From IMG/VR virus record IMGVR_UViG_3300020438_003204, positions 1-64,000 of that record: DNA of 64,000 bases. The stretch is one strand, 5' to 3'. Both the position numbers and the translations under genes were made by a program. The notes beneath the pieces were generated by a model. The model made no database searches and was not told the origin of the DNA. It saw nothing but the letters and a program-made list of their open reading frames with translations. Positions within the stretch are counted from its first letter, which is position 1; each line of letters opens with the position of its first letter. This document shows positions 1 to 64,000 of the stretch, one piece after another. This stretch comes from a virus.

Positions 1-230
1 GCTGTTCTAAGTGCCTTGTATACTATATCCAGTAGGATAGTTTGATGAAAGCGCCATAATGCACTGTTTAATATGATTACATCATGTTTAATACACATAT
101 TTGCAAATTCAAATATATGATCTGTATTAGTTAGGTCTAGTCCTGTATCTCTACTTACATATTCTGCTGTAGGGTATAATTTATATAATGCTTGTGCTAC
201 TCCTTGTTTTGGATTACCAGTTATAATCAT
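1..230 (-). CDS. Partial Rossmann-like (short-chain-dehydrogenase-like) protein, C-terminus outside window
   Basis: The first 76 codons are visible and the gene runs off the left edge. The start is the ATG at 228-230, preceded by GGAGAG five bases upstream. The protein opens with MIITGNPKQGVAQALYKLYP, a beta-strand followed by a glycine-containing loop and helix as in NAD(P)-binding Rossmann folds, and then has DVIILNSAL, like the strand and Asn-Ala segment of short-chain dehydrogenases. The second glycine of the classic TGxxxGxG loop is missing. The start lies 17 bases inside the end of the radical SAM gene upstream, so it belongs to the same operon. Family assignment is an inference from the N-terminus only. 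Confidence 0.55.
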   Translation of the reverse strand, partial: MIITGNPKQGVAQALYKLYPTAEYVSRDTGLDLTNTDHIFEFANMCIKHDVIILNSALWRFHQTILLDIVYKALRT

Positions 231-1428
231 ATGTCTCTCCTCTTATCTCATCTAGTTTTTTATTCCAAGTTACAAACTTCTTCTGATATTTAAGGTCTGC
301 TTGAGCATTGATTTCTTTGGCGATGTCGTCAAAGTATTGATGGTTTGGAAATCTTTCTCTTAATCTATTCAGTTGTGCTAGTGCTTGTAATTTAATTCCG
401 TCAGTGGCATGTCTTGCTTGTAACCATTTAGGACCACTTAACACTCGCATTTCAATCCAATCGATTGCTGGCTGAGGTTTACCGTTAACAATAGTATCAA
501 ATTGTAAAGCCCAGTTGTAGAACTCTTCTAAATTTAACATATTATGTATTTGATATGTTCCATTAATGCTGAGTCTATAATTATATTTTTCCTGACAGGA
601 GTGCATTAGTTTTATTTTAGCATCTATTTCTTCCCAGGTATAATTATAGCCTCGCATGTATTTGTAAAGATCTCCGGTAGCGTCTATACTTACATGCAGT
701 AAAAGCCTTTTAAACCCACTGAGTTGTTCAAGTTTGTGTACATCTAGTTTGCTGGCATTTGTTGTAATTAATACTTTGAGTTTTTGAGGATCACAGTATT
801 GTTTTAGTTTGTTAAAAAAGTCAAACACACTGTCATCCATAAAAGGTTCACCTCCAGTTACCCATATACCATGTAGTTCACCCAATTCAGGGCCAAACTC
901 GTTTAAAAATTTATCTACATCTATTTGCTGTTTTACTTGTAGATGCTTATTACCAGCGTCATGCAAACTTTTAGTATAAGATTTGTCTGATGATTGATCC
1001 ATTTCCCATGCTTGCATTTTCTTCCAGTCTGGTAACCAAGCATTGCTGTAATGCGGTCCACACATTCTACATTTAAAATTACATATATTATTAAAGTTCA
1101 TATATAGATGTTTTATAGTATTCCTCTTGACACTGAGATTGTTTTTGTATATATTGGTTTCACCCATATACTTTAGTTCACTGTCTATCCATCTATTGCG
1201 TCTACTTTTTTGACCATTTTTTTCTTTGAACCAACAACTGTGACATCCTTGTTCGTCCCATTTACCCGCAAGCATATCAGTACGCAGAGCAGTAAACTTA
1301 TCGTTACTCCAACTATCATTTTCAATTGGACCCATGTTATAGTTGCTCATCATACATCTTGTTAGCCAATTGTTAGGATTGACTGCTAGTGTTACAAATG
1401 GCATTGGACAATATGTATCGTTATTCAT
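214..1428 (-). CDS. Radical SAM protein with N-terminal Cys-rich (twitch-like) domain, copy 1
   Basis: This 404-residue protein has the radical SAM CxxxCxxC motif (C116, C120, C123 in ICNFKCRMC), which binds the [4Fe-4S] cluster that cleaves S-adenosylmethionine, followed by a TGGEP SAM-binding motif near residue 200. The N-terminus has the family pattern: C7 in YCPMPF, C25, then C62-x2-C65, likely ligands of an auxiliary cluster. Unlike most copies here it has a single Cys at the second site (RCMM rather than CC). The C-terminus keeps KLDEIRGE but lacks the usual PE. I chose the ATG at 1426-1428 because it overlaps the upstream stop by 8 bases (ATGAATAA) and places C7 as in its neighbours. 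Substrate unknown. Confidence 0.93.
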   Translation of the reverse strand: MNNDTYCPMPFVTLAVNPNNWLTRCMMSNYNMGPIENDSWSNDKFTALRTDMLAGKWDEQGCHSCWFKEKNGQKSRRNRWIDSELKYMGETNIYKNNLSVKRNTIKHLYMNFNNICNFKCRMCGPHYSNAWLPDWKKMQAWEMDQSSDKSYTKSLHDAGNKHLQVKQQIDVDKFLNEFGPELGELHGIWVTGGEPFMDDSVFDFFNKLKQYCDPQKLKVLITTNASKLDVHKLEQLSGFKRLLLHVSIDATGDLYKYMRGYNYTWEEIDAKIKLMHSCQEKYNYRLSINGTYQIHNMLNLEEFYNWALQFDTIVNGKPQPAIDWIEMRVLSGPKWLQARHATDGIKLQALAQLNRLRERFPNHQYFDDIAKEINAQADLKYQKKFVTWNKKLDEIRGETYDYNW

Positions 1429-2635
1429 ACAAATGACTCCATTCAGGATATGCCTCAACAAAACTTTGACTTCTACTAGCGTCTAACCAGTTTTGATCTT
1501 TCTTAAATTTATCTAAATCAATATCATCTTTGGTAACTGTTATTGCACTGTCTATTGCGTTTTTAATAATAGTTAAAGGTCGACGAACATTTCCTTTTGC
1601 TTTAGCAAGACGTTTACTATAAAACTCACTAGCACGTTCAAGTTCGCTTTTGTAAAAACACTGTATACTCATAGTAGCAGGATCACTAACAATATTAAAA
1701 TTAAAATCTATTTCACTATACTGTTCTACCATGTCTGCAAGATGATACATGTTCATCCAACTAATACCAGTATGAAATATTAAACTCCAGTTAGGACCTT
1801 GACTATTAACAAACTCTTTGTACTTTTTAATATTAGCATCAACTATGTGCCAATCATCTTTTGCACTTCTAGCCCATGCATGTCGTTGTCCCATACCTTC
1901 AGCACTTATTTGTATTACACCTTTTGCCTTAGTGTTTTTATTAAAATGACTTAATAGTTCTAATAGATCGTATTTGCCATATTTTACTACAGCGCCATTT
2001 GTTATCAATGACAAACTAAGTTCTGTATTGCCGATATTAACAAGTTCTTCTAACATTTGATATGTGCCAGGCATAATAGTTGGCTCGCCGCCTGCCATTT
2101 TAATTTTCTTTACATAAGGCAAATGTGTTTTAAAATCTTCCCAATCCATGTCAAATTCTGCTACGCCAGTCTTAGGATTATATTCAGGTCCAACAATTTT
2201 GCCAGGTCTTTGCGATTCTTCTTTGAGCCAAAGATTACTGCTACTCAACCCACAGAATCTACATCTATAATTGCACAAGTTACTCCAGCGTATATCCAAA
2301 TACTCTAAATGAAAGTCATCCATACTTCCGTCTTCATTGGTAGCTTGTCTAGCAGTTTGTTCGTCCCACCACCAGTATGATTCTAAACTATACTTTCTCA
2401 CACTTCTGTCTTGAAACTTTTCTCTGTTCTCACACTTCCAACACAAACTAGGCACAGTGTCGGGATCAAGCAATTCCAATCTCAATTTTTTCATAATCGA
2501 ATTGTTTGCTGTTTCAGCTATTGTACCACTCATTTTAAAAGGATCTTTGTATCCTTCACAACATGCTTGCACGTTACCATTACTTCTGAACATCAAATGG
2601 TTCCATGGAAGAGGACAGAAAAACTTATTGTTCAT
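1421..2635 (-). CDS. Radical SAM protein with N-terminal Cys-rich (twitch-like) domain, copy 2
   Basis: A 404-residue radical SAM enzyme. Visible motifs are FCPLPW (C7), the paired ACC (C25-C26), C65-x2-C68 and then the core motif LCNYRCRFC (C121, C125, C128) and AGGEP (182-185). The first five Cys are the likely ligands of an N-terminal auxiliary iron-sulfur cluster; the core triad cleaves SAM. The tail has WLDASRS followed by AYPEWSHLYE, the C-terminal signature shared across this array. The ATG at 2633-2635 overlaps the upstream stop by 11 bases and has MNNKFFC in register with its paralogues; a longer upstream extension is possible but unlikely. Substrate unknown. Confidence 0.94.
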   Translation of the reverse strand: MNNKFFCPLPWNHLMFRSNGNVQACCEGYKDPFKMSGTIAETANNSIMKKLRLELLDPDTVPSLCWKCENREKFQDRSVRKYSLESYWWWDEQTARQATNEDGSMDDFHLEYLDIRWSNLCNYRCRFCGLSSSNLWLKEESQRPGKIVGPEYNPKTGVAEFDMDWEDFKTHLPYVKKIKMAGGEPTIMPGTYQMLEELVNIGNTELSLSLITNGAVVKYGKYDLLELLSHFNKNTKAKGVIQISAEGMGQRHAWARSAKDDWHIVDANIKKYKEFVNSQGPNWSLIFHTGISWMNMYHLADMVEQYSEIDFNFNIVSDPATMSIQCFYKSELERASEFYSKRLAKAKGNVRRPLTIIKNAIDSAITVTKDDIDLDKFKKDQNWLDASRSQSFVEAYPEWSHLYE

Positions 2636-3782
2636 AATGTTTGAACTCCGGAACAACTGTATACAAGTTCTCGCTTCTGCTGTCATCTAGTGTGTGCGTA
2701 TATTTGTAAAAAGCTGGTAGTTTTTCACTCCAATCCTCATGCCACATATAGTCAATTATACCTTGTACTTTGGGCAAGTCCACATATGGTTTTAATTGTT
2801 CATGTGCTTGTTGTTTAAGTTGCTCGGGTAATACTCTAATATTCAAATATTCAGGATGATTTAATATATTAAAATATATTTTATGCCCGTATGGTTTGGC
2901 CCAGTTGATAAATTCATTCATTCGCAATATGTTATACATTTGCACTGTACAGTGTATTTCAATATCAGCATTGTCTAATGTGCGAATATATTCAAAGTTT
3001 TTTTGCACTGTGGTCCATTTGCTTGGATAGCGTATGTAATGATCTAGTTCACCCACAGCATCAATACTACAATTAAGTTGTACACGTTTGAAGTGTCTCC
3101 ACTTTTCCAACAACCAAGCAGGCACTTTAACCAAGTTGGTGTTGTATTTTAATCTTATATCTTTGGCTGTGCCGTTGTCAATAAAATAATCTAATAATCT
3201 TTTTTGTTCTTTAATAACAGTAGGCTCACCACCTGTTAAGTATATCTCTTCTACAGTGTGTGCAATAGCAAACAAGTTCTCCCAAGTCTTTTCACGTTCG
3301 GGCCAATTCATGCGACTCAAACGTTCATACTCGCTGGGTTCTAGTGCATGTTCTACACTGGCCCATTCCTTTACCCACATGTTTGATGCATAGGGATTGC
3401 ACATTCTACATTTTAAGTTGCACAAGTTGCTGAGACGTAAATCAACGTATTTTATATCAAAAGGGGCGGATTCGTTATAGTTCGCATCTTGTTTCCACTT
3501 GTGATTCCATGCTTGTCTGGCACTGCGAATACCCGCATCCTCTTCTCTGAAGCAACGTGTACACATGCCAGGGCGTTCATTGTTTAATAACTGTTTACGA
3601 ATGGTACGATATGTTTCGCTGTTCCATGCTTGTTGCATATCATCTTTGTACAGTTTGTATGGTGTGCCATCTGGCTTTAGCACAAAGTTTTCACCAGGCG
3701 TACTATTACAACACACTCGCAAGTTACCGCTTGCGTTTGTAGCCAAATGCATCCAAGGCAATATGCAAAAAGTATCACTCAT
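2625..3782 (-). CDS. Radical SAM protein with N-terminal Cys-rich (twitch-like) domain, copy 3
   Basis: A 385-residue member of the array. It has FCILPWMHLA (C6), VCC (C24-C25), C74-x2-C77 and the core radical SAM motif LCNLKCRMC (C121, C125, C128), followed by YLTGGEP. Between the auxiliary Cys lies AWNSETYRTIRKQLL, the 'WNS..R..R..LL' linker found in nearly every copy. The C-terminus reads TLDDSRSENL, then VPEFKHYEQ. The chosen ATG at 3780-3782 overlaps the upstream stop (ATGAGTGA) and starts MSDTFC. The GNPYAS/NPYASNMW segment just after the core Cys is typical of the family. Substrate unknown; the context suggests sugar or glycan chemistry. Confidence 0.95.
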   Translation of the reverse strand: MSDTFCILPWMHLATNASGNLRVCCNSTPGENFVLKPDGTPYKLYKDDMQQAWNSETYRTIRKQLLNNERPGMCTRCFREEDAGIRSARQAWNHKWKQDANYNESAPFDIKYVDLRLSNLCNLKCRMCNPYASNMWVKEWASVEHALEPSEYERLSRMNWPEREKTWENLFAIAHTVEEIYLTGGEPTVIKEQKRLLDYFIDNGTAKDIRLKYNTNLVKVPAWLLEKWRHFKRVQLNCSIDAVGELDHYIRYPSKWTTVQKNFEYIRTLDNADIEIHCTVQMYNILRMNEFINWAKPYGHKIYFNILNHPEYLNIRVLPEQLKQQAHEQLKPYVDLPKVQGIIDYMWHEDWSEKLPAFYKYTHTLDDSRSENLYTVVPEFKHYEQ

Positions 3783-5085
3783 ATTGTTGCCTCTTCTGCT
3801 CATATAGTCCGCCCATGCGTTGATTTATTTGTTCTAGTTCAGGAAACAACTGCATACTATTTTTGTTTCTGTGTGTATCCAACAATGCACATCTTAGTAA
3901 TAGCATTTTCATACCGCCGTCTGTTACTTCAAGTTGAGGTTCTTTTAGCTTGTGATAAACTATATCCATTTGATTTCTATCAGCTATTAGATGTTCTAAC
4001 TTTTTTAATGGATCAATTAGTGCAAGTCTATGTGATCTATCAATGAGTTCTAGACGCCATTCAGGATTATAAACTAAATTTATACATATTTTGTGTTTAA
4101 ATAAATCATATAATTCTTCTAATAGTGCAGGCAGTCTGACGATATTATAAACTGCGACACTTACGATAGGTTGTATCTTAACACCTGCATCTCTGACAGT
4201 TATGATATTTTGTTGTACAGTTTGCCATTCAGTGCCATAGCGTATCCATTCTGCACGTTCGCCTGTTTCATCTATACTGCTTTCGACTGCTAGCTTACCA
4301 TAATTCCAATCACACCAATAGTCTAGTGCATGTTTGCCTTGATGGGACAGTTTGAGCATGTTACTATTGTATTTTACTTTAACATCAAAACGCTTTGCAC
4401 TGTGTAGTTTTTCTAATATATACCAGTGACTGGGCATTATCATTGGTTCCCCACCTGCAAAGTATATGTTTTCAACTTGATCAATATATTCGTCTATCCA
4501 TTGAAAGCTGGGCTCGTCAACTATTTTTGTTTTTCCTAAGGTATCGTGTTGGCGTTTAAAATACCCTAAATTAGGATCACGTTGAATTGTTTTTTCATCA
4601 AACTTTTTGATATAGTCTTTGGAATGTTTGATCCACATACTACTCCAATCACTGTTACACATCACACAAGCCATATTACATACATTACTGAACCTAAGGT
4701 CCCAATACTTTAAATTGTATTCTGCTGTGCCATCTGGTTTGGTTTTATAGATGTAATCTTGTCTTATTTGTTCACTGTACAATCTTGTGTGTTCTCTTAC
4801 TCTAGGTGACCTAGCATTCATATCCTCTATTATAGCACATTTACCGCATTCCTTAGGAACTTGATTGTTCAACATCTGTCTTCTAACACGCCGCATTGAT
4901 TCACTGTTAAAAATTTCTTCAACAGTATTTTCATTTAAATTTCCAACGTCTGGTGCGTTTTTTGTATGACAACACAGTCTAACTCCTCCTTTGGGTGTAA
5001 TAGCAAGATGACTCCATGGATGTATACATATCCATTCGTCTGATCTAACACGGTACTGATCTGCTATAGTTTGTGCGTCAGACAT
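3775..5085 (-). CDS. Radical SAM protein with N-terminal Cys-rich (twitch-like) domain, copy 4
   Basis: A 436-residue radical SAM protein with a longer N-terminus: the first Cys (WICIHPW) is near residue 20 and the pair LCC near 38. Then come ECGKC and the core VCNMACVMC with NSDWSSMW following, and FAGGEPMI for SAM binding. The C-terminal signature is present in modified form as LLDTHRNK followed by FPELEQI. The start ATG at 5083-5085 lies in an ATGTCTGA overlap with the upstream stop, so translation is likely coupled. The extra N-terminal residues (MSDAQTIADQYRVRSDEW) set this copy apart from its closest neighbours. Substrate unknown. Confidence 0.94.
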   Translation of the reverse strand: MSDAQTIADQYRVRSDEWICIHPWSHLAITPKGGVRLCCHTKNAPDVGNLNENTVEEIFNSESMRRVRRQMLNNQVPKECGKCAIIEDMNARSPRVREHTRLYSEQIRQDYIYKTKPDGTAEYNLKYWDLRFSNVCNMACVMCNSDWSSMWIKHSKDYIKKFDEKTIQRDPNLGYFKRQHDTLGKTKIVDEPSFQWIDEYIDQVENIYFAGGEPMIMPSHWYILEKLHSAKRFDVKVKYNSNMLKLSHQGKHALDYWCDWNYGKLAVESSIDETGERAEWIRYGTEWQTVQQNIITVRDAGVKIQPIVSVAVYNIVRLPALLEELYDLFKHKICINLVYNPEWRLELIDRSHRLALIDPLKKLEHLIADRNQMDIVYHKLKEPQLEVTDGGMKMLLLRCALLDTHRNKNSMQLFPELEQINQRMGGLYEQKRQQYE

Positions 5086-6259
5086 AATCAGCAAACTCCG
5101 GTATTACTTCGATCATATTAGTACTTCTTGTACGGTCAAGTGTTTTTGTAAAACGTATAAACTGTTCAAAGTGTTGGCTTTCGTCTTTTGCATTTAAAAA
5201 GTTCAAATTTTGATTTATAAATCTATGTATACGTTTATTGCGTTCACCTTTGGGCTCTATAGTATTTAAATATTTTTTATATTTTAGTGTAGCCTTTTGC
5301 TTTAGCTCTTGGGGTAATACTTGCGGATTAATGAATATAGGATCCCATGCTATGTTGCCATGCACTGGTGTGTCCAATACACGTTCGAAGTATTCATAGC
5401 TTTCTGGTAATCCAAATACATTCCAAGCACTGTAACACAGTGCCGCTCTGCCATCATATTTGTCACCTAGTTCGGCTCTAACTAGTTTTAAATTTTCTGC
5501 TAGTACATCTGTATCTGATTCAGTTCTTATATAATTGTTTAATTCAGGGTGTCCGTCTATGCTTAAACTTAGATCTACTTTTCTAAACTTTGCCCAGCTG
5601 GCTATAGTATCAAACTTTCCAAACTTGACTTTGCTGAGATTTGTGCTATACTTAACTGTAATATTACTTGCAAAAGGTTCAAGAGCATGTAGTACTTTAT
5701 AGTGCAAGGGATCCATAAGTGGCTCGCCTCCTGCAAATTCCACTATTTCAATAGTGGGTGCTAGCTTTACTATGTCCTCTACAAATTGATCATTATCAAA
5801 ATTTGTTTGACGTTTTGTATCATTTTGCAAATCTAAACTTTCATATTCATGTTTAACTGCATTCCAGTCTTTGAGCCATGTTGTGCTTAGATCAGGCTTG
5901 CATGTTCTGCATCTAAAGTTACACAAGTTACTCATTTTTAATTCTAATACTGGAACAACAAACGGCATCTCCGCTGTACAAGAGTCTGGAATCATATATT
6001 CTCTGGTCTTGTTCATGCTTTGTCGCATACTAACTGAGCCTTGATCTTCCATATCCCAACACTGAAAACAGTGTTTGTTACGCACACCAGACAGTAAATC
6101 TTTTCTTAATTGTTGTTGACGTTCACTGTTCCATGCCTCTTCAAAGGTCATGTCTTTGATGTTGCCCAACGTATCTCTGCTACGACAACAAGGTGTTATT
6201 GCTCCGTCTGGTCTAGTACTTAGATGTGTAAATGGTAATACGCAAAATGTGTCGGTCAT
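5078..6259 (-). CDS. Radical SAM protein with N-terminal Cys-rich (twitch-like) domain, copy 5
   Basis: A 393-residue copy with textbook layout: FCVLPFTHLS (C6), PCC (C24-C25), the linker AWNSERQQQLRKDLL, C64-x2-C67, then the core LCNFRCRTC (C113, C117, C120) and FAGGEPLMD. The C-terminus carries TLDRTRSTNM followed by IPEFADYV, the shared tail signature. The ATG at 6257-6259 forms a 4-base ATGA overlap with the upstream stop. One extra Cys lies near residue 94. The set of Cys fits two [4Fe-4S] clusters, one for SAM cleavage and one auxiliary. Substrate unknown. Confidence 0.95.
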   Translation of the reverse strand: MTDTFCVLPFTHLSTRPDGAITPCCRSRDTLGNIKDMTFEEAWNSERQQQLRKDLLSGVRNKHCFQCWDMEDQGSVSMRQSMNKTREYMIPDSCTAEMPFVVPVLELKMSNLCNFRCRTCKPDLSTTWLKDWNAVKHEYESLDLQNDTKRQTNFDNDQFVEDIVKLAPTIEIVEFAGGEPLMDPLHYKVLHALEPFASNITVKYSTNLSKVKFGKFDTIASWAKFRKVDLSLSIDGHPELNNYIRTESDTDVLAENLKLVRAELGDKYDGRAALCYSAWNVFGLPESYEYFERVLDTPVHGNIAWDPIFINPQVLPQELKQKATLKYKKYLNTIEPKGERNKRIHRFINQNLNFLNAKDESQHFEQFIRFTKTLDRTRSTNMIEVIPEFADYV

Positions 6260-7227
6260 GCAGTCTCCAACCATTTAGTTGTATTAAGGTCTGCGGCACA
6301 GTTGCACCACTGCTTTGCACATATAACAGGATCATTTTCAAGTGTGAATCCAGTTTCAATATTGCCCAACACTCCGCCTTGTTTACAAGTTGCTCTGTAC
6401 ACACTACCGTCATTGTCTATCATCAGTGTTTCAATGCCAGCCATACACTTCCATTTTTTAAATGTATTCCATTTGTTTTTGGTTAGTGTATTCACATTGT
6501 CTAACCATTGTTCTTCTTGTGTAAACAATTCACAGTTTAAGTCTGCTGTACCGGCTTTGTTAAAGCTGTCCATATAGTCTAGTTCTGCTTGACTGTAGTA
6601 TCCTTCTGCTCCTCCAAACTGTATTCCTTCAAACTCCATACCACTAGCACCGGGAGGATTAAACTCGCCAGCTTGATTGGTCATTGGTCTAATACGTCTT
6701 ATATTAAATTTAATACCGTTGTCTTTGAGCCATTCAACTACGTTGTGTATCTCTTCTAGTCTGCCTGGCAAATACATCAAATGAACTTTTACTTTGTTGT
6801 TGGGTAATTCAGTTAATACTGATTTCATATGGTCAACACGCAAGAATTCAAAGTGCCAACTGAATATTAAATTATCGATATATTCTAATGCTTGTTGATA
6901 TTTCTTTAAAGGTAAACTTCCATTGGTAATTGTACTAACTTCTTCTACTCCGTACTTGGGGAATAGTTTTAATATGTCTAATATTCGTGGGTGTACAAAT
7001 GGTTCTCCGCCTGTTAAACTCATGCGTATTTGTTTGTCAGCATAAAATTCTCTCAGTGTTCTTATGGTATATTCAAACTTTTCATAAGGAAAGTGCTTGC
7101 TGGTGTTGTCATGCAAATCTCTGCCACAATAACTGCAATCAAAGTTACAGCGTCTACCCATATTCCATTCAATGCGTACCCATTGTTTATATTTTTTAGC
7201 ACTGTGTTCTACCCTGATCAGTTTCAT
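6256..7227 (-). CDS. Radical SAM protein with C-terminal SPASM/twitch-like Cys cluster
   Basis: At 323 residues this one lacks the N-terminal Cys domain. It starts near the core motif RCNFDCSYC (about residues 27-34) and has LTGGEPFVH. A second Cys group sits at the C-terminus: WKCMAG, ATCKQGG, ICAKQWCNC, which looks like a SPASM/twitch auxiliary-cluster domain; 'IDNDGSVYRATC' resembles the usual SPASM 'DGxxxxC' stretch. Its closest relative in the window is the gene at 31336-32343, which shares the same C-terminal Cys layout. Enzymes with this build often modify peptides or carry out alcohol or sugar dehydrogenation, but the substrate cannot be read from sequence. It overlaps both neighbours by 4 bases (ATGA). 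Confidence 0.93.
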   Translation of the reverse strand: MKLIRVEHSAKKYKQWVRIEWNMGRRCNFDCSYCGRDLHDNTSKHFPYEKFEYTIRTLREFYADKQIRMSLTGGEPFVHPRILDILKLFPKYGVEEVSTITNGSLPLKKYQQALEYIDNLIFSWHFEFLRVDHMKSVLTELPNNKVKVHLMYLPGRLEEIHNVVEWLKDNGIKFNIRRIRPMTNQAGEFNPPGASGMEFEGIQFGGAEGYYSQAELDYMDSFNKAGTADLNCELFTQEEQWLDNVNTLTKNKWNTFKKWKCMAGIETLMIDNDGSVYRATCKQGGVLGNIETGFTLENDPVICAKQWCNCAADLNTTKWLETA

Positions 7228-8513
7228 AGTTCACCTACCAGTTCAGGTATATGATCCAATACACTTTCACCTCTGATACGATCCAGTTCTCGAGTATATT
7301 GTTTGAATAGTTCCCATTGCTCAGGATCGTATTCAGTTCTTAGCATTGCTTCTCTGAGATGCTCCATGTTGTGATAGTTTTTATTCCATCGATTTAATAC
7401 TTTTTGTTTCATATGCGGAGGCATATTATTAGGATCTAAATAAGCAGGATCACTAACAACACTATTAAAGTTATTGGGCTTCTCATAACGATTTTTGTGA
7501 TCGCTGGTTCTATTAGCAAGTAATGTTTTAAATGATCTGGTACTTGATGTTATCTGTTCAATCCACTCACCTAATTCTTGTAGGTCGAAAATAGTGTATG
7601 TGCTAATAGCAATACTAAAGTGTGCATTAACATTATCAAATTGATCAAACCAATATATACTCTGTTCTAGTTGATCAATGTTTTGTATCTTACCGCCTCT
7701 AAAATATTCATATAATCCTGGCTTTGAAGTTTCTACACTTATGTTTAAATTAATACGTTTAAAGTAGGGCCATAGTTCTTCTAGTTCCTCAGGATTTTTC
7801 GTGCCATTGGTTACATATCCCAATTCTACATTCTTTGCACTGCCATTATCTATTAGCATTCTTAGTACATCATAATGTCCTTGTTGCATAAAAGGTTCAC
7901 CGCCTTTGAAGTCAATGCGTTCCATATCTTCAAAATAGTGTTGCCTTTCAATCCAATAATTGGGATCAACATCTCTAACTTTGGCGTGGTTCACTGCTCT
8001 TTTAAATTTTTTATTAATATCATTTAATTTTATATCTTCTTTAAACCAATTTGTACTTCCCCAACTGCCACAGTGCCTGCATTTTAAATTACAAGTATTA
8101 CCAAAATTTAAATCCATGTGTTTTAATTTTAAAGGTGATTCGACTGGATAGCTTTTGGGTTTATTTTTAACTTTATCATATACCCAACTGCGTCTACTAT
8201 TGTTAAGTGTGCTTTCATTCTTCCAACACTGATTACACTGTATTGGTTTTTCTTGGTTAGCAAATGCTTTTCTCAGCCATTCAAATCCTTGATGTGCATC
8301 TTCTAATGTGTCACCATAATAGAAATTAAAATGTTTGTTATCATTGTCTGCATCATAAGCACAACAAGGTTTTATGTTGCCATTTGCACTAAGACAAATA
8401 GTAGTCCATGGAACAATACACACAGGATCACCTTCTGGTATAGCGTCACCTTGTCTATAACTACGTGGATCTTTTTCCTCTGACCACTTTTCGTTAGTAT
8501 CTAACGTTTTCAT
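7224..8513 (-). CDS. Radical SAM protein with N-terminal Cys-rich (twitch-like) domain, copy 6
   Basis: A 429-residue copy with a charged N-terminal extension of about 30 residues before the first Cys (VCIVPW, C32). It continues with PCC (C50-C51), CNQC near 91-94, the core TCNLKCRHC near 141-148 and FKGGEPFMQ. The tail is ELDRIRGESV followed by IPELVGEL, the family's C-terminal signature. The start overlaps the upstream stop by 4 bases. An additional Cys (ICLSANG, C40) could also ligate metal. It separates the SPASM-type gene downstream from the twitch-type gene upstream, so the two architectures are interleaved in one operon. Confidence 0.94.
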   Translation of the reverse strand: MKTLDTNEKWSEEKDPRSYRQGDAIPEGDPVCIVPWTTICLSANGNIKPCCAYDADNDNKHFNFYYGDTLEDAHQGFEWLRKAFANQEKPIQCNQCWKNESTLNNSRRSWVYDKVKNKPKSYPVESPLKLKHMDLNFGNTCNLKCRHCGSWGSTNWFKEDIKLNDINKKFKRAVNHAKVRDVDPNYWIERQHYFEDMERIDFKGGEPFMQQGHYDVLRMLIDNGSAKNVELGYVTNGTKNPEELEELWPYFKRINLNISVETSKPGLYEYFRGGKIQNIDQLEQSIYWFDQFDNVNAHFSIAISTYTIFDLQELGEWIEQITSSTRSFKTLLANRTSDHKNRYEKPNNFNSVVSDPAYLDPNNMPPHMKQKVLNRWNKNYHNMEHLREAMLRTEYDPEQWELFKQYTRELDRIRGESVLDHIPELVGEL

Positions 8514-9916
8514 AGTAGCTCACTAAGTATAGGAAATACGTCATGAAACTTATTTCCCCAGTTGCGTTGTTTATTAACTAAGTTTAACCATTGTTTAGTT
8601 TCAGGAAGTCTAGCACTCCAGTCTTCTTGATTCATAAAGTTAATAACACCTTTAAAACGTTTGATGCCATAAGGTGCATCTAAGAAATCTTGTTTGCTTA
8701 TACCTGATTCGGCAACTCCTGTAAAACGATCCCAGTTGTCTTCTATCCAAGGATAAAACTCTTGTTCGTACTTGTCTGTTATCTGCTGTTTAATATGTTG
8801 GGGCAATACTTTTAAATTAAGTTGTGGTGGCCAATATGCATAGTGCATGTTAATACCGCCGGCACCCAAAGGCCATTTATTGATCTTTTTAAAGTTTTGA
8901 TTTACTTTCCACTTGACAAACTCTGGTATATACGCTACATTGAGTGCCATAATGGTAGTAGCTGTAGTAACTTCTACTTGTGGAGCAGTTTCGTCCAATA
9001 GCCAAAACACTTTCTCTTGGTGTTCCCATACACTTGGATAGCGTATATAATCGTTGTGTTCACCATGTGCATCTATGCTGTAGTGAAATCGAACACGTTT
9101 AAACTCTGCCCACAGATCAAATAAGTCGTCACGCCATTCAACTGCATTTGAGTTGTAGCGTAGTTCTATGTTCTTAGCATAACCTTGTTTAATACATTCT
9201 TCTAATAGATCGTAGTGTTGTTTAATAATTAAACTTTCGCCACCTGCAAAGTATAATTGATACATGTGAGGAACCTGTTCCATTAGCTCTTTCCAAAAGC
9301 GTGGATTGTTCATGTGCCAATTGTATGTTGCTCCGTGATTCTTTCCTTTATTATCCCAACCACTAGTACCTTTAAGATTAGGATTATCTATTTGCGGGTA
9401 CATAGCTTTCCAGTCTTTGACCCAGCCACTCGAATCATGTGGGCTACACATAACACAAGCCAACTGACACTTTGTACCCATACGCAAATCAATGTAGCGT
9501 ATCTTAGGATCTATTGTGCCATCTTCCTGTGTTTCATTTGCTAGGTCAAATAGATCATATCTATTGCCCCAATACTCTGTCTCCCAGTTGCGTTTGCTTA
9601 GATGACCAGCTTCTTCCTCTTTGTAACACTTTAAACAAGGTGCTGGCTTTTCACCACGCAACATCATTTTGCGAACATTACGCATGTAATCCGAATTCCA
9701 TGCATCAGTTAAACTGGTGTGATTGAAGTTTGCCGGAACACCGTCGTCGTTTTTAACTACGCCAACTTCACCGCCGCCTACTTTTTTACTACTGTCTGGG
9801 TCTTGAACACTGCTGGCATTTGATGTACAGCATGTTCGCATTTTGCCATCTGGTCTGCTTGATAAATGTAACCAAGGTAACGCACAAAATGTTGGGCTAA
9901 TTTTGTCAGTTTTCAT
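8510..9916 (-). CDS. Radical SAM protein with N-terminal Cys-rich (twitch-like) domain, copy 7
   Basis: At 468 residues this is the longest copy in the first array. It has FCALPWLHLS (C11), TCC (C29-C30), an insertion rich in Gly and Val before the linker AWNSDYMRNVRKMML, PCLKC, then the core KCQLACVMC and FAGGESLI. The SAM-binding motif is GGES, a conservative change from GGEP. The C-terminal signature is degraded (LVNKQRNWG, then FPILSELL). It is the last gene before a 15-base gap separating it from the next radical SAM gene upstream. Substrate unknown. Confidence 0.94.
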   Translation of the reverse strand: MKTDKISPTFCALPWLHLSSRPDGKMRTCCTSNASSVQDPDSSKKVGGGEVGVVKNDDGVPANFNHTSLTDAWNSDYMRNVRKMMLRGEKPAPCLKCYKEEEAGHLSKRNWETEYWGNRYDLFDLANETQEDGTIDPKIRYIDLRMGTKCQLACVMCSPHDSSGWVKDWKAMYPQIDNPNLKGTSGWDNKGKNHGATYNWHMNNPRFWKELMEQVPHMYQLYFAGGESLIIKQHYDLLEECIKQGYAKNIELRYNSNAVEWRDDLFDLWAEFKRVRFHYSIDAHGEHNDYIRYPSVWEHQEKVFWLLDETAPQVEVTTATTIMALNVAYIPEFVKWKVNQNFKKINKWPLGAGGINMHYAYWPPQLNLKVLPQHIKQQITDKYEQEFYPWIEDNWDRFTGVAESGISKQDFLDAPYGIKRFKGVINFMNQEDWSARLPETKQWLNLVNKQRNWGNKFHDVFPILSELL

Positions 9917-9931
9917 AACTATATTTAACTG

Positions 9932-11014
9932 CTAATTGAATTGCTCTGCAAACGGATCAAACTCCGTGCCGCACTTCATAGCACATACTCCTAGTTTTCC
10001 TTGCTCTACGCTAGGTAAGTCCCAACTTTTTTCGATATCTTTAAGCAAGGATCCTTGCATTACTTGTTGTAAGTCATTGTTTATTACATCAATTCCTTGT
10101 TTGCCACCGGCTCTGTCGATAAAATCCCATATTTGTTCTACTTTAGGATCTTGATGCCACCATTTGTACATACGTCCAGCGGCCCAACAGCAAGGCATAA
10201 GCAAGCCTTCTGCTGTAATAAAGATATTTTTTTCTTCTGCTACTTTGCATTTGATTGAACATTTATCATAATAATTCTTCATACCGCCATAAGTTTTGGC
10301 TATTTCTTTTTGCTTTAACAATGCTAAGTTTTGATTGCCTAACTGTTTAGGTTTTTCTATCAGTTGTGTTTCAACACCTTTACGATTCTGTGCTTGATGG
10401 CTGTCTTTACTAACACTTTTAGCACTAAAGAAACGTGCTGACTTTTTCTTTTGGAAACGTTCTACACCCCATTGCTTAGAAAGTGCTTCGGCTTCTTCAA
10501 CCTGATGTTCGTTGTGTCCAAATATAATGTAGTCCCAACGAGCTCTACCGCCTGCATCAATGAACGCTCGCATGTTGCGTTCTACATTGGCCCAAACAAC
10601 ATTTTGCCTATACAAATGATTAGTGTCGCTAAGACCGTCAACACTGAATATAACGGCACCTTGTCGACCAATTGTCTTTGCCAGTTCTTGCCACCATTTA
10701 ACATCTTTTGCTCCAGCGTTTGTGTTCATACTTAACCACATATCTGTGTTGTATTGTCTGAAGTATTTGAATACTTCTAGTGTATCCTTAGCTACTATAG
10801 GATCACCCAAGTTGCCACACATAAACATTCCAGTGAGTTGTTGAATAAATGCGGGTGTAAAGATTGCTTGACAGTCTTGTAAACTCAATTCACTATTATC
10901 TATATGACGATTGTCAACACCGCCATTCTCATTTCTGTCACACATAGGACAAGCGGCTTGACACTTTTGCGTAATTTCCAAATGTACCATACGCACATCT
11001 TCATAATCATACAT
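9932..11014 (-). CDS. Radical SAM/SPASM-type protein without N-terminal twitch
   Basis: This 360-residue protein has the core motif KCQAACPMC near residues 13-20, almost at the N-terminus. Where most radical SAM proteins have GGEP it has MCGNLGDP, a variant known in some SPASM proteins. The C-terminal half contains KCSIKC, then PCCWAAG and VCAMKC, likely an auxiliary-cluster domain. FSVDGLSDTN is the usual strand after the GGEP region. It resembles a radical SAM protein commonly seen in cyanomyophages, but I cannot name a substrate. It overlaps the small gene upstream by 8 bases and so is coupled to it. Confidence 0.9.
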   Translation of the reverse strand: MYDYEDVRMVHLEITQKCQAACPMCDRNENGGVDNRHIDNSELSLQDCQAIFTPAFIQQLTGMFMCGNLGDPIVAKDTLEVFKYFRQYNTDMWLSMNTNAGAKDVKWWQELAKTIGRQGAVIFSVDGLSDTNHLYRQNVVWANVERNMRAFIDAGGRARWDYIIFGHNEHQVEEAEALSKQWGVERFQKKKSARFFSAKSVSKDSHQAQNRKGVETQLIEKPKQLGNQNLALLKQKEIAKTYGGMKNYYDKCSIKCKVAEEKNIFITAEGLLMPCCWAAGRMYKWWHQDPKVEQIWDFIDRAGGKQGIDVINNDLQQVMQGSLLKDIEKSWDLPSVEQGKLGVCAMKCGTEFDPFAEQFN

Positions 11015-11231
11015 CTAGTATCAACTCTACATCTTTACCCGGGCCTACTTGGCTGGGCAAGTCACCATATTGTTCAACATACCAGTCAATGACTGCTTTA
11101 TACCATAACTGACTATTGTGATGGGCTAGCTTATTAAACTGGCTAATGTTGTTATTAGTAGCTTGCATAGTACTTAGTGCCCTAGCGGCTTCAGTTTGCA
11201 TCTGCCTAAGTGTCATTTTTTCAGTGGTCAT
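11007..11231 (-). CDS. Small conserved-looking hypothetical protein (74 aa)
   Basis: A 74-residue, mainly helical protein starting MTTEKMTLRQMQTEAARAL. I do not recognise a domain. It starts in an ATGA overlap with the stop of the gene upstream and its own end overlaps the start of the radical SAM gene downstream by 8 bases; this tight packing, and the ordinary amino-acid composition, support it as a real gene. Its position immediately before the SPASM-type radical SAM gene raises the possibility of an accessory or partner protein, but there is no sign of a precursor-peptide layout (no leader/core split or Cys-rich end). Confidence 0.75.
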   Translation of the reverse strand: MTTEKMTLRQMQTEAARALSTMQATNNNISQFNKLAHHNSQLWYKAVIDWYVEQYGDLPSQVGPGKDVELILDV

Positions 11232-12271
11232 TTTCTACCAATCAGCATAAACCTGTTGTATACTTCAGTATCAAGTTCACCACTGTACAACAATTCGCTC
11301 ATTGGATATTTGGCTTCTGTATCTGCAAGATCTTTACAACAATTTGAGTGTTGCTCGTTGCTGAAATAATCATTTGTTTGTAAACATATTAACTGTCCAT
11401 CAGGCAAGTTATGAAACCAATCTTCGTTCATATGCTCGCAACTGGTGTTTATAATTAAGTCAGGAGTATGACAAAACTCAATGACTTTGCCATCCATACG
11501 AGTAGTAGTAAACTCTGTGTCTCCTGATGGACCATAAATTAACTTACCGCAATCGTAAGTAATACATTTATAGTTCCATTCATTTTGATACTGTTCGTAA
11601 TTAAAATCTTCACTTATTTGTGTACACTGCGGATCTAATTCAAAATTAAAATATTGTTTTACCCTAAAATTATCAAACAATAGTTTAGCTATTGTAGCAT
11701 ACCAACCACCATAATGAAATACCATACCTAAATAATCTGTTTCTAAACACACATTTAATTGATCTATCATCCACATCTTGCTTCGCATTTGACCTCTACT
11801 AAAGTGATCATTTAGATTTGCTTTAGCTTGCCATCTAATACTCCAACTGCTGATCTTTCTAATAAAATCATCATCAATACAATGTGCCACATAGCGTAAT
11901 ATCTTTCTGTGTCTTGCATAGTCCCAGCCACTGTAGTGAGCAAGTAATATATTAACAAACTCTACACTCAACGGGCTTGCATTTGGTGCATCTTTCTCAT
12001 CTAACCATCCACGCTGTATTTCATGTATTAAACGTCTTCGAATCTTCCATATATTGCCATGCATTACTGCTTTTTTAATATCTAAATATTCTTCTAAATG
12101 ATAATGATCAATATGCTTTAGATACTCTTCTAAACCATTCATCCAAAAAAAGTTTTCAGTAGGCTTGTATGCTTTTACTTGTTTACCGTCGGGAGTAAGT
12201 GCAGAGTATTCTACACCTTCTTCGCTTGATCCTTCGTTTTTGGATACATCTTCTTCATTATACGGCTTCAT
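11228..12271 (-). CDS. Class I SAM-dependent methyltransferase-like protein
   Basis: A 347-residue protein. The C-terminal half reads like a Rossmann-type methyltransferase: MVFHYGGWYATIAKLL in the position of motif I, FNFELDPQC with an acidic residue ending strand 2, and PDLIINTSCEHMNEDWF as the motif IV strand. The N-terminal third is Glu/Lys-rich and has no motif I recognise. The glycine-rich loop is poor, so activity is unproven. It overlaps its neighbours by 4 and 14 bases. Genes of this kind are common in T4-like marine phages; the natural substrate is unknown, and here the sugar-gene context suggests a glycan or nucleotide-sugar acceptor. Confidence 0.6.
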   Translation of the reverse strand: MKPYNEEDVSKNEGSSEEGVEYSALTPDGKQVKAYKPTENFFWMNGLEEYLKHIDHYHLEEYLDIKKAVMHGNIWKIRRRLIHEIQRGWLDEKDAPNASPLSVEFVNILLAHYSGWDYARHRKILRYVAHCIDDDFIRKISSWSIRWQAKANLNDHFSRGQMRSKMWMIDQLNVCLETDYLGMVFHYGGWYATIAKLLFDNFRVKQYFNFELDPQCTQISEDFNYEQYQNEWNYKCITYDCGKLIYGPSGDTEFTTTRMDGKVIEFCHTPDLIINTSCEHMNEDWFHNLPDGQLICLQTNDYFSNEQHSNCCKDLADTEAKYPMSELLYSGELDTEVYNRFMLIGRK

Positions 12272-12962
12272 CGTAAGTCTCCTTTAACCAATCGAAATCA
12301 TTTATCTGACTTAGTACGTCAGGTTGCGCCTTGTATTGTGTACCAAAGTCAGCGCCTTGCTTTGCTCCTAGTATTGCATATTCACCGTTCTGTCTATCAG
12401 CACCTTTGGTCTGCCATACTTTTAATCTATATTCGTTGTCTGTGTTGTCATTGTTAGGGATAATAGCACTGGCTAGTTTTGTACATTCTCTAAACGCACT
12501 GCGCCATGCATTATAAGGATCTGTATTAAATGCTGTAATATTACTAACTTGAAACTTGGGTACAAATGGACAACCCAGTGTTGTGGTCATATCAACACTC
12601 CAGGTTGTTGCGTCTCTTAGTGCTTGTGTGGGGAATAATTTTGCTCCGCCGTATCCATAAAGTAAATCATTGACAGGATTACGACTGCGCCACACATAAA
12701 CACAATCAGTTTCAGGCACACCAGGGTATGCATCTTTGCGTTGATTCGGAGTGAAGCCAAAGTTAAACTGTTCATCAATGATAGCATCAGCATCAATTAC
12801 ATAAAAGTTTTTAGTTTCAGCTAGATTAGCTGCCTCCTGGTGTGCCGCAAATATACCTCTAACACCTTTAATTTGTTTTGCTAGTGGTGCAAAAAGTTGC
12901 AGTAATTCAAAGTTATCGTCTGCATAAGGCTCGTGGTAGCTAATCTGTATTACATCTAACAT
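12258..12962 (-). CDS. GT-A-like glycosyltransferase-type protein, paralogue of 40035-41012
   Basis: A 234-residue protein with IQISYHEPYADDNF at the N-terminus, then FYVIDADAII, a DxD-type metal-binding motif expected for nucleotide-sugar-binding GT-A enzymes, and LLYGYGGAKLFP and AWRSAFREC further on. The same blocks, in the same order, occur in the 325-residue protein at 40035-41012 (ISYDEPNAEQNY, TVDADNVV, VYGNGGIKCWP, AWRAGFREG), so the two are clear paralogues. The function as a glycosyltransferase is inferred from the DxD context; the sugar and acceptor are unknown. Start ATG at 12960-12962 is just downstream of a 38-codon gene. Confidence 0.7.
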   Translation of the reverse strand: MLDVIQISYHEPYADDNFELLQLFAPLAKQIKGVRGIFAAHQEAANLAETKNFYVIDADAIIDEQFNFGFTPNQRKDAYPGVPETDCVYVWRSRNPVNDLLYGYGGAKLFPTQALRDATTWSVDMTTTLGCPFVPKFQVSNITAFNTDPYNAWRSAFRECTKLASAIIPNNDNTDNEYRLKVWQTKGADRQNGEYAILGAKQGADFGTQYKAQPDVLSQINDFDWLKETYDEAV

Positions 12963-12970
12963 GTGGCTTC

Positions 12971-13087
12971 CTATTCATATATAAAAGGATCTTTTTTGCG
13001 TAATTCCTCTAAACGCTTCTTTATCATTTGTCGTTGTTTATATCTCGTATACGGATACATTAAAAAGTTCTTAATTTTATTAAGCAT
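12971..13087 (-). CDS. Very small basic protein (38 aa)
   Basis: A short gene filling the 125-base gap between two larger genes. The ATG is at 13085-13087 and the stop at 12971-12973. The product begins MLNKIKNFLMYPYTRY and ends LEELRKKDPFIYE; about a third of its residues are Lys or Arg, and it looks like one amphipathic helix with a short aromatic tail. I believe short proteins with a similar 'LEELRK.DPF' ending occur in T4-like cyanophages, but this is from memory. It starts one base before the stop codon of the carbamoyltransferase-like gene ends. No function known. Confidence 0.7.
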   Translation of the reverse strand: MLNKIKNFLMYPYTRYKQRQMIKKRLEELRKKDPFIYE

Positions 13088-14053
13088 CTACTCACTCCAT
13101 ATTGTTTTCTTAACTCGTATTTTTGATTTGGTATGTGCTAATACACAACCTAATGCACTACTAGCATCACCGGGACTTGGCATAATCCAAGTTTTATCAA
13201 AATATTTATTGGCTGATTCTCTACAAACACTGTTCATAGAACAGCCACCCATAAGTACAATATTTTTACTAGTGGTCAATTTTAAACTGCATACAATTAG
13301 TAAGTCAACTATCTCTGCAAATATACGCTGTGTAGCTGCGGCGATATCTGTTAGGTCTTGTACTGTATTTAACTCAGGTCTCCAATCTCTACATCCTCTG
13401 TGACAATTTCTTTTAAACAGTAATCTAGGATCATCAATACTTGGCATCTTTTTAATAAATTCTGTTTTAATTAATTCATAAAATCTATCACTGTTTCCAA
13501 CTTGTGCCATTTCAGATATCATATGCTCTTGTGTCTGTGGCTGTAGTCCTACTCGTTGTGTCATTGCACTATACCAAATACCTATACTGTGTGGATAATT
13601 TTGTACAAACTTACGAGTTAGTTCAGTATCTTTACCTTCCCATATAGTAATTGTATTCCATTCTCCAATACTATCCATTACTAGTATAGCAGCATCATCA
13701 AAGCCACTGGTATAATATCCTGCGGCGGCGTGACTCAAATGATGACTAACTGTGGTGCTTTTAGGTGCATCTTTCCAAAAACCACGCATATATTTTGTAG
13801 GTGATTGTTTGCCTAACAGTGTGTATTGTCCTGCCCATAACTGTCTTGTCTTTTTAAGCCAAGGGTGTTCATAAAAATATACTTGCTTAGGCTTACCAAA
13901 TTTTAGTGCATCATTGAGTAATGGCAAACACAGTGTCTTGTCGTTGACCACATGCGTATATTGTTGTGTACGCCTAGCCCATCTAAATTTATCACCAACA
14001 AACACTGCTAGGCTTGCATCGTGGCTCATACCTGTCCATCCCCAAGTAATCAT
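13088..14053 (-). CDS. Carbamoyltransferase-like protein, N-terminal (Kae1/TobZ-like) domain only
   Basis: The 321 residues match the first domain of NodU/CmcH/TobZ O-carbamoyltransferases: GWTGMSHDASLAVF at the start, the metal-binding HHLSHAAAGYYTS near 108, LVMDSIGEW, and LMGGCSMNSV with PSPGDASSALG near the end. In TobZ-type enzymes a second, YrdC-like domain makes the carbamoyl-adenylate that this domain transfers to a sugar hydroxyl; enzymes of this family are usually some 550 residues. Here that second domain is absent. The protein either uses a partner, or has another role. It begins in a TAATG overlap with a 58-codon gene and sits between sugar genes. Confidence 0.85.
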   Translation of the reverse strand: MITWGWTGMSHDASLAVFVGDKFRWARRTQQYTHVVNDKTLCLPLLNDALKFGKPKQVYFYEHPWLKKTRQLWAGQYTLLGKQSPTKYMRGFWKDAPKSTTVSHHLSHAAAGYYTSGFDDAAILVMDSIGEWNTITIWEGKDTELTRKFVQNYPHSIGIWYSAMTQRVGLQPQTQEHMISEMAQVGNSDRFYELIKTEFIKKMPSIDDPRLLFKRNCHRGCRDWRPELNTVQDLTDIAAATQRIFAEIVDLLIVCSLKLTTSKNIVLMGGCSMNSVCRESANKYFDKTWIMPSPGDASSALGCVLAHTKSKIRVKKTIWSE

Positions 14054-14229
14054 TAGTACATCCTAATACACATAGCTTGTTGACCTGACTTAAAATATCC
14101 TGAACCTTTGCCTACTTCTTCGCTAAGTTTTTCTCTAGCATAAAAACAAGTGGTTATATCTTTATGCTGACTTACCTTTTCAACATAAGGAGTTGCATCA
14201 TAAAAATATACAAATACCAATACCCACAT
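14053..14229 (-). CDS. Small hypothetical protein (58 aa)
   Basis: This gene is bounded by TAATG overlaps at both ends: its ATG (14227-14229) sits in the stop of the nucleotidyltransferase gene and its stop (14053-14055) in the start of the carbamoyltransferase-like gene. That packing makes it very likely real. The product begins MWVLVFVYFYDATPYVEKVS, a hydrophobic aromatic strand, and later has TCFYAREKLSEEVGKGSGY. It contains two Cys and no transmembrane segment long enough to be convincing. I do not recognise a family. Confidence 0.8.
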   Translation of the reverse strand: MWVLVFVYFYDATPYVEKVSQHKDITTCFYAREKLSEEVGKGSGYFKSGQQAMCIRMY

Positions 14230-14603
14230 TAAATCTCACCTCTCTGTCTCATTTCAGCACGAATTTTTGTAGCACTTATATTGTGTACACGCTCTCCCAA
14301 ATCATGTTCAGTGAACGTATAACCTACGCCTCTGCCGTAACTAATGTTTACAATATTTGGCACAAGTGATATTTCATAATCATGTGCATACCTAAAACCT
14401 TCAGCAAATAGTGCGTTATTAATCTTTGTTCTAATATCGTGGTAGTCAAAAGGATTGTCTTCCCATCCTTGTACGTTTCTTACTGCAATCCAAATTTGAT
14501 CATATTCACTGCGAATACGTTTGAACAGCTCTGTATGACCTTCATGCCAGGGTTGCCATCTACCTAACATTTGTGCAGTGGGCTTGTTATTATGAAAAGC
14601 CAT
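14229..14603 (-). CDS. Cytidylyltransferase-family (NMNAT-like) nucleotidyltransferase
   Basis: A 124-residue enzyme of the HxGH nucleotidyltransferase superfamily. It has MLGRWQPWHEGHTELF, with the HEGH nucleotide-binding motif, and a C-terminal ISATKIRAEM matching the ISxTxxR signature that contacts the triphosphate. Members join NMP to phosphorylated substrates: NMN, pantetheine phosphate, glycerol-phosphate or sugar-phosphates. At about 124 residues it is close to the small glycerol-phosphate/sugar-phosphate members. Context (kinase-like gene directly upstream with overlapping ends, sugar genes around) favours activation of a small phosphorylated metabolite. The substrate cannot be set from sequence. 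Confidence 0.85.
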   Translation of the reverse strand: MAFHNNKPTAQMLGRWQPWHEGHTELFKRIRSEYDQIWIAVRNVQGWEDNPFDYHDIRTKINNALFAEGFRYAHDYEISLVPNIVNISYGRGVGYTFTEHDLGERVHNISATKIRAEMRQRGEI

Positions 14604-15018
14604 TATGTTGCCTCCATCTTTCTACAACTGGTTTAAGTTGCTCAGCTGTGTCTGTAAACCATTGTGCTACATGATAGTCTACTTGTGTAGGCTTCTCAAA
14701 AATAGCATTTGTATCCGCATAGCGTCCTTGTTCAATAGTATCCATCCACACTGTGTAGTCAGGTGCAAATTCTTGTCTTGCACGTTCTGTTGGACAAACA
14801 AAGTCAGCTACTGCTATACCGCCATTGGCAACAACACCATCTGCTAGGTCTCGCATACGTTTTGCTTGACGCATTCTACCTTCCAGTGTAAAGTCCCAAT
14901 CGTTAGCTTGTTCTCTTACTTGATCAGCATTTAACCACACTGCATCTATTAACTCAGCAAAAGGTTTCGCTAGTGTACTTTTGCCACTGCCTGGTAGTCC
15001 AAATATTAGGATTTTCAT
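14590..15018 (-). CDS. P-loop kinase, adenylylsulfate-kinase-like
   Basis: A 142-residue P-loop kinase. MKILIFGLPGSGKSTLAK has the Walker A motif GLPGSGKST; VWLNADQVREQAND is the 'lnaD.vR' segment of APS kinases, and GGIAVADFVCP and the ADTNAIFE segment also fit that family. True APS kinases phosphorylate adenylylsulfate; related phage proteins are often only annotated by similarity. I start at the ATG 15016-15018, which is preceded by GGAG with good spacing and puts the P-loop at the N-terminus; the longer reading back to 15087 crosses the promoter and the divergent gene. A 27-base leader follows the predicted late start at 15045. Confidence 0.82.
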   Translation of the reverse strand: MKILIFGLPGSGKSTLAKPFAELIDAVWLNADQVREQANDWDFTLEGRMRQAKRMRDLADGVVANGGIAVADFVCPTERARQEFAPDYTVWMDTIEQGRYADTNAIFEKPTQVDYHVAQWFTDTAEQLKPVVERWRQHNGFS

Positions 15019-15043
15019 TTTAACTCCATTAAGTACATAGTTA

Positions 15044-15057
15044 ATAAATATATTTAT
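15044..15057. promoter_or_regulatory. Palindromic bidirectional T4-type late promoter
   Basis: The 14-base sequence ATAAATATATTTAT is a perfect palindrome, so each strand carries a late-promoter-like box (AATAAATA on plus, CATAAATA on minus). With T4 spacing (box at -13 to -6) the plus transcript would start at 15056, the A of the plus-strand ATG, and the minus transcript at 15045, 27 bases before the kinase gene. The same 14 bases recur at 18901-18914 in the same divergent setting. Promoter function is inferred from the T4 consensus. Confidence 0.75.
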
Positions 15058-15409
15058 GCTTATATATGTTGACATTGACGGCACCATCTGTGAAGATCTT
15101 CCTCACAAAGGAAAGACTGAACAACAGTATCGTAGCCAAAAACCTTTCAAAGATAGAATAGAAAAAATTAATAAACTTTACGAGCAAGGTCATACCATAG
15201 TGTACTGGACTGCCAGAGGTGCTACTAGAGGCATCGACTGGACTGACATGACCACTGAACAACTTGCTGAATGGGGTTGCAAGTATCATGAACTTGTTAT
15301 GAATGCAAAGCCAAACTTTGACATGTACATTTGTGATAAAAGTTTTAACAGTGAACATTGGTTTACTCAAAGTTTGTATGAACAAATTGATCCTGTGGAA
15401 GCAAACTAA
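15056..15409 (+). CDS. HAD-superfamily phosphatase-like protein
   Basis: A 117-residue plus-strand gene. MLIYVDIDGTIC holds the catalytic DxDGT of HAD hydrolases within the first ten residues, VYWTARG is motif II with its Thr, and CDKS near residue 97 would be motif IV. HAD enzymes of this small size remove phosphate from sugar-phosphates, for example heptose bisphosphate, or act on nucleic-acid ends. No ribosome site precedes the ATG, and the predicted late +1 falls on it. It is convergent with, and overlaps by 47 bases, the isomerase gene on the other strand. Context favours a nucleotide-sugar pathway. Confidence 0.85.
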   Translation: MLIYVDIDGTICEDLPHKGKTEQQYRSQKPFKDRIEKINKLYEQGHTIVYWTARGATRGIDWTDMTTEQLAEWGCKYHELVMNAKPNFDMYICDKSFNSEHWFTQSLYEQIDPVEAN

Positions 15410-15869
15410 TAATCTTTTCAAATATATAAATGAATCCTATCTCGTAATAGCTTTTCATTAGTCCTGGTGTTTGCGGCTGTGGATAACTTACTATGTTATC
15501 ACACTGTGTACATATTGTACCTTTTGGATTAAATGTAATTGCTAGTGTACGACACCCTGCATTTGTTGCAACCATTGTGTACGCCAAACTGCTAAGTGTT
15601 GATCCACTTGCTGTTACAAATACTGCTAGATCATTTTCATCTATAGGAGTTATTAGTATATCTTCGCTATGACTTACAGTATATCCCAACTGACTAAGAC
15701 GTTGCATAAACATTTTAGTTGCAAGTCCAACTCTACCTTTAGCGATAAACACTATGCGTTTTGCACGTTTAATTTCGCTAATGATTGTAACTTCATTGTC
15801 AGTATCGTCTAAGTCATTTACATAACTAGTCCATGTTTGTTCAAAGTCACTCTTTGTACGTTGTGTCAT
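15363..15869 (-). CDS. SIS-domain sugar-phosphate isomerase-like protein
   Basis: A 168-residue SIS-domain protein: RIVFIAKGRVGLATKMFMQRL is the first strand-loop-helix, followed by DLAVFVTASGSTLSSLAY, where the classic SGSGxT is ASGST, and GCRTLAITFNPKGTI. The closest families by length and order are 6-phospho-3-hexuloisomerases and KpsF/GmhA-type isomerases, which interconvert ketose and aldose phosphates. The gene next but one upstream encodes a ribulose-phosphate-epimerase-like enzyme, which would fit a pathway from a pentulose or hexulose phosphate. It overlaps the nucleotidyltransferase-kinase gene by 23 bases. Exact substrate unknown. Confidence 0.82.
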   Translation of the reverse strand: MTQRTKSDFEQTWTSYVNDLDDTDNEVTIISEIKRAKRIVFIAKGRVGLATKMFMQRLSQLGYTVSHSEDILITPIDENDLAVFVTASGSTLSSLAYTMVATNAGCRTLAITFNPKGTICTQCDNIVSYPQPQTPGLMKSYYEIGFIYIFEKIISLLPQDQFVHTNFE

Positions 15870-17253
15870 ATTTCTTCAATTGTTGTATAGCCAACAAGAA
15901 CAAAAATTTGTTTAATTCTTTATCAACATTTAGAGGACTCATACTAAGCCAAATACATCCAACTCCTAGTTCTATCTTGCGTTTGTTTAAGCAATATACA
16001 GGACTAAGGTGAAACTGATTAAGTCGAAGTTCATCCTCATCGCTCGGCGATAGTTTAATTATATAACCATCGTCTGTTTGTGTCAAGTGATATTTTTCCA
16101 AGTTACGATTGTGCAAATGCAAACTATGATAAAATTTACAAATATCATAAAATATATCGGTGACAACACCCGGGCGATGATCTATATAGTGTATTGCGTC
16201 TTCACTGACTATAATATTATCTACTACTAAATCGCCATGACATGCACCAGTTATTCCTGTGCTTACTAGATCCCAATCAATGTTCTCTACCGTTCTTGTA
16301 CAGTCTATTGTTTCGCCGTTTAGTTTTATTGTTCCACTAAACTGTGGAAACTGTTGTACTATTTGATCAAAACGTTGCCATGTTTTGTCTTGCCACAGCG
16401 TTCTATCTACACAAGGTATATTGTTATACATACTAAAACGCCAAGTGTCTTGTAGGTTGTTAAACAGTTTGTCGAAGTCACCGTTGACTGGATTAACTTT
16501 GCCCTCTACACGACTATAGCTTAATCCGTGTGTACTGTGTTGGATAGGATGAGGGTGCGGATAGTTTGCATTAGGTTGTATAGCAGGCTTGTCGGTAAAC
16601 AGTTTAATTATTCTTCCATTTACACTGTATATCTCCTGATGTGTTTTATCTAGAACACTAAAACTAGCGTCTTGTCTAACACTGTGATAACTTTCAATAT
16701 TACCCACATCGTTCCAGTTGTCCAAAGGTTCACTTTGTAAGTTGTCAAGTTTTTGTAGTAACAATAAATCATTTCTGCTTATGTCTGTTGCTTGTAATAT
16801 ATCATAATACTCCAATGAATCTTTTATAAAACTAATACCACTGTAAACACCCCATTCACTAGTGTCATAGTATTCATCATTTTCAGGTTTACAAGTATAA
16901 TAGGTATTGTGTTTAGCTGTAGGAACATGATTGCTCCAGTTGTCACAAGCATTGTAGTACACAGGTTCATCAAATACATGACGGGGTATTTGTTTAAAGC
17001 TGGCTATCTGACTGCTATTCCAATTATCTATTTCGACAAATTCTACATTTTTGCGACCCGTGTGTTGTATATACTCACGTATATACTCGGCTTCATAACC
17101 TAGTGTAATGTATATCTTTTCTATATCTTCAAAGCTATCAATGATATGATCTATCACTGCATTGTCGCCTATGCGTATTAATGCTTTGTGAAACTTGGTA
17201 TAACCAATACTGCGAGTACCTGGACCACTGCAAGGTATTAAGAGATTAGGCAA
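15847..17253 (-). CDS. Sugar nucleotidyltransferase fused to aminoglycoside/choline-kinase-like kinase
   Basis: A 468-residue two-domain protein. Residues 1 to about 210 form a sugar-phosphate nucleotidyltransferase: LIPCSGPGTRSIGYTKFHKAL is the GxGTR..PK.L signature, with YNACDNW as the metal-binding segment. The C-terminal part has ACHGDLVVDNIIV (HGDxxxxN) and IHYIDHRPG, the catalytic and metal-binding motifs of choline/aminoglycoside-type kinases. A kinase and a nucleotidyltransferase in one chain would phosphorylate a sugar or alcohol and then join it to a nucleotide. The fusion resembles LicC/LicA-like activities, though heptose or other sugars are equally possible. The start overlaps its upstream gene by 16 bases. 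Confidence 0.85.
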   Translation of the reverse strand: MPNLLIPCSGPGTRSIGYTKFHKALIRIGDNAVIDHIIDSFEDIEKIYITLGYEAEYIREYIQHTGRKNVEFVEIDNWNSSQIASFKQIPRHVFDEPVYYNACDNWSNHVPTAKHNTYYTCKPENDEYYDTSEWGVYSGISFIKDSLEYYDILQATDISRNDLLLLQKLDNLQSEPLDNWNDVGNIESYHSVRQDASFSVLDKTHQEIYSVNGRIIKLFTDKPAIQPNANYPHPHPIQHSTHGLSYSRVEGKVNPVNGDFDKLFNNLQDTWRFSMYNNIPCVDRTLWQDKTWQRFDQIVQQFPQFSGTIKLNGETIDCTRTVENIDWDLVSTGITGACHGDLVVDNIIVSEDAIHYIDHRPGVVTDIFYDICKFYHSLHLHNRNLEKYHLTQTDDGYIIKLSPSDEDELRLNQFHLSPVYCLNKRKIELGVGCIWLSMSPLNVDKELNKFLFLLAIQQLKKYDTTYKE

Positions 17254-17846
17254 TTTAAATTTTCCTCATAGTTTTCATTGAACAATACTTTACTGCCTAC
17301 CACCAGTGTTACTTTTCTATCGTCCTTAAATTTTCTAACAGTATCTATTGTAACACCACCATCTACTGTAACATGACGTTGTGTGTCTGCAAGTGTATCC
17401 AAGTTGTAGTATGCGTCTTGTACTTTAATACCTGGAGCATATGCCATTAATAAAAATTCATCCACATCTAATCTATCGCAGATAGTATCTATTTGTTGTA
17501 TAGTATGATAAGGTTTGAATGCTAGTTTTAGTCTACTATCTCTTGTTAAAAAGTCAACACATTGTTGTTCACTGTGAAAACTTTCGTAGTGTGCAAATAT
17601 AACGTTTGCTCGTGTTTGTAGTATTGCTTCCCATGCTGGGTTGTTGCAAGTTATCATTGCATGTATATCAATATAACTAGGATAACTCAGTTCGTCTACT
17701 GCTTCTGGATGCACACCCAAACGTGGAACAAAGTGTCCATCCATAAAGTCCATGTGTACACTCATATCGTAATGAGGCTTTAGCTTTTCGTAGCTTTGAT
17801 AGATGTTGTATGGTCTATCACATATATAACTTAAACTTAACTGCAT
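17238..17846 (-). CDS. Ribulose-phosphate 3-epimerase-like TIM-barrel enzyme
   Basis: A 202-residue protein with the epimerase signature VHMDFMDGHFVPRLG (HxDxMDGxFVP; the Asp of MDG is a catalytic acid/base), a middle strand FLLMAYAPGIKVQ in place of VNPGFGGQ, and VTVDGGVT with the second catalytic Asp. Canonical enzymes are some 220 residues and swap D-ribulose and D-xylulose 5-phosphates. The change of the phosphate-binding NPG segment to APG suggests a modified substrate such as another ketose phosphate. It overlaps both neighbours, and pairs naturally with the SIS isomerase nearby in a sugar pathway. Confidence 0.88.
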   Translation of the reverse strand: MQLSLSYICDRPYNIYQSYEKLKPHYDMSVHMDFMDGHFVPRLGVHPEAVDELSYPSYIDIHAMITCNNPAWEAILQTRANVIFAHYESFHSEQQCVDFLTRDSRLKLAFKPYHTIQQIDTICDRLDVDEFLLMAYAPGIKVQDAYYNLDTLADTQRHVTVDGGVTIDTVRKFKDDRKVTLVVGSKVLFNENYEENLNCLIS

Positions 17847-18880
17847 TGCTGTCTAATCTCCTGTACCATTTCTTCTGTCCAATCATACCAATGGTATCTG
17901 TATTGGTCAGTTATTGCTTCTGGAAAATCTATTCCATCTCCTCTGCTGAAATATTCTGTCCCTAATTCTTGCCGACCCCCTGCATGATACATAGTGTAGT
18001 TGTACTGCAAACTAAACCCAGGAATACTTTGTTCTGGTATATGCCAATCAACTCCATTTGCACCTAAATCTTTTTCTTCTACTGGAGCTTTATCCCAATG
18101 TTCCTGTTTTTGTTTTAGATAATTCACATACTGGTGAGCAAATAGTATAGCACCAGGTCCATCCCAGGCAGTCCAAACATCATCTGCACACAGCTTACCT
18201 CTAATAACATTTAGTTGAGGTAATAATACTCTAGGACTGAGTTGAAATCCTAGGTCTGCATATTCTTTGTCAAACAATTTTTCAGCAAATAACCATAAAT
18301 CAAATCGAGGTTGTAGTCCTATATCATATCGTTGTCTATATACCATATCATCAGCTGTTAAACTATCAAAAAATTCTTTATTTTGATGATAGGCACTAAC
18401 AAATAGCAAATGTTGATTTTGCCATGTTGCAGTATCTTGAATAGGTGCAGAAAAATGTTCAGCCATTTCTTTGCTTATTTGATAACTATCCCAATAAACA
18501 AAAGTTAGGCTATCAGCCCATGCCCAACATTCACGATGATACTTTTCCCATTTGGATTTATTAAGAGGTATCTTTCCTTTTACAACATTGCCATCGCTAT
18601 CTCTTTCAATCAATAACGTGTTGAGTAAATTATTTGCTTTTCGTCTTTTCTCCAGGTCATTATAGTCTATGTAAGGTTCTTTATCCAATCCTGCTAGATT
18701 CGGATCTTCTCCTACTAGGTATCTGTCAGCACTATCATAATTACTAGCACAAATGAATACGTGAATTTCGGCACCTTGTGTAGTACCAAAGTTTTCCGGC
18801 ACCCATTTGCGCCATAGATCCAGGCTCACAGCTCTAGGAGCACCAGTTAGTACTACTGCAAATTTTCTTTTGTTATTCAT
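17837..18880 (-). CDS. Putative glycosyltransferase-like protein (WavE/RxD-type)
   Basis: A 347-residue protein starting with KFAVVLTGAPRAVS, followed by a strand EIHVFICASNYD. In the middle DMVYRQRYDIGLQPRF has the 'RxRyD' segment that also occurs in the two large proteins at 20149-22350 (LKIRYDNVFS) and 22350-23687 (MKVRYDGVYF). Such blocks are found in LPS-type proteins of the WavE family, thought to be glycosyltransferases with an Asp in the nucleotide-sugar site. I infer a transferase role; the sugar is unknown. It is the first gene downstream of the divergent palindromic promoter at 18901-18914, with a predicted 22-base leader. Confidence 0.6.
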   Translation of the reverse strand: MNNKRKFAVVLTGAPRAVSLDLWRKWVPENFGTTQGAEIHVFICASNYDSADRYLVGEDPNLAGLDKEPYIDYNDLEKRRKANNLLNTLLIERDSDGNVVKGKIPLNKSKWEKYHRECWAWADSLTFVYWDSYQISKEMAEHFSAPIQDTATWQNQHLLFVSAYHQNKEFFDSLTADDMVYRQRYDIGLQPRFDLWLFAEKLFDKEYADLGFQLSPRVLLPQLNVIRGKLCADDVWTAWDGPGAILFAHQYVNYLKQKQEHWDKAPVEEKDLGANGVDWHIPEQSIPGFSLQYNYTMYHAGGRQELGTEYFSRGDGIDFPEAITDQYRYHWYDWTEEMVQEIRQQCS

Positions 18881-18900
18881 AATTAAATACTCATTTAATG

Positions 18901-18914
18901 ATAAATATATTTAT
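18901..18914. promoter_or_regulatory. Palindromic bidirectional T4-type late promoter (second copy)
   Basis: The same perfect palindrome ATAAATATATTTAT as at 15044-15057, again between divergent genes. Using T4 spacing, the plus-strand box GATAAATA (18900-18907) gives a start at 18913, the A of the cupin gene's ATG. The minus-strand box CATAAATA gives a start at 18902, 22 bases ahead of the gene ending at 17837. Function inferred from the consensus. Confidence 0.75.
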
Positions 18915-19287
18915 GCGAAGAATTATCAAGTTAGATCCTCAGATAAATCCTGTTACTTTCAAAGACGGCAGAGGTATTATACAAACCTATTTGCCAGAAG
19001 AGGATAGTATTAAAGAATGGAACTATATAGTTACTCTAAAAGGCAGTGTAAGAGGACATCATTATCACAAAGAATTTGATGAATATATTATGTTTGTAGA
19101 AGGCGAAGGTGTTTACACAGAAATTACAGATGGTGAAGAGCTAGTAACTCCAGTTAGTGCAGGAGATTGTTTGTATTTGCCTATGAATGTTCCACACACT
19201 TTCTATCCCACAGCCGACTGTAAAATGATAGCACTGCTAACTAAACGCTGGGACAAATGCAAGGAACCATTAACAAGATGCGAATAG
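18913..19287 (+). CDS. Cupin-fold protein, FdtA/WxcM-like or capsule-type
   Basis: A 124-residue plus-strand cupin. RGHHYHKEFDEYIMF is the metal-binding first cupin motif (HxH...E) and LYLPMNVPHTFYPT the second. FdtA/WxcM-like sugar 3,4-ketoisomerases and other cupins of capsule loci share this build. I start at the ATG 18913-18915 (MRRIIKLDP), because the alternative ATG five codons upstream lies ahead of the predicted transcription start. There is no ribosome site. It is followed by an epimerase gene overlapping it by 10 bases, so the two form a small plus-strand sugar operon. Confidence 0.82.
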   Translation: MRRIIKLDPQINPVTFKDGRGIIQTYLPEEDSIKEWNYIVTLKGSVRGHHYHKEFDEYIMFVEGEGVYTEITDGEELVTPVSAGDCLYLPMNVPHTFYPTADCKMIALLTKRWDKCKEPLTRCE

Positions 19288-20174
19288 CAATAACAGGCGG
19301 AGCAGGCTATATAGGCTGTAGACTCAGTGAATATTTTTTACGTCAAGGTCATACTGTTGATTGTATAGATTGGCTCAAATGGGGTATCGAACCCATACTA
19401 AACATAGTGGACAACGATAACTTTCATTTACATTGTGTAGACATTTGCACACCTGAAGTTGAACCTATACTCAAACAAGCTGACGCTGTGGTACACCTAG
19501 CTGGCATAATTGGCTTTCCAGCTTGCAATGCAGAGCCAGACCTAGCATATAGAATTAATGTAGAAGGCACTAAAAGAGTTGTTATAGCTAGTGATGATAA
19601 ACCTTTTGTGTATGCAAGTACCGGCAGTGTGTATGGAGCACTAGATAGTGTATGTACCGAGCAGGTAAACACCAATCCTATTAGCACATATAGTGTCTAC
19701 AAACTGGCAGGTGAGCGTATGCTGGATAGCAATGCTGTAATACTCAGACCTGCGACAGCATTTGGTGTTAGCAATAGACTACGCAACGACTTGTTGATAA
19801 ACGACTTTGTACGCAAAGCCTGTATGGGTGAACACATGGTGTTGTTTGAAGGACATTTCAAAAGAACATTTATTAGTATAAACGATTTAGTACGCTCATT
19901 TGCTTGGGCTATAGAAAAACACGATCAAATGCGTGATGAGATTTGGAATGTGGGTGACGAAACACTTAACCACACCAAACTAGAAATATGCGAAACAATA
20001 CGAAAGCATATACCCGCTTGGACTTATGAAAACAATACTACATTAGAACATGACCAAGATGGTAGAAATTATTTCGTAGATTATACAAAAATTAAGAACT
20101 TGGGGTTTACTGCTACAGAAACACTAGACCAAGGTATACAAAATTTAATTAAAGTTTATAAAAGTCAAGTATAA
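19278..20174 (+). CDS. NAD-dependent sugar epimerase/dehydratase (extended SDR)
   Basis: A 298-residue extended short-chain dehydrogenase: MRIAITGGAGYIGCRL is the NAD-binding TGGxGxxG motif, VVHLAGIIG the NAG-type strand, VYASTGSVYG carries the catalytic Ser/Thr region and TYSVYKLAGE the YxxxK catalytic pair. Enzymes of this family epimerise or dehydrate nucleotide sugars such as UDP-glucose or GDP-mannose. I start at ATG 19278-19280; AAGGA lies about 12 bases upstream within the cupin gene. Its 3' end overlaps the convergent aminotransferase gene by 26 bases, with no terminator seen. The exact sugar is unknown. Confidence 0.92.
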   Translation: MRIAITGGAGYIGCRLSEYFLRQGHTVDCIDWLKWGIEPILNIVDNDNFHLHCVDICTPEVEPILKQADAVVHLAGIIGFPACNAEPDLAYRINVEGTKRVVIASDDKPFVYASTGSVYGALDSVCTEQVNTNPISTYSVYKLAGERMLDSNAVILRPATAFGVSNRLRNDLLINDFVRKACMGEHMVLFEGHFKRTFISINDLVRSFAWAIEKHDQMRDEIWNVGDETLNHTKLEICETIRKHIPAWTYENNTTLEHDQDGRNYFVDYTKIKNLGFTATETLDQGIQNLIKVYKSQV

Positions 20175-22350
20175 CATTACATATTTCATCAATGTCATAG
20201 TTTGACAAATCTGCTTGTGCAGGCAGTTGTAATCCAGTCTTAGCTACTTTGTCTGTTACAGGAGTCGGCGTTGCCCACTGACTGTGATATGGTTGATTGC
20301 TTAAACTATCGTAAACTGCTCTACAACCTATCTGTTGTTTACGCAAGTGTTCTGCTAGTTCGTCTCTGCGACTTACAATTATCTCAGGGTAAGTTGGAGT
20401 TACTGTAGTTAAATCAGTATTAATAAATTCTACATGTCCTGTTAGATTATTCACATACCTTTGGTATATTTGCTTTTTACGTTTTACTACTTCGGGTAAT
20501 CTACGCATTTGTGCTATCCCAAAACTTGCTTGTAAATCAGTAAATTTAAAATTCATTCCCATTACGTTGTAGGTTTCTCCTACGCCTACTGTACGTCCAA
20601 AGTTCTTTATAGCATGTATGCGTTCACTTATCTCCTCACTGTTGGTGATTATACAACCGCCTTGTCCTGTAGTAATAATTTTAGGAGCACCAAAACTAAA
20701 AACACCTACATCACCAAAAGTACCTACATGCCAATCTTTGTGCCGACTGCCTAACGCTTGTGCGGCATCTTCAATAACAAAGTGTCCAGCATCACGGTGA
20801 CGTTTAATATCTTCACCATATGAATCAGGTGTTCTTCCATTTATACTGGTAACAAATACAACTCTTTGTGTAACATGTTCCCAATCAATGGTGTAAGCTT
20901 CTGGTTCAACATCACAAAAATTAGGTATACCTCCCATTAGTATAGCACCATTTGCTGTAGCGGCTTGTGTGTATGCAGGACAATTAAAATGTTCATCTTT
21001 TTTTACATCAGCTAACATGCTTGCTAGTAACAATCCCATAGTGGCACTGGGTACCATGTGTGCATGTTTTGCACCAGTATAGTCACAAATCATTTGCTCC
21101 ATTTCTCTGGTCTTGGTGTGTTCCATAATCCAACCGCCACTGTTGATATATTCTTTAACACTGTTGCATTCATCAATGCTATAAACTGGATTCATATGAC
21201 TGTTAGGTGTCATCCTTTTTTGCCCCCTATAATAATAATGTAGCTTTTGTACTTGGTCTTTGGTGTAGTTGTACCATTGTTGTCTGCTGGAATCATAAAG
21301 ACCATTGTTGTGAGCCTCGTAAGTTCTTGCAATATTTTGTGATGCATGATGAGTAAAATGTATGTTGTAATTATAATCAAACAAAAATTCTGTCAAGTGC
21401 CTATGAGCTGTAAATTCGCCAATGGTAAAGTTTATTTTGTCATTTGGTTTTTGCATGTTTGCATCGCGTTCATTTTTTACAAAATTACGATTATATCCAT
21501 TTTTTTCTTGTTTTGTCCATTGCTCATAGTCTTTAACTAAAGTCTTTATTCCTTCACCATCGAATCCTACCATCATATCAGACATCCAAAATTGTTTTCC
21601 TGCAATGATCGACATGTTAGCACTATTAGCCCATTTGTCTTCACTCTTATCTTCACCTTTTTCTAATAGAATATTAGGACAACGTGAAGCTATATCTAAT
21701 TCACTTGGGTGTAGTTTAAATTTATATTCATTTAATTTACCAGCATAATGTTCTAGTAAACAACGAATGCCTCCAACACTGAAAACATTATCATATCTTA
21801 TTTTTAAAATAAAGCTATCTTTGGTATACCTATCAAACATATCAGGGTTAAGTCGATATGCTTCAGTCAATTGATAATACTGTATTTGCCATCCTGGATT
21901 ATAAAGAGACTCGTCGTTGTATTCTTTTCGTAAACGCTTTACTATATCAAAATAATCTACATAATAAGTTGTAAATGTGTCAGCAAAATCAAATTGATCT
22001 CGCAGATATTTTTCTAAACTGGATTTTACTTTAATTTTACCCGTAAAAGTTTCTGCATCAACTTGAATACCGTACATTTGTTCAGAAAATTCATCCATAC
22101 CATTGCGTTCATCCATATCTTGCAAAGGAAAAAAACCTGACATCATAGTTCGACCATTGCCACTCCATGTTGCATCTGTTTTCCATATTATGGATATTAC
22201 ATCTACTGGTTTTTCCAACGTTTCGATATTTTTCTTAAGAGCTTGTACATGTTGTTCACACCAATATGTTGTTCCTACAAAACTAGGTTTTCCAACTAAC
22301 AAGATACAATATCTATCAACATCTTTTACAAATTCACCAGGTTCTAACAT
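20149..22350 (-). CDS. Fusion: WavE-like domain plus DegT/DnrJ/EryC1/StrS sugar aminotransferase
   Basis: This 733-residue protein has two parts. The first 360 or so residues resemble the neighbouring 445-residue protein (CILLVGKPSFVGTTYW against CLLFVGKLNYFGTEKW; LKIRYDNVFS against MKVRYDGVYF), a likely transferase domain. From about 375 on it is a PLP-dependent aminotransferase of the DegT family: VPSATMGLLLASM, FVIEDAAQALGS with the PLP-ring Asp, and FSFGAPKIITTGQGG carrying the Schiff-base Lys. These enzymes aminate keto-sugars bound to nucleotides. The start is a TAATG overlap with the paralogous gene. A transferase-aminotransferase fusion is unusual and suggests make-and-transfer of an amino sugar. 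Confidence 0.85.
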   Translation of the reverse strand: MLEPGEFVKDVDRYCILLVGKPSFVGTTYWCEQHVQALKKNIETLEKPVDVISIIWKTDATWSGNGRTMMSGFFPLQDMDERNGMDEFSEQMYGIQVDAETFTGKIKVKSSLEKYLRDQFDFADTFTTYYVDYFDIVKRLRKEYNDESLYNPGWQIQYYQLTEAYRLNPDMFDRYTKDSFILKIRYDNVFSVGGIRCLLEHYAGKLNEYKFKLHPSELDIASRCPNILLEKGEDKSEDKWANSANMSIIAGKQFWMSDMMVGFDGEGIKTLVKDYEQWTKQEKNGYNRNFVKNERDANMQKPNDKINFTIGEFTAHRHLTEFLFDYNYNIHFTHHASQNIARTYEAHNNGLYDSSRQQWYNYTKDQVQKLHYYYRGQKRMTPNSHMNPVYSIDECNSVKEYINSGGWIMEHTKTREMEQMICDYTGAKHAHMVPSATMGLLLASMLADVKKDEHFNCPAYTQAATANGAILMGGIPNFCDVEPEAYTIDWEHVTQRVVFVTSINGRTPDSYGEDIKRHRDAGHFVIEDAAQALGSRHKDWHVGTFGDVGVFSFGAPKIITTGQGGCIITNSEEISERIHAIKNFGRTVGVGETYNVMGMNFKFTDLQASFGIAQMRRLPEVVKRKKQIYQRYVNNLTGHVEFINTDLTTVTPTYPEIIVSRRDELAEHLRKQQIGCRAVYDSLSNQPYHSQWATPTPVTDKVAKTGLQLPAQADLSNYDIDEICNVILDFYKL

Positions 22351-23687
22351 TAAATTTTTCCGAACTTTTCTTCTATTAGATATCTCAGATACTCATACCC
22401 GCTATACCAATTTACTTTATAATTATCATCAGTGTCACTGACAGTTTCTTCACAATTTGGATCGTAGTGAGCAGGTATTATTAGTTCACGTAACATTCCC
22501 CCAAAAGCATTAATAGGGTTGTCTTCTATGTCTTTAGGAGTATACTCCAATTGATTAAATTCAATAAAATTAAAAAACTTGCCAAGAGATGCATGTATAT
22601 TCAATCCCAAATAATAGTTACTATTGTTGATAAAGTCCTTAAAGTTAATATCGTGTGTTTGTGTAGCTTGCTCTAATATAAAGTCTGTATAATGCTTTGC
22701 ATAATGTATCATGCCTTCTTTGTTAAAAATTAAAGACATATCGTGTGGGAAATGATGTATGTGTAGTTTTTTATCTGCTCGTTGTCTTGTATACATTACT
22801 GTGGGTAATTGATAGATGTCAAAAACATCTGGCTTTAATGACCGTCCCACTTGGAAAAAATTTTTAAATGTAGTATCATCTCCCACACTATAAAAAACAT
22901 TCTTAAACAGCTCAGGATCGAGTTGAGTTGGATTTATTGATGAAAAATGTTTATTAGCATTAAAATAAACGCCGTCATATCTAACTTTCATTACTATTGT
23001 ATTATTATCAATATCATCGAACATGTCTGGATATTTTTTATAAGCAGATCCAACTTGAAAGTGTTGACCAAATCCATAAACACTTTTTATGTCTGGATTG
23101 TTTAACGTTGTTTGTATTCGGGCAAGCACTTCTTTATTATCAGCATAGTAAAAATCTATGTTGTCTGCCTCGCTAAACACACTCTTACAGTATTTCTCAA
23201 AATCGTCTTGTTGTATTTTAAAGTGATAAACATCTTCTGTCTGTTCATGTAGGTAAGAAACAACATCATTATACTTTTCGATGTCATCGGTATCAAATGT
23301 TTTGTTAGTATTGTATTGATTAGGATAAAAAATTTGTGTTACATCATCTGAGTTTTTTATAGTGTTAAATAATTTATAATAGATGTCGCCAAATCCAGAT
23401 AGTCTGTTACAGATATGACCGCTTAATAATTCGTCAGTTTCATAAACAATAAATTTACAGGTAACTTTTATATTTTTACTTTTGCATTGCTGAAAAAAAC
23501 GGTTGTATTGTGTTAGTGCATATTGTTCCCATTTTTCTGTTCCAAAATAATTTAACTTTCCTACGAATAATAAACAGTAGTGGTCAAAGTCATGATTTGT
23601 TTCTTTAACATCTGATATATTATCACTAACTGTGACATGAAAATTTGGGTAGTGACTAGGAGCGATTGTATATTTAAAGTTTATCAT
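22350..23687 (-). CDS. WavE-like putative glycosyltransferase, paralogue of the N-terminal half of 20149-22350
   Basis: A 445-residue protein. HYCLLFVGKLNYFGTEKW, the LLSGHICNRLSGFGDIYYK block, a YADNKEVLARI block, the KYPDMFDDI segment and IVMKVRYDGVYF are found, in the same order, in the N-terminal half of the next gene. The MKVRYD motif is like that of WavE-type LPS proteins. No transmembrane segment or signal peptide is apparent, so it should be cytoplasmic. The gene starts in an ATGA overlap. It probably arose together with its neighbour by duplication; which of them gained or lost the aminotransferase part is not decidable here. Confidence 0.6.
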   Translation of the reverse strand: MINFKYTIAPSHYPNFHVTVSDNISDVKETNHDFDHYCLLFVGKLNYFGTEKWEQYALTQYNRFFQQCKSKNIKVTCKFIVYETDELLSGHICNRLSGFGDIYYKLFNTIKNSDDVTQIFYPNQYNTNKTFDTDDIEKYNDVVSYLHEQTEDVYHFKIQQDDFEKYCKSVFSEADNIDFYYADNKEVLARIQTTLNNPDIKSVYGFGQHFQVGSAYKKYPDMFDDIDNNTIVMKVRYDGVYFNANKHFSSINPTQLDPELFKNVFYSVGDDTTFKNFFQVGRSLKPDVFDIYQLPTVMYTRQRADKKLHIHHFPHDMSLIFNKEGMIHYAKHYTDFILEQATQTHDINFKDFINNSNYYLGLNIHASLGKFFNFIEFNQLEYTPKDIEDNPINAFGGMLRELIIPAHYDPNCEETVSDTDDNYKVNWYSGYEYLRYLIEEKFGKI

Positions 23688-24571
23688 TGTTTACAGTACC
23701 ATTCGTATGTTTCTTCAAGTGCATCTTCAACTGTGTATTCAGGTTGCCAACCCAGCGACTGCAAACGCTTGTTACAGATAGCTCTGTTTTTGATACCTTC
23801 TGGTCTGTCTGTGTTATACCATAACCTACCTTTAAAACCGCTTATTGTTTTTAATGTTTCAGCAAGTTGTTTAATTGTAATCTCTACACCGCTTGCAATG
23901 TTAACTGTGTCAAACATATCGTTGTTTAATGTTAAATCCATTGCACGAACTGCATCTTTGATGTATAGTATGTCTCTGCTTTGATTACCGCTACCCCATA
24001 TTTCTACTTCAGTGTGATCATTACGCACTGCGTCTACAAACTTTTGCATCAATGCACCAATTACATGTGCATGTTCACCTACACGGTCACCAGGACCAAA
24101 CATGTTTGTATTGATAGCTGTACGCCAACGATAGTTGCGTTCTCTGTTTATAGCTCTGCACTGATACATGCCTACCAACTTGGGTAACGCTGTGGTCAAG
24201 TAACCTTCGTAAGGTTGACCAACCATAAGTTGTTTTTCGTCAAAAGGTTGTTCACCGTATTGTGGATAGCTACATGTACTGCCTTGCAGTAATAGATTTT
24301 GTACACCTGCTTCCATACACACTTCGAATATATTGTTTTGTATTTTCAAATTACGCAACATTAATTCACTGCCACGATCTAAATCTTCTTGTAATCCTCC
24401 CACAGTTGCGGCATTGATAACAACATGTGTAGGATTCTTTTGTAGTATATCTGTATATGTGCTTAGGTAATGTGTATAGTCTGTTGTACTAGTATTACCA
24501 CCATGAGCTTGTTTATACTCAGTATAATACTTTCCTACCAGTCCTCTATTGCCTGCAATATAATAAGTCAC
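23684..24571 (-). CDS. GDP-L-fucose-synthase-like extended SDR with altered active site
   Basis: A 295-residue extended SDR. MTYYIAGNRGLVGKYY is the nucleotide-binding GxxGxxG, VVINAATVGG the NAA-strand typical of GDP-fucose synthases, LLQGSTCSYP has the catalytic Ser region, and NTNMFGPGD follows. The expected YxxxK (YAIAK in the E. coli enzyme) reads TALPK: the Lys is kept but the Tyr position is Thr. The family both epimerises and reduces GDP-4-keto-6-deoxymannose. Loss of the Tyr would be expected to change or lose activity unless another residue replaces it. It overlaps both neighbours by 4 bases. Confidence 0.83.
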   Translation of the reverse strand: MTYYIAGNRGLVGKYYTEYKQAHGGNTSTTDYTHYLSTYTDILQKNPTHVVINAATVGGLQEDLDRGSELMLRNLKIQNNIFEVCMEAGVQNLLLQGSTCSYPQYGEQPFDEKQLMVGQPYEGYLTTALPKLVGMYQCRAINRERNYRWRTAINTNMFGPGDRVGEHAHVIGALMQKFVDAVRNDHTEVEIWGSGNQSRDILYIKDAVRAMDLTLNNDMFDTVNIASGVEITIKQLAETLKTISGFKGRLWYNTDRPEGIKNRAICNKRLQSLGWQPEYTVEDALEETYEWYCKQ

Positions 24572-26013
24572 GGGAAAACCACCAGATATTTTGAAAGTTC
24601 ATTTAGTTTATAATCTTCTTTATAAACTCCAGTCCTTTCTAACCATTGCTTTGTTTCGCCGAGATTTTCAAAACTATCATATACCCAAGGTTCAGGATTT
24701 ATAATAGCAACTCCGCCAGGGTTGAGATGTTTTCTTAAATTTTTAAACAGTATATCCCAATCGCGTTGATCGTAAACAGTAAAGTAAGTATGATGCTTGT
24801 CGTCTTTGCCCTGTGTTTGCCATTCTCTGTTTAATGTTTTGCCATCATAATGTATTACGTCTTGTGTTTTCCAATATAAATTACTTTTAAATATTGTAAT
24901 TAAATCATATTTTTTGTTTAGTTTAAAATCTTGTTGAGGCAACACTTCTAGTTCTTGTGGATTTAAATTAAACAGTTTCCACAGTTGCTGAAACTCACCG
25001 TCAAGTGAAGTTCTGTGATTGTAACAATCCGTAGTATCTATATTAGTAAATCCTAACTTTTGCATAATATAAGGCATTACACCGAACCACACACCAATAT
25101 CAAGCCATTGAATATCTTTACTCATAACATTAATACCTATTTTATCAAGTGCTTTCATATGCACTTGCCAATAGTCCATACTGGTTGTGATTGATTTGAG
25201 ATATCCAGTATCGGATACTATATCATAGTATGAGCTCCAGTCGGTGTTTAGTAATTCTTTTTCAAATGATTCACTTATATTCATTGCTTGGCCTTGTTTG
25301 TCTAAGAATGTATTAACTATATTAGAACATATTTGTCTATCATAGTCAACTTGTATATTGTTTTTTTGCCAGTTACTGGTTGACAAATCTAAATCTTCAT
25401 AGTACTCAGTAGTAATATGGTCAAATGAACTGGTCCATATATCATCTTTGGTTGTCTCTTGAACTATGCCTCTGAAATATTCATAGTCTATACTGTGTAC
25501 TTCTTCGTCTTGTGCATTGTGCCAAATGTTGTCGTATGTTGCAAGATATTGACTAATGCATTGATCTACTTTGCTCTTACGTTGTAACTTAATAGTTTTA
25601 TCACTGATATTTAATAACTGTTCTATATGGTGTTGTTTTAATCCGTGATATCTCATAATTTTAACACACCAGTTGTCTAGTAGTTTGAGTCTATCTATTC
25701 TTATTTGTATGATGTTTAAAACATATTCTTTACTTGGGTACTCGTATCTTTTTATTTGTTGCATATTTTCATCATAGTCTAGTATATGATGATTGTCTGG
25801 CATATTAGGTTTAAGATCATATGCTGTGTCCCAGTCTAATATTCCTAATGCTTTGTTAAAGTCATCACTGAGTATATCTAAATTTAATTTAGAGCTCTCC
25901 TCTCTAGGCAATAACAAATCCATTGGACTTAAACATTCGTACAGAGGATTATCAAACTGACTACAACGAGCGTGACTACCTGCTCTCGGTGTGCTTATCA
26001 ATATTGTCCGCAT
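24568..26013 (-). CDS. Fusion: sulfotransferase-like domain plus SAM-methyltransferase-like domain
   Basis: At 481 residues this protein begins MRTILISTPRAGSHARC, the PAPS-binding 'TPRaGS' loop of bacterial sulfotransferases. KLQRKSKVDQCISQYLA near 143 fits the 3'-phosphate-binding 'R.dkv.qa.S.y.A' segment. The second half has IQWLDIGVWFGVMPYIM (motif I of a class I methyltransferase, with an imperfect glycine loop), DTTDCYN, and YDLITIFKSNLYW with GGVAIINPEPW later. A sulfotransferase-methyltransferase fusion would suit decoration of sugar hydroxyls. The start is strongly supported by GGAGG 6 bases upstream, and it lies inside the end of the upstream methyltransferase gene (38-base overlap). 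Confidence 0.72.
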   Translation of the reverse strand: MRTILISTPRAGSHARCSQFDNPLYECLSPMDLLLPREESSKLNLDILSDDFNKALGILDWDTAYDLKPNMPDNHHILDYDENMQQIKRYEYPSKEYVLNIIQIRIDRLKLLDNWCVKIMRYHGLKQHHIEQLLNISDKTIKLQRKSKVDQCISQYLATYDNIWHNAQDEEVHSIDYEYFRGIVQETTKDDIWTSSFDHITTEYYEDLDLSTSNWQKNNIQVDYDRQICSNIVNTFLDKQGQAMNISESFEKELLNTDWSSYYDIVSDTGYLKSITTSMDYWQVHMKALDKIGINVMSKDIQWLDIGVWFGVMPYIMQKLGFTNIDTTDCYNHRTSLDGEFQQLWKLFNLNPQELEVLPQQDFKLNKKYDLITIFKSNLYWKTQDVIHYDGKTLNREWQTQGKDDKHHTYFTVYDQRDWDILFKNLRKHLNPGGVAIINPEPWVYDSFENLGETKQWLERTGVYKEDYKLNELSKYLVVFP

Positions 26014-27166
26014 GTACTACCTCCACTTCTGGCATTGCAAACACTAGTCTACCACCATCCAGTATCCAATCTTTTAATTTTTCAACAAATATATCTTTGA
26101 ATCCAAAGTTTGGAACAAAAAGTAAATCTGCTTTTTGTAATACTTCTTTTTCATCCTCTATTAGAATATCAGTACCTACTGTATATCTACCAATCTTATC
26201 TGGATGTATCTCTGCGGCTCCTTCGAAGTATTCGCCTAGTTTCCATATTTGTAGCATAGTATTACCTTTTGTACTTGCGCCATATACATAACATTTACTA
26301 TCATTCTTTTTTGCATCGCTGAGAATTGCTCTAAGAAGTACTCCGTGTTGTTTTATTTTTTCAAAAAATGATCCAATAGTTGCTATCTCTTCAAAGTAAG
26401 TTATACTACCACTATGATATAGTCCTGCATATATTTGGTAGCTACCGCCTTGTATGTCATTCTCTTTAACTTCATTTATTTGTAAGCCATTACGTTCGTA
26501 TAGTTCTACTAAACTTCTATAGCTGTAGTATTCTAAATGTTCGTGACAAACATTTCCCAAGTCTGTTTTAGCTAGCATAGGAGCAAGTGTCATTAGCTGT
26601 GCAATAAACACACCATCTTCTGTGAGTACATCTGCAACACCTTTTATAAAGTCATTGGGATCATCCATATCATAAAACATGCCAATAGCTGTAACTACTT
26701 TGCATTTGTGATGTAGCTTTGAACTATCCCACATTGTGGGCAACACTACATCAGCATGTTCACATAGTTTTGACCACAAATTGCTAGCAGGTTCACATCC
26801 TATGCGGACTCTATCTTGTTCTACACCACTTAATAGTGTACCATCATTTGCTCCGATATCTAACACACAATCGCCAGTCTGTGTGTGTTGGTTTGCAATA
26901 TCAGCAATGTCTAGTAGATTTTGTTTTAGTTTTGGATTTAATGCACTTTCGTACCAGTAGTGATCTCCATATAATATTTGTGGATCTACTGTGTGTCGCA
27001 TTTGTACTAGACTACAACTCAAACATTGATCTAGTATCATAGGCGCTTGGCCTTTATTCTTCTGTGGCTCGATAGGAAAATCGTTGATATAGATTTTACC
27101 AAAGTCGATGATTTCCATAACGTCTCTGCCGCAAACACGACATTGTTTTGCTTCATTGATTACCAC
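25976..27166 (-). CDS. Sugar C-methyltransferase-like protein (Zn-binding, SAM and C-terminal domains), GTG start
   Basis: A 396-residue three-domain protein: an N-terminal Cys cluster (CRVC, DQCLSC) that binds zinc in TylCIII/NovU-type C-methyltransferases; the SAM domain with CVLDIGANDGTLLS; then a C-terminal domain with YVYGASTKGNTMLQ, which resembles a Rossmann strand typical of this family. The family methylates carbon 3 or 5 of dTDP-keto-deoxysugars. The start appears to be GTG at 27164-27166: AAGGTG lies upstream, the GTGGTAA overlap matches the packing elsewhere, and the next in-frame Met comes after the first Zn motif. NCHEHLEYYS holds the catalytic His/Glu-Tyr region. Confidence 0.88.
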   Translation of the reverse strand: MVINEAKQCRVCGRDVMEIIDFGKIYINDFPIEPQKNKGQAPMILDQCLSCSLVQMRHTVDPQILYGDHYWYESALNPKLKQNLLDIADIANQHTQTGDCVLDIGANDGTLLSGVEQDRVRIGCEPASNLWSKLCEHADVVLPTMWDSSKLHHKCKVVTAIGMFYDMDDPNDFIKGVADVLTEDGVFIAQLMTLAPMLAKTDLGNVCHEHLEYYSYRSLVELYERNGLQINEVKENDIQGGSYQIYAGLYHSGSITYFEEIATIGSFFEKIKQHGVLLRAILSDAKKNDSKCYVYGASTKGNTMLQIWKLGEYFEGAAEIHPDKIGRYTVGTDILIEDEKEVLQKADLLFVPNFGFKDIFVEKLKDWILDGGRLVFAMPEVEVVHADNIDKHTESR

Positions 27167-28689
27167 GGATTGATCACCTTACTATTTTCAGACGGCTCAT
27201 GTCCGTACCATCTATCATGTGCTATTATATAACAATAATCGCCTTTTGTCAAATGGTCTTCGTAGTAGACAGTGCCTCCAAGTTTTTCTATATAGTCTGC
27301 AACTACTAAACTGTAACTGCCTTCAGTACTATCAACACCCGGCTTGTAACTTTTACCCAGTATAATCACAGGCAATTCAGTTGCTACTGCACGTTGCGCC
27401 ATCAGTTCAGCTTGTGCTAGTCTGGTTGTGTGTTGATTCCATGCAGGGTCATAGTTTAATTTCCTACTTACATAACTCATCATTAAATTGTCTCTTGGAT
27501 GACAAGGACCTCCGTCACCCCAGCCTGGTTTCATATATGCATTACTTGTTATTAATTGGTCTGACGAACCTAACCATTGCATTACATTTGTAGCATTCGC
27601 ATTGCCTACTGTTTCAGCTAGGTCACCTGCCCAATTGGCAAAGTTTATTTTTTGTATTATCCATGCATTATACAATGCTTTGGCTAGCTCTGCTTCTTGC
27701 CATGTTCCCCAATGCTGTACTGCATAACTGATGCGTTCAACTAGTGTTTGAATTCTTTGGTCATACTCGCCGCCTATAAACCAACAGTCGGGTGTTGTTA
27801 TACCTTGCATAACATTACCTTGACTTATTAAAAAAGGCATGTATATTAACTTGCAATCAGTTTCAATTTTAGCACAAGTACCCGGACTAACTGTGCAACC
27901 AACAATAACTGTTTTGTTTGAAAAATTGCTTAGTGCTGACTTTAAGTTTGTGTAATCAAAATCTTTTTCACCTTCAACTGTTGGAGTGTCAACACAAATC
28001 CATATTATATCACATTTTTTTACACTGTCAAGTCCGTCATATTCATTTCTTGTATCATACCTCTTGACAACAACGTTGTGTTGTGTTAGAGCATCATACA
28101 ATACACTTCCAATATTACCAACTCCTACAATACCTACACTGGGCACAACTAAGTTTATATCTGGTCTGTATTTTATTATTGCACTACTTTTGTGCAACTG
28201 TTTTTCAATTTGTTTTTTAGCATCTGGATCTATTGCACTGCGAACTTGCTTTGGTAATTTCATTTGTTCAATAACACTGTCTATATGTTTGTGTCCGACA
28301 GGATTTAGATAGTCTAAGTTTATAAAATATTTTATATTATATGGATCTAAAAAACTTTTTTGTGTTCTAAAGTGAGGATCTCTGGTTAGGTCATTGCTGT
28401 TAATAAAATGTAAGCATTCTTGTAAACTGTAGTTTTGGTTTTGCATTGCCCGCCATATTTGTCCTGCTATTCTTTTATTTGGATGTCTAACAAATGCATA
28501 TCCTGTATAGTCTGACAGATCGTAGTCGTATTCTAGTGTATATCCAAACTGTTCTGCAAGGTGCATAAACTCAGTATTAGCATTTCTCCAAATTGGTACA
28601 AAGAATACTTTTTCCACAGCATTAACCCATATAGCATTTTCCCATATTGCCATATCAGTAACTTGTTCTATTACTTGTTGTGGTTTCAT
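27160..28689 (-). CDS. Fusion: sulfotransferase-like domain plus UDP-glucose/GDP-mannose dehydrogenase-like domain
   Basis: A 509-residue fusion. Residues 25-180 look like a type-2 sulfotransferase: KVFFVPIWRNANTEFMHL in the PAPS-loop position and YAFVRHPNKRIAGQIWR matching FvR.P..R..s. From about 185 it is a nucleotide-sugar 6-dehydrogenase: VGIVGVGNIGSVL (NAD loop), IIWICVDTPT, and GDGGPCHPRDNLMM, in which the Cys is the catalytic nucleophile of this family; LGKSYKPGVDSTEGS is the C-terminal UDP-binding signature. The dehydrogenase oxidises UDP-sugars to uronic acids. The invariant Lys of the middle domain is in AELAKALYN. The start overlaps upstream by 4 bases. Confidence 0.85.
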   Translation of the reverse strand: MKPQQVIEQVTDMAIWENAIWVNAVEKVFFVPIWRNANTEFMHLAEQFGYTLEYDYDLSDYTGYAFVRHPNKRIAGQIWRAMQNQNYSLQECLHFINSNDLTRDPHFRTQKSFLDPYNIKYFINLDYLNPVGHKHIDSVIEQMKLPKQVRSAIDPDAKKQIEKQLHKSSAIIKYRPDINLVVPSVGIVGVGNIGSVLYDALTQHNVVVKRYDTRNEYDGLDSVKKCDIIWICVDTPTVEGEKDFDYTNLKSALSNFSNKTVIVGCTVSPGTCAKIETDCKLIYMPFLISQGNVMQGITTPDCWFIGGEYDQRIQTLVERISYAVQHWGTWQEAELAKALYNAWIIQKINFANWAGDLAETVGNANATNVMQWLGSSDQLITSNAYMKPGWGDGGPCHPRDNLMMSYVSRKLNYDPAWNQHTTRLAQAELMAQRAVATELPVIILGKSYKPGVDSTEGSYSLVVADYIEKLGGTVYYEDHLTKGDYCYIIAHDRWYGHEPSENSKVINPW

Positions 28690-29825
28690 AGTATTTTTTT
28701 AAATAACTCCAATTGACTTTGCATCCATAATGTATTATAGTGCTTGCGATTATATTCTAATATTTCTATCATATCGTTGCTATATCCTTGTGTGATATCA
28801 ATATTATTTCTTATCCAATCTAACGTTTGTAGTGCGGTATCTATACGCTGTTTTGCTGTATCAAGTTTATCATAACGTTCATCCCAAAAGTCACCAAATG
28901 TGCGAAAACCTAAAGATCTAAGTTCATGCAAACTTCCTCTATCTCCAAACACTACAAAAGGTTTTCCTAATACAATACTCCTACTTACTTTTTCAGTTAG
29001 AAATACTTTGTGATTACTACAATTAAATTCGCCAACAATATCTAAATAAGTTTGGTCACTGTAGTATTTTAAATCTGTTATCTCAGGCATATGCTGTTTG
29101 TCTGTAACTGCACTATAACCATGATCCAATCTCTTTTTTAATTTTCTAAACGTTAGATCAATATCCTTAGAATTCAAATACTCGCTTAGGAACTTAGTAA
29201 ACTCTTTGTTAGAAAAATTTTCTAAATCGTGTAAACTATATATACAGTTATCAAACAAGTCCATTTTGTATGCCTGATGTAGTGCATATACTCTGTGTTC
29301 TCTGCACCTTCTATTAAGCCATAAAAAATGTTTTTGCATTGGTGTTGTATTGTACAACACCTCAATGTTATGAGAGAATTCAAAGTATCTATTAAATGGT
29401 TCGTTATAATTTACTATGGGCCAATCGTCAAACTGTTCTACATATTGTATACTACTAGGACTTACAAAAGCACTGTTATCTAAGATGCTGTAGCGTTTAC
29501 AAAGTTCATAACAAATTTTATAAAGGTCTAAACTAATTAAATTACCACTCAGCTGATTGTGCGTTTCATTTACATTTACTGTGTGCCACCAATCTGTAAA
29601 CATGAATATAAGTTTTGTTTTTCTATCTAATATATCCTGCCATACATCTGGATAGATAGTATCTAAATTTGAAAAATAATGTACTTGATCAAAAGGTATA
29701 TCAGTGTGTGCTAAATGAAAAGGTGTATCCAACACCAGACAATGTTTACTGCCTTGAGAAATAAGATCAAGTGTAGTTCCACGCAACGGTCTGTGAGATT
29801 CACTAATGGGATGTAAGTTATTCAT
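28686..29825 (-). CDS. Exostosin/fucosyltransferase-like putative glycosyltransferase
   Basis: A 379-residue protein. VFLTEKVSRSIVLGKPFVVFGDRGSL and LGFRTFGDFWDERYD form the block seen in many marine-phage and GT10/GT47-like proteins, where the Glu-Lys pair sits in the donor-nucleotide site. The N-terminal half has MFTDWWHTVNVNETHN and is otherwise unfamiliar. I place the start at the ATG 29823-29825, in an ATGAATAA overlap with the upstream radical SAM stop, rather than the reading that runs 60 bases into that gene. Donor sugar and acceptor are unknown; no membrane segment is visible. Confidence 0.62.
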   Translation of the reverse strand: MNNLHPISESHRPLRGTTLDLISQGSKHCLVLDTPFHLAHTDIPFDQVHYFSNLDTIYPDVWQDILDRKTKLIFMFTDWWHTVNVNETHNQLSGNLISLDLYKICYELCKRYSILDNSAFVSPSSIQYVEQFDDWPIVNYNEPFNRYFEFSHNIEVLYNTTPMQKHFLWLNRRCREHRVYALHQAYKMDLFDNCIYSLHDLENFSNKEFTKFLSEYLNSKDIDLTFRKLKKRLDHGYSAVTDKQHMPEITDLKYYSDQTYLDIVGEFNCSNHKVFLTEKVSRSIVLGKPFVVFGDRGSLHELRSLGFRTFGDFWDERYDKLDTAKQRIDTALQTLDWIRNNIDITQGYSNDMIEILEYNRKHYNTLWMQSQLELFKKIL

Positions 29826-31044
29826 GCCAGTATTCCTCAAATTCAGGTATAAACGAAAGTATGCTTTGTTTGCGTACTTTGTCAAGTTGATTTGTTTCTA
29901 CTATAAACTGTTCCCACTTATCCGGATCACGCTCTGTATTCATTACATGCTCTAATAAACTGCGATTGTTTGACACCTCCCAATCTTCTGCATCAGCATT
30001 TTCTATTGCTGTGATAGCTTGTTCATAGCCTTTGTCTTTGAGTGATTGTGGCAAATGTATTGCATCCATCTGTGCAGGTTGTGTTACTTGTATTAGAAAA
30101 GGTAGAGTTGGGCCTATAGGCAATGTTGCTGTATAGTTGTACAAGTTACCTAAGTCGAGCCATGTTAAACTACTCAATGTACTGTGTACCTGTAATCGTA
30201 GTTTGTCCTCTCCTAGTTCTTGCTGTAGTTCAAATACTCTATTGAGATTACGTTCCCACTTGCTCCATTTGCCGGGCCATCTAACATATTCATTTACGCC
30301 TTCAACACCATCACAACTCATGTTGATGTGTATGCTTTTGAACTGCTTCCACAAGTCGTATACTTTAGATTGTATTGCTAGCATGTTGCTGTTGAACTGT
30401 ACTACAATATCTTTGGATCTTCCGCTATCAATTATATGTTGTAGTATCTCATAGTACTTTGCATTAAACAATGGTTCGCCGCCTAGCATGTTTACATGTT
30501 TAAGTGTGGGTAATATTTCTGCAAATATTTTATCAAACTGTGGAGTGTAGTACCATTCAAATTTATCTTTGTTTAGATGTGGTGCAGTATCCCAAAAATC
30601 TAACTGAGGATTTTTATAAATCTCATCAGCCCACATACTGCTACTCCAAGGGTTACACATTCTACATTGTATATTACATTTGTTGCCTAGTGTAAACTCT
30701 ACATATTCAATTTTTATCTCATGTTGAAACTTATCTTTGGTACCACATTTAAAAATATCGTTCCACATATTACGATAGCTTTCGCCACCATTAAGTTCAC
30801 TTACCCAACATCTATCACAGAACGTGTGCTTGTGATTTTTTTCTATGTCTTTTCTTAATTCTACATGCGGTTGCCCTGTTAACAAGTCAGCAAGATTATC
30901 ACTATTCCATATGCTTTTAAATTTCCATTTGGTATCTCTAAAACTTTGCTTGTGAAAGTTATAGTTACAACAAGGACGTACTTGACCTTGTGGGTCAATA
31001 CTCAAATGATTGTAAGCCAATACGCAATAGGTTTCTTCTTCCAT
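29818..31044 (-). CDS. Radical SAM protein with N-terminal Cys-rich (twitch-like) domain, copy 8
   Basis: First of the second array to be listed but last to be transcribed. 408 residues: YCVLAYNHLS (C7), PCC (C25-C26), SIWNSDNLADLL as linker, FCDRC near 76-79, and the core KCNIQCRMC near 122-129 followed by NPWSSSMW; MLGGEPLFN binds SAM. The PW pair after the first Cys is replaced by AY here. The tail is QLDKVRKQSI, then IPEFEEYWHE, the family signature. It starts in a TAATG overlap with the SnoaL-like gene. Substrate unknown. Confidence 0.95.
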   Translation of the reverse strand: MEEETYCVLAYNHLSIDPQGQVRPCCNYNFHKQSFRDTKWKFKSIWNSDNLADLLTGQPHVELRKDIEKNHKHTFCDRCWVSELNGGESYRNMWNDIFKCGTKDKFQHEIKIEYVEFTLGNKCNIQCRMCNPWSSSMWADEIYKNPQLDFWDTAPHLNKDKFEWYYTPQFDKIFAEILPTLKHVNMLGGEPLFNAKYYEILQHIIDSGRSKDIVVQFNSNMLAIQSKVYDLWKQFKSIHINMSCDGVEGVNEYVRWPGKWSKWERNLNRVFELQQELGEDKLRLQVHSTLSSLTWLDLGNLYNYTATLPIGPTLPFLIQVTQPAQMDAIHLPQSLKDKGYEQAITAIENADAEDWEVSNNRSLLEHVMNTERDPDKWEQFIVETNQLDKVRKQSILSFIPEFEEYWHE

Positions 31045-31364
31045 TATTTTTTATATGCCTTGATACTTGTTATTTTGTCGTTACTAATAGTTAGTACGTC
31101 AATAACTGATAATTGTTCTTGTTCGTTGACATGCACTGTTATTTGTGCCATAACTTGATTTGTACTTGTAGCCATATCGTGTACAGTAACATGTATTCCT
31201 GGTACTGCATCAAATATTTTTTGATTAGCACTGATAACTGCTTCTAGTCCACTTTCACTAATTTCCCAATCTGTTAGTGTTACTGCATCATGCAGTAAAG
31301 GTCTTAGTTGTTCTACGCTGTTTGCATTCCATGCATCAAAGTATTGCTGTACTAGTTGTTCCAT
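31044..31364 (-). CDS. SnoaL/NTF2-like small protein
   Basis: A 106-residue protein of the alpha+beta NTF2-like fold: MEQLVQQYFDAWNANSVEQL is the characteristic first helix, LHDAVTLTDW the loop and first strand, and VHVNEQEQLSVIDVLTI and KITSIKAYKK the closing strands. SnoaL-like proteins include polyketide cyclases, ketosteroid isomerases and non-catalytic binding partners. It starts after AAGGAT with 8-base spacing, 29 bases inside the radical SAM gene upstream, and is the only non-radical-SAM gene inside this array, so it may handle a substrate or product of one of its neighbours. That link is inference. Confidence 0.82.
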   Translation of the reverse strand: MEQLVQQYFDAWNANSVEQLRPLLHDAVTLTDWEISESGLEAVISANQKIFDAVPGIHVTVHDMATSTNQVMAQITVHVNEQEQLSVIDVLTISNDKITSIKAYKK

Positions 31365-32343
31365 AATTTCTATCCTTGTATTTTGTTATATAAATGTCTG
31401 TACCACAGTGACAGTGACTTTTTGGACATATCACACTTTCTGGCAAATCTAACTGTAAATTAGGATCGTACAAGTTTCCTACCTGAGGCATAACACCACA
31501 ACTACCCATATCTATTTTACCTTCACAGTTAATAAAAATACTTTCCATTGGTATCAAACATTTCCATCCTTTGAAGTAATTACGACTTTCTGCTACCAGT
31601 CTATTACAATTAATAGGCTGTACTGATCCATCGTCATATACTTCAACACTTGCCATACCTTCAGCTTTAGCAGGTACACCAAACTTTATATCTTGTTCTA
31701 GGTTCGTAGTTTCTAAAAACTTTTTATGCTCTGGATTTTTATAGTTGTACGGTCGAGTGGTATGACTTAGTTCTTCAAATATCGGAACGTATTCAATACG
31801 CCAGTTTTCATCTTTCATCTCTTGCTTTATACGTTTGCTGAAATCTATTACTTGATCCCATGTGGGTTCATGCATCATCATACGACCACACAAGTAATTT
31901 ACTTTATCACTTAGGTATTTGTATATTTCCAAATAGTGATCACTGTCTACAAACTCTGGATGATAGCTTGCTACTACGTCATCAAAGTAGTGTACATTCT
32001 TTTCCCACCATTTTAGTTTACTGCTTAAATTTGTGTTTACTGCAAACTTGACTTCACTCATTCCGCTTGCTAATATATGATCCATTACTTTAGTAAGTGG
32101 TTTCCAATAGCAAGGTTCACCTCCACTAAAGAATACTTTTAGTCTTGTATATCCTCTAGCAAGTTCATAGTCAATCAGTTTGGTCAATCCTGCTTTTATA
32201 GCTTCAACATCTAAATTTAAATTACTACCATTCCAGTTGTATTCATTACAGTAGGTACAGCGAAAGTTACACAAGTTGCTTACTTGCCATGTAATATTAA
32301 CAAACGGATCACCTGCTTGTTCTATTCTTGTTAGTTGATTCAT
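31336..32343 (-). CDS. Radical SAM protein with C-terminal SPASM/twitch-like Cys cluster, second copy
   Basis: A 335-residue protein with the core LCNFRCTYC (about residues 24-31) and FSGGEPCYW, with no Cys-rich domain ahead of it. The C-terminal Cys group (WKCLIP, GSCGVM, ICPKSHCHC) matches that of the gene at 6256-7227 (WKCMAG, ATCKQG, ICAKQWCNC), so both belong to the same sub-family and each array has one. Between the two blocks the protein has PINCNRLVAES, an extra Cys. The SPASM-like domain probably holds one auxiliary cluster. The substrate is unknown. Confidence 0.93.
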   Translation of the reverse strand: MNQLTRIEQAGDPFVNITWQVSNLCNFRCTYCNEYNWNGSNLNLDVEAIKAGLTKLIDYELARGYTRLKVFFSGGEPCYWKPLTKVMDHILASGMSEVKFAVNTNLSSKLKWWEKNVHYFDDVVASYHPEFVDSDHYLEIYKYLSDKVNYLCGRMMMHEPTWDQVIDFSKRIKQEMKDENWRIEYVPIFEELSHTTRPYNYKNPEHKKFLETTNLEQDIKFGVPAKAEGMASVEVYDDGSVQPINCNRLVAESRNYFKGWKCLIPMESIFINCEGKIDMGSCGVMPQVGNLYDPNLQLDLPESVICPKSHCHCGTDIYITKYKDRNYGTTSTAIL

Positions 32344-33617
32344 ACCAACACCTTTGCGGCAATATTAGGAAATGTACTAATCCAGTTTGTATTTCTATTG
32401 CGGTCCATAGTATCGTTAAATTCTCTAAATCTACTCAGTAACTTTTGTCTCTTTTTTTCTTCCATTGCATCAGATTCTAATAATTTAATTGCTTGCTGTA
32501 CTCCATGATTCCAATATAAGTTTAAGTTATCGTAATGAGGATCATAATTTTTAAGTCTATCAGCGGCTTCTTGTCTTACTTGTTTATCTACTATACGAAT
32601 ATCTAAGTACGGGGGATTATCTAAGACTATGGGAGACCATATATAAAGTAAGTTTTGCTCTTTGTGATTATTTTTAAACTGTACAACCCAATCTAAAATT
32701 TGTGGAATATCATCATAATTATAATTTTGTAATACAGTATAATGTTTTATTTTCCATGTATGGGGAAGTTTATACCACAGTTTGTTTATGTTCTTTTCTA
32801 CATGATCCCATTTAGTTGGGAATCTAATATATTCGTTTCTATCATACACACTGTCTATACTGATCTGCACTTCTCCGTTTTTAAACTGAGTAAGTGTATT
32901 GTAAAAATCTTCGTTCCAATGTGTTAAGTTTGTTGTTAGTGCAACATAACATTCATCATTGCCACTGCGGAGTATTATATTCATTATTTCTATATTGCGC
33001 CGTATAAGTGTTGGCTCGCCTCCAGTCAAATAAAGTCTTTTAAGTGTTGGAGCAAGTTTTTGTATTGTATTGTCAAAGTCTTTACTTTGCCACCAATTCA
33101 TGTTACTAGCACTTGCCATGTTAATTTCTTTTGTCCATTCGTCACGAATCCAACCAGGCAAACTATGATCTGTATCTAATATTTTCATACGCTCATCATG
33201 TATTCTATCACTGCTTAGACTCCAACAGCTATTACATCTTAAATTGCAAAAATTACCCAATCTCAGTTCTAAACTGTTTGGCAATGGAGGTCTACTGTGC
33301 ATACTACTATCACGCCTTAGTCCGATATCGTTGTATTCAGTAAAAGCACTTTGTCTACTGCTTTGTATTCCTAAATCTTCTAAACGCCAACATACATCAC
33401 ACGCTTTAGGCTTTTCACCTTTTAGTAATTGTGATCTTATATCTACCATATAATCACTATACCAAATCTCTTCTATACTGTTAGTGCCAAAATTAAATTC
33501 GCTACCGTCGGTATTTTTTGCATGTATGTTTTCTGTAATGCTACAACACAACTTCACACTGCCTTCAGTATTGCTGTTTAAATTTACAAAAGGATGTAAG
33601 CAAAAAGTTTTACTCAT
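32340..33617 (-). CDS. Radical SAM protein with N-terminal Cys-rich (twitch-like) domain, copy 9
   Basis: A 425-residue copy: FCLHPFVNLN (C6), LCC (C24-C25), EIWYSDYMVDIRSQLL, ACDVC, then the core FCNLRCNSC and YLTGGEPTL. Instead of NP after the third core Cys it has WSLSSDRI, and a stretch of about 40 residues follows that differs from the other copies. The tail reads TMDRNRNTNW then FPNIAAKVLV, so the PE is PN. Starts in an ATGA overlap with its upstream neighbour. The altered residues near the core Cys suggest a different substrate from its paralogues. Confidence 0.94.
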   Translation of the reverse strand: MSKTFCLHPFVNLNSNTEGSVKLCCSITENIHAKNTDGSEFNFGTNSIEEIWYSDYMVDIRSQLLKGEKPKACDVCWRLEDLGIQSSRQSAFTEYNDIGLRRDSSMHSRPPLPNSLELRLGNFCNLRCNSCWSLSSDRIHDERMKILDTDHSLPGWIRDEWTKEINMASASNMNWWQSKDFDNTIQKLAPTLKRLYLTGGEPTLIRRNIEIMNIILRSGNDECYVALTTNLTHWNEDFYNTLTQFKNGEVQISIDSVYDRNEYIRFPTKWDHVEKNINKLWYKLPHTWKIKHYTVLQNYNYDDIPQILDWVVQFKNNHKEQNLLYIWSPIVLDNPPYLDIRIVDKQVRQEAADRLKNYDPHYDNLNLYWNHGVQQAIKLLESDAMEEKKRQKLLSRFREFNDTMDRNRNTNWISTFPNIAAKVLV

Positions 33618-34867
33618 GCTAGTGCCTCTGCTAATTCAGGTATTGCTACACGCCAATCTTCATGTCTAATAGGATCCCATTCTTCAAGCTGGTGAATAGT
33701 TTTTTCTAATAAGTCACTGCGATCTTCGCTGTGTAAAAAATTAAGCATACCTTCTGCACTGCGAACAAAGTTTTGTCCTGAATCATATTGAGGATGATTT
33801 TGAACCCAATGAATATGCTGTTCCCATTTAGCTGTAATTTTATCTTTGAATGTCTTAGGCAATACTTGCATACAAAAGTAATCAGGATCTAGTAAGTTGT
33901 TGATACGCATTTGTCCTACTTTAAGTAATCCTTTGTTTACCCAATCTTCGTGAAAGTCTGGTAAATGATATACGTTCATACAACTTACTGTTGGTGTAAT
34001 ATCAAAATTAATGTTAGGAGTTTGTTCCATCATTAGTTGTCTATTAGCAACTATGTCACTCCATACTGTGCCTTTTCTAATATATTCAGCACGACTTCCC
34101 ATACCATCTAAACTTGCTGTACATTCTACACTTTTAAATTTTTTCCATAAGTCTAATACATTTTGTCTTTTGTAAGTAAGCTGACTAAAGTTGGTTGTAT
34201 ACAAAACATTTACTTCATGAGCTCTGTTAGTCTCAATCCAATAGTTCATAATTTTCCAATGCATATCAGTTACAAGCGGCTCACCGCCTGCCCAGTAAAC
34301 TTCCTCAACAGTATCCAAGTAGGGCCAAAGTTCTTCTTCAAAGCCTTTTTTGTTTTTAAGTTGTATAAATTTTTGAGGTGCAATATCGTTAGGTACCTCA
34401 CCAAACTTTTTCATAAAGTCGTCATACCATTGTGTACTAAATGTAGGACTGCAACTTCTACAACTCATATTACATAAATTACTAAATCTAAAATCCATGT
34501 ATGTGAAGTTTACATTATTGTGCGTTCCGTCTTGTTGTGTTTCAAGAGTTTTGCTATAGTGCTTTTCACCAAACTTTTTGTTCATATTAATGCGTAGTGT
34601 ATGTGCATCGCCGTCAGCTTCTAATCTATAACACCTTGTACAAGTAGGGTGTGGTTTGTCTGCTAGCATATTAAGTCTAAGTTTTTTAGCAACATCACTG
34701 TTCCATAATTCTTTAAGTGTACTTTGATTTGTATTTCCGTAATCTCCTTTAGCAGGATCTGCCAAACAACAAGGAAATGCACGACCATTGGGCCATACAT
34801 GCATATGAATCCACGGAGCCATACAAAAGAATTTGCTCTCAGTTAGATTATACTTTTTGTCGTTCAT
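33614..34867 (-). CDS. Radical SAM protein with N-terminal Cys-rich (twitch-like) domain, copy 10
   Basis: A 417-residue copy closely related to the next one (both share FCMAPWI.MH.WP.G.AFPCC and a MLADKP linker). It has C15, PCC near 33, TCTRC, the core LCNMSCRSC and WAGGEPLVT. The tail is EWDPIRHEDW followed by IPELAEALA. I prefer the ATG at 34865-34867, which forms TAATG with the upstream stop and has GAGG six bases upstream, over the ATG two codons earlier that has no spacing from GAGG. The pair with its neighbour suggests a recent tandem duplication. Confidence 0.94.
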   Translation of the reverse strand: MNDKKYNLTESKFFCMAPWIHMHVWPNGRAFPCCLADPAKGDYGNTNQSTLKELWNSDVAKKLRLNMLADKPHPTCTRCYRLEADGDAHTLRINMNKKFGEKHYSKTLETQQDGTHNNVNFTYMDFRFSNLCNMSCRSCSPTFSTQWYDDFMKKFGEVPNDIAPQKFIQLKNKKGFEEELWPYLDTVEEVYWAGGEPLVTDMHWKIMNYWIETNRAHEVNVLYTTNFSQLTYKRQNVLDLWKKFKSVECTASLDGMGSRAEYIRKGTVWSDIVANRQLMMEQTPNINFDITPTVSCMNVYHLPDFHEDWVNKGLLKVGQMRINNLLDPDYFCMQVLPKTFKDKITAKWEQHIHWVQNHPQYDSGQNFVRSAEGMLNFLHSEDRSDLLEKTIHQLEEWDPIRHEDWRVAIPELAEALA

Positions 34868-36153
34868 TACCATCCTCTGTTAACCACTTTCTCATAGTGA
34901 TCACCGTACTCTTTAAGTTTTTCCAACTCAGTATAGACTTCATAGCAATCGTTGTTACGGATTTTATCCATCCAACGTTGTTCATCATGAAACCTGTCTA
35001 TAAGTTGAGAATTATCTTCACTCCATAGATATTTAAGCAATCCGTCAATCATACTTTGTACTATTGAAGGATCATACTTCCAATCTGGGTGTGCTATATG
35101 AAATGCACGTTCAATATATTCTTGATGTTCAATCCAACGCTTCTCAATACGTTTTTTCAATTCTTGTGGCATAACAGTCATACTTAAATATTCAGGATGT
35201 GTAAGTAATGTGAGGTTGAACTCTATAGGATCTACTAGACCTTCTTCTATCCATTCTTTGTGAAAATCGGGCCAATGTAGTGCATTAAAGATGCTAATAG
35301 TACTGCTTAAAAAGAATCTTGTATTAGGACTTTCTCTAATCATCTCTTTGCGATTTTTTACAATATCAGTCCATATTGTATCTTTACGCAAATATTCTGC
35401 ACGTTGCCAATTATCATCTAAACTAGCACCCACATGTACATTACTGAACTTATTCCAGTAATCAAATATATAACGTTTACCTAATCTAGTTTGTGTAAAA
35501 TTGGTTGTATAACTTATTTTTAAATCAGTATTGCCTGACTCAATCCATGTGTCTAACATCTCATAATGCTCTTTGGTCATCAGAGGTTCGCCACCTGCAA
35601 AATAAGCATGTTTGACTTCACCTATTAAAGGGAGTGCTTGTTTCCAAAAACTCTTGGGTAATTGTAGTAGTGCAGGTCCATCATACTCGTGTCTTTTGAT
35701 ACTGTCTTGATACCAACTACTGCTAAATTTTACACTACAACTCAAACATCTTAGATTACAAAGATTATTAAATCTAACATCCCAATAGTATATTTTTGGA
35801 TCGTCGTGACTTCCATCTGCACTAGTAGCTTCTGTCCTGTGAAAGTAATCTGCAAAGTTTTGGTTTAGTTCTCGTCTTAGTGTGTATTGATTACCTGCTT
35901 GTTCTTGTTGTATGCAACGTTCACAAGTTTGACTTGGCTTGTCAGCAAGCATATTAACACGCAACTCTTTCATTAGACTGCTATTCCACAAATCAGATAT
36001 ACTATTGTCTCTGATATTTCCTAACTTTCCACTGAAAGGTTTATCTTCATCTGGCAATACAACACAACAAGGAAACGCTTCCCCACTGGGCCAAAGATGC
36101 ATTGTTATCCAAGGTGCCATACAAAAGTTTTTACTATGTAACAGCTTAGACAT
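34867..36153 (-). CDS. Radical SAM protein with N-terminal Cys-rich (twitch-like) domain, copy 11
   Basis: A 428-residue sister of the preceding entry. It has NFCMAPWITM (C11), PCC near 29, TCERC, the core LCNLRCLSC followed by VKFSSSWYQ, and FAGGEPLMT. The C-terminal signature is weaker: WMDKIRNNDCYEVYTELEKL. It starts in an ATGTCTAA overlap with the stop of the upstream gene. Sequence blocks shared only with copy 10 include MH.WP.G.AFPCC and the 'YLRK.TIW.DIV' segment after the SAM domain. The substrate is unknown. Confidence 0.94.
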   Translation of the reverse strand: MSKLLHSKNFCMAPWITMHLWPSGEAFPCCVVLPDEDKPFSGKLGNIRDNSISDLWNSSLMKELRVNMLADKPSQTCERCIQQEQAGNQYTLRRELNQNFADYFHRTEATSADGSHDDPKIYYWDVRFNNLCNLRCLSCSVKFSSSWYQDSIKRHEYDGPALLQLPKSFWKQALPLIGEVKHAYFAGGEPLMTKEHYEMLDTWIESGNTDLKISYTTNFTQTRLGKRYIFDYWNKFSNVHVGASLDDNWQRAEYLRKDTIWTDIVKNRKEMIRESPNTRFFLSSTISIFNALHWPDFHKEWIEEGLVDPIEFNLTLLTHPEYLSMTVMPQELKKRIEKRWIEHQEYIERAFHIAHPDWKYDPSIVQSMIDGLLKYLWSEDNSQLIDRFHDEQRWMDKIRNNDCYEVYTELEKLKEYGDHYEKVVNRGW

Positions 36154-37828
36154 AGCCTATCTGATCCTTAAGTTCATCTTTGTCATAAATTTTTGTAGGT
36201 AAGTTTCTAATACGCCGCCAATTTAAAATACTTTTTGCTAGCTTTGGGTGTTGCCAAACAAAATCATCGTCCCAATGAAACTCTACAGCGGTTCCATCTA
36301 TAGTATCTTTCATTAGGTATTGCTTACATTCATTATTATATTCAATGTTTTTAATATCTTCTAATGTAGCACACAAGTCGTAATACTGGCTCATTTCAGG
36401 GAACACTTGTTTAAAGTTAGTACCTCTTCTTTTATCTGTTGCTTTGATAAACAGTATAAAATTTCTTCTAGCATCATCAATTTGTCTACACTGTAGATAT
36501 TGATTCTCATCAGTTTGTCTTACTTTTCCTCTTTGTTCTACAATACTGTGCCAATAGCTAATTACCCTATCCCACATTTTAACTTCTTCTTTACTAAAGT
36601 AATTACTCCAAACTGTATCATGGTGATGTTTTGTATATTTGTCTTGATTATTTGCCCAACTCCATTCTGCAAAATATTCAGTAATATACTCAAAATAACT
36701 TTCGTAATCATCTGGTAACCCTATCAATGAAAACTGATTTGGTTCTGTACAGTGTGGAATATCAAATGTAATCTTAGGACAATATGCTCTGTTGTGTAAC
36801 TTACCTCTCCAGTATCTTATTTTTTCTAAGAACTTGACGTAGCTTGTAACACTTAGTATATTGAATGTATTCATTATCTTAACACCACTAAAAATATGCT
36901 CGTCGTGATGTTCTAATCCTCTCATTACACTTTCTAAATTTGTTTCAAATAAATCCAAGTCTAATCCATTCCTAGCATATGCGGCTTGATCGCCCCAACT
37001 TTCAACACTTGTGAATACTGCAAACTTTTTTATTTTTTTCTCTTTGAGTAACTTATCAACTTTTTGTATTAACCTATGTACAAGTTTGTTTTTAACATTT
37101 AGGTTAGTATTGAGTTGAAAAATCATATCTTTACAATCGTCCGATTGTTCTAACATGTCTAGCCATTTCCATACGTTTTGCTGTAGTAATGGTTCACCAC
37201 CAGTTACCCTAATTACTTTGAGATCTTTTCTTAAACTGGGCCACCATTCCCAAAATGCATCTACATAAGGATTGCTTGTTTCTTCGTAAATTTCTTGTTC
37301 TACCACTTGTAAGTGTTCTGCATTTTCCAGTGGTCCTTTTAGTTGCATCTCTTTCATCCAAGCACTGCTAGCCTTAGGATGACAGTATGCACACCGCATG
37401 TTGCACTCATTGCCAAAACTTATTTCTAAGTATGTAGGATTGTAATCATGTTTCCAACCATTTTCTAATATAATTTTGTGTGCTTCGGGTGTTAGCAGTG
37501 TTTCGTTTTTACTTTTTATAATCCTATCACTTATGTGTTCTTCGCCCATTGCTTCAACACGCCAACAGTAGTTACATTCGCTAGGTCTATTACCTTTAAG
37601 CATTTGTTCTCTTCTGTCTTTTTTAAACTGTGTATTGTGTAATGCACTCGGATTCTTTTTAATTTCCGCTAATGGAATTTTATGAGGTAACGGATGATAA
37701 CAACTGTGTGTTTCACCTGTTTGTAAATATATTGTACTACTTAAAAACTTTGCTGTACACATGGTATCACAGCCGTACACTTTTTTCATTACGTCACGTT
37801 CAGTATAGTAATCAATATTTTTAAACAT
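36146..37828 (-). CDS. Radical SAM protein with variant N-terminal Cys domain, copy 12
   Basis: At 560 residues, the longest radical SAM protein here. Its N-terminal Cys pattern differs: CDTMC near 20-24, THSCYHPLPHKIPL in place of the CC pair, then ECNYCW. The core is ECNMRCAYC followed by HPKASSAW, and VTGGEPLLQ. An inserted AFWEWWPSLR ahead of the GGEP is shared only with the next gene. After the usual ATDKRRGTNF/FPEMSQYY tail signature about 75 extra residues follow, with no motif I know. It starts in an ATGTTTAA overlap. Substrate unknown. Confidence 0.93.
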   Translation of the reverse strand: MFKNIDYYTERDVMKKVYGCDTMCTAKFLSSTIYLQTGETHSCYHPLPHKIPLAEIKKNPSALHNTQFKKDRREQMLKGNRPSECNYCWRVEAMGEEHISDRIIKSKNETLLTPEAHKIILENGWKHDYNPTYLEISFGNECNMRCAYCHPKASSAWMKEMQLKGPLENAEHLQVVEQEIYEETSNPYVDAFWEWWPSLRKDLKVIRVTGGEPLLQQNVWKWLDMLEQSDDCKDMIFQLNTNLNVKNKLVHRLIQKVDKLLKEKKIKKFAVFTSVESWGDQAAYARNGLDLDLFETNLESVMRGLEHHDEHIFSGVKIMNTFNILSVTSYVKFLEKIRYWRGKLHNRAYCPKITFDIPHCTEPNQFSLIGLPDDYESYFEYITEYFAEWSWANNQDKYTKHHHDTVWSNYFSKEEVKMWDRVISYWHSIVEQRGKVRQTDENQYLQCRQIDDARRNFILFIKATDKRRGTNFKQVFPEMSQYYDLCATLEDIKNIEYNNECKQYLMKDTIDGTAVEFHWDDDFVWQHPKLAKSILNWRRIRNLPTKIYDKDELKDQIGYV

Positions 37829-39281
37829 TATGCTTTTCTTTCCAATCTAAGAACAACTGTGCAAACTCCGGAAATGTATGACTAAAATCTGTTTTACGTC
37901 TATAGTCATGTGCTCCAAAGAATCTAACAAAATTTTCTTCCGCATCTTGTTTCTGCTGGTCGTTATCAAATCCTTGCTTCATAAATTCAATACTACGATC
38001 AAATCTTTCAATTTGATGTGGTTTGAATCCTATCCATCTACTAGCTCTGTGCCTGTCTTGATTCTCTTTCATAAATGCTAAACACTCGTCAGCAAGATAC
38101 CAATGACTCTTAGGCGTAAGCTGTAAACTTTGCCACTCCGGATGTCTTAACATAGGTGTATCCAAAAATACTTTACTGTGACCATATACTACAATTTTAC
38201 CACTATCATCTCTTCTACTTTTTGTTACATTGTGAATACGCTGTAATTCTAATATACCTTCCATTAAACGTTGTATGCTAGGTAAACTAAGCATGTTGAA
38301 CGTTACAATAAACGTTACCAATCCTTCGTCCACTCTAGTTAGATAATTATTTACATTGTTCCACATGCGATCAAAGTCTAATCCATGACGCATATATTCA
38401 GCTTGTCTACCCCATCCATCTACACTAACAAACATACGAAAACGTTTTAGTTTTTTATACTCACTTATGAAACTTACTTTATCAACAAAGTTATTCCACA
38501 ATTTATCAGGTACACTACAATTTGTAGTTACAGCCATTTCTAAATCGTCTCTGCCATTGTCAATAACATGATCTAAAACTTTGAATGTATTTTTATCCAT
38601 GAGCGGTTCTCCGCCTGTCATTCTAAAGTTTTTTAGTTTTGGATAAAGTTCCGGCCACCATTCCCAAAATGCATCTACATAAGGATTGTGATCTCTATTT
38701 TTAATAGGATATTGTCCTATTTGTTTAAAGTAGTCAATGCTATTGTGAGGTACTTTGGTTGGATAAGGTCCATTTTGTTCAATATCTTCTGCCCACTTAC
38801 TGCTTAGATGCGGACTACAATAACTACATGCTAAGTTGCAAGCATGATTAAAATTGATCTCCATGCTTGTAGGTTCTATATCGCCATCTGCACCTTTTTC
38901 TAATACATCTTTCCAACCAGCTTGTGCCCAAGGTTCGCTACTTCGATAGTGTCTATCACTATTAAAATTACGATCCATCTTTTCAATATTCCAACAGTAG
39001 TCACACCCGCTAGGTTGTTCTCCTTTGAGCATCATAGCTCGTTGTTCTTTTTTCTCTGGTGTATTGTGTAATGCTTTTGGATTATTTTTTAGATCTTCTG
39101 CATTAATTTTATGTATAGGAGGTAGGTAGCAACTATTAGTTGTTCCATTGGTTAAATGAATACTGGTCCACAACCATTTAGCCATACACATACTATCACT
39201 TATTTCAGCAAGTTTTGGCTTTACTAGTTGTGCGGCTGTTTCCGGATCTGGATCAAGTTCGTAATTGTTTGTGTTTGTCAT
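37821..39281 (-). CDS. Radical SAM protein with variant N-terminal Cys domain, copy 13
   Basis: A 486-residue relative of the previous entry: SMCMAKWLW, TNSCYLPPIHKI, a KNPKALHNT linker (also in copy 12), GCDYCW, then the core ACNLACSYC with SPHLSSKW and MTGGEPLMD, and the shared AFWEWWPEL insertion. The tail is AHDYRRKTDF followed by FPEFAQLF. These two copies form a sub-family whose auxiliary-cluster site has CY in place of CC. It is the first radical SAM gene transcribed in this array and is coupled (ATGA) to the adenylyltransferase-cupin gene upstream. Confidence 0.93.
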   Translation of the reverse strand: MTNTNNYELDPDPETAAQLVKPKLAEISDSMCMAKWLWTSIHLTNGTTNSCYLPPIHKINAEDLKNNPKALHNTPEKKEQRAMMLKGEQPSGCDYCWNIEKMDRNFNSDRHYRSSEPWAQAGWKDVLEKGADGDIEPTSMEINFNHACNLACSYCSPHLSSKWAEDIEQNGPYPTKVPHNSIDYFKQIGQYPIKNRDHNPYVDAFWEWWPELYPKLKNFRMTGGEPLMDKNTFKVLDHVIDNGRDDLEMAVTTNCSVPDKLWNNFVDKVSFISEYKKLKRFRMFVSVDGWGRQAEYMRHGLDFDRMWNNVNNYLTRVDEGLVTFIVTFNMLSLPSIQRLMEGILELQRIHNVTKSRRDDSGKIVVYGHSKVFLDTPMLRHPEWQSLQLTPKSHWYLADECLAFMKENQDRHRASRWIGFKPHQIERFDRSIEFMKQGFDNDQQKQDAEENFVRFFGAHDYRRKTDFSHTFPEFAQLFLDWKEKHNV

Positions 39282-40051
39282 CGTCTTATGATGTCCTCTT
39301 CAATACAATTTTCACCATATTGTACTTCTAATATATGTGCAGGTTTATCACCTTCGTTGGTTACTTTATGCCACCAATTATTCTGTATCACAAAGTTTGT
39401 GTGTTCAGTTAGCATTTGTATTTGCCAGTCTCCATTGGGAAATTCTAAGTTAATTGTAACATCACCTTTTAACACATACCAATGTTCACTTCTCATTTTA
39501 TGTTTCTGGTCGCTTAAACTAGCTCCTGGGTTAATAACTAATTCTTTTACTTTTATAGTTTTCTTATCATCTAATACACGCCAGTAACCCCATTCACGTT
39601 CAGTCTTTTGTGTCCGCCATTCATCTAATATCCAACTGCTTGAATTCTTTTTATCATTGCCGCCAACTCCAAATGCAAATTCTACATCTGGATGATTACC
39701 GTACTCTTCGTATTCTGGAGTTGTAGTATTGCTTCTATCTCCACCATTTGCAAATATTAATTTACCAGCGTTGGTACATAGTGCTAAAAATATTCCTTGA
39801 TTCGCTGTATCATCACTATCATCAAATCCAATTATTTTATCTACTACTTCTAATTCTCTGATAATTGACGCACGTTCTGCAAAAGGCATGAACGCTTTTC
39901 CTTTTTTACGCATTAGCCATTCGTCACTGTTTACACCAACGACTAGCTTGTCGCCTAATGCTCTAGCGGCTTTGAAATATGCTATATGTCCACTGTGTAG
40001 AGGATCAAATCCGCCAGTAACCAGTACTGTAGATTTATTCGATACTGTCAT
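39278..40051 (-). CDS. Fusion: sugar-phosphate adenylyl/cytidylyltransferase plus cupin
   Basis: A 257-residue two-domain protein. The first 140 or so residues match HldE/RfaE-type and glycerol-phosphate-type nucleotidyltransferases: VTGGFDPLHSGHIAYF with the HSGH motif, VVGVNSDEWLMRKKG, and a FAERASIIREL segment. Then IVNPGASLSDQKHKMRSEHWYVLKG is a cupin with HKxRxEHW, like the mannose-6-phosphate-isomerase type-2 cupin domain. HldE transfers AMP to heptose 1-phosphate. I start at ATG 40049-40051 (MTVSNKS), since the longer reading runs 75 bases further into the upstream gene. The fusion suggests a bifunctional nucleotide-sugar enzyme. Confidence 0.87.
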   Translation of the reverse strand: MTVSNKSTVLVTGGFDPLHSGHIAYFKAARALGDKLVVGVNSDEWLMRKKGKAFMPFAERASIIRELEVVDKIIGFDDSDDTANQGIFLALCTNAGKLIFANGGDRSNTTTPEYEEYGNHPDVEFAFGVGGNDKKNSSSWILDEWRTQKTEREWGYWRVLDDKKTIKVKELVINPGASLSDQKHKMRSEHWYVLKGDVTINLEFPNGDWQIQMLTEHTNFVIQNNWWHKVTNEGDKPAHILEVQYGENCIEEDIIRR

Positions 40052-41012
40052 CAACTTGGTTTTCTCTAACCATTGCACCAAGTCTGTGTGGATTTTTATA
40101 AACCTTCTTAAAGAATCTACTAGCAACTTTGTCCATATCTGAAATTTCTAAATCTAGCTCACCGCGAAGATCTGCACCAAGTTCTACTGTTTTCTTTTTA
40201 AGTTTATCCCAATCCCATGTTACTCCAGTGTTCACACACATTTCAGTTCCGTCTTCAAACTCAGGAAATAATTCTGTATTAAAAAAGTTAGTTAACCAAT
40301 CAAAATCTCTCACATTACGCCAGTCCCACTTGCGTCTTTCAACATTGGTCATATGACAACCTAGTCTTGCACCATAAATTGCCCATAAACCGTTTGTTGC
40401 ATCTTCGCCTACACTCATCCATACTAATAGTCTTTTGTAATTTTCGTGAAATATTTTTTTGATATCTTTTGCTTCAACTACATCTCCACCTTCTAATCCC
40501 ATCTTTACGCCTTCACGAAAACCTGCTCTCCATGCTTGTAGTGGACTAGCATTGTTAGCAACATCACAATAGATGTTATTCATTTGTACATACTGTATGT
40601 TCCAACAAAAATCAACCTGTGCGGCTTTATCACTTTCAGGAGCAGCTTCATGTGTACGCATCTTGTTTACTACGTCTACGGGCCAACATTTGATGCCGCC
40701 GTTGCCATATACCAATCCGTTTACTGCATTTTTTCCTGCCCAACTAATAACATCTGTATCCTTAATTCTTTCCATGTCTAGTTCGACATTAAAGAAGTCA
40801 TCTCTAACTACATTATCTGCATCAACTGTAACAAATCTATCTGTATCACTCATTGCCGCAGCCGCTTTGTGTGCGGCATCACTGCCCCATACTCCATGAC
40901 TACGTTTTGCCCAAGGACATTTTTCTAATAGATGTGCATAATTTTGTTCAGCGTTTGGTTCGTCATAGCTGATGAAGACTATATCAAATTCTGTAATTGG
41001 TATTAGTGGCAT
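40035..41012 (-). CDS. GT-A-like glycosyltransferase-type protein, paralogue of 12258-12962
   Basis: A 325-residue protein: DIVFISYDEPNAEQNY, then KRSHGVWGSDAAHKAA, FVTVDADNVVRDDFF with a DxD-type motif, LVYGNGGIKCWP and AWRAGFREG. The series is characteristic of a protein family common in T4-like marine phages and usually labelled glycosyltransferase; I rely on the DxD context for function. The paralogue at 12258-12962 is shorter by 90 residues, mainly at the C-terminus, which here carries an extra Arg/Lys-rich end. It lies just upstream of the adenylyltransferase-cupin gene. Confidence 0.72.
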   Translation of the reverse strand: MPLIPITEFDIVFISYDEPNAEQNYAHLLEKCPWAKRSHGVWGSDAAHKAAAAMSDTDRFVTVDADNVVRDDFFNVELDMERIKDTDVISWAGKNAVNGLVYGNGGIKCWPVDVVNKMRTHEAAPESDKAAQVDFCWNIQYVQMNNIYCDVANNASPLQAWRAGFREGVKMGLEGGDVVEAKDIKKIFHENYKRLLVWMSVGEDATNGLWAIYGARLGCHMTNVERRKWDWRNVRDFDWLTNFFNTELFPEFEDGTEMCVNTGVTWDWDKLKKKTVELGADLRGELDLEISDMDKVASRFFKKVYKNPHRLGAMVRENQVDDSIE

Positions 41013-41016
41013 ATGG

Positions 41017-42015
41017 CTAGCTTTCTGTTATATCAAATGTTGTGTTTCTATTTTCTTCTCGCAATAGAAATGCACTATTTTTAAGGTCTAATTCGGACTC
41101 AATCTCTAATGTGACGTTATATCCGATATCTTTTTTAGGTAACATTAGTGTTCCTAGTAGTCTATTAGGGTCGTTTTTATCTGTAACATATAAACCCACA
41201 TCATTATAAATTTTAACTGTTGACGGATCTTTAAAATTACTTCTCAAACTAAAAGAATTATCTTTAGATATTATTGTAAAATCACACAGTACTTCGCTAT
41301 TACTTATCTGTGGAATAATATGCCTTCTTCTAATACTTCTTCTACTTGTATAATCAGCACCAACAAATGTTGCTTTCTTTGTAACACGATAGGTCTTAAA
41401 GATTTTCTTTGTTAGGATACTCATTTCTCCAAGTCCGCAAACATTTCTAAATGCACTCATATCAAATAGCAAGTACCCTTGTTCAACGAGTTCACCCGGA
41501 TCAATATCAATTTTTTTAATTAAGAAGTTAGGATCTTTGTCTTTAATAATGTATAATGTAATGTTGTCGTATTTTCCATCTTTCTCTGGATTAATTGTTG
41601 CTTGTTTAAAATATCGTTTACCAGTCATTTTATAAAGTGTATCTTGGTCGAAGTTTACTTCCATCTTCCAACTGTTGATATACATAATAATGTTTACATC
41701 TGCTTTGGTTTTATCATTAACAGGAATCATACTAAGAGACTGTTCAGCTTCTTTGATACGCAATACTGCTGACTTTTCTGCTAGTATAAAACTATCTTCT
41801 GTTTCAAGTATAGAGAATTTTTTAGGGTCTTGTATACCCATAAGAATTTTTCGTGCATCATCATTTTCTGTAAAAAAATGAGGAGACTTAATTTCATCTA
41901 ACACACGGTTAGTGACTGTTATAACTTCTCCAGAATCATCATCATAGTATACACACCATTTTTTAGGTGCTTTTTCTTTTTTTAGATTCTGTAATAAACT
42001 TGGTTCTGTAGACAT
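41017..42015 (-). CDS. Hypothetical protein (332 aa)
   Basis: I do not recognise a family by motif. The N-terminal 100 residues (KKWCVYYDDDSGEVITVTNR, then EDSFILAEKS) look like a small beta-domain, and the rest alternates predicted strands with charged turns (LLGTLMLPKKDIGYNVTLEI). No Cys cluster, P-loop or membrane segment is seen. Proteins of similar size and look occur beside glycosyltransferase genes in T4-like marine phages, by my recollection. The start ATG at 42013-42015 lies 53 bases inside the upstream gene, an unusually long overlap for this region. It could be structural or regulatory. Confidence 0.7.
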   Translation of the reverse strand: MSTEPSLLQNLKKEKAPKKWCVYYDDDSGEVITVTNRVLDEIKSPHFFTENDDARKILMGIQDPKKFSILETEDSFILAEKSAVLRIKEAEQSLSMIPVNDKTKADVNIIMYINSWKMEVNFDQDTLYKMTGKRYFKQATINPEKDGKYDNITLYIIKDKDPNFLIKKIDIDPGELVEQGYLLFDMSAFRNVCGLGEMSILTKKIFKTYRVTKKATFVGADYTSRRSIRRRHIIPQISNSEVLCDFTIISKDNSFSLRSNFKDPSTVKIYNDVGLYVTDKNDPNRLLGTLMLPKKDIGYNVTLEIESELDLKNSAFLLREENRNTTFDITES

Positions 42016-42841
42016 GCATCACTTCGTCGGTTAAAAATGTTTCGTCGCTATAGTGAATAATTCCACTAGGTAGTATATGGTTTTCTATTTGTATCCTTTG
42101 GTGATTGGTAACCCAGGTATTCATAAACTCAGTCCATCTTTCTGGAACATCTTCGTCAAATATTCCATGTGAAAATTTATGTAGATCTATATGGTTGTTT
42201 ACATAAATTCTTGAATCTATTTCTGCGTCTAAAAAATGTGTTACTAAGTTACACAGTACATTTTTCTCAAAATCTTGAGGTTTTTTATCAGTAAACACTT
42301 TATTGTATACATCTCTCCAATACTGGAGAACTGGATCTGCCATCTTAAACCATTCAATAGCCAATGGAGATTTTTGCTTCCAATATATCATATTATAATA
42401 TAGTTTAGGAAGTTTATATTGTAGTTCGTATTGAAATCTTAGACCTTGTGCTGCAGAATATCCTCTATAGTTATTAGCATTGCCAGGAAAACTAATGTCA
42501 TTGGTTGACATTAGATCCCATAAAGTCTCTAAATCAGTATTAATCAGCAGTGTGTCGTAGTCTAAATATATGGTTTCGTCAAAAGGTGTACAATGATAAA
42601 GTTGCCATAAATTCATGCCATGGAAACCATCTTTGTAAGCACTGTTACCATAAGGTAATTCAACAATGTAGTCAAATATATGTTCATAATATTGGCTTAC
42701 CATATCTAAACGACCTTTGTCAACTACTAAACAAATTTCAGCAGTAGGATCGATTATTTTTAAACTACAAGCTAGTGTATAACAGTACTTGATTTTATCT
42801 TCGCCTGTGTCAATACCTAATGTAATAAATCCTCTACTCAT
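41963..42841 (-). CDS. Glycosyltransferase, GT8/glycogenin-like (copy A)
   Basis: A 292-residue protein with FITLGIDTGEDKIKYC and then ETIYLDYDTLLINTDL, the DxD motif (DYD) of GT-A transferases of the glycogenin type, preceded by the 'F.....YlD.D' strand. Its neighbour 42834-43751 has the same build (KTLLLDTDFLIMND). GT8-like enzymes use a UDP-sugar donor with a divalent metal held by the DxD. A Ser/Lys-rich end (ESKKRKST) overlaps the next gene. The acceptor is unknown. Confidence 0.78.
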   Translation of the reverse strand: MSRGFITLGIDTGEDKIKYCYTLACSLKIIDPTAEICLVVDKGRLDMVSQYYEHIFDYIVELPYGNSAYKDGFHGMNLWQLYHCTPFDETIYLDYDTLLINTDLETLWDLMSTNDISFPGNANNYRGYSAAQGLRFQYELQYKLPKLYYNMIYWKQKSPLAIEWFKMADPVLQYWRDVYNKVFTDKKPQDFEKNVLCNLVTHFLDAEIDSRIYVNNHIDLHKFSHGIFDEDVPERWTEFMNTWVTNHQRIQIENHILPSGIIHYSDETFLTDEVMHVYRTKFITESKKRKST

Positions 42842-43751
42842 TTACTTTTTCCGCCTCATCTAAATTTTCTAATAGACCAAAGTAATGTCTATCTAATGCC
42901 CGCTTGTTCATAATGTGTAGATTATTTTCTTTATGTCTAACTAATATATTTTTCCATTGTTCGACTCTGTTGTGTTTTAAAAATATAATGTCGTCGTGTC
43001 CGTTCATTCCTATAATATCATCTTTTTGATCCATGTTTAACAGCGGTGTATTTAGAAAGTCATGTACAAATTCTTCATTCGTAAACCCATTCATCAGATG
43101 TGTGGCAATACTTACACAAAAGTCTGTTCTAAATAATGATTTAGGAAACTGATACAACAAACTGTAGTACTCCCAATGTTCTTTTACATGAGCCCACATA
43201 TCAAAGAATATCTTACTTTCTTCACTTTGATCAAAGTAAACCACAGTACTCCACCAATGCTGAATGCCACCCTCATTTAATGTTATCTCATTTATATAAG
43301 GACGCTCGCTACCAATATATTCTGCATACCTGTGTAATCCAACAGGAATATCTGTTTCAAACAGATACTGGTAAAAGTCGTTCATAATTAAAAAGTCTGT
43401 GTCTAATAGCAATGTTTTTTCAAAAGGTGTTAGTTCAAAAACTTTATGCTTATTTGTATTGGTAAATTGTGCGTTAAACTCTGTCCAAGGACTATCCATG
43501 TGTTTACGCATATTTTGTTCGTGTTGCACATTGTTAATTATAATGTAATCAAACAACGATTTTATTTCTTGCTGTGTCTTAGTTTCGTTCAGCCAGTTTT
43601 CAGTACCTTCGTCAGTTATGAGAGCTACTTTTATTCCGTTCATATAATGCTTGGCATAACGTGAAGCCAGACTAGCAAATTTAGTATAATCTAGTTCTTG
43701 GTTATTGTATGCGAACATACATATGCCTTGAGGTTCAAATTTTTCTGCCAT
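42834..43751 (-). CDS. Glycosyltransferase, GT8/glycogenin-like (copy B)
   Basis: A 305-residue GT-A-type protein. EPQGICMFAYNNQELDYTKF forms the first strand and loop, and LTPFEKTLLLDTDFLIMND carries the DxD (DTD). IQHWWSTVVYFDQSE resembles the conserved 'fN.Gv...' block in GT8 enzymes, though with FDQ. It overlaps copy A by 8 bases and begins in a TAATG overlap with the first gene of the operon. The two adjacent copies suggest sequential addition of different sugars or to different acceptors. Confidence 0.78.
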   Translation of the reverse strand: MAEKFEPQGICMFAYNNQELDYTKFASLASRYAKHYMNGIKVALITDEGTENWLNETKTQQEIKSLFDYIIINNVQHEQNMRKHMDSPWTEFNAQFTNTNKHKVFELTPFEKTLLLDTDFLIMNDFYQYLFETDIPVGLHRYAEYIGSERPYINEITLNEGGIQHWWSTVVYFDQSEESKIFFDMWAHVKEHWEYYSLLYQFPKSLFRTDFCVSIATHLMNGFTNEEFVHDFLNTPLLNMDQKDDIIGMNGHDDIIFLKHNRVEQWKNILVRHKENNLHIMNKRALDRHYFGLLENLDEAEKVNE

Positions 43752-44098
43752 TACCAGTCCATTAATGTTTTAATATTTCTAGCTTTTTTAATTTTATCTA
43801 GTTGTACTTTATATTCATTTGTGGATTCGGTATAAGCACTAAGTAATGATTCTAAAAAATCAGATAGATCAGTAATCTCAATAGGATTTTCTTTAGTGTC
43901 TAATATGATACTAAACGTTTTTCCTTTATCGATCAATGTTTTTATAAAACTGATTGTGACAGGATCAGCATGAAACACACCATTATTATAGTGAACAGTT
44001 TGTAATACTAATGCTCGTTGCTTTAGTGTATTCTTCTGATTACTTAGAGTGATGCGATAATTTGCAAAGTCTAGAGCTTTCTCGAGTCTCTCATCCAT
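43751..44098 (-). CDS. Small hypothetical protein opening the accessory operon (115 aa)
   Basis: The first gene of the long minus-strand accessory operon. It is 115 residues, mostly helical and charged: MDERLEKALDFANYRITLSNQ at the start, then FHADPVTISFIKTLIDKG and a Lys-rich end. I recall similar small proteins in T4-like cyanophages at comparable sites, but know no function. AAAGGAG lies eight bases upstream of the ATG. Its promoter (44124-44153) has both an early-type and a late-type signal. Confidence 0.78.
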   Translation of the reverse strand: MDERLEKALDFANYRITLSNQKNTLKQRALVLQTVHYNNGVFHADPVTISFIKTLIDKGKTFSIILDTKENPIEITDLSDFLESLLSAYTESTNEYKVQLDKIKKARNIKTLMDW

Positions 44099-44123
44099 AG
44101 AGTTTCTCCTTTAGTTAACTACT

Positions 44124-44153
44124 ACTATAACTTATTTATGCTGTGGTTGTCAA
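44124..44153 (-). promoter_or_regulatory. Composite early (sigma70-like) and late (T4-type) promoter
   Basis: On the minus strand TTGACA (44148-44153) and TATAGT (44124-44129) are separated by 18 bases, near the sigma70 consensus. Inside the spacer lies CATAAATA (44133-44140), a T4-type late box giving a predicted +1 at 44127 and a 29-base leader with AAAGGAG. The 61-base gap holds nothing else, and no terminator hairpin for the preceding structural gene. Confidence 0.65.
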
Positions 44154-44159
44154 GTGTTT

Positions 44160-45335
44160 TTAGCTGTCGTCTACACTTGTAAATGAATTAACAATCGAAC
44201 ATGCTGGATTTGGCGTGACATCTAAACTAGTTGCACCGCTTGTGATTGTGTCAGGCATTAAGATACTTAATGCAGGTGAGATTGTACCATCAATAATATT
44301 TGCATGAGCAGTATCGTCTAGTACAATTTTAAACTGTACACTTGCACCATTATCTACATATTTGCCGTACATTCTAAATTTTAACTGTTGGTAACTACTG
44401 TAAATGCTATAACTACTAACATAGATAGTATTACTATATGTACCGCCAATAACAGCTCTTTCAGCCCAATTTGGATATATACCTTTTCCAGTTATATAAC
44501 CATATGCTTGTCCGCCGCCATATCCGTAACCGTATCCATAACCGTAACTGCCTATTTGTCTACCTAGCGTAACACCACTACTTTGAAATAGTAGTCCTTC
44601 GTTTGTTGCGGCTCCGTCGCTACCATCTCCGTACTTGTCTGTTAAATCGTAAAAACCTTTGCCTTCACTAGTACCAAGTGTAGTTGCTGTACTTTGTGTC
44701 ACTGTATCCCAGTCAAAGTTTAATACACCCATTTCATTGATAACATCTGCCCAGTTATAGTATCCTGCTGTACTACCGCCGCTCATAGTTAAACTAAGTC
44801 TAAGCTGACCGCCTGCATTAAAAAAGTATCTTGCTTTGTTATAACTTCCCCATGTAAATTTGTGTTCACCTACTAGTTTAGTTTGCCAACCTGTGGTTCT
44901 ATCATATGAGCCTCCGCCAGGTGTAATAGGTATCGCACTTGCATTTGTTGGATCAATAGTTAAATGTTTGTTATTAAGTAAGACTGGGGAAAACTTGTCA
45001 TCAATTTTATTTAGATCTTCTGCTCTTATAAGAGTTCCAACTCCTATATCAGTTCTATTAGTTGGTATTGTAAAAACTAATATACTGTCTGTTAGATCTG
45101 TGTGATTAATTGAAATATTCGTCTTTGCTACTAATCCTTGTAATTGTGCCGCTGTGATATCATCAGCTACCGCTACAACTACGTTGCCTGATCCCCAACC
45201 ATATTTGTGTGTATCAATTCTATTTGCATCTGTTACAGCCGCAGTAGAGTATATATCGCCAAATACTTTATTAACTTTTGAACCAACTGCATTAAAATGT
45301 ACAGCGGTTGCAATATCACCTGGGGAATTCGCCAT
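44160..45335 (-). CDS. Virion structural/tail-fibre-like protein with Tyr-Gly repeat
   Basis: A 391-residue protein beginning MANSPGDIATAVHFN, which is like the N-terminus of structural proteins in T4-like marine phages. Residues roughly 262-280 form a Gly-Tyr repeat (five GY steps in a row, then GGGQAYGY). The rest is Thr/Asn/Ser-rich beta-type sequence, with YYNWADVINEMGVLNFDWDTV and a C-terminal stretch ending VTPNPACSIVNSF. It is the last gene of the virion module and closes 61 bases before the accessory-operon promoter side. Likely a fibre, receptor-binding or tail-decoration protein; no assay-type evidence. Confidence 0.7.
   Translation of the reverse strand: MANSPGDIATAVHFNAVGSKVNKVFGDIYSTAAVTDANRIDTHKYGWGSGNVVVAVADDITAAQLQGLVAKTNISINHTDLTDSILVFTIPTNRTDIGVGTLIRAEDLNKIDDKFSPVLLNNKHLTIDPTNASAIPITPGGGSYDRTTGWQTKLVGEHKFTWGSYNKARYFFNAGGQLRLSLTMSGGSTAGYYNWADVINEMGVLNFDWDTVTQSTATTLGTSEGKGFYDLTDKYGDGSDGAATNEGLLFQSSGVTLGRQIGSYGYGYGYGYGGGQAYGYITGKGIYPNWAERAVIGGTYSNTIYVSSYSIYSSYQQLKFRMYGKYVDNGASVQFKIVLDDTAHANIIDGTISPALSILMPDTITSGATSLDVTPNPACSIVNSFTSVDDS
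44497..44551 (-). repeat. Tandem Gly-Tyr codon repeat inside structural gene
   Basis: The codons alternate TAT/TAC and GGT/GGA for five Tyr-Gly units followed by GGGQAYGY. It is a low-complexity, aromatic-glycine stretch within the 44160-45335 protein. Confidence 0.85.
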
Positions 45336-45338
45336 GGT

Positions 45339-46250
45339 TTACTTCGCTCCAACTACTACTTCTATCGTACCTGCTTCATCGGTAGTTTTATCTTCTAAAG
45401 CTCGTCCTACGACAAACTTCCAACTGTAATCATCTCCTGCTACCATACCCGTACCGGCTGTAGCACTTGACACAATTCTATCACCTTTATCTACTTTTCC
45501 AATTACTTTGCAAGGTACTCTACCTGCTAGTGCAATATATGGATGTGTAGCATCTGTACCGGCACTTGCATTCATTTCAAATGCTGGTGCAGTACTTACA
45601 ACTCCAAAAACTTTAACATCATTTTCTGCTGTAGTTTGTGTGACTTCTTTGTCTCCACCTAGTCTGACTATTGTTCCAGCTGCATATTCTGCATCAGCTT
45701 CATAACGTTCTGCCAAATCAGCATATTCTGCTGTGGTTGCTGTACCCCTAAACTTATAGTCTGTTGTGCTATTCATTTGTATGCCTGCTTGAATGCTTGC
45801 AAACTGTGTGCTTAGTAGTGTAACACCATCTTCTAGTTTTTCATCATTGTGAGGTGTCCATGCTATCGTATCATCTGTCGTAATACTAACAATACTTCCG
45901 TCAACAATATGTTCTATTGTTTTATGAAAGTTACCACCTGTGTCTTTTCTGTTTCTAAACTCAATCTTTGTTGTACCAGATCCGCTTATAATAACACTCC
46001 ATACACCATTGTCATATATTTTAAGTTGACTATTTGCTGAATCATACCAAAGTTGACCTTCAGTTGGATTACTAGGAGCTGTACCGTTTGCAAAATTTTC
46101 TAACAAGTGCAACATATTTTCGTTTAGCGTTTCACCAAAACGTGTATAGTTTTTACCAATTAGTCCAATACTAGTGCTGGTATCTATCGTTCCGTCATTT
46201 ACAACTATTGCTGTTTTTCCGCTGTTGCTATAATCTATTGTGTATGGCAT
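45339..46250 (-). CDS. Tail-fibre-like structural protein with peptidase-G2-like C-terminal domain
   Basis: A 303-residue structural protein. The N-terminus (MPYTIDYSNSGKTAIVVNDG, RFGETLNENMLHLLENF, PTEGQLWYDSANSQLKIYDNG) is a build seen in tail-fibre proteins of T4-like cyanophages. From about 180 on the sequence YADLAERYEADAEYAAGTIVRLGG, VFGVVSTAPAFEMN and ALAGRVPCKVIGKVDKGD matches the peptidase-G2/intramolecular-chaperone type C-terminal domain of phage appendages. That domain helps trimeric fibres fold, and in some phages it cleaves itself off. The start follows AAAGGAAAAG. Self-cleavage is not shown by sequence. Confidence 0.82.
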   Translation of the reverse strand: MPYTIDYSNSGKTAIVVNDGTIDTSTSIGLIGKNYTRFGETLNENMLHLLENFANGTAPSNPTEGQLWYDSANSQLKIYDNGVWSVIISGSGTTKIEFRNRKDTGGNFHKTIEHIVDGSIVSITTDDTIAWTPHNDEKLEDGVTLLSTQFASIQAGIQMNSTTDYKFRGTATTAEYADLAERYEADAEYAAGTIVRLGGDKEVTQTTAENDVKVFGVVSTAPAFEMNASAGTDATHPYIALAGRVPCKVIGKVDKGDRIVSSATAGTGMVAGDDYSWKFVVGRALEDKTTDEAGTIEVVVGAK

Positions 46251-46261
46251 ATCTTTTCCTT

Positions 46262-46861
46262 TTACAAGTCTGCAAAACTTGATCTAATTCTTAATGTGTA
46301 TATAACTTGTATTTTTCTGTTAGCACTTTTTTGTACTGGGTGAAAAATAACATGGGTTAACAAATCGTTGTTGCCCGAGTATAATGCAAGTTCATCAAAT
46401 ACATATGTTCCGTCCATGTTAGTAGCTGTATCTAAGGTATCTTGTCCTGTTACGCTACCATAGTCAAGTGTGCATGTTGTTACTACATCACTGTATGTAT
46501 TAGGGCTAGTATGAGAAAACTCTGTACCATTATCTGCACTACCTGTTACTGCTTCATCAACTGTTTGACTAAACGTTTGATTGTATAATGCTCCACTAGC
46601 ACTGTTGGTGTTAGTTGCTTTATATGTTACTGCGCCAAGACCGTCTATTGTAGTTCCGCCATTACCAAATCGCATTGTAGCAACTTGATGTGTGCTGGTT
46701 GCACCACTTTCATTGGCTAACAGACTAGCTAATGCAATGCTCATATTTTCGTAATTAATTGCATTACGTCGACGTACTAGTACTTCGCCAGATTCTGGGT
46801 CAAGGATTTTAATATGTCCTTCTATCCCTATTAATGATGTGTCTATCTTTTCCAAGCTCAT
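46262..46861 (-). CDS. Tail structural protein (199 aa)
   Basis: Starting at the ATG 46859-46861 (MSLEKIDTSLIGIEGHIKI) this is a 199-residue protein with RNAINYENMSIALASLLAN, a Gly/Thr/Ser-rich middle and a beta-rich C-terminus ending VIYTLRIRSSFADL. The longer reading back to 46945 overlaps the giant gene and the promoter, so I reject it. A ribosome site (GGAAAG) and a perfect late promoter (46881-46888) precede it, with a 14-base leader. It looks like a tail or fibre component of T4-like marine phages; the exact part is unknown. Confidence 0.78.
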   Translation of the reverse strand: MSLEKIDTSLIGIEGHIKILDPESGEVLVRRRNAINYENMSIALASLLANESGATSTHQVATMRFGNGGTTIDGLGAVTYKATNTNSASGALYNQTFSQTVDEAVTGSADNGTEFSHTSPNTYSDVVTTCTLDYGSVTGQDTLDTATNMDGTYVFDELALYSGNNDLLTHVIFHPVQKSANRKIQVIYTLRIRSSFADL

Positions 46862-46880
46862 TGTTCTTTCCAATTTAAAG

Positions 46881-46888
46881 TATTTATA
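46881..46888 (-). promoter_or_regulatory. Perfect T4-type late promoter TATAAATA
   Basis: The exact T4 late box occurs on the minus strand, at the end of the giant gene: its bases include the stop codon TAA (46884-46886). Predicted +1 is 46875, giving a 14-base leader ahead of the gene at 46861. No other gene lies between. Confidence 0.82.
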
Positions 46889-49800
46889 TCGATCCTTGCC
46901 CTGCATTTCTAATGAACGCATGTTCAGGTGAAATTCCTGCAGCACTTAGGCTTATTCCGCTGTCATTGTACGCTAAACGCAATCCGTCCTCATAATGTGA
47001 GAATTTTTGTACTGTTGGTATACGTTGACTTGGTCCTGCATTAGTAACAGTTGCACCGCTGGTGTGTGCTTGAGATGAAGTTCCTCTTGTTCCTCTAGTG
47101 CAAAACACAAGATTTTCTCCACTTACTGCATTGTATTCTATTCTTTCAGTTCCTATCCAAACCACTCCAGGTACTAATCCTATATCTCCGTCGCCTCTGT
47201 CTACTCGATCCATCAAACCAGCATCTACTAGTGGTATGGTTGTATCGGTTGCTGTTATATTAGCAGTTGTTGTAGTTTTGTAGGTATCAACAATAGCAAC
47301 ACTTTCTTGTAATCCTTGCGGTTCGTACATGTTAATTCTAAATGTTCTGGTATCTGCTGTCTCTGTGCTTCCGCTAGCATTTGTTTGTACTAGTATACTA
47401 ATATTTTCTGTGTAGTCCACAGGCATTAATTCTTCTCCCCAACCTTCTTTATCTGGCTGGTCAAAAATATTACCATCATAATCAAATTCAAAGTCTGCTG
47501 GCTGGAAGTTAAACATTGAATAATCTTCATCAGTCGGAACATTACTAGAAAATCCGCCGCCACTTAATACAGTATCGCCTGCCCATGTTCTTAAGGTGTG
47601 ATCTCCATGTTTGATAGTTATACATGTATTCCTACTTACTTCGTCAACTTCAATATTTGTTGATTCGCCATGTGTATTACTATCCATACTACTTAACAGT
47701 TTTGTATGGAAGGGTTTTACACTATTAAAAAAGTCTTCAACTGGTTCTATTGATGTTGGCTGATAAAACTTTTTGTTTAGTAACAGAGGACGTTTAACGT
47801 TTAAGTGTGTGTAAGTCGTTTTGAAAGCGAAATCATCTGCTGTGTTTTGTAGTAGTGCAGTAAACAACATTTTAAACCATAGCTTGTTATATTTCACTTT
47901 GTGGTGATTAATGAATATTTCTGTTCTCAGTAAGTCAAACAATTTGCTAATAACATTTTCACTTCCGCTATCAAAAGGAACAACATCAAAATTTGCTACA
48001 TCAAACCCATGGCCAAACTTGCGTTGGAACCAAACTTCTTCACTTAGTTCTATTGTTGCTTTTTCCTTGAACACAAGTTTATCAGCACCATTGATAAAGT
48101 GATACATTTCACTTCTAATAATATCATCACCCGAAGTGTTTTTAATTAATATATAGCTTCCATCTATTGGTTCACCTGCATCAACATAGTCCTGCTTTGT
48201 ATTGTATACTAAGTCTGGTACTGTGTTTGTAGGAAACTGGTAAGTTATATTATCATCAGCATCTCTTTCAATTAATTTCCAGTCAACTAATGCAATATAA
48301 TCGTTTATATCATAAGTTATCACACCTTCAGTGAACTTTGTTGTAAATGCATTTTCCCAGTTGTTAATCTCGTCAATTACATTTACTTCACTTAGTAATG
48401 AGTTTACAGTATAAACAAAGTTTTGTCTAGCTTCTTCTAACTCTCTATACAAACTTTGTCTAGGTCTTACTTGATGTCCATATCTATTAAACTTATGTAG
48501 CTTTAAGTTAGGTATAGGCTGACTTCTTAAAATAGTTATATCGTTAATTTGTGTATTATTCTCGAATGAAAAATCATACACTCTTTGCCAATGCGACATG
48601 TCGTTGTCGATGCTAGGTTTATTATTCTGATTACTTGCAACTCTACTTATGTAAAAATTTCCATCATTATCTCTCACTACTGCATCTGCCGCATAAGAAG
48701 TAGAAGGTGACCAAAGGCTATATGTTTTAGTAACACTAAATCGATTGAAGCCAGATAAACTGTCTCTAATTTTAATATGTAAGTACTCTGGGATAATACT
48801 TTGAGGATCATCTTCTGCTAACATAAGCCAGTCTTGCATTGGTAGAGCATTAAACCTTCTATCAACATCTAATTGTACTACTGTATTTTCTGTAACTGAA
48901 TTACTAATACCGGACAATAATAATGTATCTGTGCCTGCTGTGGCGCACCAACTTAAATTATATCCACTAGGGTCAGTTAATAATTGACTTAGTTGCAATA
49001 CATTGTACTGTCTAACACCACTAAAGTTTGTTTTGTTTTTAACCCAGAAATAATATACTGATTCGTTTCTTTTTGTTCTGTTATTGTAATAAGATTCTTC
49101 TGTCCAGTTGTAAACTATTTCGCTATTAATCACTGTAGTAAATGCTTCTCCGCTTGCTACTTTTCCGTCAATAACAATTTCTTGGTCTACTAGTTCAATC
49201 CATTTTTCTGGCAATACAGGAGATCTTGTCCATTCATATATATCTATAGTTGCACCGTCAAATAGCTTGCCCCAGTTGTTTTGCATATAATCTATGCTAC
49301 CTTGTTCATAGTCTAAATAAACTGCGGTACTCAAATCCCACCAACGTTTTCCAACATAGCTACTTTGCCATGCATTAATGTTCTCAACTGATCCGTCCAA
49401 CGAATTGTAATTGTAATTTGCAACATCATTAGTTAGAATATAATCAATCTCATTCTTAATAAATCCAAATATAATTCCCTTGACCGGGTCATATGTTTCT
49501 AAACTAGTAATAGTTGTTTGCTTAACAGCATCATATAGTTTAACATTATTAACCAAATCATTTCTTGCTTGCTTATTGCCACTTCTAACTATTTGCCATT
49601 CGCCAACATTGCCGTTTGTATCGTTCCATGTTCCTACCCATTTGTAAACTTGACTGCTAGGATTGCTAGCACTTCCATCATTGTCTACAAAAGCATATAT
49701 AGGATGCAATGAATTATTTTGTCTAACACCTGAAAAATTATACTTGTAAATTCCATTTACTTTGGTTTGTCTATCTGCTTCTAGTGCAGCGTAAGTACTA

Positions 49801-52800
49801 AACCTCATTTTTCTTAACGGATAAATGTTACCTGTGTGTCCTGTTTTTTCAATATATTGATCAATATAGAATCTTCTAATGTTGTTTGGATCTACCCTAG
49901 TAACTCGATGAATGCCATCGATACTAGGTACACTATCACTACCTCTAATTAAAATGTAATCACCAACTACTAGATTATGTGCTTGCGTTTCACCATTCTG
50001 TCTAGTTACATCAATTTGTGCTTCGTCTGCATCTTCAATTCCGCCACAAGCATCGTGTGTGTACATGCCAAAGTCCATTGTTTGATAAATTTCATGTCCT
50101 AAGTTATAGTTTCCGAATTCACTATCATCTGCAACCCAAATACTAAAAATGTTTGGATCATTGGTCATTTGTTGAAATACTTGATTTCCATCACTTCCTA
50201 CAATAGCATTAAACACATTACTTACATTGCCTGTTGTAGCACTATAAGTTTGTGCAGTTAAACCTAAGGTAGAGTTCGCAGTACCAGCTCCGACTACCAG
50301 TGTTGAATTTGTGCTTACAAGTTTAACTTTATTATTAGCAGATATCGCTGTCACACCTGTTATTGTAGCAAGATTAATACTTTCTAATATGTCAGGCAAA
50401 CTTAAACTTGCACTAGTTGTACTTGTAGTTGTACTAGCAGGTGTTATACCACTACTAAGACCTATAGTTGCATTTGCTGTTCCTGATCCTATAAAGAATT
50501 GACTCAAACTACTTTGCAATCTAATTAAATTTCCTAACACACTAGCAGTAACGCCTGTAATACTAGCATTGTTAATTTGATCTACTACCTGTTGCTGAGT
50601 TAAATTAGGTGTTGATTGTACATTTGAACCTTGTGATTGTATAGTTTCTTGAGCACTATTAAATCCTACAGTGCCATTCATTGTACCAACACTAATTGTT
50701 AAATCAAATGCAACAGAAGGAGTACTAGTTGTTTTAGTAATTGTTAGTTGACTACTCGGATTGTTGCCAGCTGTAATGTTACTAATACCTGAGGCATTAA
50801 TTCTGTTTACAATGTCAATCACTGAATACTGTTTAAATCCACTGCCAGATTGTGTTGCAACCACTGTGGTTACTGCAAAGACAGCTGGAGCATTAGCTTG
50901 TAGATATATTGCAATGTCATCAGTGAATACACCGTTATTCATTCGTCCTTGACAGGTTGCTATCTGACTTGGACTAATTATCTCTGATCCGTTCGCTACA
51001 TTTGTTCCTATGAAACTTGTACCCAACATATTGTTAATAAGAATTACGTCTTGGTCTAAAAATTGCTGTGCGGCTGTTGCTGTAGTGCCACCTAATTGTA
51101 CTAGCGTTATTACATGAGAAATGTTTAGTCCTGCATTATTTGTATAGTAAGTTCCTAGCCATGTTGCCCATGCCGCTGCACTATTAGCCGCAATATATGC
51201 TGATCTTAAACTCTCAATTCTTGCAATTCTAGTTGTTGCTGTAGTTGCTATTGTGCTTTGGTTTTGTATCCAACTGCTGCTATTAAAAGTATTCTCATAT
51301 GCTTGTTGAGCTGTGATATTAGTATTTGTTGTAATTAATTCGTTAAAGTTAACTGTAGTTCCATCAATAATTAGTGTAGCAGTTGCACTACCTTGTATCA
51401 TTGGGTTAACTGTAGTTCCTGTTTTAACAATATCATTAAACGTTGTTGTTATAACACTGTTACTAAATGTTATCGTTGAGCTTGATGCACTTGTTTGTCC
51501 TAATACCAATGTACTGTCATGTGCTACTTCATTATTAGTTCTAACATCTTGCGACCCATCAACTGTGATTACATTTAATGTTGTACTTGTTGCACTTTTG
51601 GTTAAACTGATAGTAGTACCGTCAATTACTAATGTTTGTCCTACACTAGGAATAATAGGTAGAGTAACTGTACCAACAAGTTCAATAGGATTATTAGCTG
51701 TAGTCAACCCACTAGCACCATCCGGATCTAACATCTCCCATACTCTACCAGTATGAATTACTTTATCTCCTAGTTTATAACTAGTCTTGCTATCCCATTT
51801 GTCATAGTCTTGCCAATCCCCGTCAAAGTCATATGCTATTCTTGTTTCTGAAGGGAAAAGTAAGAAATCTTCTTTATTAAGTGCCCTATAGTCTGTTTCA
51901 GTTAATAACGGAGCACCAGCATTGATAAAGTCATTTGCAAACATACTGTTTTGATTTTGATCGTCATATGTTTTTATTTCTCTGGTTGTAAATTGTTCAG
52001 AATCTGGATTGTAAACATTTAGCGGACTAGTATCATCAATATCAATTACAATATCACTGAGTACATCATATTTTTGCCCACTTGTAAATCTAATAGGCTG
52101 AGGATCTGTTACTAATAGTCGAGGTGTTATTTGAAACTCAGTTAATTTTCTTTTGGCAGTATCTCCAAAGTCAGCCATTCTAACTGCCCACATCTCATTG
52201 AGATCAGCTGTAGCATCTCCGTTGAATAAACCTCTGTTTCTCATAAATGCATCTAATGCATAACGTGTACCTTTGTATTTGTATGTTCCTTTAACAAATT
52301 CATATACACTATCATCATCTAAATCTAGTGTATTGGCCCAATTTGGTTTATTGTATCCACTATTAAATCTAGCAACATCACTAATTTGTTTATTGCTTAA
52401 TGTATTTGTCTTAGCATAGTATTGATCTAATTGTCCAGCTACACTATCAAAGTTTGGTAATATACTATCACCATTAACTATGTGTCCTGGTGTAAACAAT
52501 TTACCATTCCAGTTTTTAGTTCTGTTGCCTCTCCATATAATTCTTTCGTGTATTTGTCCTATTTCACTCGAAGCTATAACATCATCAAAGTTAGTTACAT
52601 TATCAAATATAAAAACATGCTCCATTTGTACTTTGTAAAGTCGCAAACCAAACATATTAGTTGTAGTTTCTTTAGTTTGAAACACAGTTTCTTCGTCCAA
52701 TGACATTGAGCTTCTGTTAATAGCAATATCACTAGCACTAATTTGTTTACCTAAGTTACTAACAATATTATACACACCGTCATATCTTGTGTTTAAATTA

Positions 52801-55800
52801 TCAAAGTATCCTAATCTATCATCTTGTACTGTTACTTTGTTTGGATCTGGAATCAAATATAGTATTTCTGTACTATTACCAGTTGCCCAATTACCAAAGT
52901 TACTGCCTGCGTTCTTCCAAGACTGTGTAAAACCTAAACTAGTTAAGTAATGTCCGTATCCTTGAATAAAGTCATAAACTTCTTGTATTGTCTTTAGTTC
53001 TGTGTTATAGTCTAGTTGACTAATAGCAGTTTCAAAGTCTGTGTATCTTCTGACATCTACTTGTAATGTTCCACTAAATGTTACTTTAGCACTCGAACTA
53101 TTTGTTGCCGGTGCATTATAGTTAAAATAACCTAAGCTATTGTCATACCCATTAACAGTATAACCATTGGCTGTTTTAGTTACAATAATGCCACCAAAGA
53201 AATATTCAATGTCGGGTTTATTAACATATAAGTGTGTACTAAAGTTTTCTTCTGGCACAAACACTCTACCTTTATCTTGACTACTTTCTAGAATAAAATT
53301 TTGATTATTGTTTACAAATCCGCCTGCTTTAATAATAGGATTGAATGTCATATTTTTAAATCTTTGTAGTATTACGTCGGATGTTGTTCCACTTAATAGA
53401 GCATATGATGTAATACTATTACTAAATCCACTAAAGTAACGTCTAGTATCTTTTTCAATGACAGCCTCTAGTACACCATTGCCACCACTCAAAACTAGCC
53501 TAGGTGTATTAAAGTATTCCTGTCCTTGCTTTGTAATTCTAGCAGCAACTAATTTACCACCTTTAATACTAATTGAAATTTCTGCTCCTGATCCAAAGTT
53601 GTCATAAACTGTTACAGTTGGAGCACTAGTATAACCACTGCCTGCATCTTTTATTCTAACACTTTCGATAATAGCACCAATAATTTTAGCATCACTGAGA
53701 TCTATATTGCTCCAGCTTGTTAGCTTTCTTTGATCCGAGTCACGTACTTGTGGATTATTATATCCTAAAGTGCTTATGATAGTTCTTTTATCAGTTTTAA
53801 AATATAAGTTAGTACCAATTAACGGTCTTGTTCGTAGCAATGCTAAAGCTGATGCAAATTTAAATTCACTACTTCTACGCCATTGCTCTTCTACCGGACC
53901 CCAATCTCCGTATACAAAATCTTTTTGTCTATCTGCAAGTACAGGAGTTGTTACTACACCTGCTGTCACTGGATCATTTAATACTCCTAGTAGTGTTACT
54001 AATGTATTTGTTGACCAATCATATGAAGGGTAACTATAGTCTAAATCATATACTTGTAAATTACTTGCTAGTCCAGGATCACTGATATTACCATATTTTA
54101 ATGCTGTAATCAATGCTGTACGTTTACTCGCATCTGTCCAACTATAGTTTGCGTCCCACCATGTAGGTTTTTCATTATATCCCATCATCTCCCAAGGATC
54201 AGTATGAGGTTTGTCAGTATTAAAGAAGTATCGGTATAGCCCTCTCCATCCTCCAATATTCGGAGTAACACTACTGTAGTTCCAAGTGAACTTGTCAGAC
54301 CCGCTATAGTAAGTAGATGAATTAAAATTAGTTACATTGTTTTCTGTTTTCCATTTATTGTATTCGCTTCTAATAGTATCTTGAAAGTTTTTCCAAGTAT
54401 AAGGAGTATTTCTGCTTGCATTGGGCCAATACTGTTTTGAATTGACAACTAATGGTAACTCGACACCTAAGTTATTAGATATCCGCAATTCTAAATCCCA
54501 AAGACCTGCGTCTACTGGATCAAAGCCTACTACTTGTCTATCAAATAATTCTGTTCCATTGCGTACATGAACATTACCATCATGTCCAATAATTACACTA
54601 TCAGTTGCTGTACCTGTACTATCTTTACTATAGTTACTTCTTAGTTCAGGTGTAACAGGTCTTGTTAATCCTAGCTTTACACTACTTGGTGGTACAAAAC
54701 TTACACTATCTCTTTTGTACCATCTAAAATGTAGGTTATTTTGACCACTACCCGGAAATGTAATTCCACTAAGTGTAATAATAATCTGAAAATTATTGAA
54801 TGTATATTCTTCTGGATACTTCAATGCTCTCCATGTGTGAGCACCTGCTGCATCTGGAATTTGTACCCATGCTTGTGTGTGATTAAAGGTATCATCATAC
54901 TCATTAACAGTAAATGGTAAGTCAAATGTAGGCGTTTGATTCAATACCCAACTAAAATTAGCTTCTTCATAATCTCTGTACATTGCCATTTGACTTCTAG
55001 CAAATGCACTTGTTTTGTTTCTGCCAATGTTTATTGCTTCTAATGTTTTGTCAACTAGTTTATAAACAGGCTCTGTAATATCAACGCTTTCATTTAACTG
55101 TGTAATTTTTGTTTTGAAAGATCGAATAAAGTTTTTATAACTGTTACTACTATACTGTAAACTACTAATTGGATCGGTGTCATTCTCAGTAAACAACTGA
55201 TTAATAAGTTCAGTTGAATAAGGTTGTTGCCTAATTATGCCGCCAAATGTATGGTCGTGTGGAATATTTCTATAGTTATTAAATCCGGCCCATTCACCTG
55301 TAAAAGTTGGAATCTGTGTCATCTGAGATTTTAAATGTAATAGTAGATCTCCATAGCTAACTTTTCCAAATGTTGAATTTTGTGGATTAAATTTATGTGT
55401 ATCTACTACTTCAAAATTACCTTCAGCAGTATCACTATATTTTGCAGTAGTAAACACTGAAACTTGATATTGATCTTCTTTTCTAAGACCACTACTAATT
55501 TCTAGTATATTCCCCGTCAACGTGTAGTTTGTAAAACTAGCACCGTTTTTAGTAACTTTAATATTTGTCTCTTGTGTACTTGTATGTAGATATACAACAC
55601 CAAAGTTATCTGGACTTGCTGCTAATCTATATTTAAAACTGTTAATAGTTGGGCTTGCTATTACAAGATTAAAGTCATCTCCCGACCCTGGTGTTCTTGT
55701 GATTCCGCTACTTAATGTTGTCCCATCCATATCAACAAATTCTAGTTCGGCTTGTGGAAACTGTGTACGAATAAAGTAAGTTGTGCTTGTGTTCAAATAC

Positions 55801-58181
55801 AAGTTTGGAAGTTTACCATCTAATCTGTTGACTCTACTAGTATCAATAATATCATTGCTCTGCACTGCTAGCAAGTCGTTTTCTTTAAATATTCTATAAT
55901 ATCTATCTTTATCAAAGTTATTGTGTCCAACATCAAACTTTAAAGGAACAGTTGAATTTGTAACTGTCTTATCGATTACTCTTCTTACAGGCTGTCCGTC
56001 TCTAATAGTGGACCACCCATTATAATATCTGTTGTTGTTTAAATTTTTATAGTAGTAGTGTCCAGTTATTTCTCTTGTTAAATTCTTTTGGAAGTCTGGA
56101 CTTTGCTCAGTATAATTAAATCTAGTATGTAGTAGTTCTACTTGAAAATTTAAACCTGGATTATTTCCGTAGTCTACATATTCTGGTTTAAATCCAAGTG
56201 CATCATCATATATATTAGTTGTACTGTGTGTGAAATTAAATATACATCCACCAGTATAATCACTAAGTGGATAAGTTGTTGTATTATCCAATTTGATCAA
56301 ATTAACATCGTAAAGTTCGTTTCGTATTCCAGCACTTCTATGTTCTTTTTGCTGTCCATATATCCATGCTGTTCCGTTCCAATATATCTCTGCACCGCTA
56401 AAAGGATCATCTTTTTCGCCTCTATCAGTATTAACAATATTTGAAATATCTAGTGTGTTAAACCCGTTTAGGATAACAATCTTGTCTCCTGAAACTAATT
56501 GTGTAGCACTGTTAGAACCGTCACTGTTATAAACCTCTGTAAGTGTAATACTAGATTGTACTCCTCCTACTCTAAAAATTTTATTTTTGTATGCAACATT
56601 TGCACTCTCAAAAAATATAATTAGATCATCATTTTCTAACTCAACAGGAACAATTTGTTGCCAAACGTCTTGGTTTGTTGAATCTTGTGGATTTGTTGGT
56701 GTTGCATGATTCTGTATACATTCCCAATATGTAATAACTTGATTTGGTGCTATACCATTTGTAACTTTTACTTTGTCTTTTTTAGTTGCACCTGATACCC
56801 TACTCCACTCAGTTGTTATTCCACTAACTGTTACACTATAATTTGCTTTACCAACAATAGTTAGTGCTGGATCTTCTATGCTTTCTAATGCATGGTCAAT
56901 ATTTGTTAGGTGTCTAATACCAGTGTTATATTTTTCAATATTTTCTTTAAATTCAATGATAGGTCTTACACCTCTACACTTGTCTAACAAGTATGTAGAA
57001 CTATCTAATCCACTAAATGTAAGCATAGCTTGAGCCGCATCTTCGTGTATCCACAAGTTGCTTCTTGCCCATGCACTTTGATCTGTGCTACATCTTTGCT
57101 CTACTAGGTAATCTCTTGTTGTTAATCTATGTTCTCTAAGGTCATAAGGTCTGAAATCAAAACTGCTATCGTCTGCATCAAATCCGCTAGGCTCTTGGTT
57201 ATTATAAACTGTAACATTTACCCATTGTCTTTTTCCATATTGTCCTGCGGCAATTCCAGCATCAAATTGTTTTGTAAATTTAATACCGCCGGGTTGACCT
57301 ACATTATCTACAATGTAGATTTCATCAATATTATTTGTTCCACTATTACTTGTTGCATAGTATGTGTGTATCTCTACTTCTTGTTGTAGTGCTGGTGCTG
57401 TGTTTAATGTTACAACACCAGTTGTATTGTTGTATGAATAAGTTGACGGTGCTAGTAGTACATTATCTAAAAATACTTTTACTCTTACTGCACCATTTGC
57501 CATGCCGGCTGTAAAAGTAGCATTGCCTACTACTGTCTGAATTCTTCTTGTAATATCTGTTGGAGAGAATACTATACGCATTCCGTCTTGTAATGTCAAG
57601 TCTTTTCCGTCAAAAAGATTTGTGTATGTGTATGTTGTTTCACCTATTGCATCATCAATATCAATGTTAAAATTTGGTTTACCTTTAATCTCACAGGGAG
57701 GAATTACATCTACTAACCAAAAATACTTTTGGTGATTTACAAACATGTCATAGTTAATTGGTAAGTCTAATGTATATCCTAGTTCACTTAAAACTCTATT
57801 ATGATTGTTAGTTTCTACTTCATTATACTTCAATGATTTAAGTAAATCGTCATATGCTAATGTTCCACTAACAGTTTTATCTTCGTTTCTATTAACAAAT
57901 CCTTGAGCAAACTGATATGGATCATTGCTTCTGTTATCTATTAGATAATCGTCAGTTATATCTCTATTGGCAGTTTTCTTGCCAACAATATTCCTAATAG
58001 GCTGTAAACTACCACTTGACATTAGTTGTTCAAATGTGCTATCAAAAAACTGTTTGTTTACTGTAGTCTGTAAAATACTTGGGAGTAACTTAGTAACTTC
58101 TCTAGAACCTGTATGCTCTAAAGATTCGCCGGGCCTAGTGGATAAAGGTTTTACAATTGGTTTTGCTTGACGTTCGCTCAT
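46884..58181 (-). CDS. Giant virion structural protein (3765 aa), probable baseplate/tail-wedge component
   Basis: An uninterrupted 3765-residue gene (11.3 kb) following gp6 directly through a TAATG overlap. It lies where T4 has gp7 and related wedge genes, and T4-like marine phages typically carry a very large structural protein there. The N-terminus (ELGYTLDLPINYDMFVNHQKYFWLV) is characteristic of that protein. Blocks seen: GSGYTSAPTVTVYDN near 1520; carbohydrate-module-like strands WDSKTSYKLGDKVIHTGRVWEM near 2120 and WSPSTSYAADAVVRD near 3155; a Thr/Ser-rich region near 2140-2650 with internal repeats; a C-terminal 'IEYNAV...CTRGTRGT...HTSG' block near 3700. Probably a baseplate/periphery or fibre-anchor protein with several adhesion modules; a role in gp7's place is inference. 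Confidence 0.85.
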   Translation of the reverse strand: MSERQAKPIVKPLSTRPGESLEHTGSREVTKLLPSILQTTVNKQFFDSTFEQLMSSGSLQPIRNIVGKKTANRDITDDYLIDNRSNDPYQFAQGFVNRNEDKTVSGTLAYDDLLKSLKYNEVETNNHNRVLSELGYTLDLPINYDMFVNHQKYFWLVDVIPPCEIKGKPNFNIDIDDAIGETTYTYTNLFDGKDLTLQDGMRIVFSPTDITRRIQTVVGNATFTAGMANGAVRVKVFLDNVLLAPSTYSYNNTTGVVTLNTAPALQQEVEIHTYYATSNSGTNNIDEIYIVDNVGQPGGIKFTKQFDAGIAAGQYGKRQWVNVTVYNNQEPSGFDADDSSFDFRPYDLREHRLTTRDYLVEQRCSTDQSAWARSNLWIHEDAAQAMLTFSGLDSSTYLLDKCRGVRPIIEFKENIEKYNTGIRHLTNIDHALESIEDPALTIVGKANYSVTVSGITTEWSRVSGATKKDKVKVTNGIAPNQVITYWECIQNHATPTNPQDSTNQDVWQQIVPVELENDDLIIFFESANVAYKNKIFRVGGVQSSITLTEVYNSDGSNSATQLVSGDKIVILNGFNTLDISNIVNTDRGEKDDPFSGAEIYWNGTAWIYGQQKEHRSAGIRNELYDVNLIKLDNTTTYPLSDYTGGCIFNFTHSTTNIYDDALGFKPEYVDYGNNPGLNFQVELLHTRFNYTEQSPDFQKNLTREITGHYYYKNLNNNRYYNGWSTIRDGQPVRRVIDKTVTNSTVPLKFDVGHNNFDKDRYYRIFKENDLLAVQSNDIIDTSRVNRLDGKLPNLYLNTSTTYFIRTQFPQAELEFVDMDGTTLSSGITRTPGSGDDFNLVIASPTINSFKYRLAASPDNFGVVYLHTSTQETNIKVTKNGASFTNYTLTGNILEISSGLRKEDQYQVSVFTTAKYSDTAEGNFEVVDTHKFNPQNSTFGKVSYGDLLLHLKSQMTQIPTFTGEWAGFNNYRNIPHDHTFGGIIRQQPYSTELINQLFTENDTDPISSLQYSSNSYKNFIRSFKTKITQLNESVDITEPVYKLVDKTLEAINIGRNKTSAFARSQMAMYRDYEEANFSWVLNQTPTFDLPFTVNEYDDTFNHTQAWVQIPDAAGAHTWRALKYPEEYTFNNFQIIITLSGITFPGSGQNNLHFRWYKRDSVSFVPPSSVKLGLTRPVTPELRSNYSKDSTGTATDSVIIGHDGNVHVRNGTELFDRQVVGFDPVDAGLWDLELRISNNLGVELPLVVNSKQYWPNASRNTPYTWKNFQDTIRSEYNKWKTENNVTNFNSSTYYSGSDKFTWNYSSVTPNIGGWRGLYRYFFNTDKPHTDPWEMMGYNEKPTWWDANYSWTDASKRTALITALKYGNISDPGLASNLQVYDLDYSYPSYDWSTNTLVTLLGVLNDPVTAGVVTTPVLADRQKDFVYGDWGPVEEQWRRSSEFKFASALALLRTRPLIGTNLYFKTDKRTIISTLGYNNPQVRDSDQRKLTSWSNIDLSDAKIIGAIIESVRIKDAGSGYTSAPTVTVYDNFGSGAEISISIKGGKLVAARITKQGQEYFNTPRLVLSGGNGVLEAVIEKDTRRYFSGFSNSITSYALLSGTTSDVILQRFKNMTFNPIIKAGGFVNNNQNFILESSQDKGRVFVPEENFSTHLYVNKPDIEYFFGGIIVTKTANGYTVNGYDNSLGYFNYNAPATNSSSAKVTFSGTLQVDVRRYTDFETAISQLDYNTELKTIQEVYDFIQGYGHYLTSLGFTQSWKNAGSNFGNWATGNSTEILYLIPDPNKVTVQDDRLGYFDNLNTRYDGVYNIVSNLGKQISASDIAINRSSMSLDEETVFQTKETTTNMFGLRLYKVQMEHVFIFDNVTNFDDVIASSEIGQIHERIIWRGNRTKNWNGKLFTPGHIVNGDSILPNFDSVAGQLDQYYAKTNTLSNKQISDVARFNSGYNKPNWANTLDLDDDSVYEFVKGTYKYKGTRYALDAFMRNRGLFNGDATADLNEMWAVRMADFGDTAKRKLTEFQITPRLLVTDPQPIRFTSGQKYDVLSDIVIDIDDTSPLNVYNPDSEQFTTREIKTYDDQNQNSMFANDFINAGAPLLTETDYRALNKEDFLLFPSETRIAYDFDGDWQDYDKWDSKTSYKLGDKVIHTGRVWEMLDPDGASGLTTANNPIELVGTVTLPIIPSVGQTLVIDGTTISLTKSATSTTLNVITVDGSQDVRTNNEVAHDSTLVLGQTSASSSTITFSNSVITTTFNDIVKTGTTVNPMIQGSATATLIIDGTTVNFNELITTNTNITAQQAYENTFNSSSWIQNQSTIATTATTRIARIESLRSAYIAANSAAAWATWLGTYYTNNAGLNISHVITLVQLGGTTATAAQQFLDQDVILINNMLGTSFIGTNVANGSEIISPSQIATCQGRMNNGVFTDDIAIYLQANAPAVFAVTTVVATQSGSGFKQYSVIDIVNRINASGISNITAGNNPSSQLTITKTTSTPSVAFDLTISVGTMNGTVGFNSAQETIQSQGSNVQSTPNLTQQQVVDQINNASITGVTASVLGNLIRLQSSLSQFFIGSGTANATIGLSSGITPASTTTSTTSASLSLPDILESINLATITGVTAISANNKVKLVSTNSTLVVGAGTANSTLGLTAQTYSATTGNVSNVFNAIVGSDGNQVFQQMTNDPNIFSIWVADDSEFGNYNLGHEIYQTMDFGMYTHDACGGIEDADEAQIDVTRQNGETQAHNLVVGDYILIRGSDSVPSIDGIHRVTRVDPNNIRRFYIDQYIEKTGHTGNIYPLRKMRFSTYAALEADRQTKVNGIYKYNFSGVRQNNSLHPIYAFVDNDGSASNPSSQVYKWVGTWNDTNGNVGEWQIVRSGNKQARNDLVNNVKLYDAVKQTTITSLETYDPVKGIIFGFIKNEIDYILTNDVANYNYNSLDGSVENINAWQSSYVGKRWWDLSTAVYLDYEQGSIDYMQNNWGKLFDGATIDIYEWTRSPVLPEKWIELVDQEIVIDGKVASGEAFTTVINSEIVYNWTEESYYNNRTKRNESVYYFWVKNKTNFSGVRQYNVLQLSQLLTDPSGYNLSWCATAGTDTLLLSGISNSVTENTVVQLDVDRRFNALPMQDWLMLAEDDPQSIIPEYLHIKIRDSLSGFNRFSVTKTYSLWSPSTSYAADAVVRDNDGNFYISRVASNQNNKPSIDNDMSHWQRVYDFSFENNTQINDITILRSQPIPNLKLHKFNRYGHQVRPRQSLYRELEEARQNFVYTVNSLLSEVNVIDEINNWENAFTTKFTEGVITYDINDYIALVDWKLIERDADDNITYQFPTNTVPDLVYNTKQDYVDAGEPIDGSYILIKNTSGDDIIRSEMYHFINGADKLVFKEKATIELSEEVWFQRKFGHGFDVANFDVVPFDSGSENVISKLFDLLRTEIFINHHKVKYNKLWFKMLFTALLQNTADDFAFKTTYTHLNVKRPLLLNKKFYQPTSIEPVEDFFNSVKPFHTKLLSSMDSNTHGESTNIEVDEVSRNTCITIKHGDHTLRTWAGDTVLSGGGFSSNVPTDEDYSMFNFQPADFEFDYDGNIFDQPDKEGWGEELMPVDYTENISILVQTNASGSTETADTRTFRINMYEPQGLQESVAIVDTYKTTTTANITATDTTIPLVDAGLMDRVDRGDGDIGLVPGVVWIGTERIEYNAVSGENLVFCTRGTRGTSSQAHTSGATVTNAGPSQRIPTVQKFSHYEDGLRLAYNDSGISLSAAGISPEHAFIRNAGQGSI
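50240..50600 (-). repeat. Internal tandem repeats in the giant protein
   Basis: Two adjacent blocks of about 60 residues repeat the pattern 'INxAxITGVTA...L.S..S...VGSGTANxTxGL' (for example DQINNASITGVTAS then ESINLATITGVTAI; FIGSGTANATIGL then VVGAGTANSTLGL). A third, weaker block (NRINASGISNITAG) precedes them. Confidence 0.8.
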
Positions 58182-61100
58182 TAATAGCCTCCTCCACTGC
58201 CACCGCTTCCACCGCCTCCGGTGCCGCCACTTACACTTACATTAGTACCAGTGTTTTGTGAAATTGTAGTACTATTTCCAGCTAGTGTTTTCGTAACAAC
58301 AATATTTGAACTTGCTAATATAGGTAAAAATAATTCATCGCTATCACTAGTTATCTCAAATAATGCAGTGTTATTTTCTATACTACTAACTGGGTTAATT
58401 GTTATTTGACTTATTTCACCTATCATATTATTATGTATGAAAGCTGCCATTTCAGTAAAGTAAAACTCTTCGCCAAAGTCCCAGTTATCAATATTAAAAT
58501 AAGAGTAGATTAGATTAATAACTCTCTGTTGTATTTCTGTATCACTAAGTGTACTGTTTACAGTTTTTGTTACATTAAATCTCGCTTGAAGTTCTCCACT
58601 TGCTAAATCTCCAAATAGTATTTTATACTTAACAGGTCGATATATAACTTGATCACTAATACTTTTCTTTTCGTTTAAGCTATCAAACAACTCTCCTAGT
58701 TCACTTACAGTTGGTGGAGTAGGTTTAGTTTCAATTCTACCATCGTATTGTGCCCATGTTCTAAACTGTGTATTGTAGCTGTTTAACAATACATAAGTGT
58801 CAATGATATTTGTGGTACTTGGATCAATCACTTGATTAATGTCAGCAATTCTGTTATACTGAACATGTAAATCACAAGCTCCATTTACCTGTGTAGTTCC
58901 ATTTGTATTATCAACTATACTGTAATCGTATCCATCAACTGTGGTTGTGCCTAAATTTATAGTTTGATTTGCTATTATCTGGTTAAATGCTTCAGGGTTA
59001 TTAGGATATCCGTCATTGTCAGGGTCAGCTAAACTAACTCTCAAATTATGAGGATCTGTGTATCCGTCTGCATATGTAAATGTTCCAAATGCGTTAAACT
59101 TATAATCTATACCCATTGGGTCTGGATTTGTTTTGCTCTTAGGATTAATTTTCAATATCTTAATATTATCTCTCAGAGGTTTATGTGTTTCGCTACTGAA
59201 CGAGCTATTAAAGTTTAAGTTTGTAAATTTAAGTTTTTTAGGACTTCCTAATACAAACTGTGTTTTTCTTGCTAACATTTCCCATTCGGTCGCACTATAG
59301 TTAAAACGTAATACCCAACTGTTATCTATTCCAGTACTTGATCCGTCTCCTTCAAACTGTCTATTCCAGTTAGTAGGATCATTTAGTGTTGCAGTATTTG
59401 CAGGCAAGTTTGAACTGTCAATAATTATCCACTGCTGACTTTCTGCACTATATCTTAATGCAAAACTATTTCTACTGTCAATTTTATCAATAACATTTTG
59501 TCTAGTTGTAGCTGTCAAATCTATTGCAATCTTAGGAACAATACGCTTAACTCTTGCACCAGTTGGTATAATACCGTTAATTACTACTGAGCCTTTTCCA
59601 GTATTATCAATCCCTGATGGTGTACCAGTACTATCATCTTCGCCGAGTCCATCTTTATAAATTCTATCAATTTTAACCCATTGTATATCTGCGTTAACAA
59701 TCGTTGCTACTGCACTTGCTCCAGTACCACCACCGCTAGAAAATGATATATTTGTACTCTGATCATATCCGCTTCCGGTATCGGTAATTGCAACACTAGT
59801 AACTGTACCGTTTGCTACTGTACATGTTGCTGTTGCTCCGGATCCTTTTCCTATAACTGTTACTGTAGGTGTACTAGTATATCCGCTACCTCCATTGGTA
59901 ACAGTAGCTACACTAATATAACCTTCTTTATAAGGACTACTAATAAATTCCACTAGTCCATTGAGATCTGCTTTTTTCAAACTGTTTGTAGCTGTTAATC
60001 CTACTCGTTGTACATTTGAATTTAATGTAAAGTAACCACTACATCCGTTTGCGCCTTTTGTTACTTGTGTCCAACGAAATGTATTAGCATCAGATGTACC
60101 CAAGTATGTTATTCCACTTGTACTATCTGAAAAATCTGTTTGTGCATCATGTGTTGTAGTACTATAACCTTGTCTGTTATAGTAGAAATTACTTACTTCA
60201 GGATTAGCAAGGAGATGTTTGATATGTTTGTTGAATATACTTGCGCCTGACAAGTTAGTAGGTAAATTAATTACACTTCTAGTTGTTATATTATTTTCGT
60301 ACAAGTAAGCGTCATCTGTATATTGTATTGCATCTGCATAAGTTGCTGTTGGATCATATATGTCACGGAATCTACTGTGTCCACTATGTACTCTATTAAT
60401 ACTTTTAATTTTACGAATGTTTTCACTTACTGTTACAGGAAAAATGCTGTAATCTTCTGCTGTTACCATTCTATCCTGTGTTGCAAAGAATCGAGGAGCG
60501 TTAGCTTTAATACTTGCTACACTTTCTCTTGTACTTGCATTTGTAACATTTGTTTTTAAACTTGCATTAAACATTGCACTGTATGTGTTTCCGTTTGATC
60601 CAATATATCTAAGTGTAAAACTAGTAGTGTTAAAACTGTCTGGAGTTAAGCTGTATGTTTGATTAAGTCCAGTTCTATACCATACTCTAATAATCCCACG
60701 TGGAGTATTTCCAAAATTGCCGTCAGCAAACACAACACTAATTTGATCATCTTGTCTACTTGCAACACTAAAAATATCTCTAATAGCATTGTTCTTTGCA
60801 TTAAACAATGTTCCGTTTCCAAATAGTCTGTCTACTTGTGTCCAATTCTTTTGAATTTGACCTACTTCGTCTATTGTTTGTACCCAAACATTTCCATTTG
60901 CTACGTTATCAGCATTAATATCTAATACCAAATTTGGTAGACCTTCTGTAATTTGAAAGTCTTTGTGTTCTAGTTGTCCTTGTTTAAATCCTACAAAGAA
61001 ACCTGTGTTAGGACTGCTATTACCACTACTATCGTTTTTGTACAAAAAGTCAACTACTGCATAAGGGTTAGGTGTTTTTTCGTTTACTGTCTGTGTGGTG

Positions 61101-61759
61101 TTGTTATACTCTGGACTATAAAAACTAAAATTAGCTTGTGCTCCATTAACTTTGTTTGAAAAGTTTCTTTCAGCTGTATTAGATGTGCTATTTGTTCTAT
61201 AAATTTCGTTGGTAACTCCAGTAGTACTAAAACTACTATAAGGTGAACCAAATTGACTACTTGCTTGAAATATTGCGTTCATAATGGATAGAAAGTTTTG
61301 ATAGCTGTTGGTATCAGTTAAGTCTTCAAACTGTACAGTACTATTAGCTAGACTATTGCCATTTGTGTCAAACACAGCTTCGTCAGTTTTTACACTGTCA
61401 ATTTTTAAATATCCGTTTGCAACAACATTTCTAGTTGGCTTGTATCCTAAAAATTCAGCAATACGCAAGGCGCTATCTCTACGTTCTGCTGTGCTAAGAT
61501 AATTTTCTCTGCTAGCTAAGTCTGCTCTAAATGCTAAGTTATGTCCCAAAAATGCTAAAAGTTCTAGTAGTGCTATAAATTCACTGCTATTAATGTAGTC
61601 ATTAAAGTTTTCTGGATAGTTTGTGCTTATATAATCAACCATAGCGTTTCTTATGGTTTCAAAATCATATGCTTGAAAGTTTGCTTCGCTGAAACTTTCG
61701 TATGCTACGCTAAAGTCCTCTGCGGCAAATAAACTACTCTGTCTTGCGCCTTGTGCCAT
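58181..61759 (-). CDS. 6: Baseplate wedge protein gp6-like
   Basis: A 1192-residue protein recognisable as T4-like gp6, the subunit that builds the wedge and joins it to gp25 and gp53: the N-terminus (FSEANFQAYDFETIRNAMVDYI, LLELLAFLGHNLAFRADLAS, ENYLSTAERRDSALRIAEFLGY) is the conserved gp6/gpJ-family segment, and the C-terminal VINLIYSYFNIDNWDFGEEFYFTEM segment fits the same family. T4 gp6 is 660 residues, so this version has large insertions, including a GSGYTSTPTVTV-type repeat near 623-670, and ends in a Gly/Ser-rich tail (GGGGSGGSGGGY). It begins in a TAATG overlap with gp25. Confidence 0.93.
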   Translation of the reverse strand: MAQGARQSSLFAAEDFSVAYESFSEANFQAYDFETIRNAMVDYISTNYPENFNDYINSSEFIALLELLAFLGHNLAFRADLASRENYLSTAERRDSALRIAEFLGYKPTRNVVANGYLKIDSVKTDEAVFDTNGNSLANSTVQFEDLTDTNSYQNFLSIMNAIFQASSQFGSPYSSFSTTGVTNEIYRTNSTSNTAERNFSNKVNGAQANFSFYSPEYNNTTQTVNEKTPNPYAVVDFLYKNDSSGNSSPNTGFFVGFKQGQLEHKDFQITEGLPNLVLDINADNVANGNVWVQTIDEVGQIQKNWTQVDRLFGNGTLFNAKNNAIRDIFSVASRQDDQISVVFADGNFGNTPRGIIRVWYRTGLNQTYSLTPDSFNTTSFTLRYIGSNGNTYSAMFNASLKTNVTNASTRESVASIKANAPRFFATQDRMVTAEDYSIFPVTVSENIRKIKSINRVHSGHSRFRDIYDPTATYADAIQYTDDAYLYENNITTRSVINLPTNLSGASIFNKHIKHLLANPEVSNFYYNRQGYSTTTHDAQTDFSDSTSGITYLGTSDANTFRWTQVTKGANGCSGYFTLNSNVQRVGLTATNSLKKADLNGLVEFISSPYKEGYISVATVTNGGSGYTSTPTVTVIGKGSGATATCTVANGTVTSVAITDTGSGYDQSTNISFSSGGGTGASAVATIVNADIQWVKIDRIYKDGLGEDDSTGTPSGIDNTGKGSVVINGIIPTGARVKRIVPKIAIDLTATTRQNVIDKIDSRNSFALRYSAESQQWIIIDSSNLPANTATLNDPTNWNRQFEGDGSSTGIDNSWVLRFNYSATEWEMLARKTQFVLGSPKKLKFTNLNFNSSFSSETHKPLRDNIKILKINPKSKTNPDPMGIDYKFNAFGTFTYADGYTDPHNLRVSLADPDNDGYPNNPEAFNQIIANQTINLGTTTVDGYDYSIVDNTNGTTQVNGACDLHVQYNRIADINQVIDPSTTNIIDTYVLLNSYNTQFRTWAQYDGRIETKPTPPTVSELGELFDSLNEKKSISDQVIYRPVKYKILFGDLASGELQARFNVTKTVNSTLSDTEIQQRVINLIYSYFNIDNWDFGEEFYFTEMAAFIHNNMIGEISQITINPVSSIENNTALFEITSDSDELFLPILASSNIVVTKTLAGNSTTISQNTGTNVSVSGGTGGGGSGGSGGGY
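59750..59900 (-). repeat. GSGY-type repeat module in gp6
   Basis: Two repeats of the 'GSGYxxxxxxxxxxGxGA' type (GGSGYTSTPTVTV and DTGSGYDQSTNISF) in adjacent segments. A related block, GSGYTSAPTVTVY, occurs in the giant protein near 53620. Confidence 0.7.
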
Positions 61760-62121
61760 TATTCTTCACCTATAAAATTTAGAAACAATTCTTCTGCTGT
61801 TCCTGTATCGATATACTCAAGCCTTACCTTAATGTTCAATGAATGCTCATCAGGTTTTGTTAGTAGTGTTTCCAATGGTTTCCATCGTGGATCATTGTTT
61901 ACTATTGTTTCGACGTCGTCGATTGCTAATTGCTCTGTCTGTGCATCAAGAGGTTCAAATACTAGATCCGGAAGTATACTTCCAAATGTAGGATTTTGTA
62001 CACGTTCTCCTCTGCGAGTGTAAAAATGATTTAATAAATCTCTTCGAGCAATATCAACATCAGTTAGTGTTTTACTACCGTATGTTGTGCCTACTGTGCT
62101 ATATCCTATATACGTTACCAT
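61759..62121 (-). CDS. 25: Baseplate wedge protein gp25-like
   Basis: A 120-residue protein matching the T4 gp25/lysozyme-related wedge family. DIARRDLLNHFYTRRGERVQNPTFGSIL holds the EPR-like 'N..F..l...' segment, and IDDVETIVNNDPRWKP and LNIKVRLEYIDTGT are the conserved wedge blocks. gp25 sits at the inner wedge with gp6 and gp53. The predicted late +1 (62121) is the A of its ATG, so its message may have no leader. It overlaps gp6 by TAATG. Confidence 0.93.
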   Translation of the reverse strand: MVTYIGYSTVGTTYGSKTLTDVDIARRDLLNHFYTRRGERVQNPTFGSILPDLVFEPLDAQTEQLAIDDVETIVNNDPRWKPLETLLTKPDEHSLNIKVRLEYIDTGTAEELFLNFIGEE

Positions 62122-62126
62122 ACAAG

Positions 62127-62134
62127 TATTTATG
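62127..62134 (-). promoter_or_regulatory. T4-type late promoter CATAAATA before gp25
   Basis: Minus-strand CATAAATA with the +1 predicted at 62121, exactly the A of the gp25 ATG. It occupies the only gap (32 bases) in this part of the virion module. Confidence 0.72.
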
Positions 62135-62153
62135 GTAGAATTAACTGCTGAGT

Positions 62154-63071
62154 TTATATTTTAATGGTAGTTGCAATGATATCGCCAGTATTCATAGTTT
62201 TACTAATTGTAAGTTGATCATCTACTATAGTAAAGTCATAAAAATGCTGTTGAATCTCTCCATTTATAGTAACTGATAGCTTTTCTACCGGACTCATACT
62301 GGCAGTTTGTTCTAATGTAAACGTACTAGTGCCACTATATGTAAAGTTCTTAGTTAATAGCGTCTTGTTGTATTCTTTAACAACATCACGCTGTATGCTT
62401 TCTGGACTAAAAGGTAAAAAACTACCTGTTTCGGCATAATATGCAAATCTAGCTCTGCGTAATTGTTCAGGGGATAAGGCATCTCTTTCATTAAATGAAC
62501 GCATTTGATGTATTCCAGTTGTCCTTGACAAGGTCCTAGATTTAAAAGATCCGTAATCTGCTAATCTTAAAACTGTAGCAGCTTTAACACAAAGAGTTCG
62601 ATTTTTAGAGCTACGCATCATCATGCTTGCAATAGTATCATAATCTTTAGCTTTTAAAACTGATAACATTTCATAGGTAGCTTCATTTGCTTCAATAGTA
62701 AAAACTCTTCCTGTTGCCCAATGATGCAATACTAGTCCATCGTAAACAGATTGTGGTAATGCAGGTATAACTGCCGGAGATTCAATACTATTTTGTGTAA
62801 TTTGTTTCTTCACAATAGTTTGTTGTTTATTAAAAGCTGTAAGCCATCTGTCGTATGATTGTTGTTCAGTTAACCCTTGACTAAAATTACCTTCTCCGTA
62901 TGCAGTTTGGTCAAAACCACTATACCCGCTGAAGAAATGTAGTGCTAAAGATATAGCATTATCACTTGCTGTTAATTTAGTTACATCAATTTCGGTTGTA
63001 TAAGCTGTTGTATCTTTTACAATATAATCGGTCCATACTGTTTGAAATTTTCTATCTACAGTAGTTGTCAT
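62154..63071 (-). CDS. Uncharacterised virion-module protein (305 aa)
   Basis: A 305-residue protein between the hub gene and gp25. It starts MTTTVDRKFQTVWTDYIVK and contains a helix-rich middle (LPQSVYDGLVLHHWATG; SMMMRSSKNRTLCVKAATVLRLADYG) and a beta-rich C-terminus (KLSVTINGEIQQHFYDFTIVDD, TGDIIATTIKI) like a fibre or adaptor end. The middle faintly resembles a lysozyme fold, but no catalytic Glu-Asp-Thr set is apparent. The start is ATG in an ATGA overlap with the hub gene. It is likely a baseplate or tail component. Confidence 0.65.
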   Translation of the reverse strand: MTTTVDRKFQTVWTDYIVKDTTAYTTEIDVTKLTASDNAISLALHFFSGYSGFDQTAYGEGNFSQGLTEQQSYDRWLTAFNKQQTIVKKQITQNSIESPAVIPALPQSVYDGLVLHHWATGRVFTIEANEATYEMLSVLKAKDYDTIASMMMRSSKNRTLCVKAATVLRLADYGSFKSRTLSRTTGIHQMRSFNERDALSPEQLRRARFAYYAETGSFLPFSPESIQRDVVKEYNKTLLTKNFTYSGTSTFTLEQTASMSPVEKLSVTINGEIQQHFYDFTIVDDQLTISKTMNTGDIIATTIKI

Positions 63072-64000
63072 CTAGGACCACCTCTTCTAAATGTTTGTTT
63101 TGCTGACGACCCTGTGTATCCTTTTGAAACTGCATATGCTCTTTCTCCGTCGGTAAGCTCAACTTGAGCAGCTCCTCCACCAATTGATTCATTAAAGCCA
63201 CGTAACGATTCAACTCGATCTATATCATCTTGGGTAAATGCCCTTGGGTTTTTAATAATTTTTGGCTCAAAATAATTGGCAATAGCTTCGTCTCCTTCTA
63301 ACGTTGTTGAGAAACCATCAGACTCTGATACAGTCCTAGGCGGTTGGGTTGAAGTATTTCTAATCTGACTGATATCAATATCTATAGCTAATAGATCAAT
63401 GTTTGGACTAGCAACGCAAGGTAAAATTTCTTGCTCTTCGGTATGCCCGCCCCAAGGTTCGTGTTCTGGAACTCGATCAGCAATACTTTGTTTAATGTCT
63501 CGGTTAGTAGTTATATTGTTATCTTCAATTTTTGTTGACTCTGTAGCTTCAGGACCATTCATATCAATCATCTTGGCTGTAGTTCTCATATTACCTTTAC
63601 ATTTGATATGTCCGTTGAGATCTGTAGTTAATTTAATATCTTTGTTTGCATGTAAATTAAATTCACCTTTAAGGTTTTCTATAGTTGTACCACCATCACC
63701 TCTAGCTTTCATATTAATCGTATCTGCATCTAAGTTAAAATCTCCTTCAACATGCAAGTTAAAATTTGTTTTGGTATGCATACTAATATCATTGTCTGTA
63801 TAGATATCTAAGTTTCCGTTACCGTTAAGTTGTATCCAACAACTACCTCTATGATTTGAAAGATAAACTATCTCTGCTCCATCATGCATCAAAAGTTGTG
63901 CGCCTTTTCCACTTCTCATTCTTGTTAAGTTACTCAGTCCTTGTTTTCTATTTTTATCAGGAGTTAGGCACTCGTCAGTATTTGCTCGTGTGCCGTCATC
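63068..64000 (-). CDS. 5: Partial baseplate hub gp5-like protein (5' end outside window)
   Basis: The frame is open from the right edge; the stop is at 63068. The visible part begins DDGTRANTDECLTPDKNRKQG, then MRSGKGAQLLMHDGAEIVYLSN and HRGSCWIQLNGNGNLDIYTD, and continues as a repeated beta-strand pattern (FNLHVEGDFNLDADT, IKLTTDLNGHIKCKGNM) that matches the hub region of gp5 of T4-like cyanophages, with a C-terminal beta-helix. T4 gp5 is the hub needle with a lysozyme domain, which if present here would lie outside. The last 100 residues (NTSTQPPRTVSESDG) are likely disordered. Not a complete gene. Confidence 0.9.
   Translation of the reverse strand, partial: DDGTRANTDECLTPDKNRKQGLSNLTRMRSGKGAQLLMHDGAEIVYLSNHRGSCWIQLNGNGNLDIYTDNDISMHTKTNFNLHVEGDFNLDADTINMKARGDGGTTIENLKGEFNLHANKDIKLTTDLNGHIKCKGNMRTTAKMIDMNGPEATESTKIEDNNITTNRDIKQSIADRVPEHEPWGGHTEEQEILPCVASPNIDLLAIDIDISQIRNTSTQPPRTVSESDGFSTTLEGDEAIANYFEPKIIKNPRAFTQDDIDRVESLRGFNESIGGGAAQVELTDGERAYAVSKGYTGSSAKQTFRRGGPR

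Follow-up and report, generated by a model that had tools for sequence, protein, structure and literature searches.

During the anabolic recycling of MurNAc in Pseudomonas, the HAD phosphatase MupP strips the 6-phosphate, AmgK phosphorylates C1 and MurU makes UDP-MurNAc (PMC5371407). The GDP-heptose route of GmhA, HddA, GmhB and HddC draws on an SIS isomerase, a kinase, an HAD phosphatase and a nucleotidyltransferase, and CDP-choline is made by the kinase LicA, of the APH/choline-kinase-like type, and the cytidylyltransferase LicC. In allose catabolism (AlsE), an RPE-family 3-epimerase and an aldose/ketose isomerase interconvert fructose-6-P, allulose-6-P and allose-6-P. No description of a gene set comparable to the one reported here was found in the literature searched, and the nearest case is the formation of CDP-6-D-glucitol from fructose-6-P, for which other enzymes are used (PMC10918830).

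In this study, we analysed a window of 64,000 nucleotides, part of a 67,758-base IMG/VR viral record, in which six genes at 14229-17846, the HAD gene on the plus strand and the other five on the minus strand, had been read by the initial annotation as parts of a single nucleotide-sugar pathway. All six ORFs are real, and the enzyme classes given to them were named correctly, as judged by Pfam, PHROG, NCBIfam, fold and motif evidence. A single putative pathway is retained for four of them: an RPE-like ketose-phosphate 3-epimerase, a nucleotidyltransferase-kinase fusion, an SIS isomerase and a small HAD phosphatase are the core cassette of a marine phage, whereas the P-loop kinase and the HxGH nucleotidyltransferase belong to a separate module.

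MupP-AmgK-MurU provides a precedent for the last three steps of the scheme proposed below, but the cassette fuses kinase and nucleotidyltransferase in one polypeptide and adds a ketose-phosphate 3-epimerase and an SIS isomerase, a way by which MurNAc is not reached. All four enzyme classes of the GDP-heptose route recur in the cassette, but here the isomerase is PHI-like, the kinase is APH-like, the nucleotidyltransferase is fused to the kinase and a 3-epimerase is added. The kinase and cytidylyltransferase types of LicA-LicC are also shared, but the cassette domains are fused and linked to a sugar-phosphate epimerase and isomerase, with no choline gene identified. The front end resembles allose catabolism run in reverse, from which it differs by the SIS enzyme and the activating fusion.

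Linkage and conservation of the core genes

Each gene was used on its own to gather viral loci, by exact peptide patterns on IMG/VR fragments. Starting from the epimerase, 15 viral loci were obtained, of which 12 are untruncated, and all 12 have the fusion, SIS and HAD genes. With the SIS gene as the starting point, epimerase, fusion and HAD were present at 12 of 13 viral loci, the remaining contig starting within the fusion. RPE and SIS agreed in presence or absence in 12/12 contigs (both in 8, neither in 4). The order RPE, fusion, SIS, HAD was retained down to about 45-50% identity, and one relative with the cassette is a 198-kb contig. Because L002/L003 and L008/L009/L018 are the same or near-identical viruses, these loci represent about 10 distinct cassette lineages. 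Catalytic motifs are invariant in the core proteins at the positions that could be placed, and dN/dS between the window and its relatives was about 0.04-0.30 where synonymous sites were unsaturated. Recurrence of the genes in order in other viral contigs, together with purifying selection, shows that the six-gene observation was not due to chance. Conserved co-occurrence, which had been suggested as a check of the pathway, was found for the RPE-like, fusion, SIS and HAD genes and not for the P-loop kinase and HxGH nucleotidyltransferase.

The highest correlation of divergence was that between RPE and SIS (r=0.84). Correlations of the fusion with RPE, SIS and HAD were lower (0.49-0.54), in part because of an apparent gene swap: the fusion of the window (15847-17253) is 63% identical to that of contig L005 (10001-11413) while the flanking cassette genes are 87-99% identical, and thus recombination within the cassette has apparently exchanged this gene. 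The strong RPE-SIS correlation, and the fact that RPE, SIS and HAD all act on sugar phosphates by class, would also suit auxiliary metabolic genes diverting flux in the pentose-phosphate pathway of the host, with the fusion unrelated to them. However, all intact cassettes have the fusion flanked by RPE and SIS, an HAD enzyme dephosphorylating the product would drain the pool, and the surrounding island is of glycan type; we therefore regard flux redirection as highly improbable.

Two genome-contig scans with exact peptide patterns, a limited search, gave no cellular copies of the cassette. A plasmid scan gave no match for the fusion and one weak match for the epimerase, and the epimerase had no match among 50,697 phage records.

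Classes, folds and motifs of the four core proteins

Each core enzyme falls in a known superfamily, and all score below the curated NCBIfam threshold for any named family. The epimerase (17238..17846, minus strand, 202 aa) matches PF00834 (E 3.3e-19), PRK05581 (6.8e-22; 77.8 bits against a curated 165) and TIGR01163 (1.2e-19; 70.5 bits against a curated 212.6), and by these matches it is assigned to the RPE superfamily without being filed as RPE. It is closer by score to RPE (1.2e-19) than to AlsE (4.3e-12). Residues H31, D33, H62 and D162 are invariant in 11 viral epimerases and align with the metal and acid-base residues of solved RPEs. Since the host already has an RPE, the phage copy may point to a different ketose or to a need for flux.

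The SIS-domain sugar-phosphate isomerase (15363..15869, minus strand, 168 aa; PF01380, 1.9e-12) is HxlB/PHI-like. Its best NCBIfam model is TIGR03127 (HxlB; 5.8e-19), at 68.7 bits against a curated 160, and no phosphoheptose isomerase (GmhA) model was matched at E<0.1 in NCBIfam. The SIS profile matched the solved PHI-like proteins AF1796, YckF and MJ1247 (2e-13 to 3e-12), and the C-terminal HTNFE is invariant. The initial annotation had pointed to APG in place of NPG in the epimerase and to ASGST in the SIS domain as departures from standard families. The former is seen only in the window and the sequences nearest to it, NPG being the reading in most homologues; the latter is present but not peculiar, since the whole family reads ASG[SNQH]T. 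As signs of a new substrate both motifs were rejected.

The fusion (15847..17253, minus strand, 468 aa, TTG start) had been described as a kinase-nucleotidyltransferase. Both domains are present, in the opposite order: an N-terminal nucleotidyltransferase of the MurU/LicC/HddC type is followed by a C-terminal kinase of the APH/choline-kinase type, assignments that are weak by sequence and clear by fold. Sequence searches against solved structures returned nothing for the fusion, and a fold search was therefore done with AlphaFold2 models (pLDDT 86 for the fusion, 88 for the kinase domain alone). Foldseek placed PaMurU first for the nucleotidyltransferase domain (7.7e-9), followed by LicC (9.7e-9), with HddC (3.0e-7) and PntC also matched. 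Matches of the kinase domain were weaker, the closest solved relatives being ethanolamine/choline kinases (2.8e-5), then maltokinase (7.2e-4) and MTR kinase (1.2e-3), along with APH enzymes. Two of these matches, maltokinase and methylthioribose kinase, place the phosphate on C1 of a sugar. The nucleotidyltransferase signature is that of MurU/LicC/HddC-type enzymes and is invariant (G-P-G-[TS]-R, K23, the metal Asp D104 and W-x-D-[VI]-G), as are the APH-family motifs (H339-G-D341-L..D345-N346 and I357-D358). The kinase thus has an APH/choline-kinase fold, neither GHMP (HddA) nor PfkB (HldE). A distant fusion homologue was observed in Marine virus AG-345-E15 (L030:5533-20167), in a sugar island with HAD, cupin, SDR and GHMP-kinase genes.

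In four contigs (L010, L011, L013 and L024) the fusion adjoins a carbamoyltransferase, with no RPE or SIS of these families contig-wide and no HAD in the examined flanks of the fusion, the contigs being fragments. The substrate may be obtained otherwise in these viruses, the genes may lie beyond the fragment, or the substrate of the fusion may be a different one, e.g. an amino alcohol. The last reading can be extended to the cassette itself, where the fusion would activate an amino or other alcohol in the LicA/LicC manner, by a kinase and then a CTP:phosphoalcohol cytidylyltransferase, and RPE, SIS and HAD would be a separate, adjacent sugar step. These four contigs, the rank of LicC as second-best fold match and of choline/ethanolamine kinases as best matches of the kinase domain are consistent with it, but MurU is the top nucleotidyltransferase match and HddC is matched too, the weak kinase fold matches include sugar kinases, no choline-specific gene was identified, and RPE and SIS are linked to the fusion in 12/12 epimerase-first loci. 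We consider alcohol activation unlikely, and sugar activation by the fusion is the reading kept below.

The HAD phosphatase (15056..15409, plus strand, 117 aa) was recognized by PHROG 1238 (E 7.1e-26) and its motifs. Its gene lies on the strand opposite to the other core genes and overlaps the SIS gene at its 3' end; conservation shows the ORF to be real. It matches the solved 'capsule biosynthesis protein' 9iqw (2.2e-11), and the residues of the HAD motifs (DxDGT, T, K, D) are invariant (D6, D8, T52, K85 and D94). Among NCBIfam models it is not closest to any GmhB model.

These assignments bear on the heptose product first suggested, which would be made as an NDP-heptose from sedoheptulose-7-phosphate. 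While SIS isomerase, kinase, HAD and nucleotidyltransferase make up the GmhA/HddA/GmhB/HddC list of classes and HddC is among the nucleotidyltransferase fold matches, the isomerase has HxlB/PHI as its best model, the kinase is APH-like, the HAD protein is closest to the capsule-biosynthesis chain, and the known heptose route has no 3-epimerase step. With no enzyme of the GmhA, HddA or HldE type in the cassette, an NDP-heptose product finds no support as the leading reading and is very unlikely.

Neighbouring genes and genomic setting

The P-loop kinase (14590..15018, minus strand) is nearest to APS kinase (PF01583, 4e-8), and the HxGH nucleotidyltransferase (14229..14603, minus strand; PF01467, 4.7e-4; PHROG 10255, 1.5e-19) is NMNAT-like, nearest to archaeal NMNAT (PRK01153, 1.4e-7), both below the NCBIfam cut-offs. 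The P-loop kinase occurs at at least 520 viral loci; among the 80 loci inspected, the HxGH nucleotidyltransferase accompanied it in 78 and the sugar core in 3. Its recurrent neighbours, identified by eye, included DNA replication genes and, at 16-18 loci, KdsA/KdsB-like genes. In Casjensviridae phages the two enzymes are one protein, near DNA topoisomerase and MazG-like genes and with no sugar genes among the neighbours listed, and on one contig about 52 kb separate the P-loop kinase from the sugar core. The locus counts, the Casjensviridae fusion and this separation mark the pair as a phage module of its own, and a very common one, and it was rejected as a source of sugar pathway steps. One may guess at NAD salvage or a PAPS-synthase-like reaction as its role.

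A carbamoyltransferase with only the N-terminal Kae1-like domain (13088..14053, minus strand; PF02543, 1.2e-24) is a constant neighbour, near the fusion or near the cassette end wherever enough sequence was covered. Its C-terminal domain is missing in the window lineage (L005, L008, L018), and a two-domain form is present in L010 and others. It is a possible tailoring step.

Cyanophage genes annotated as 'phosphoheptose isomerase' (L026-L029, L033; T4-GC 306 in S-SM2) match the HAD profile with E of 1e-25 to 1e-40, and the label is likely a misannotation, since it is an HAD phosphatase profile and not an SIS isomerase that is matched. The 'LPS' clusters of cyanophages S-SM2, Bellamy and S-CAM3 share with the cassette this HAD family, T4-GC 306 (PMC3037559), and in them HAD lies beside nucleotidyltransferases, kinases, glycosyltransferases or carbamoyltransferases. 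Unlike the cassette, S-SM2 and Bellamy have a class II aldolase ahead of the HAD gene; there (L027:2702-6791, L028:2690-6749) a nucleotidyltransferase, a GT61 gene and the aldolase precede HAD, and this run of genes is a possible parallel cassette.

The remainder of the window is mostly an island of radical SAM and glycan-type genes, with more than 12 radical SAM/SPASM-type genes in tandem in this phage genome (214-11014 and 29818-39281). An HldE-like adenylyltransferase-cupin does lie elsewhere, at 39278-40126 (PF01467, 1.3e-13; PF01050, 1.7e-20). Radical SAM genes are likewise found beside the fusion where a contig has none of the other three core genes (e.g. L010, L011 and L013), and for this reason the suggested link of the sugar to radical SAM steps has no specific support. 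At the right end of the window are baseplate-type genes, including that of a 1192-aa protein (58181-61759) whose best matches are baseplate wedge proteins of very large myophages (Sinorhizobium phage Phosso, Salicola phage SCTP-2, and Erwinia and Serratia jumbo phages); adjoining them is a very large ORF of 3765 aa (46884-58181).

A putative route to an activated sugar

From the genes, their folds, intact motifs, selection and linkage, which are established, we infer the reactions, their order, the sugar and the nucleotide, and propose that the four-gene cassette probably converts a ketose phosphate of central metabolism to an NDP-activated aldose. The simplest scheme that uses all four proteins would have five steps. 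The RPE-like enzyme would act on a 2-ketose phosphate and invert C3, turning, for instance, ribulose-5-P into xylulose-5-P or fructose-6-P into allulose-6-P, and the SIS enzyme would isomerise the 3-epimer to an aldose phosphate. HAD would then strip the terminal phosphate to give the free aldose, the APH-like domain of the fusion would phosphorylate the anomeric hydroxyl to an aldose-1-phosphate, and the MurU/LicC-like domain would join this sugar-1-phosphate to an NTP, giving an NDP-aldose. The sequences are compatible with a MupP-like order, in which HAD precedes the kinase, and with a GmhB-like one, in which HAD follows it. Neighbouring island genes and the carbamoyltransferase might then transfer or O-carbamoylate the product.

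What remains of the unusual nucleotide sugar first suggested is thus a putative dedicated cassette of four linked genes drawing on a ketose phosphate, without the heptose and without the six-gene membership. A pentose and a hexose are both conceivable as the sugar. More tentatively, and with more doubt than confidence on our part, the product may be a nucleotide sugar that cells are not known to make, built on a rare aldose of the allose, altrose, xylose or lyxose type that 3-epimerisation and isomerisation would yield before activation by the two-domain protein.

The survey illustrates that linkage across viral contigs can tell true pathway members from bystanders. If the scheme is true, marine phages would encode a short, self-contained path that leads from central metabolism to an activated sugar, in which a ketose-epimerase/isomerase front end is joined to a MupP-AmgK-MurU-like back end. 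The cassette is small enough for in vitro test and, on that reading, would give a named product to one of the many marine-phage glycan islands that lack an assignment.
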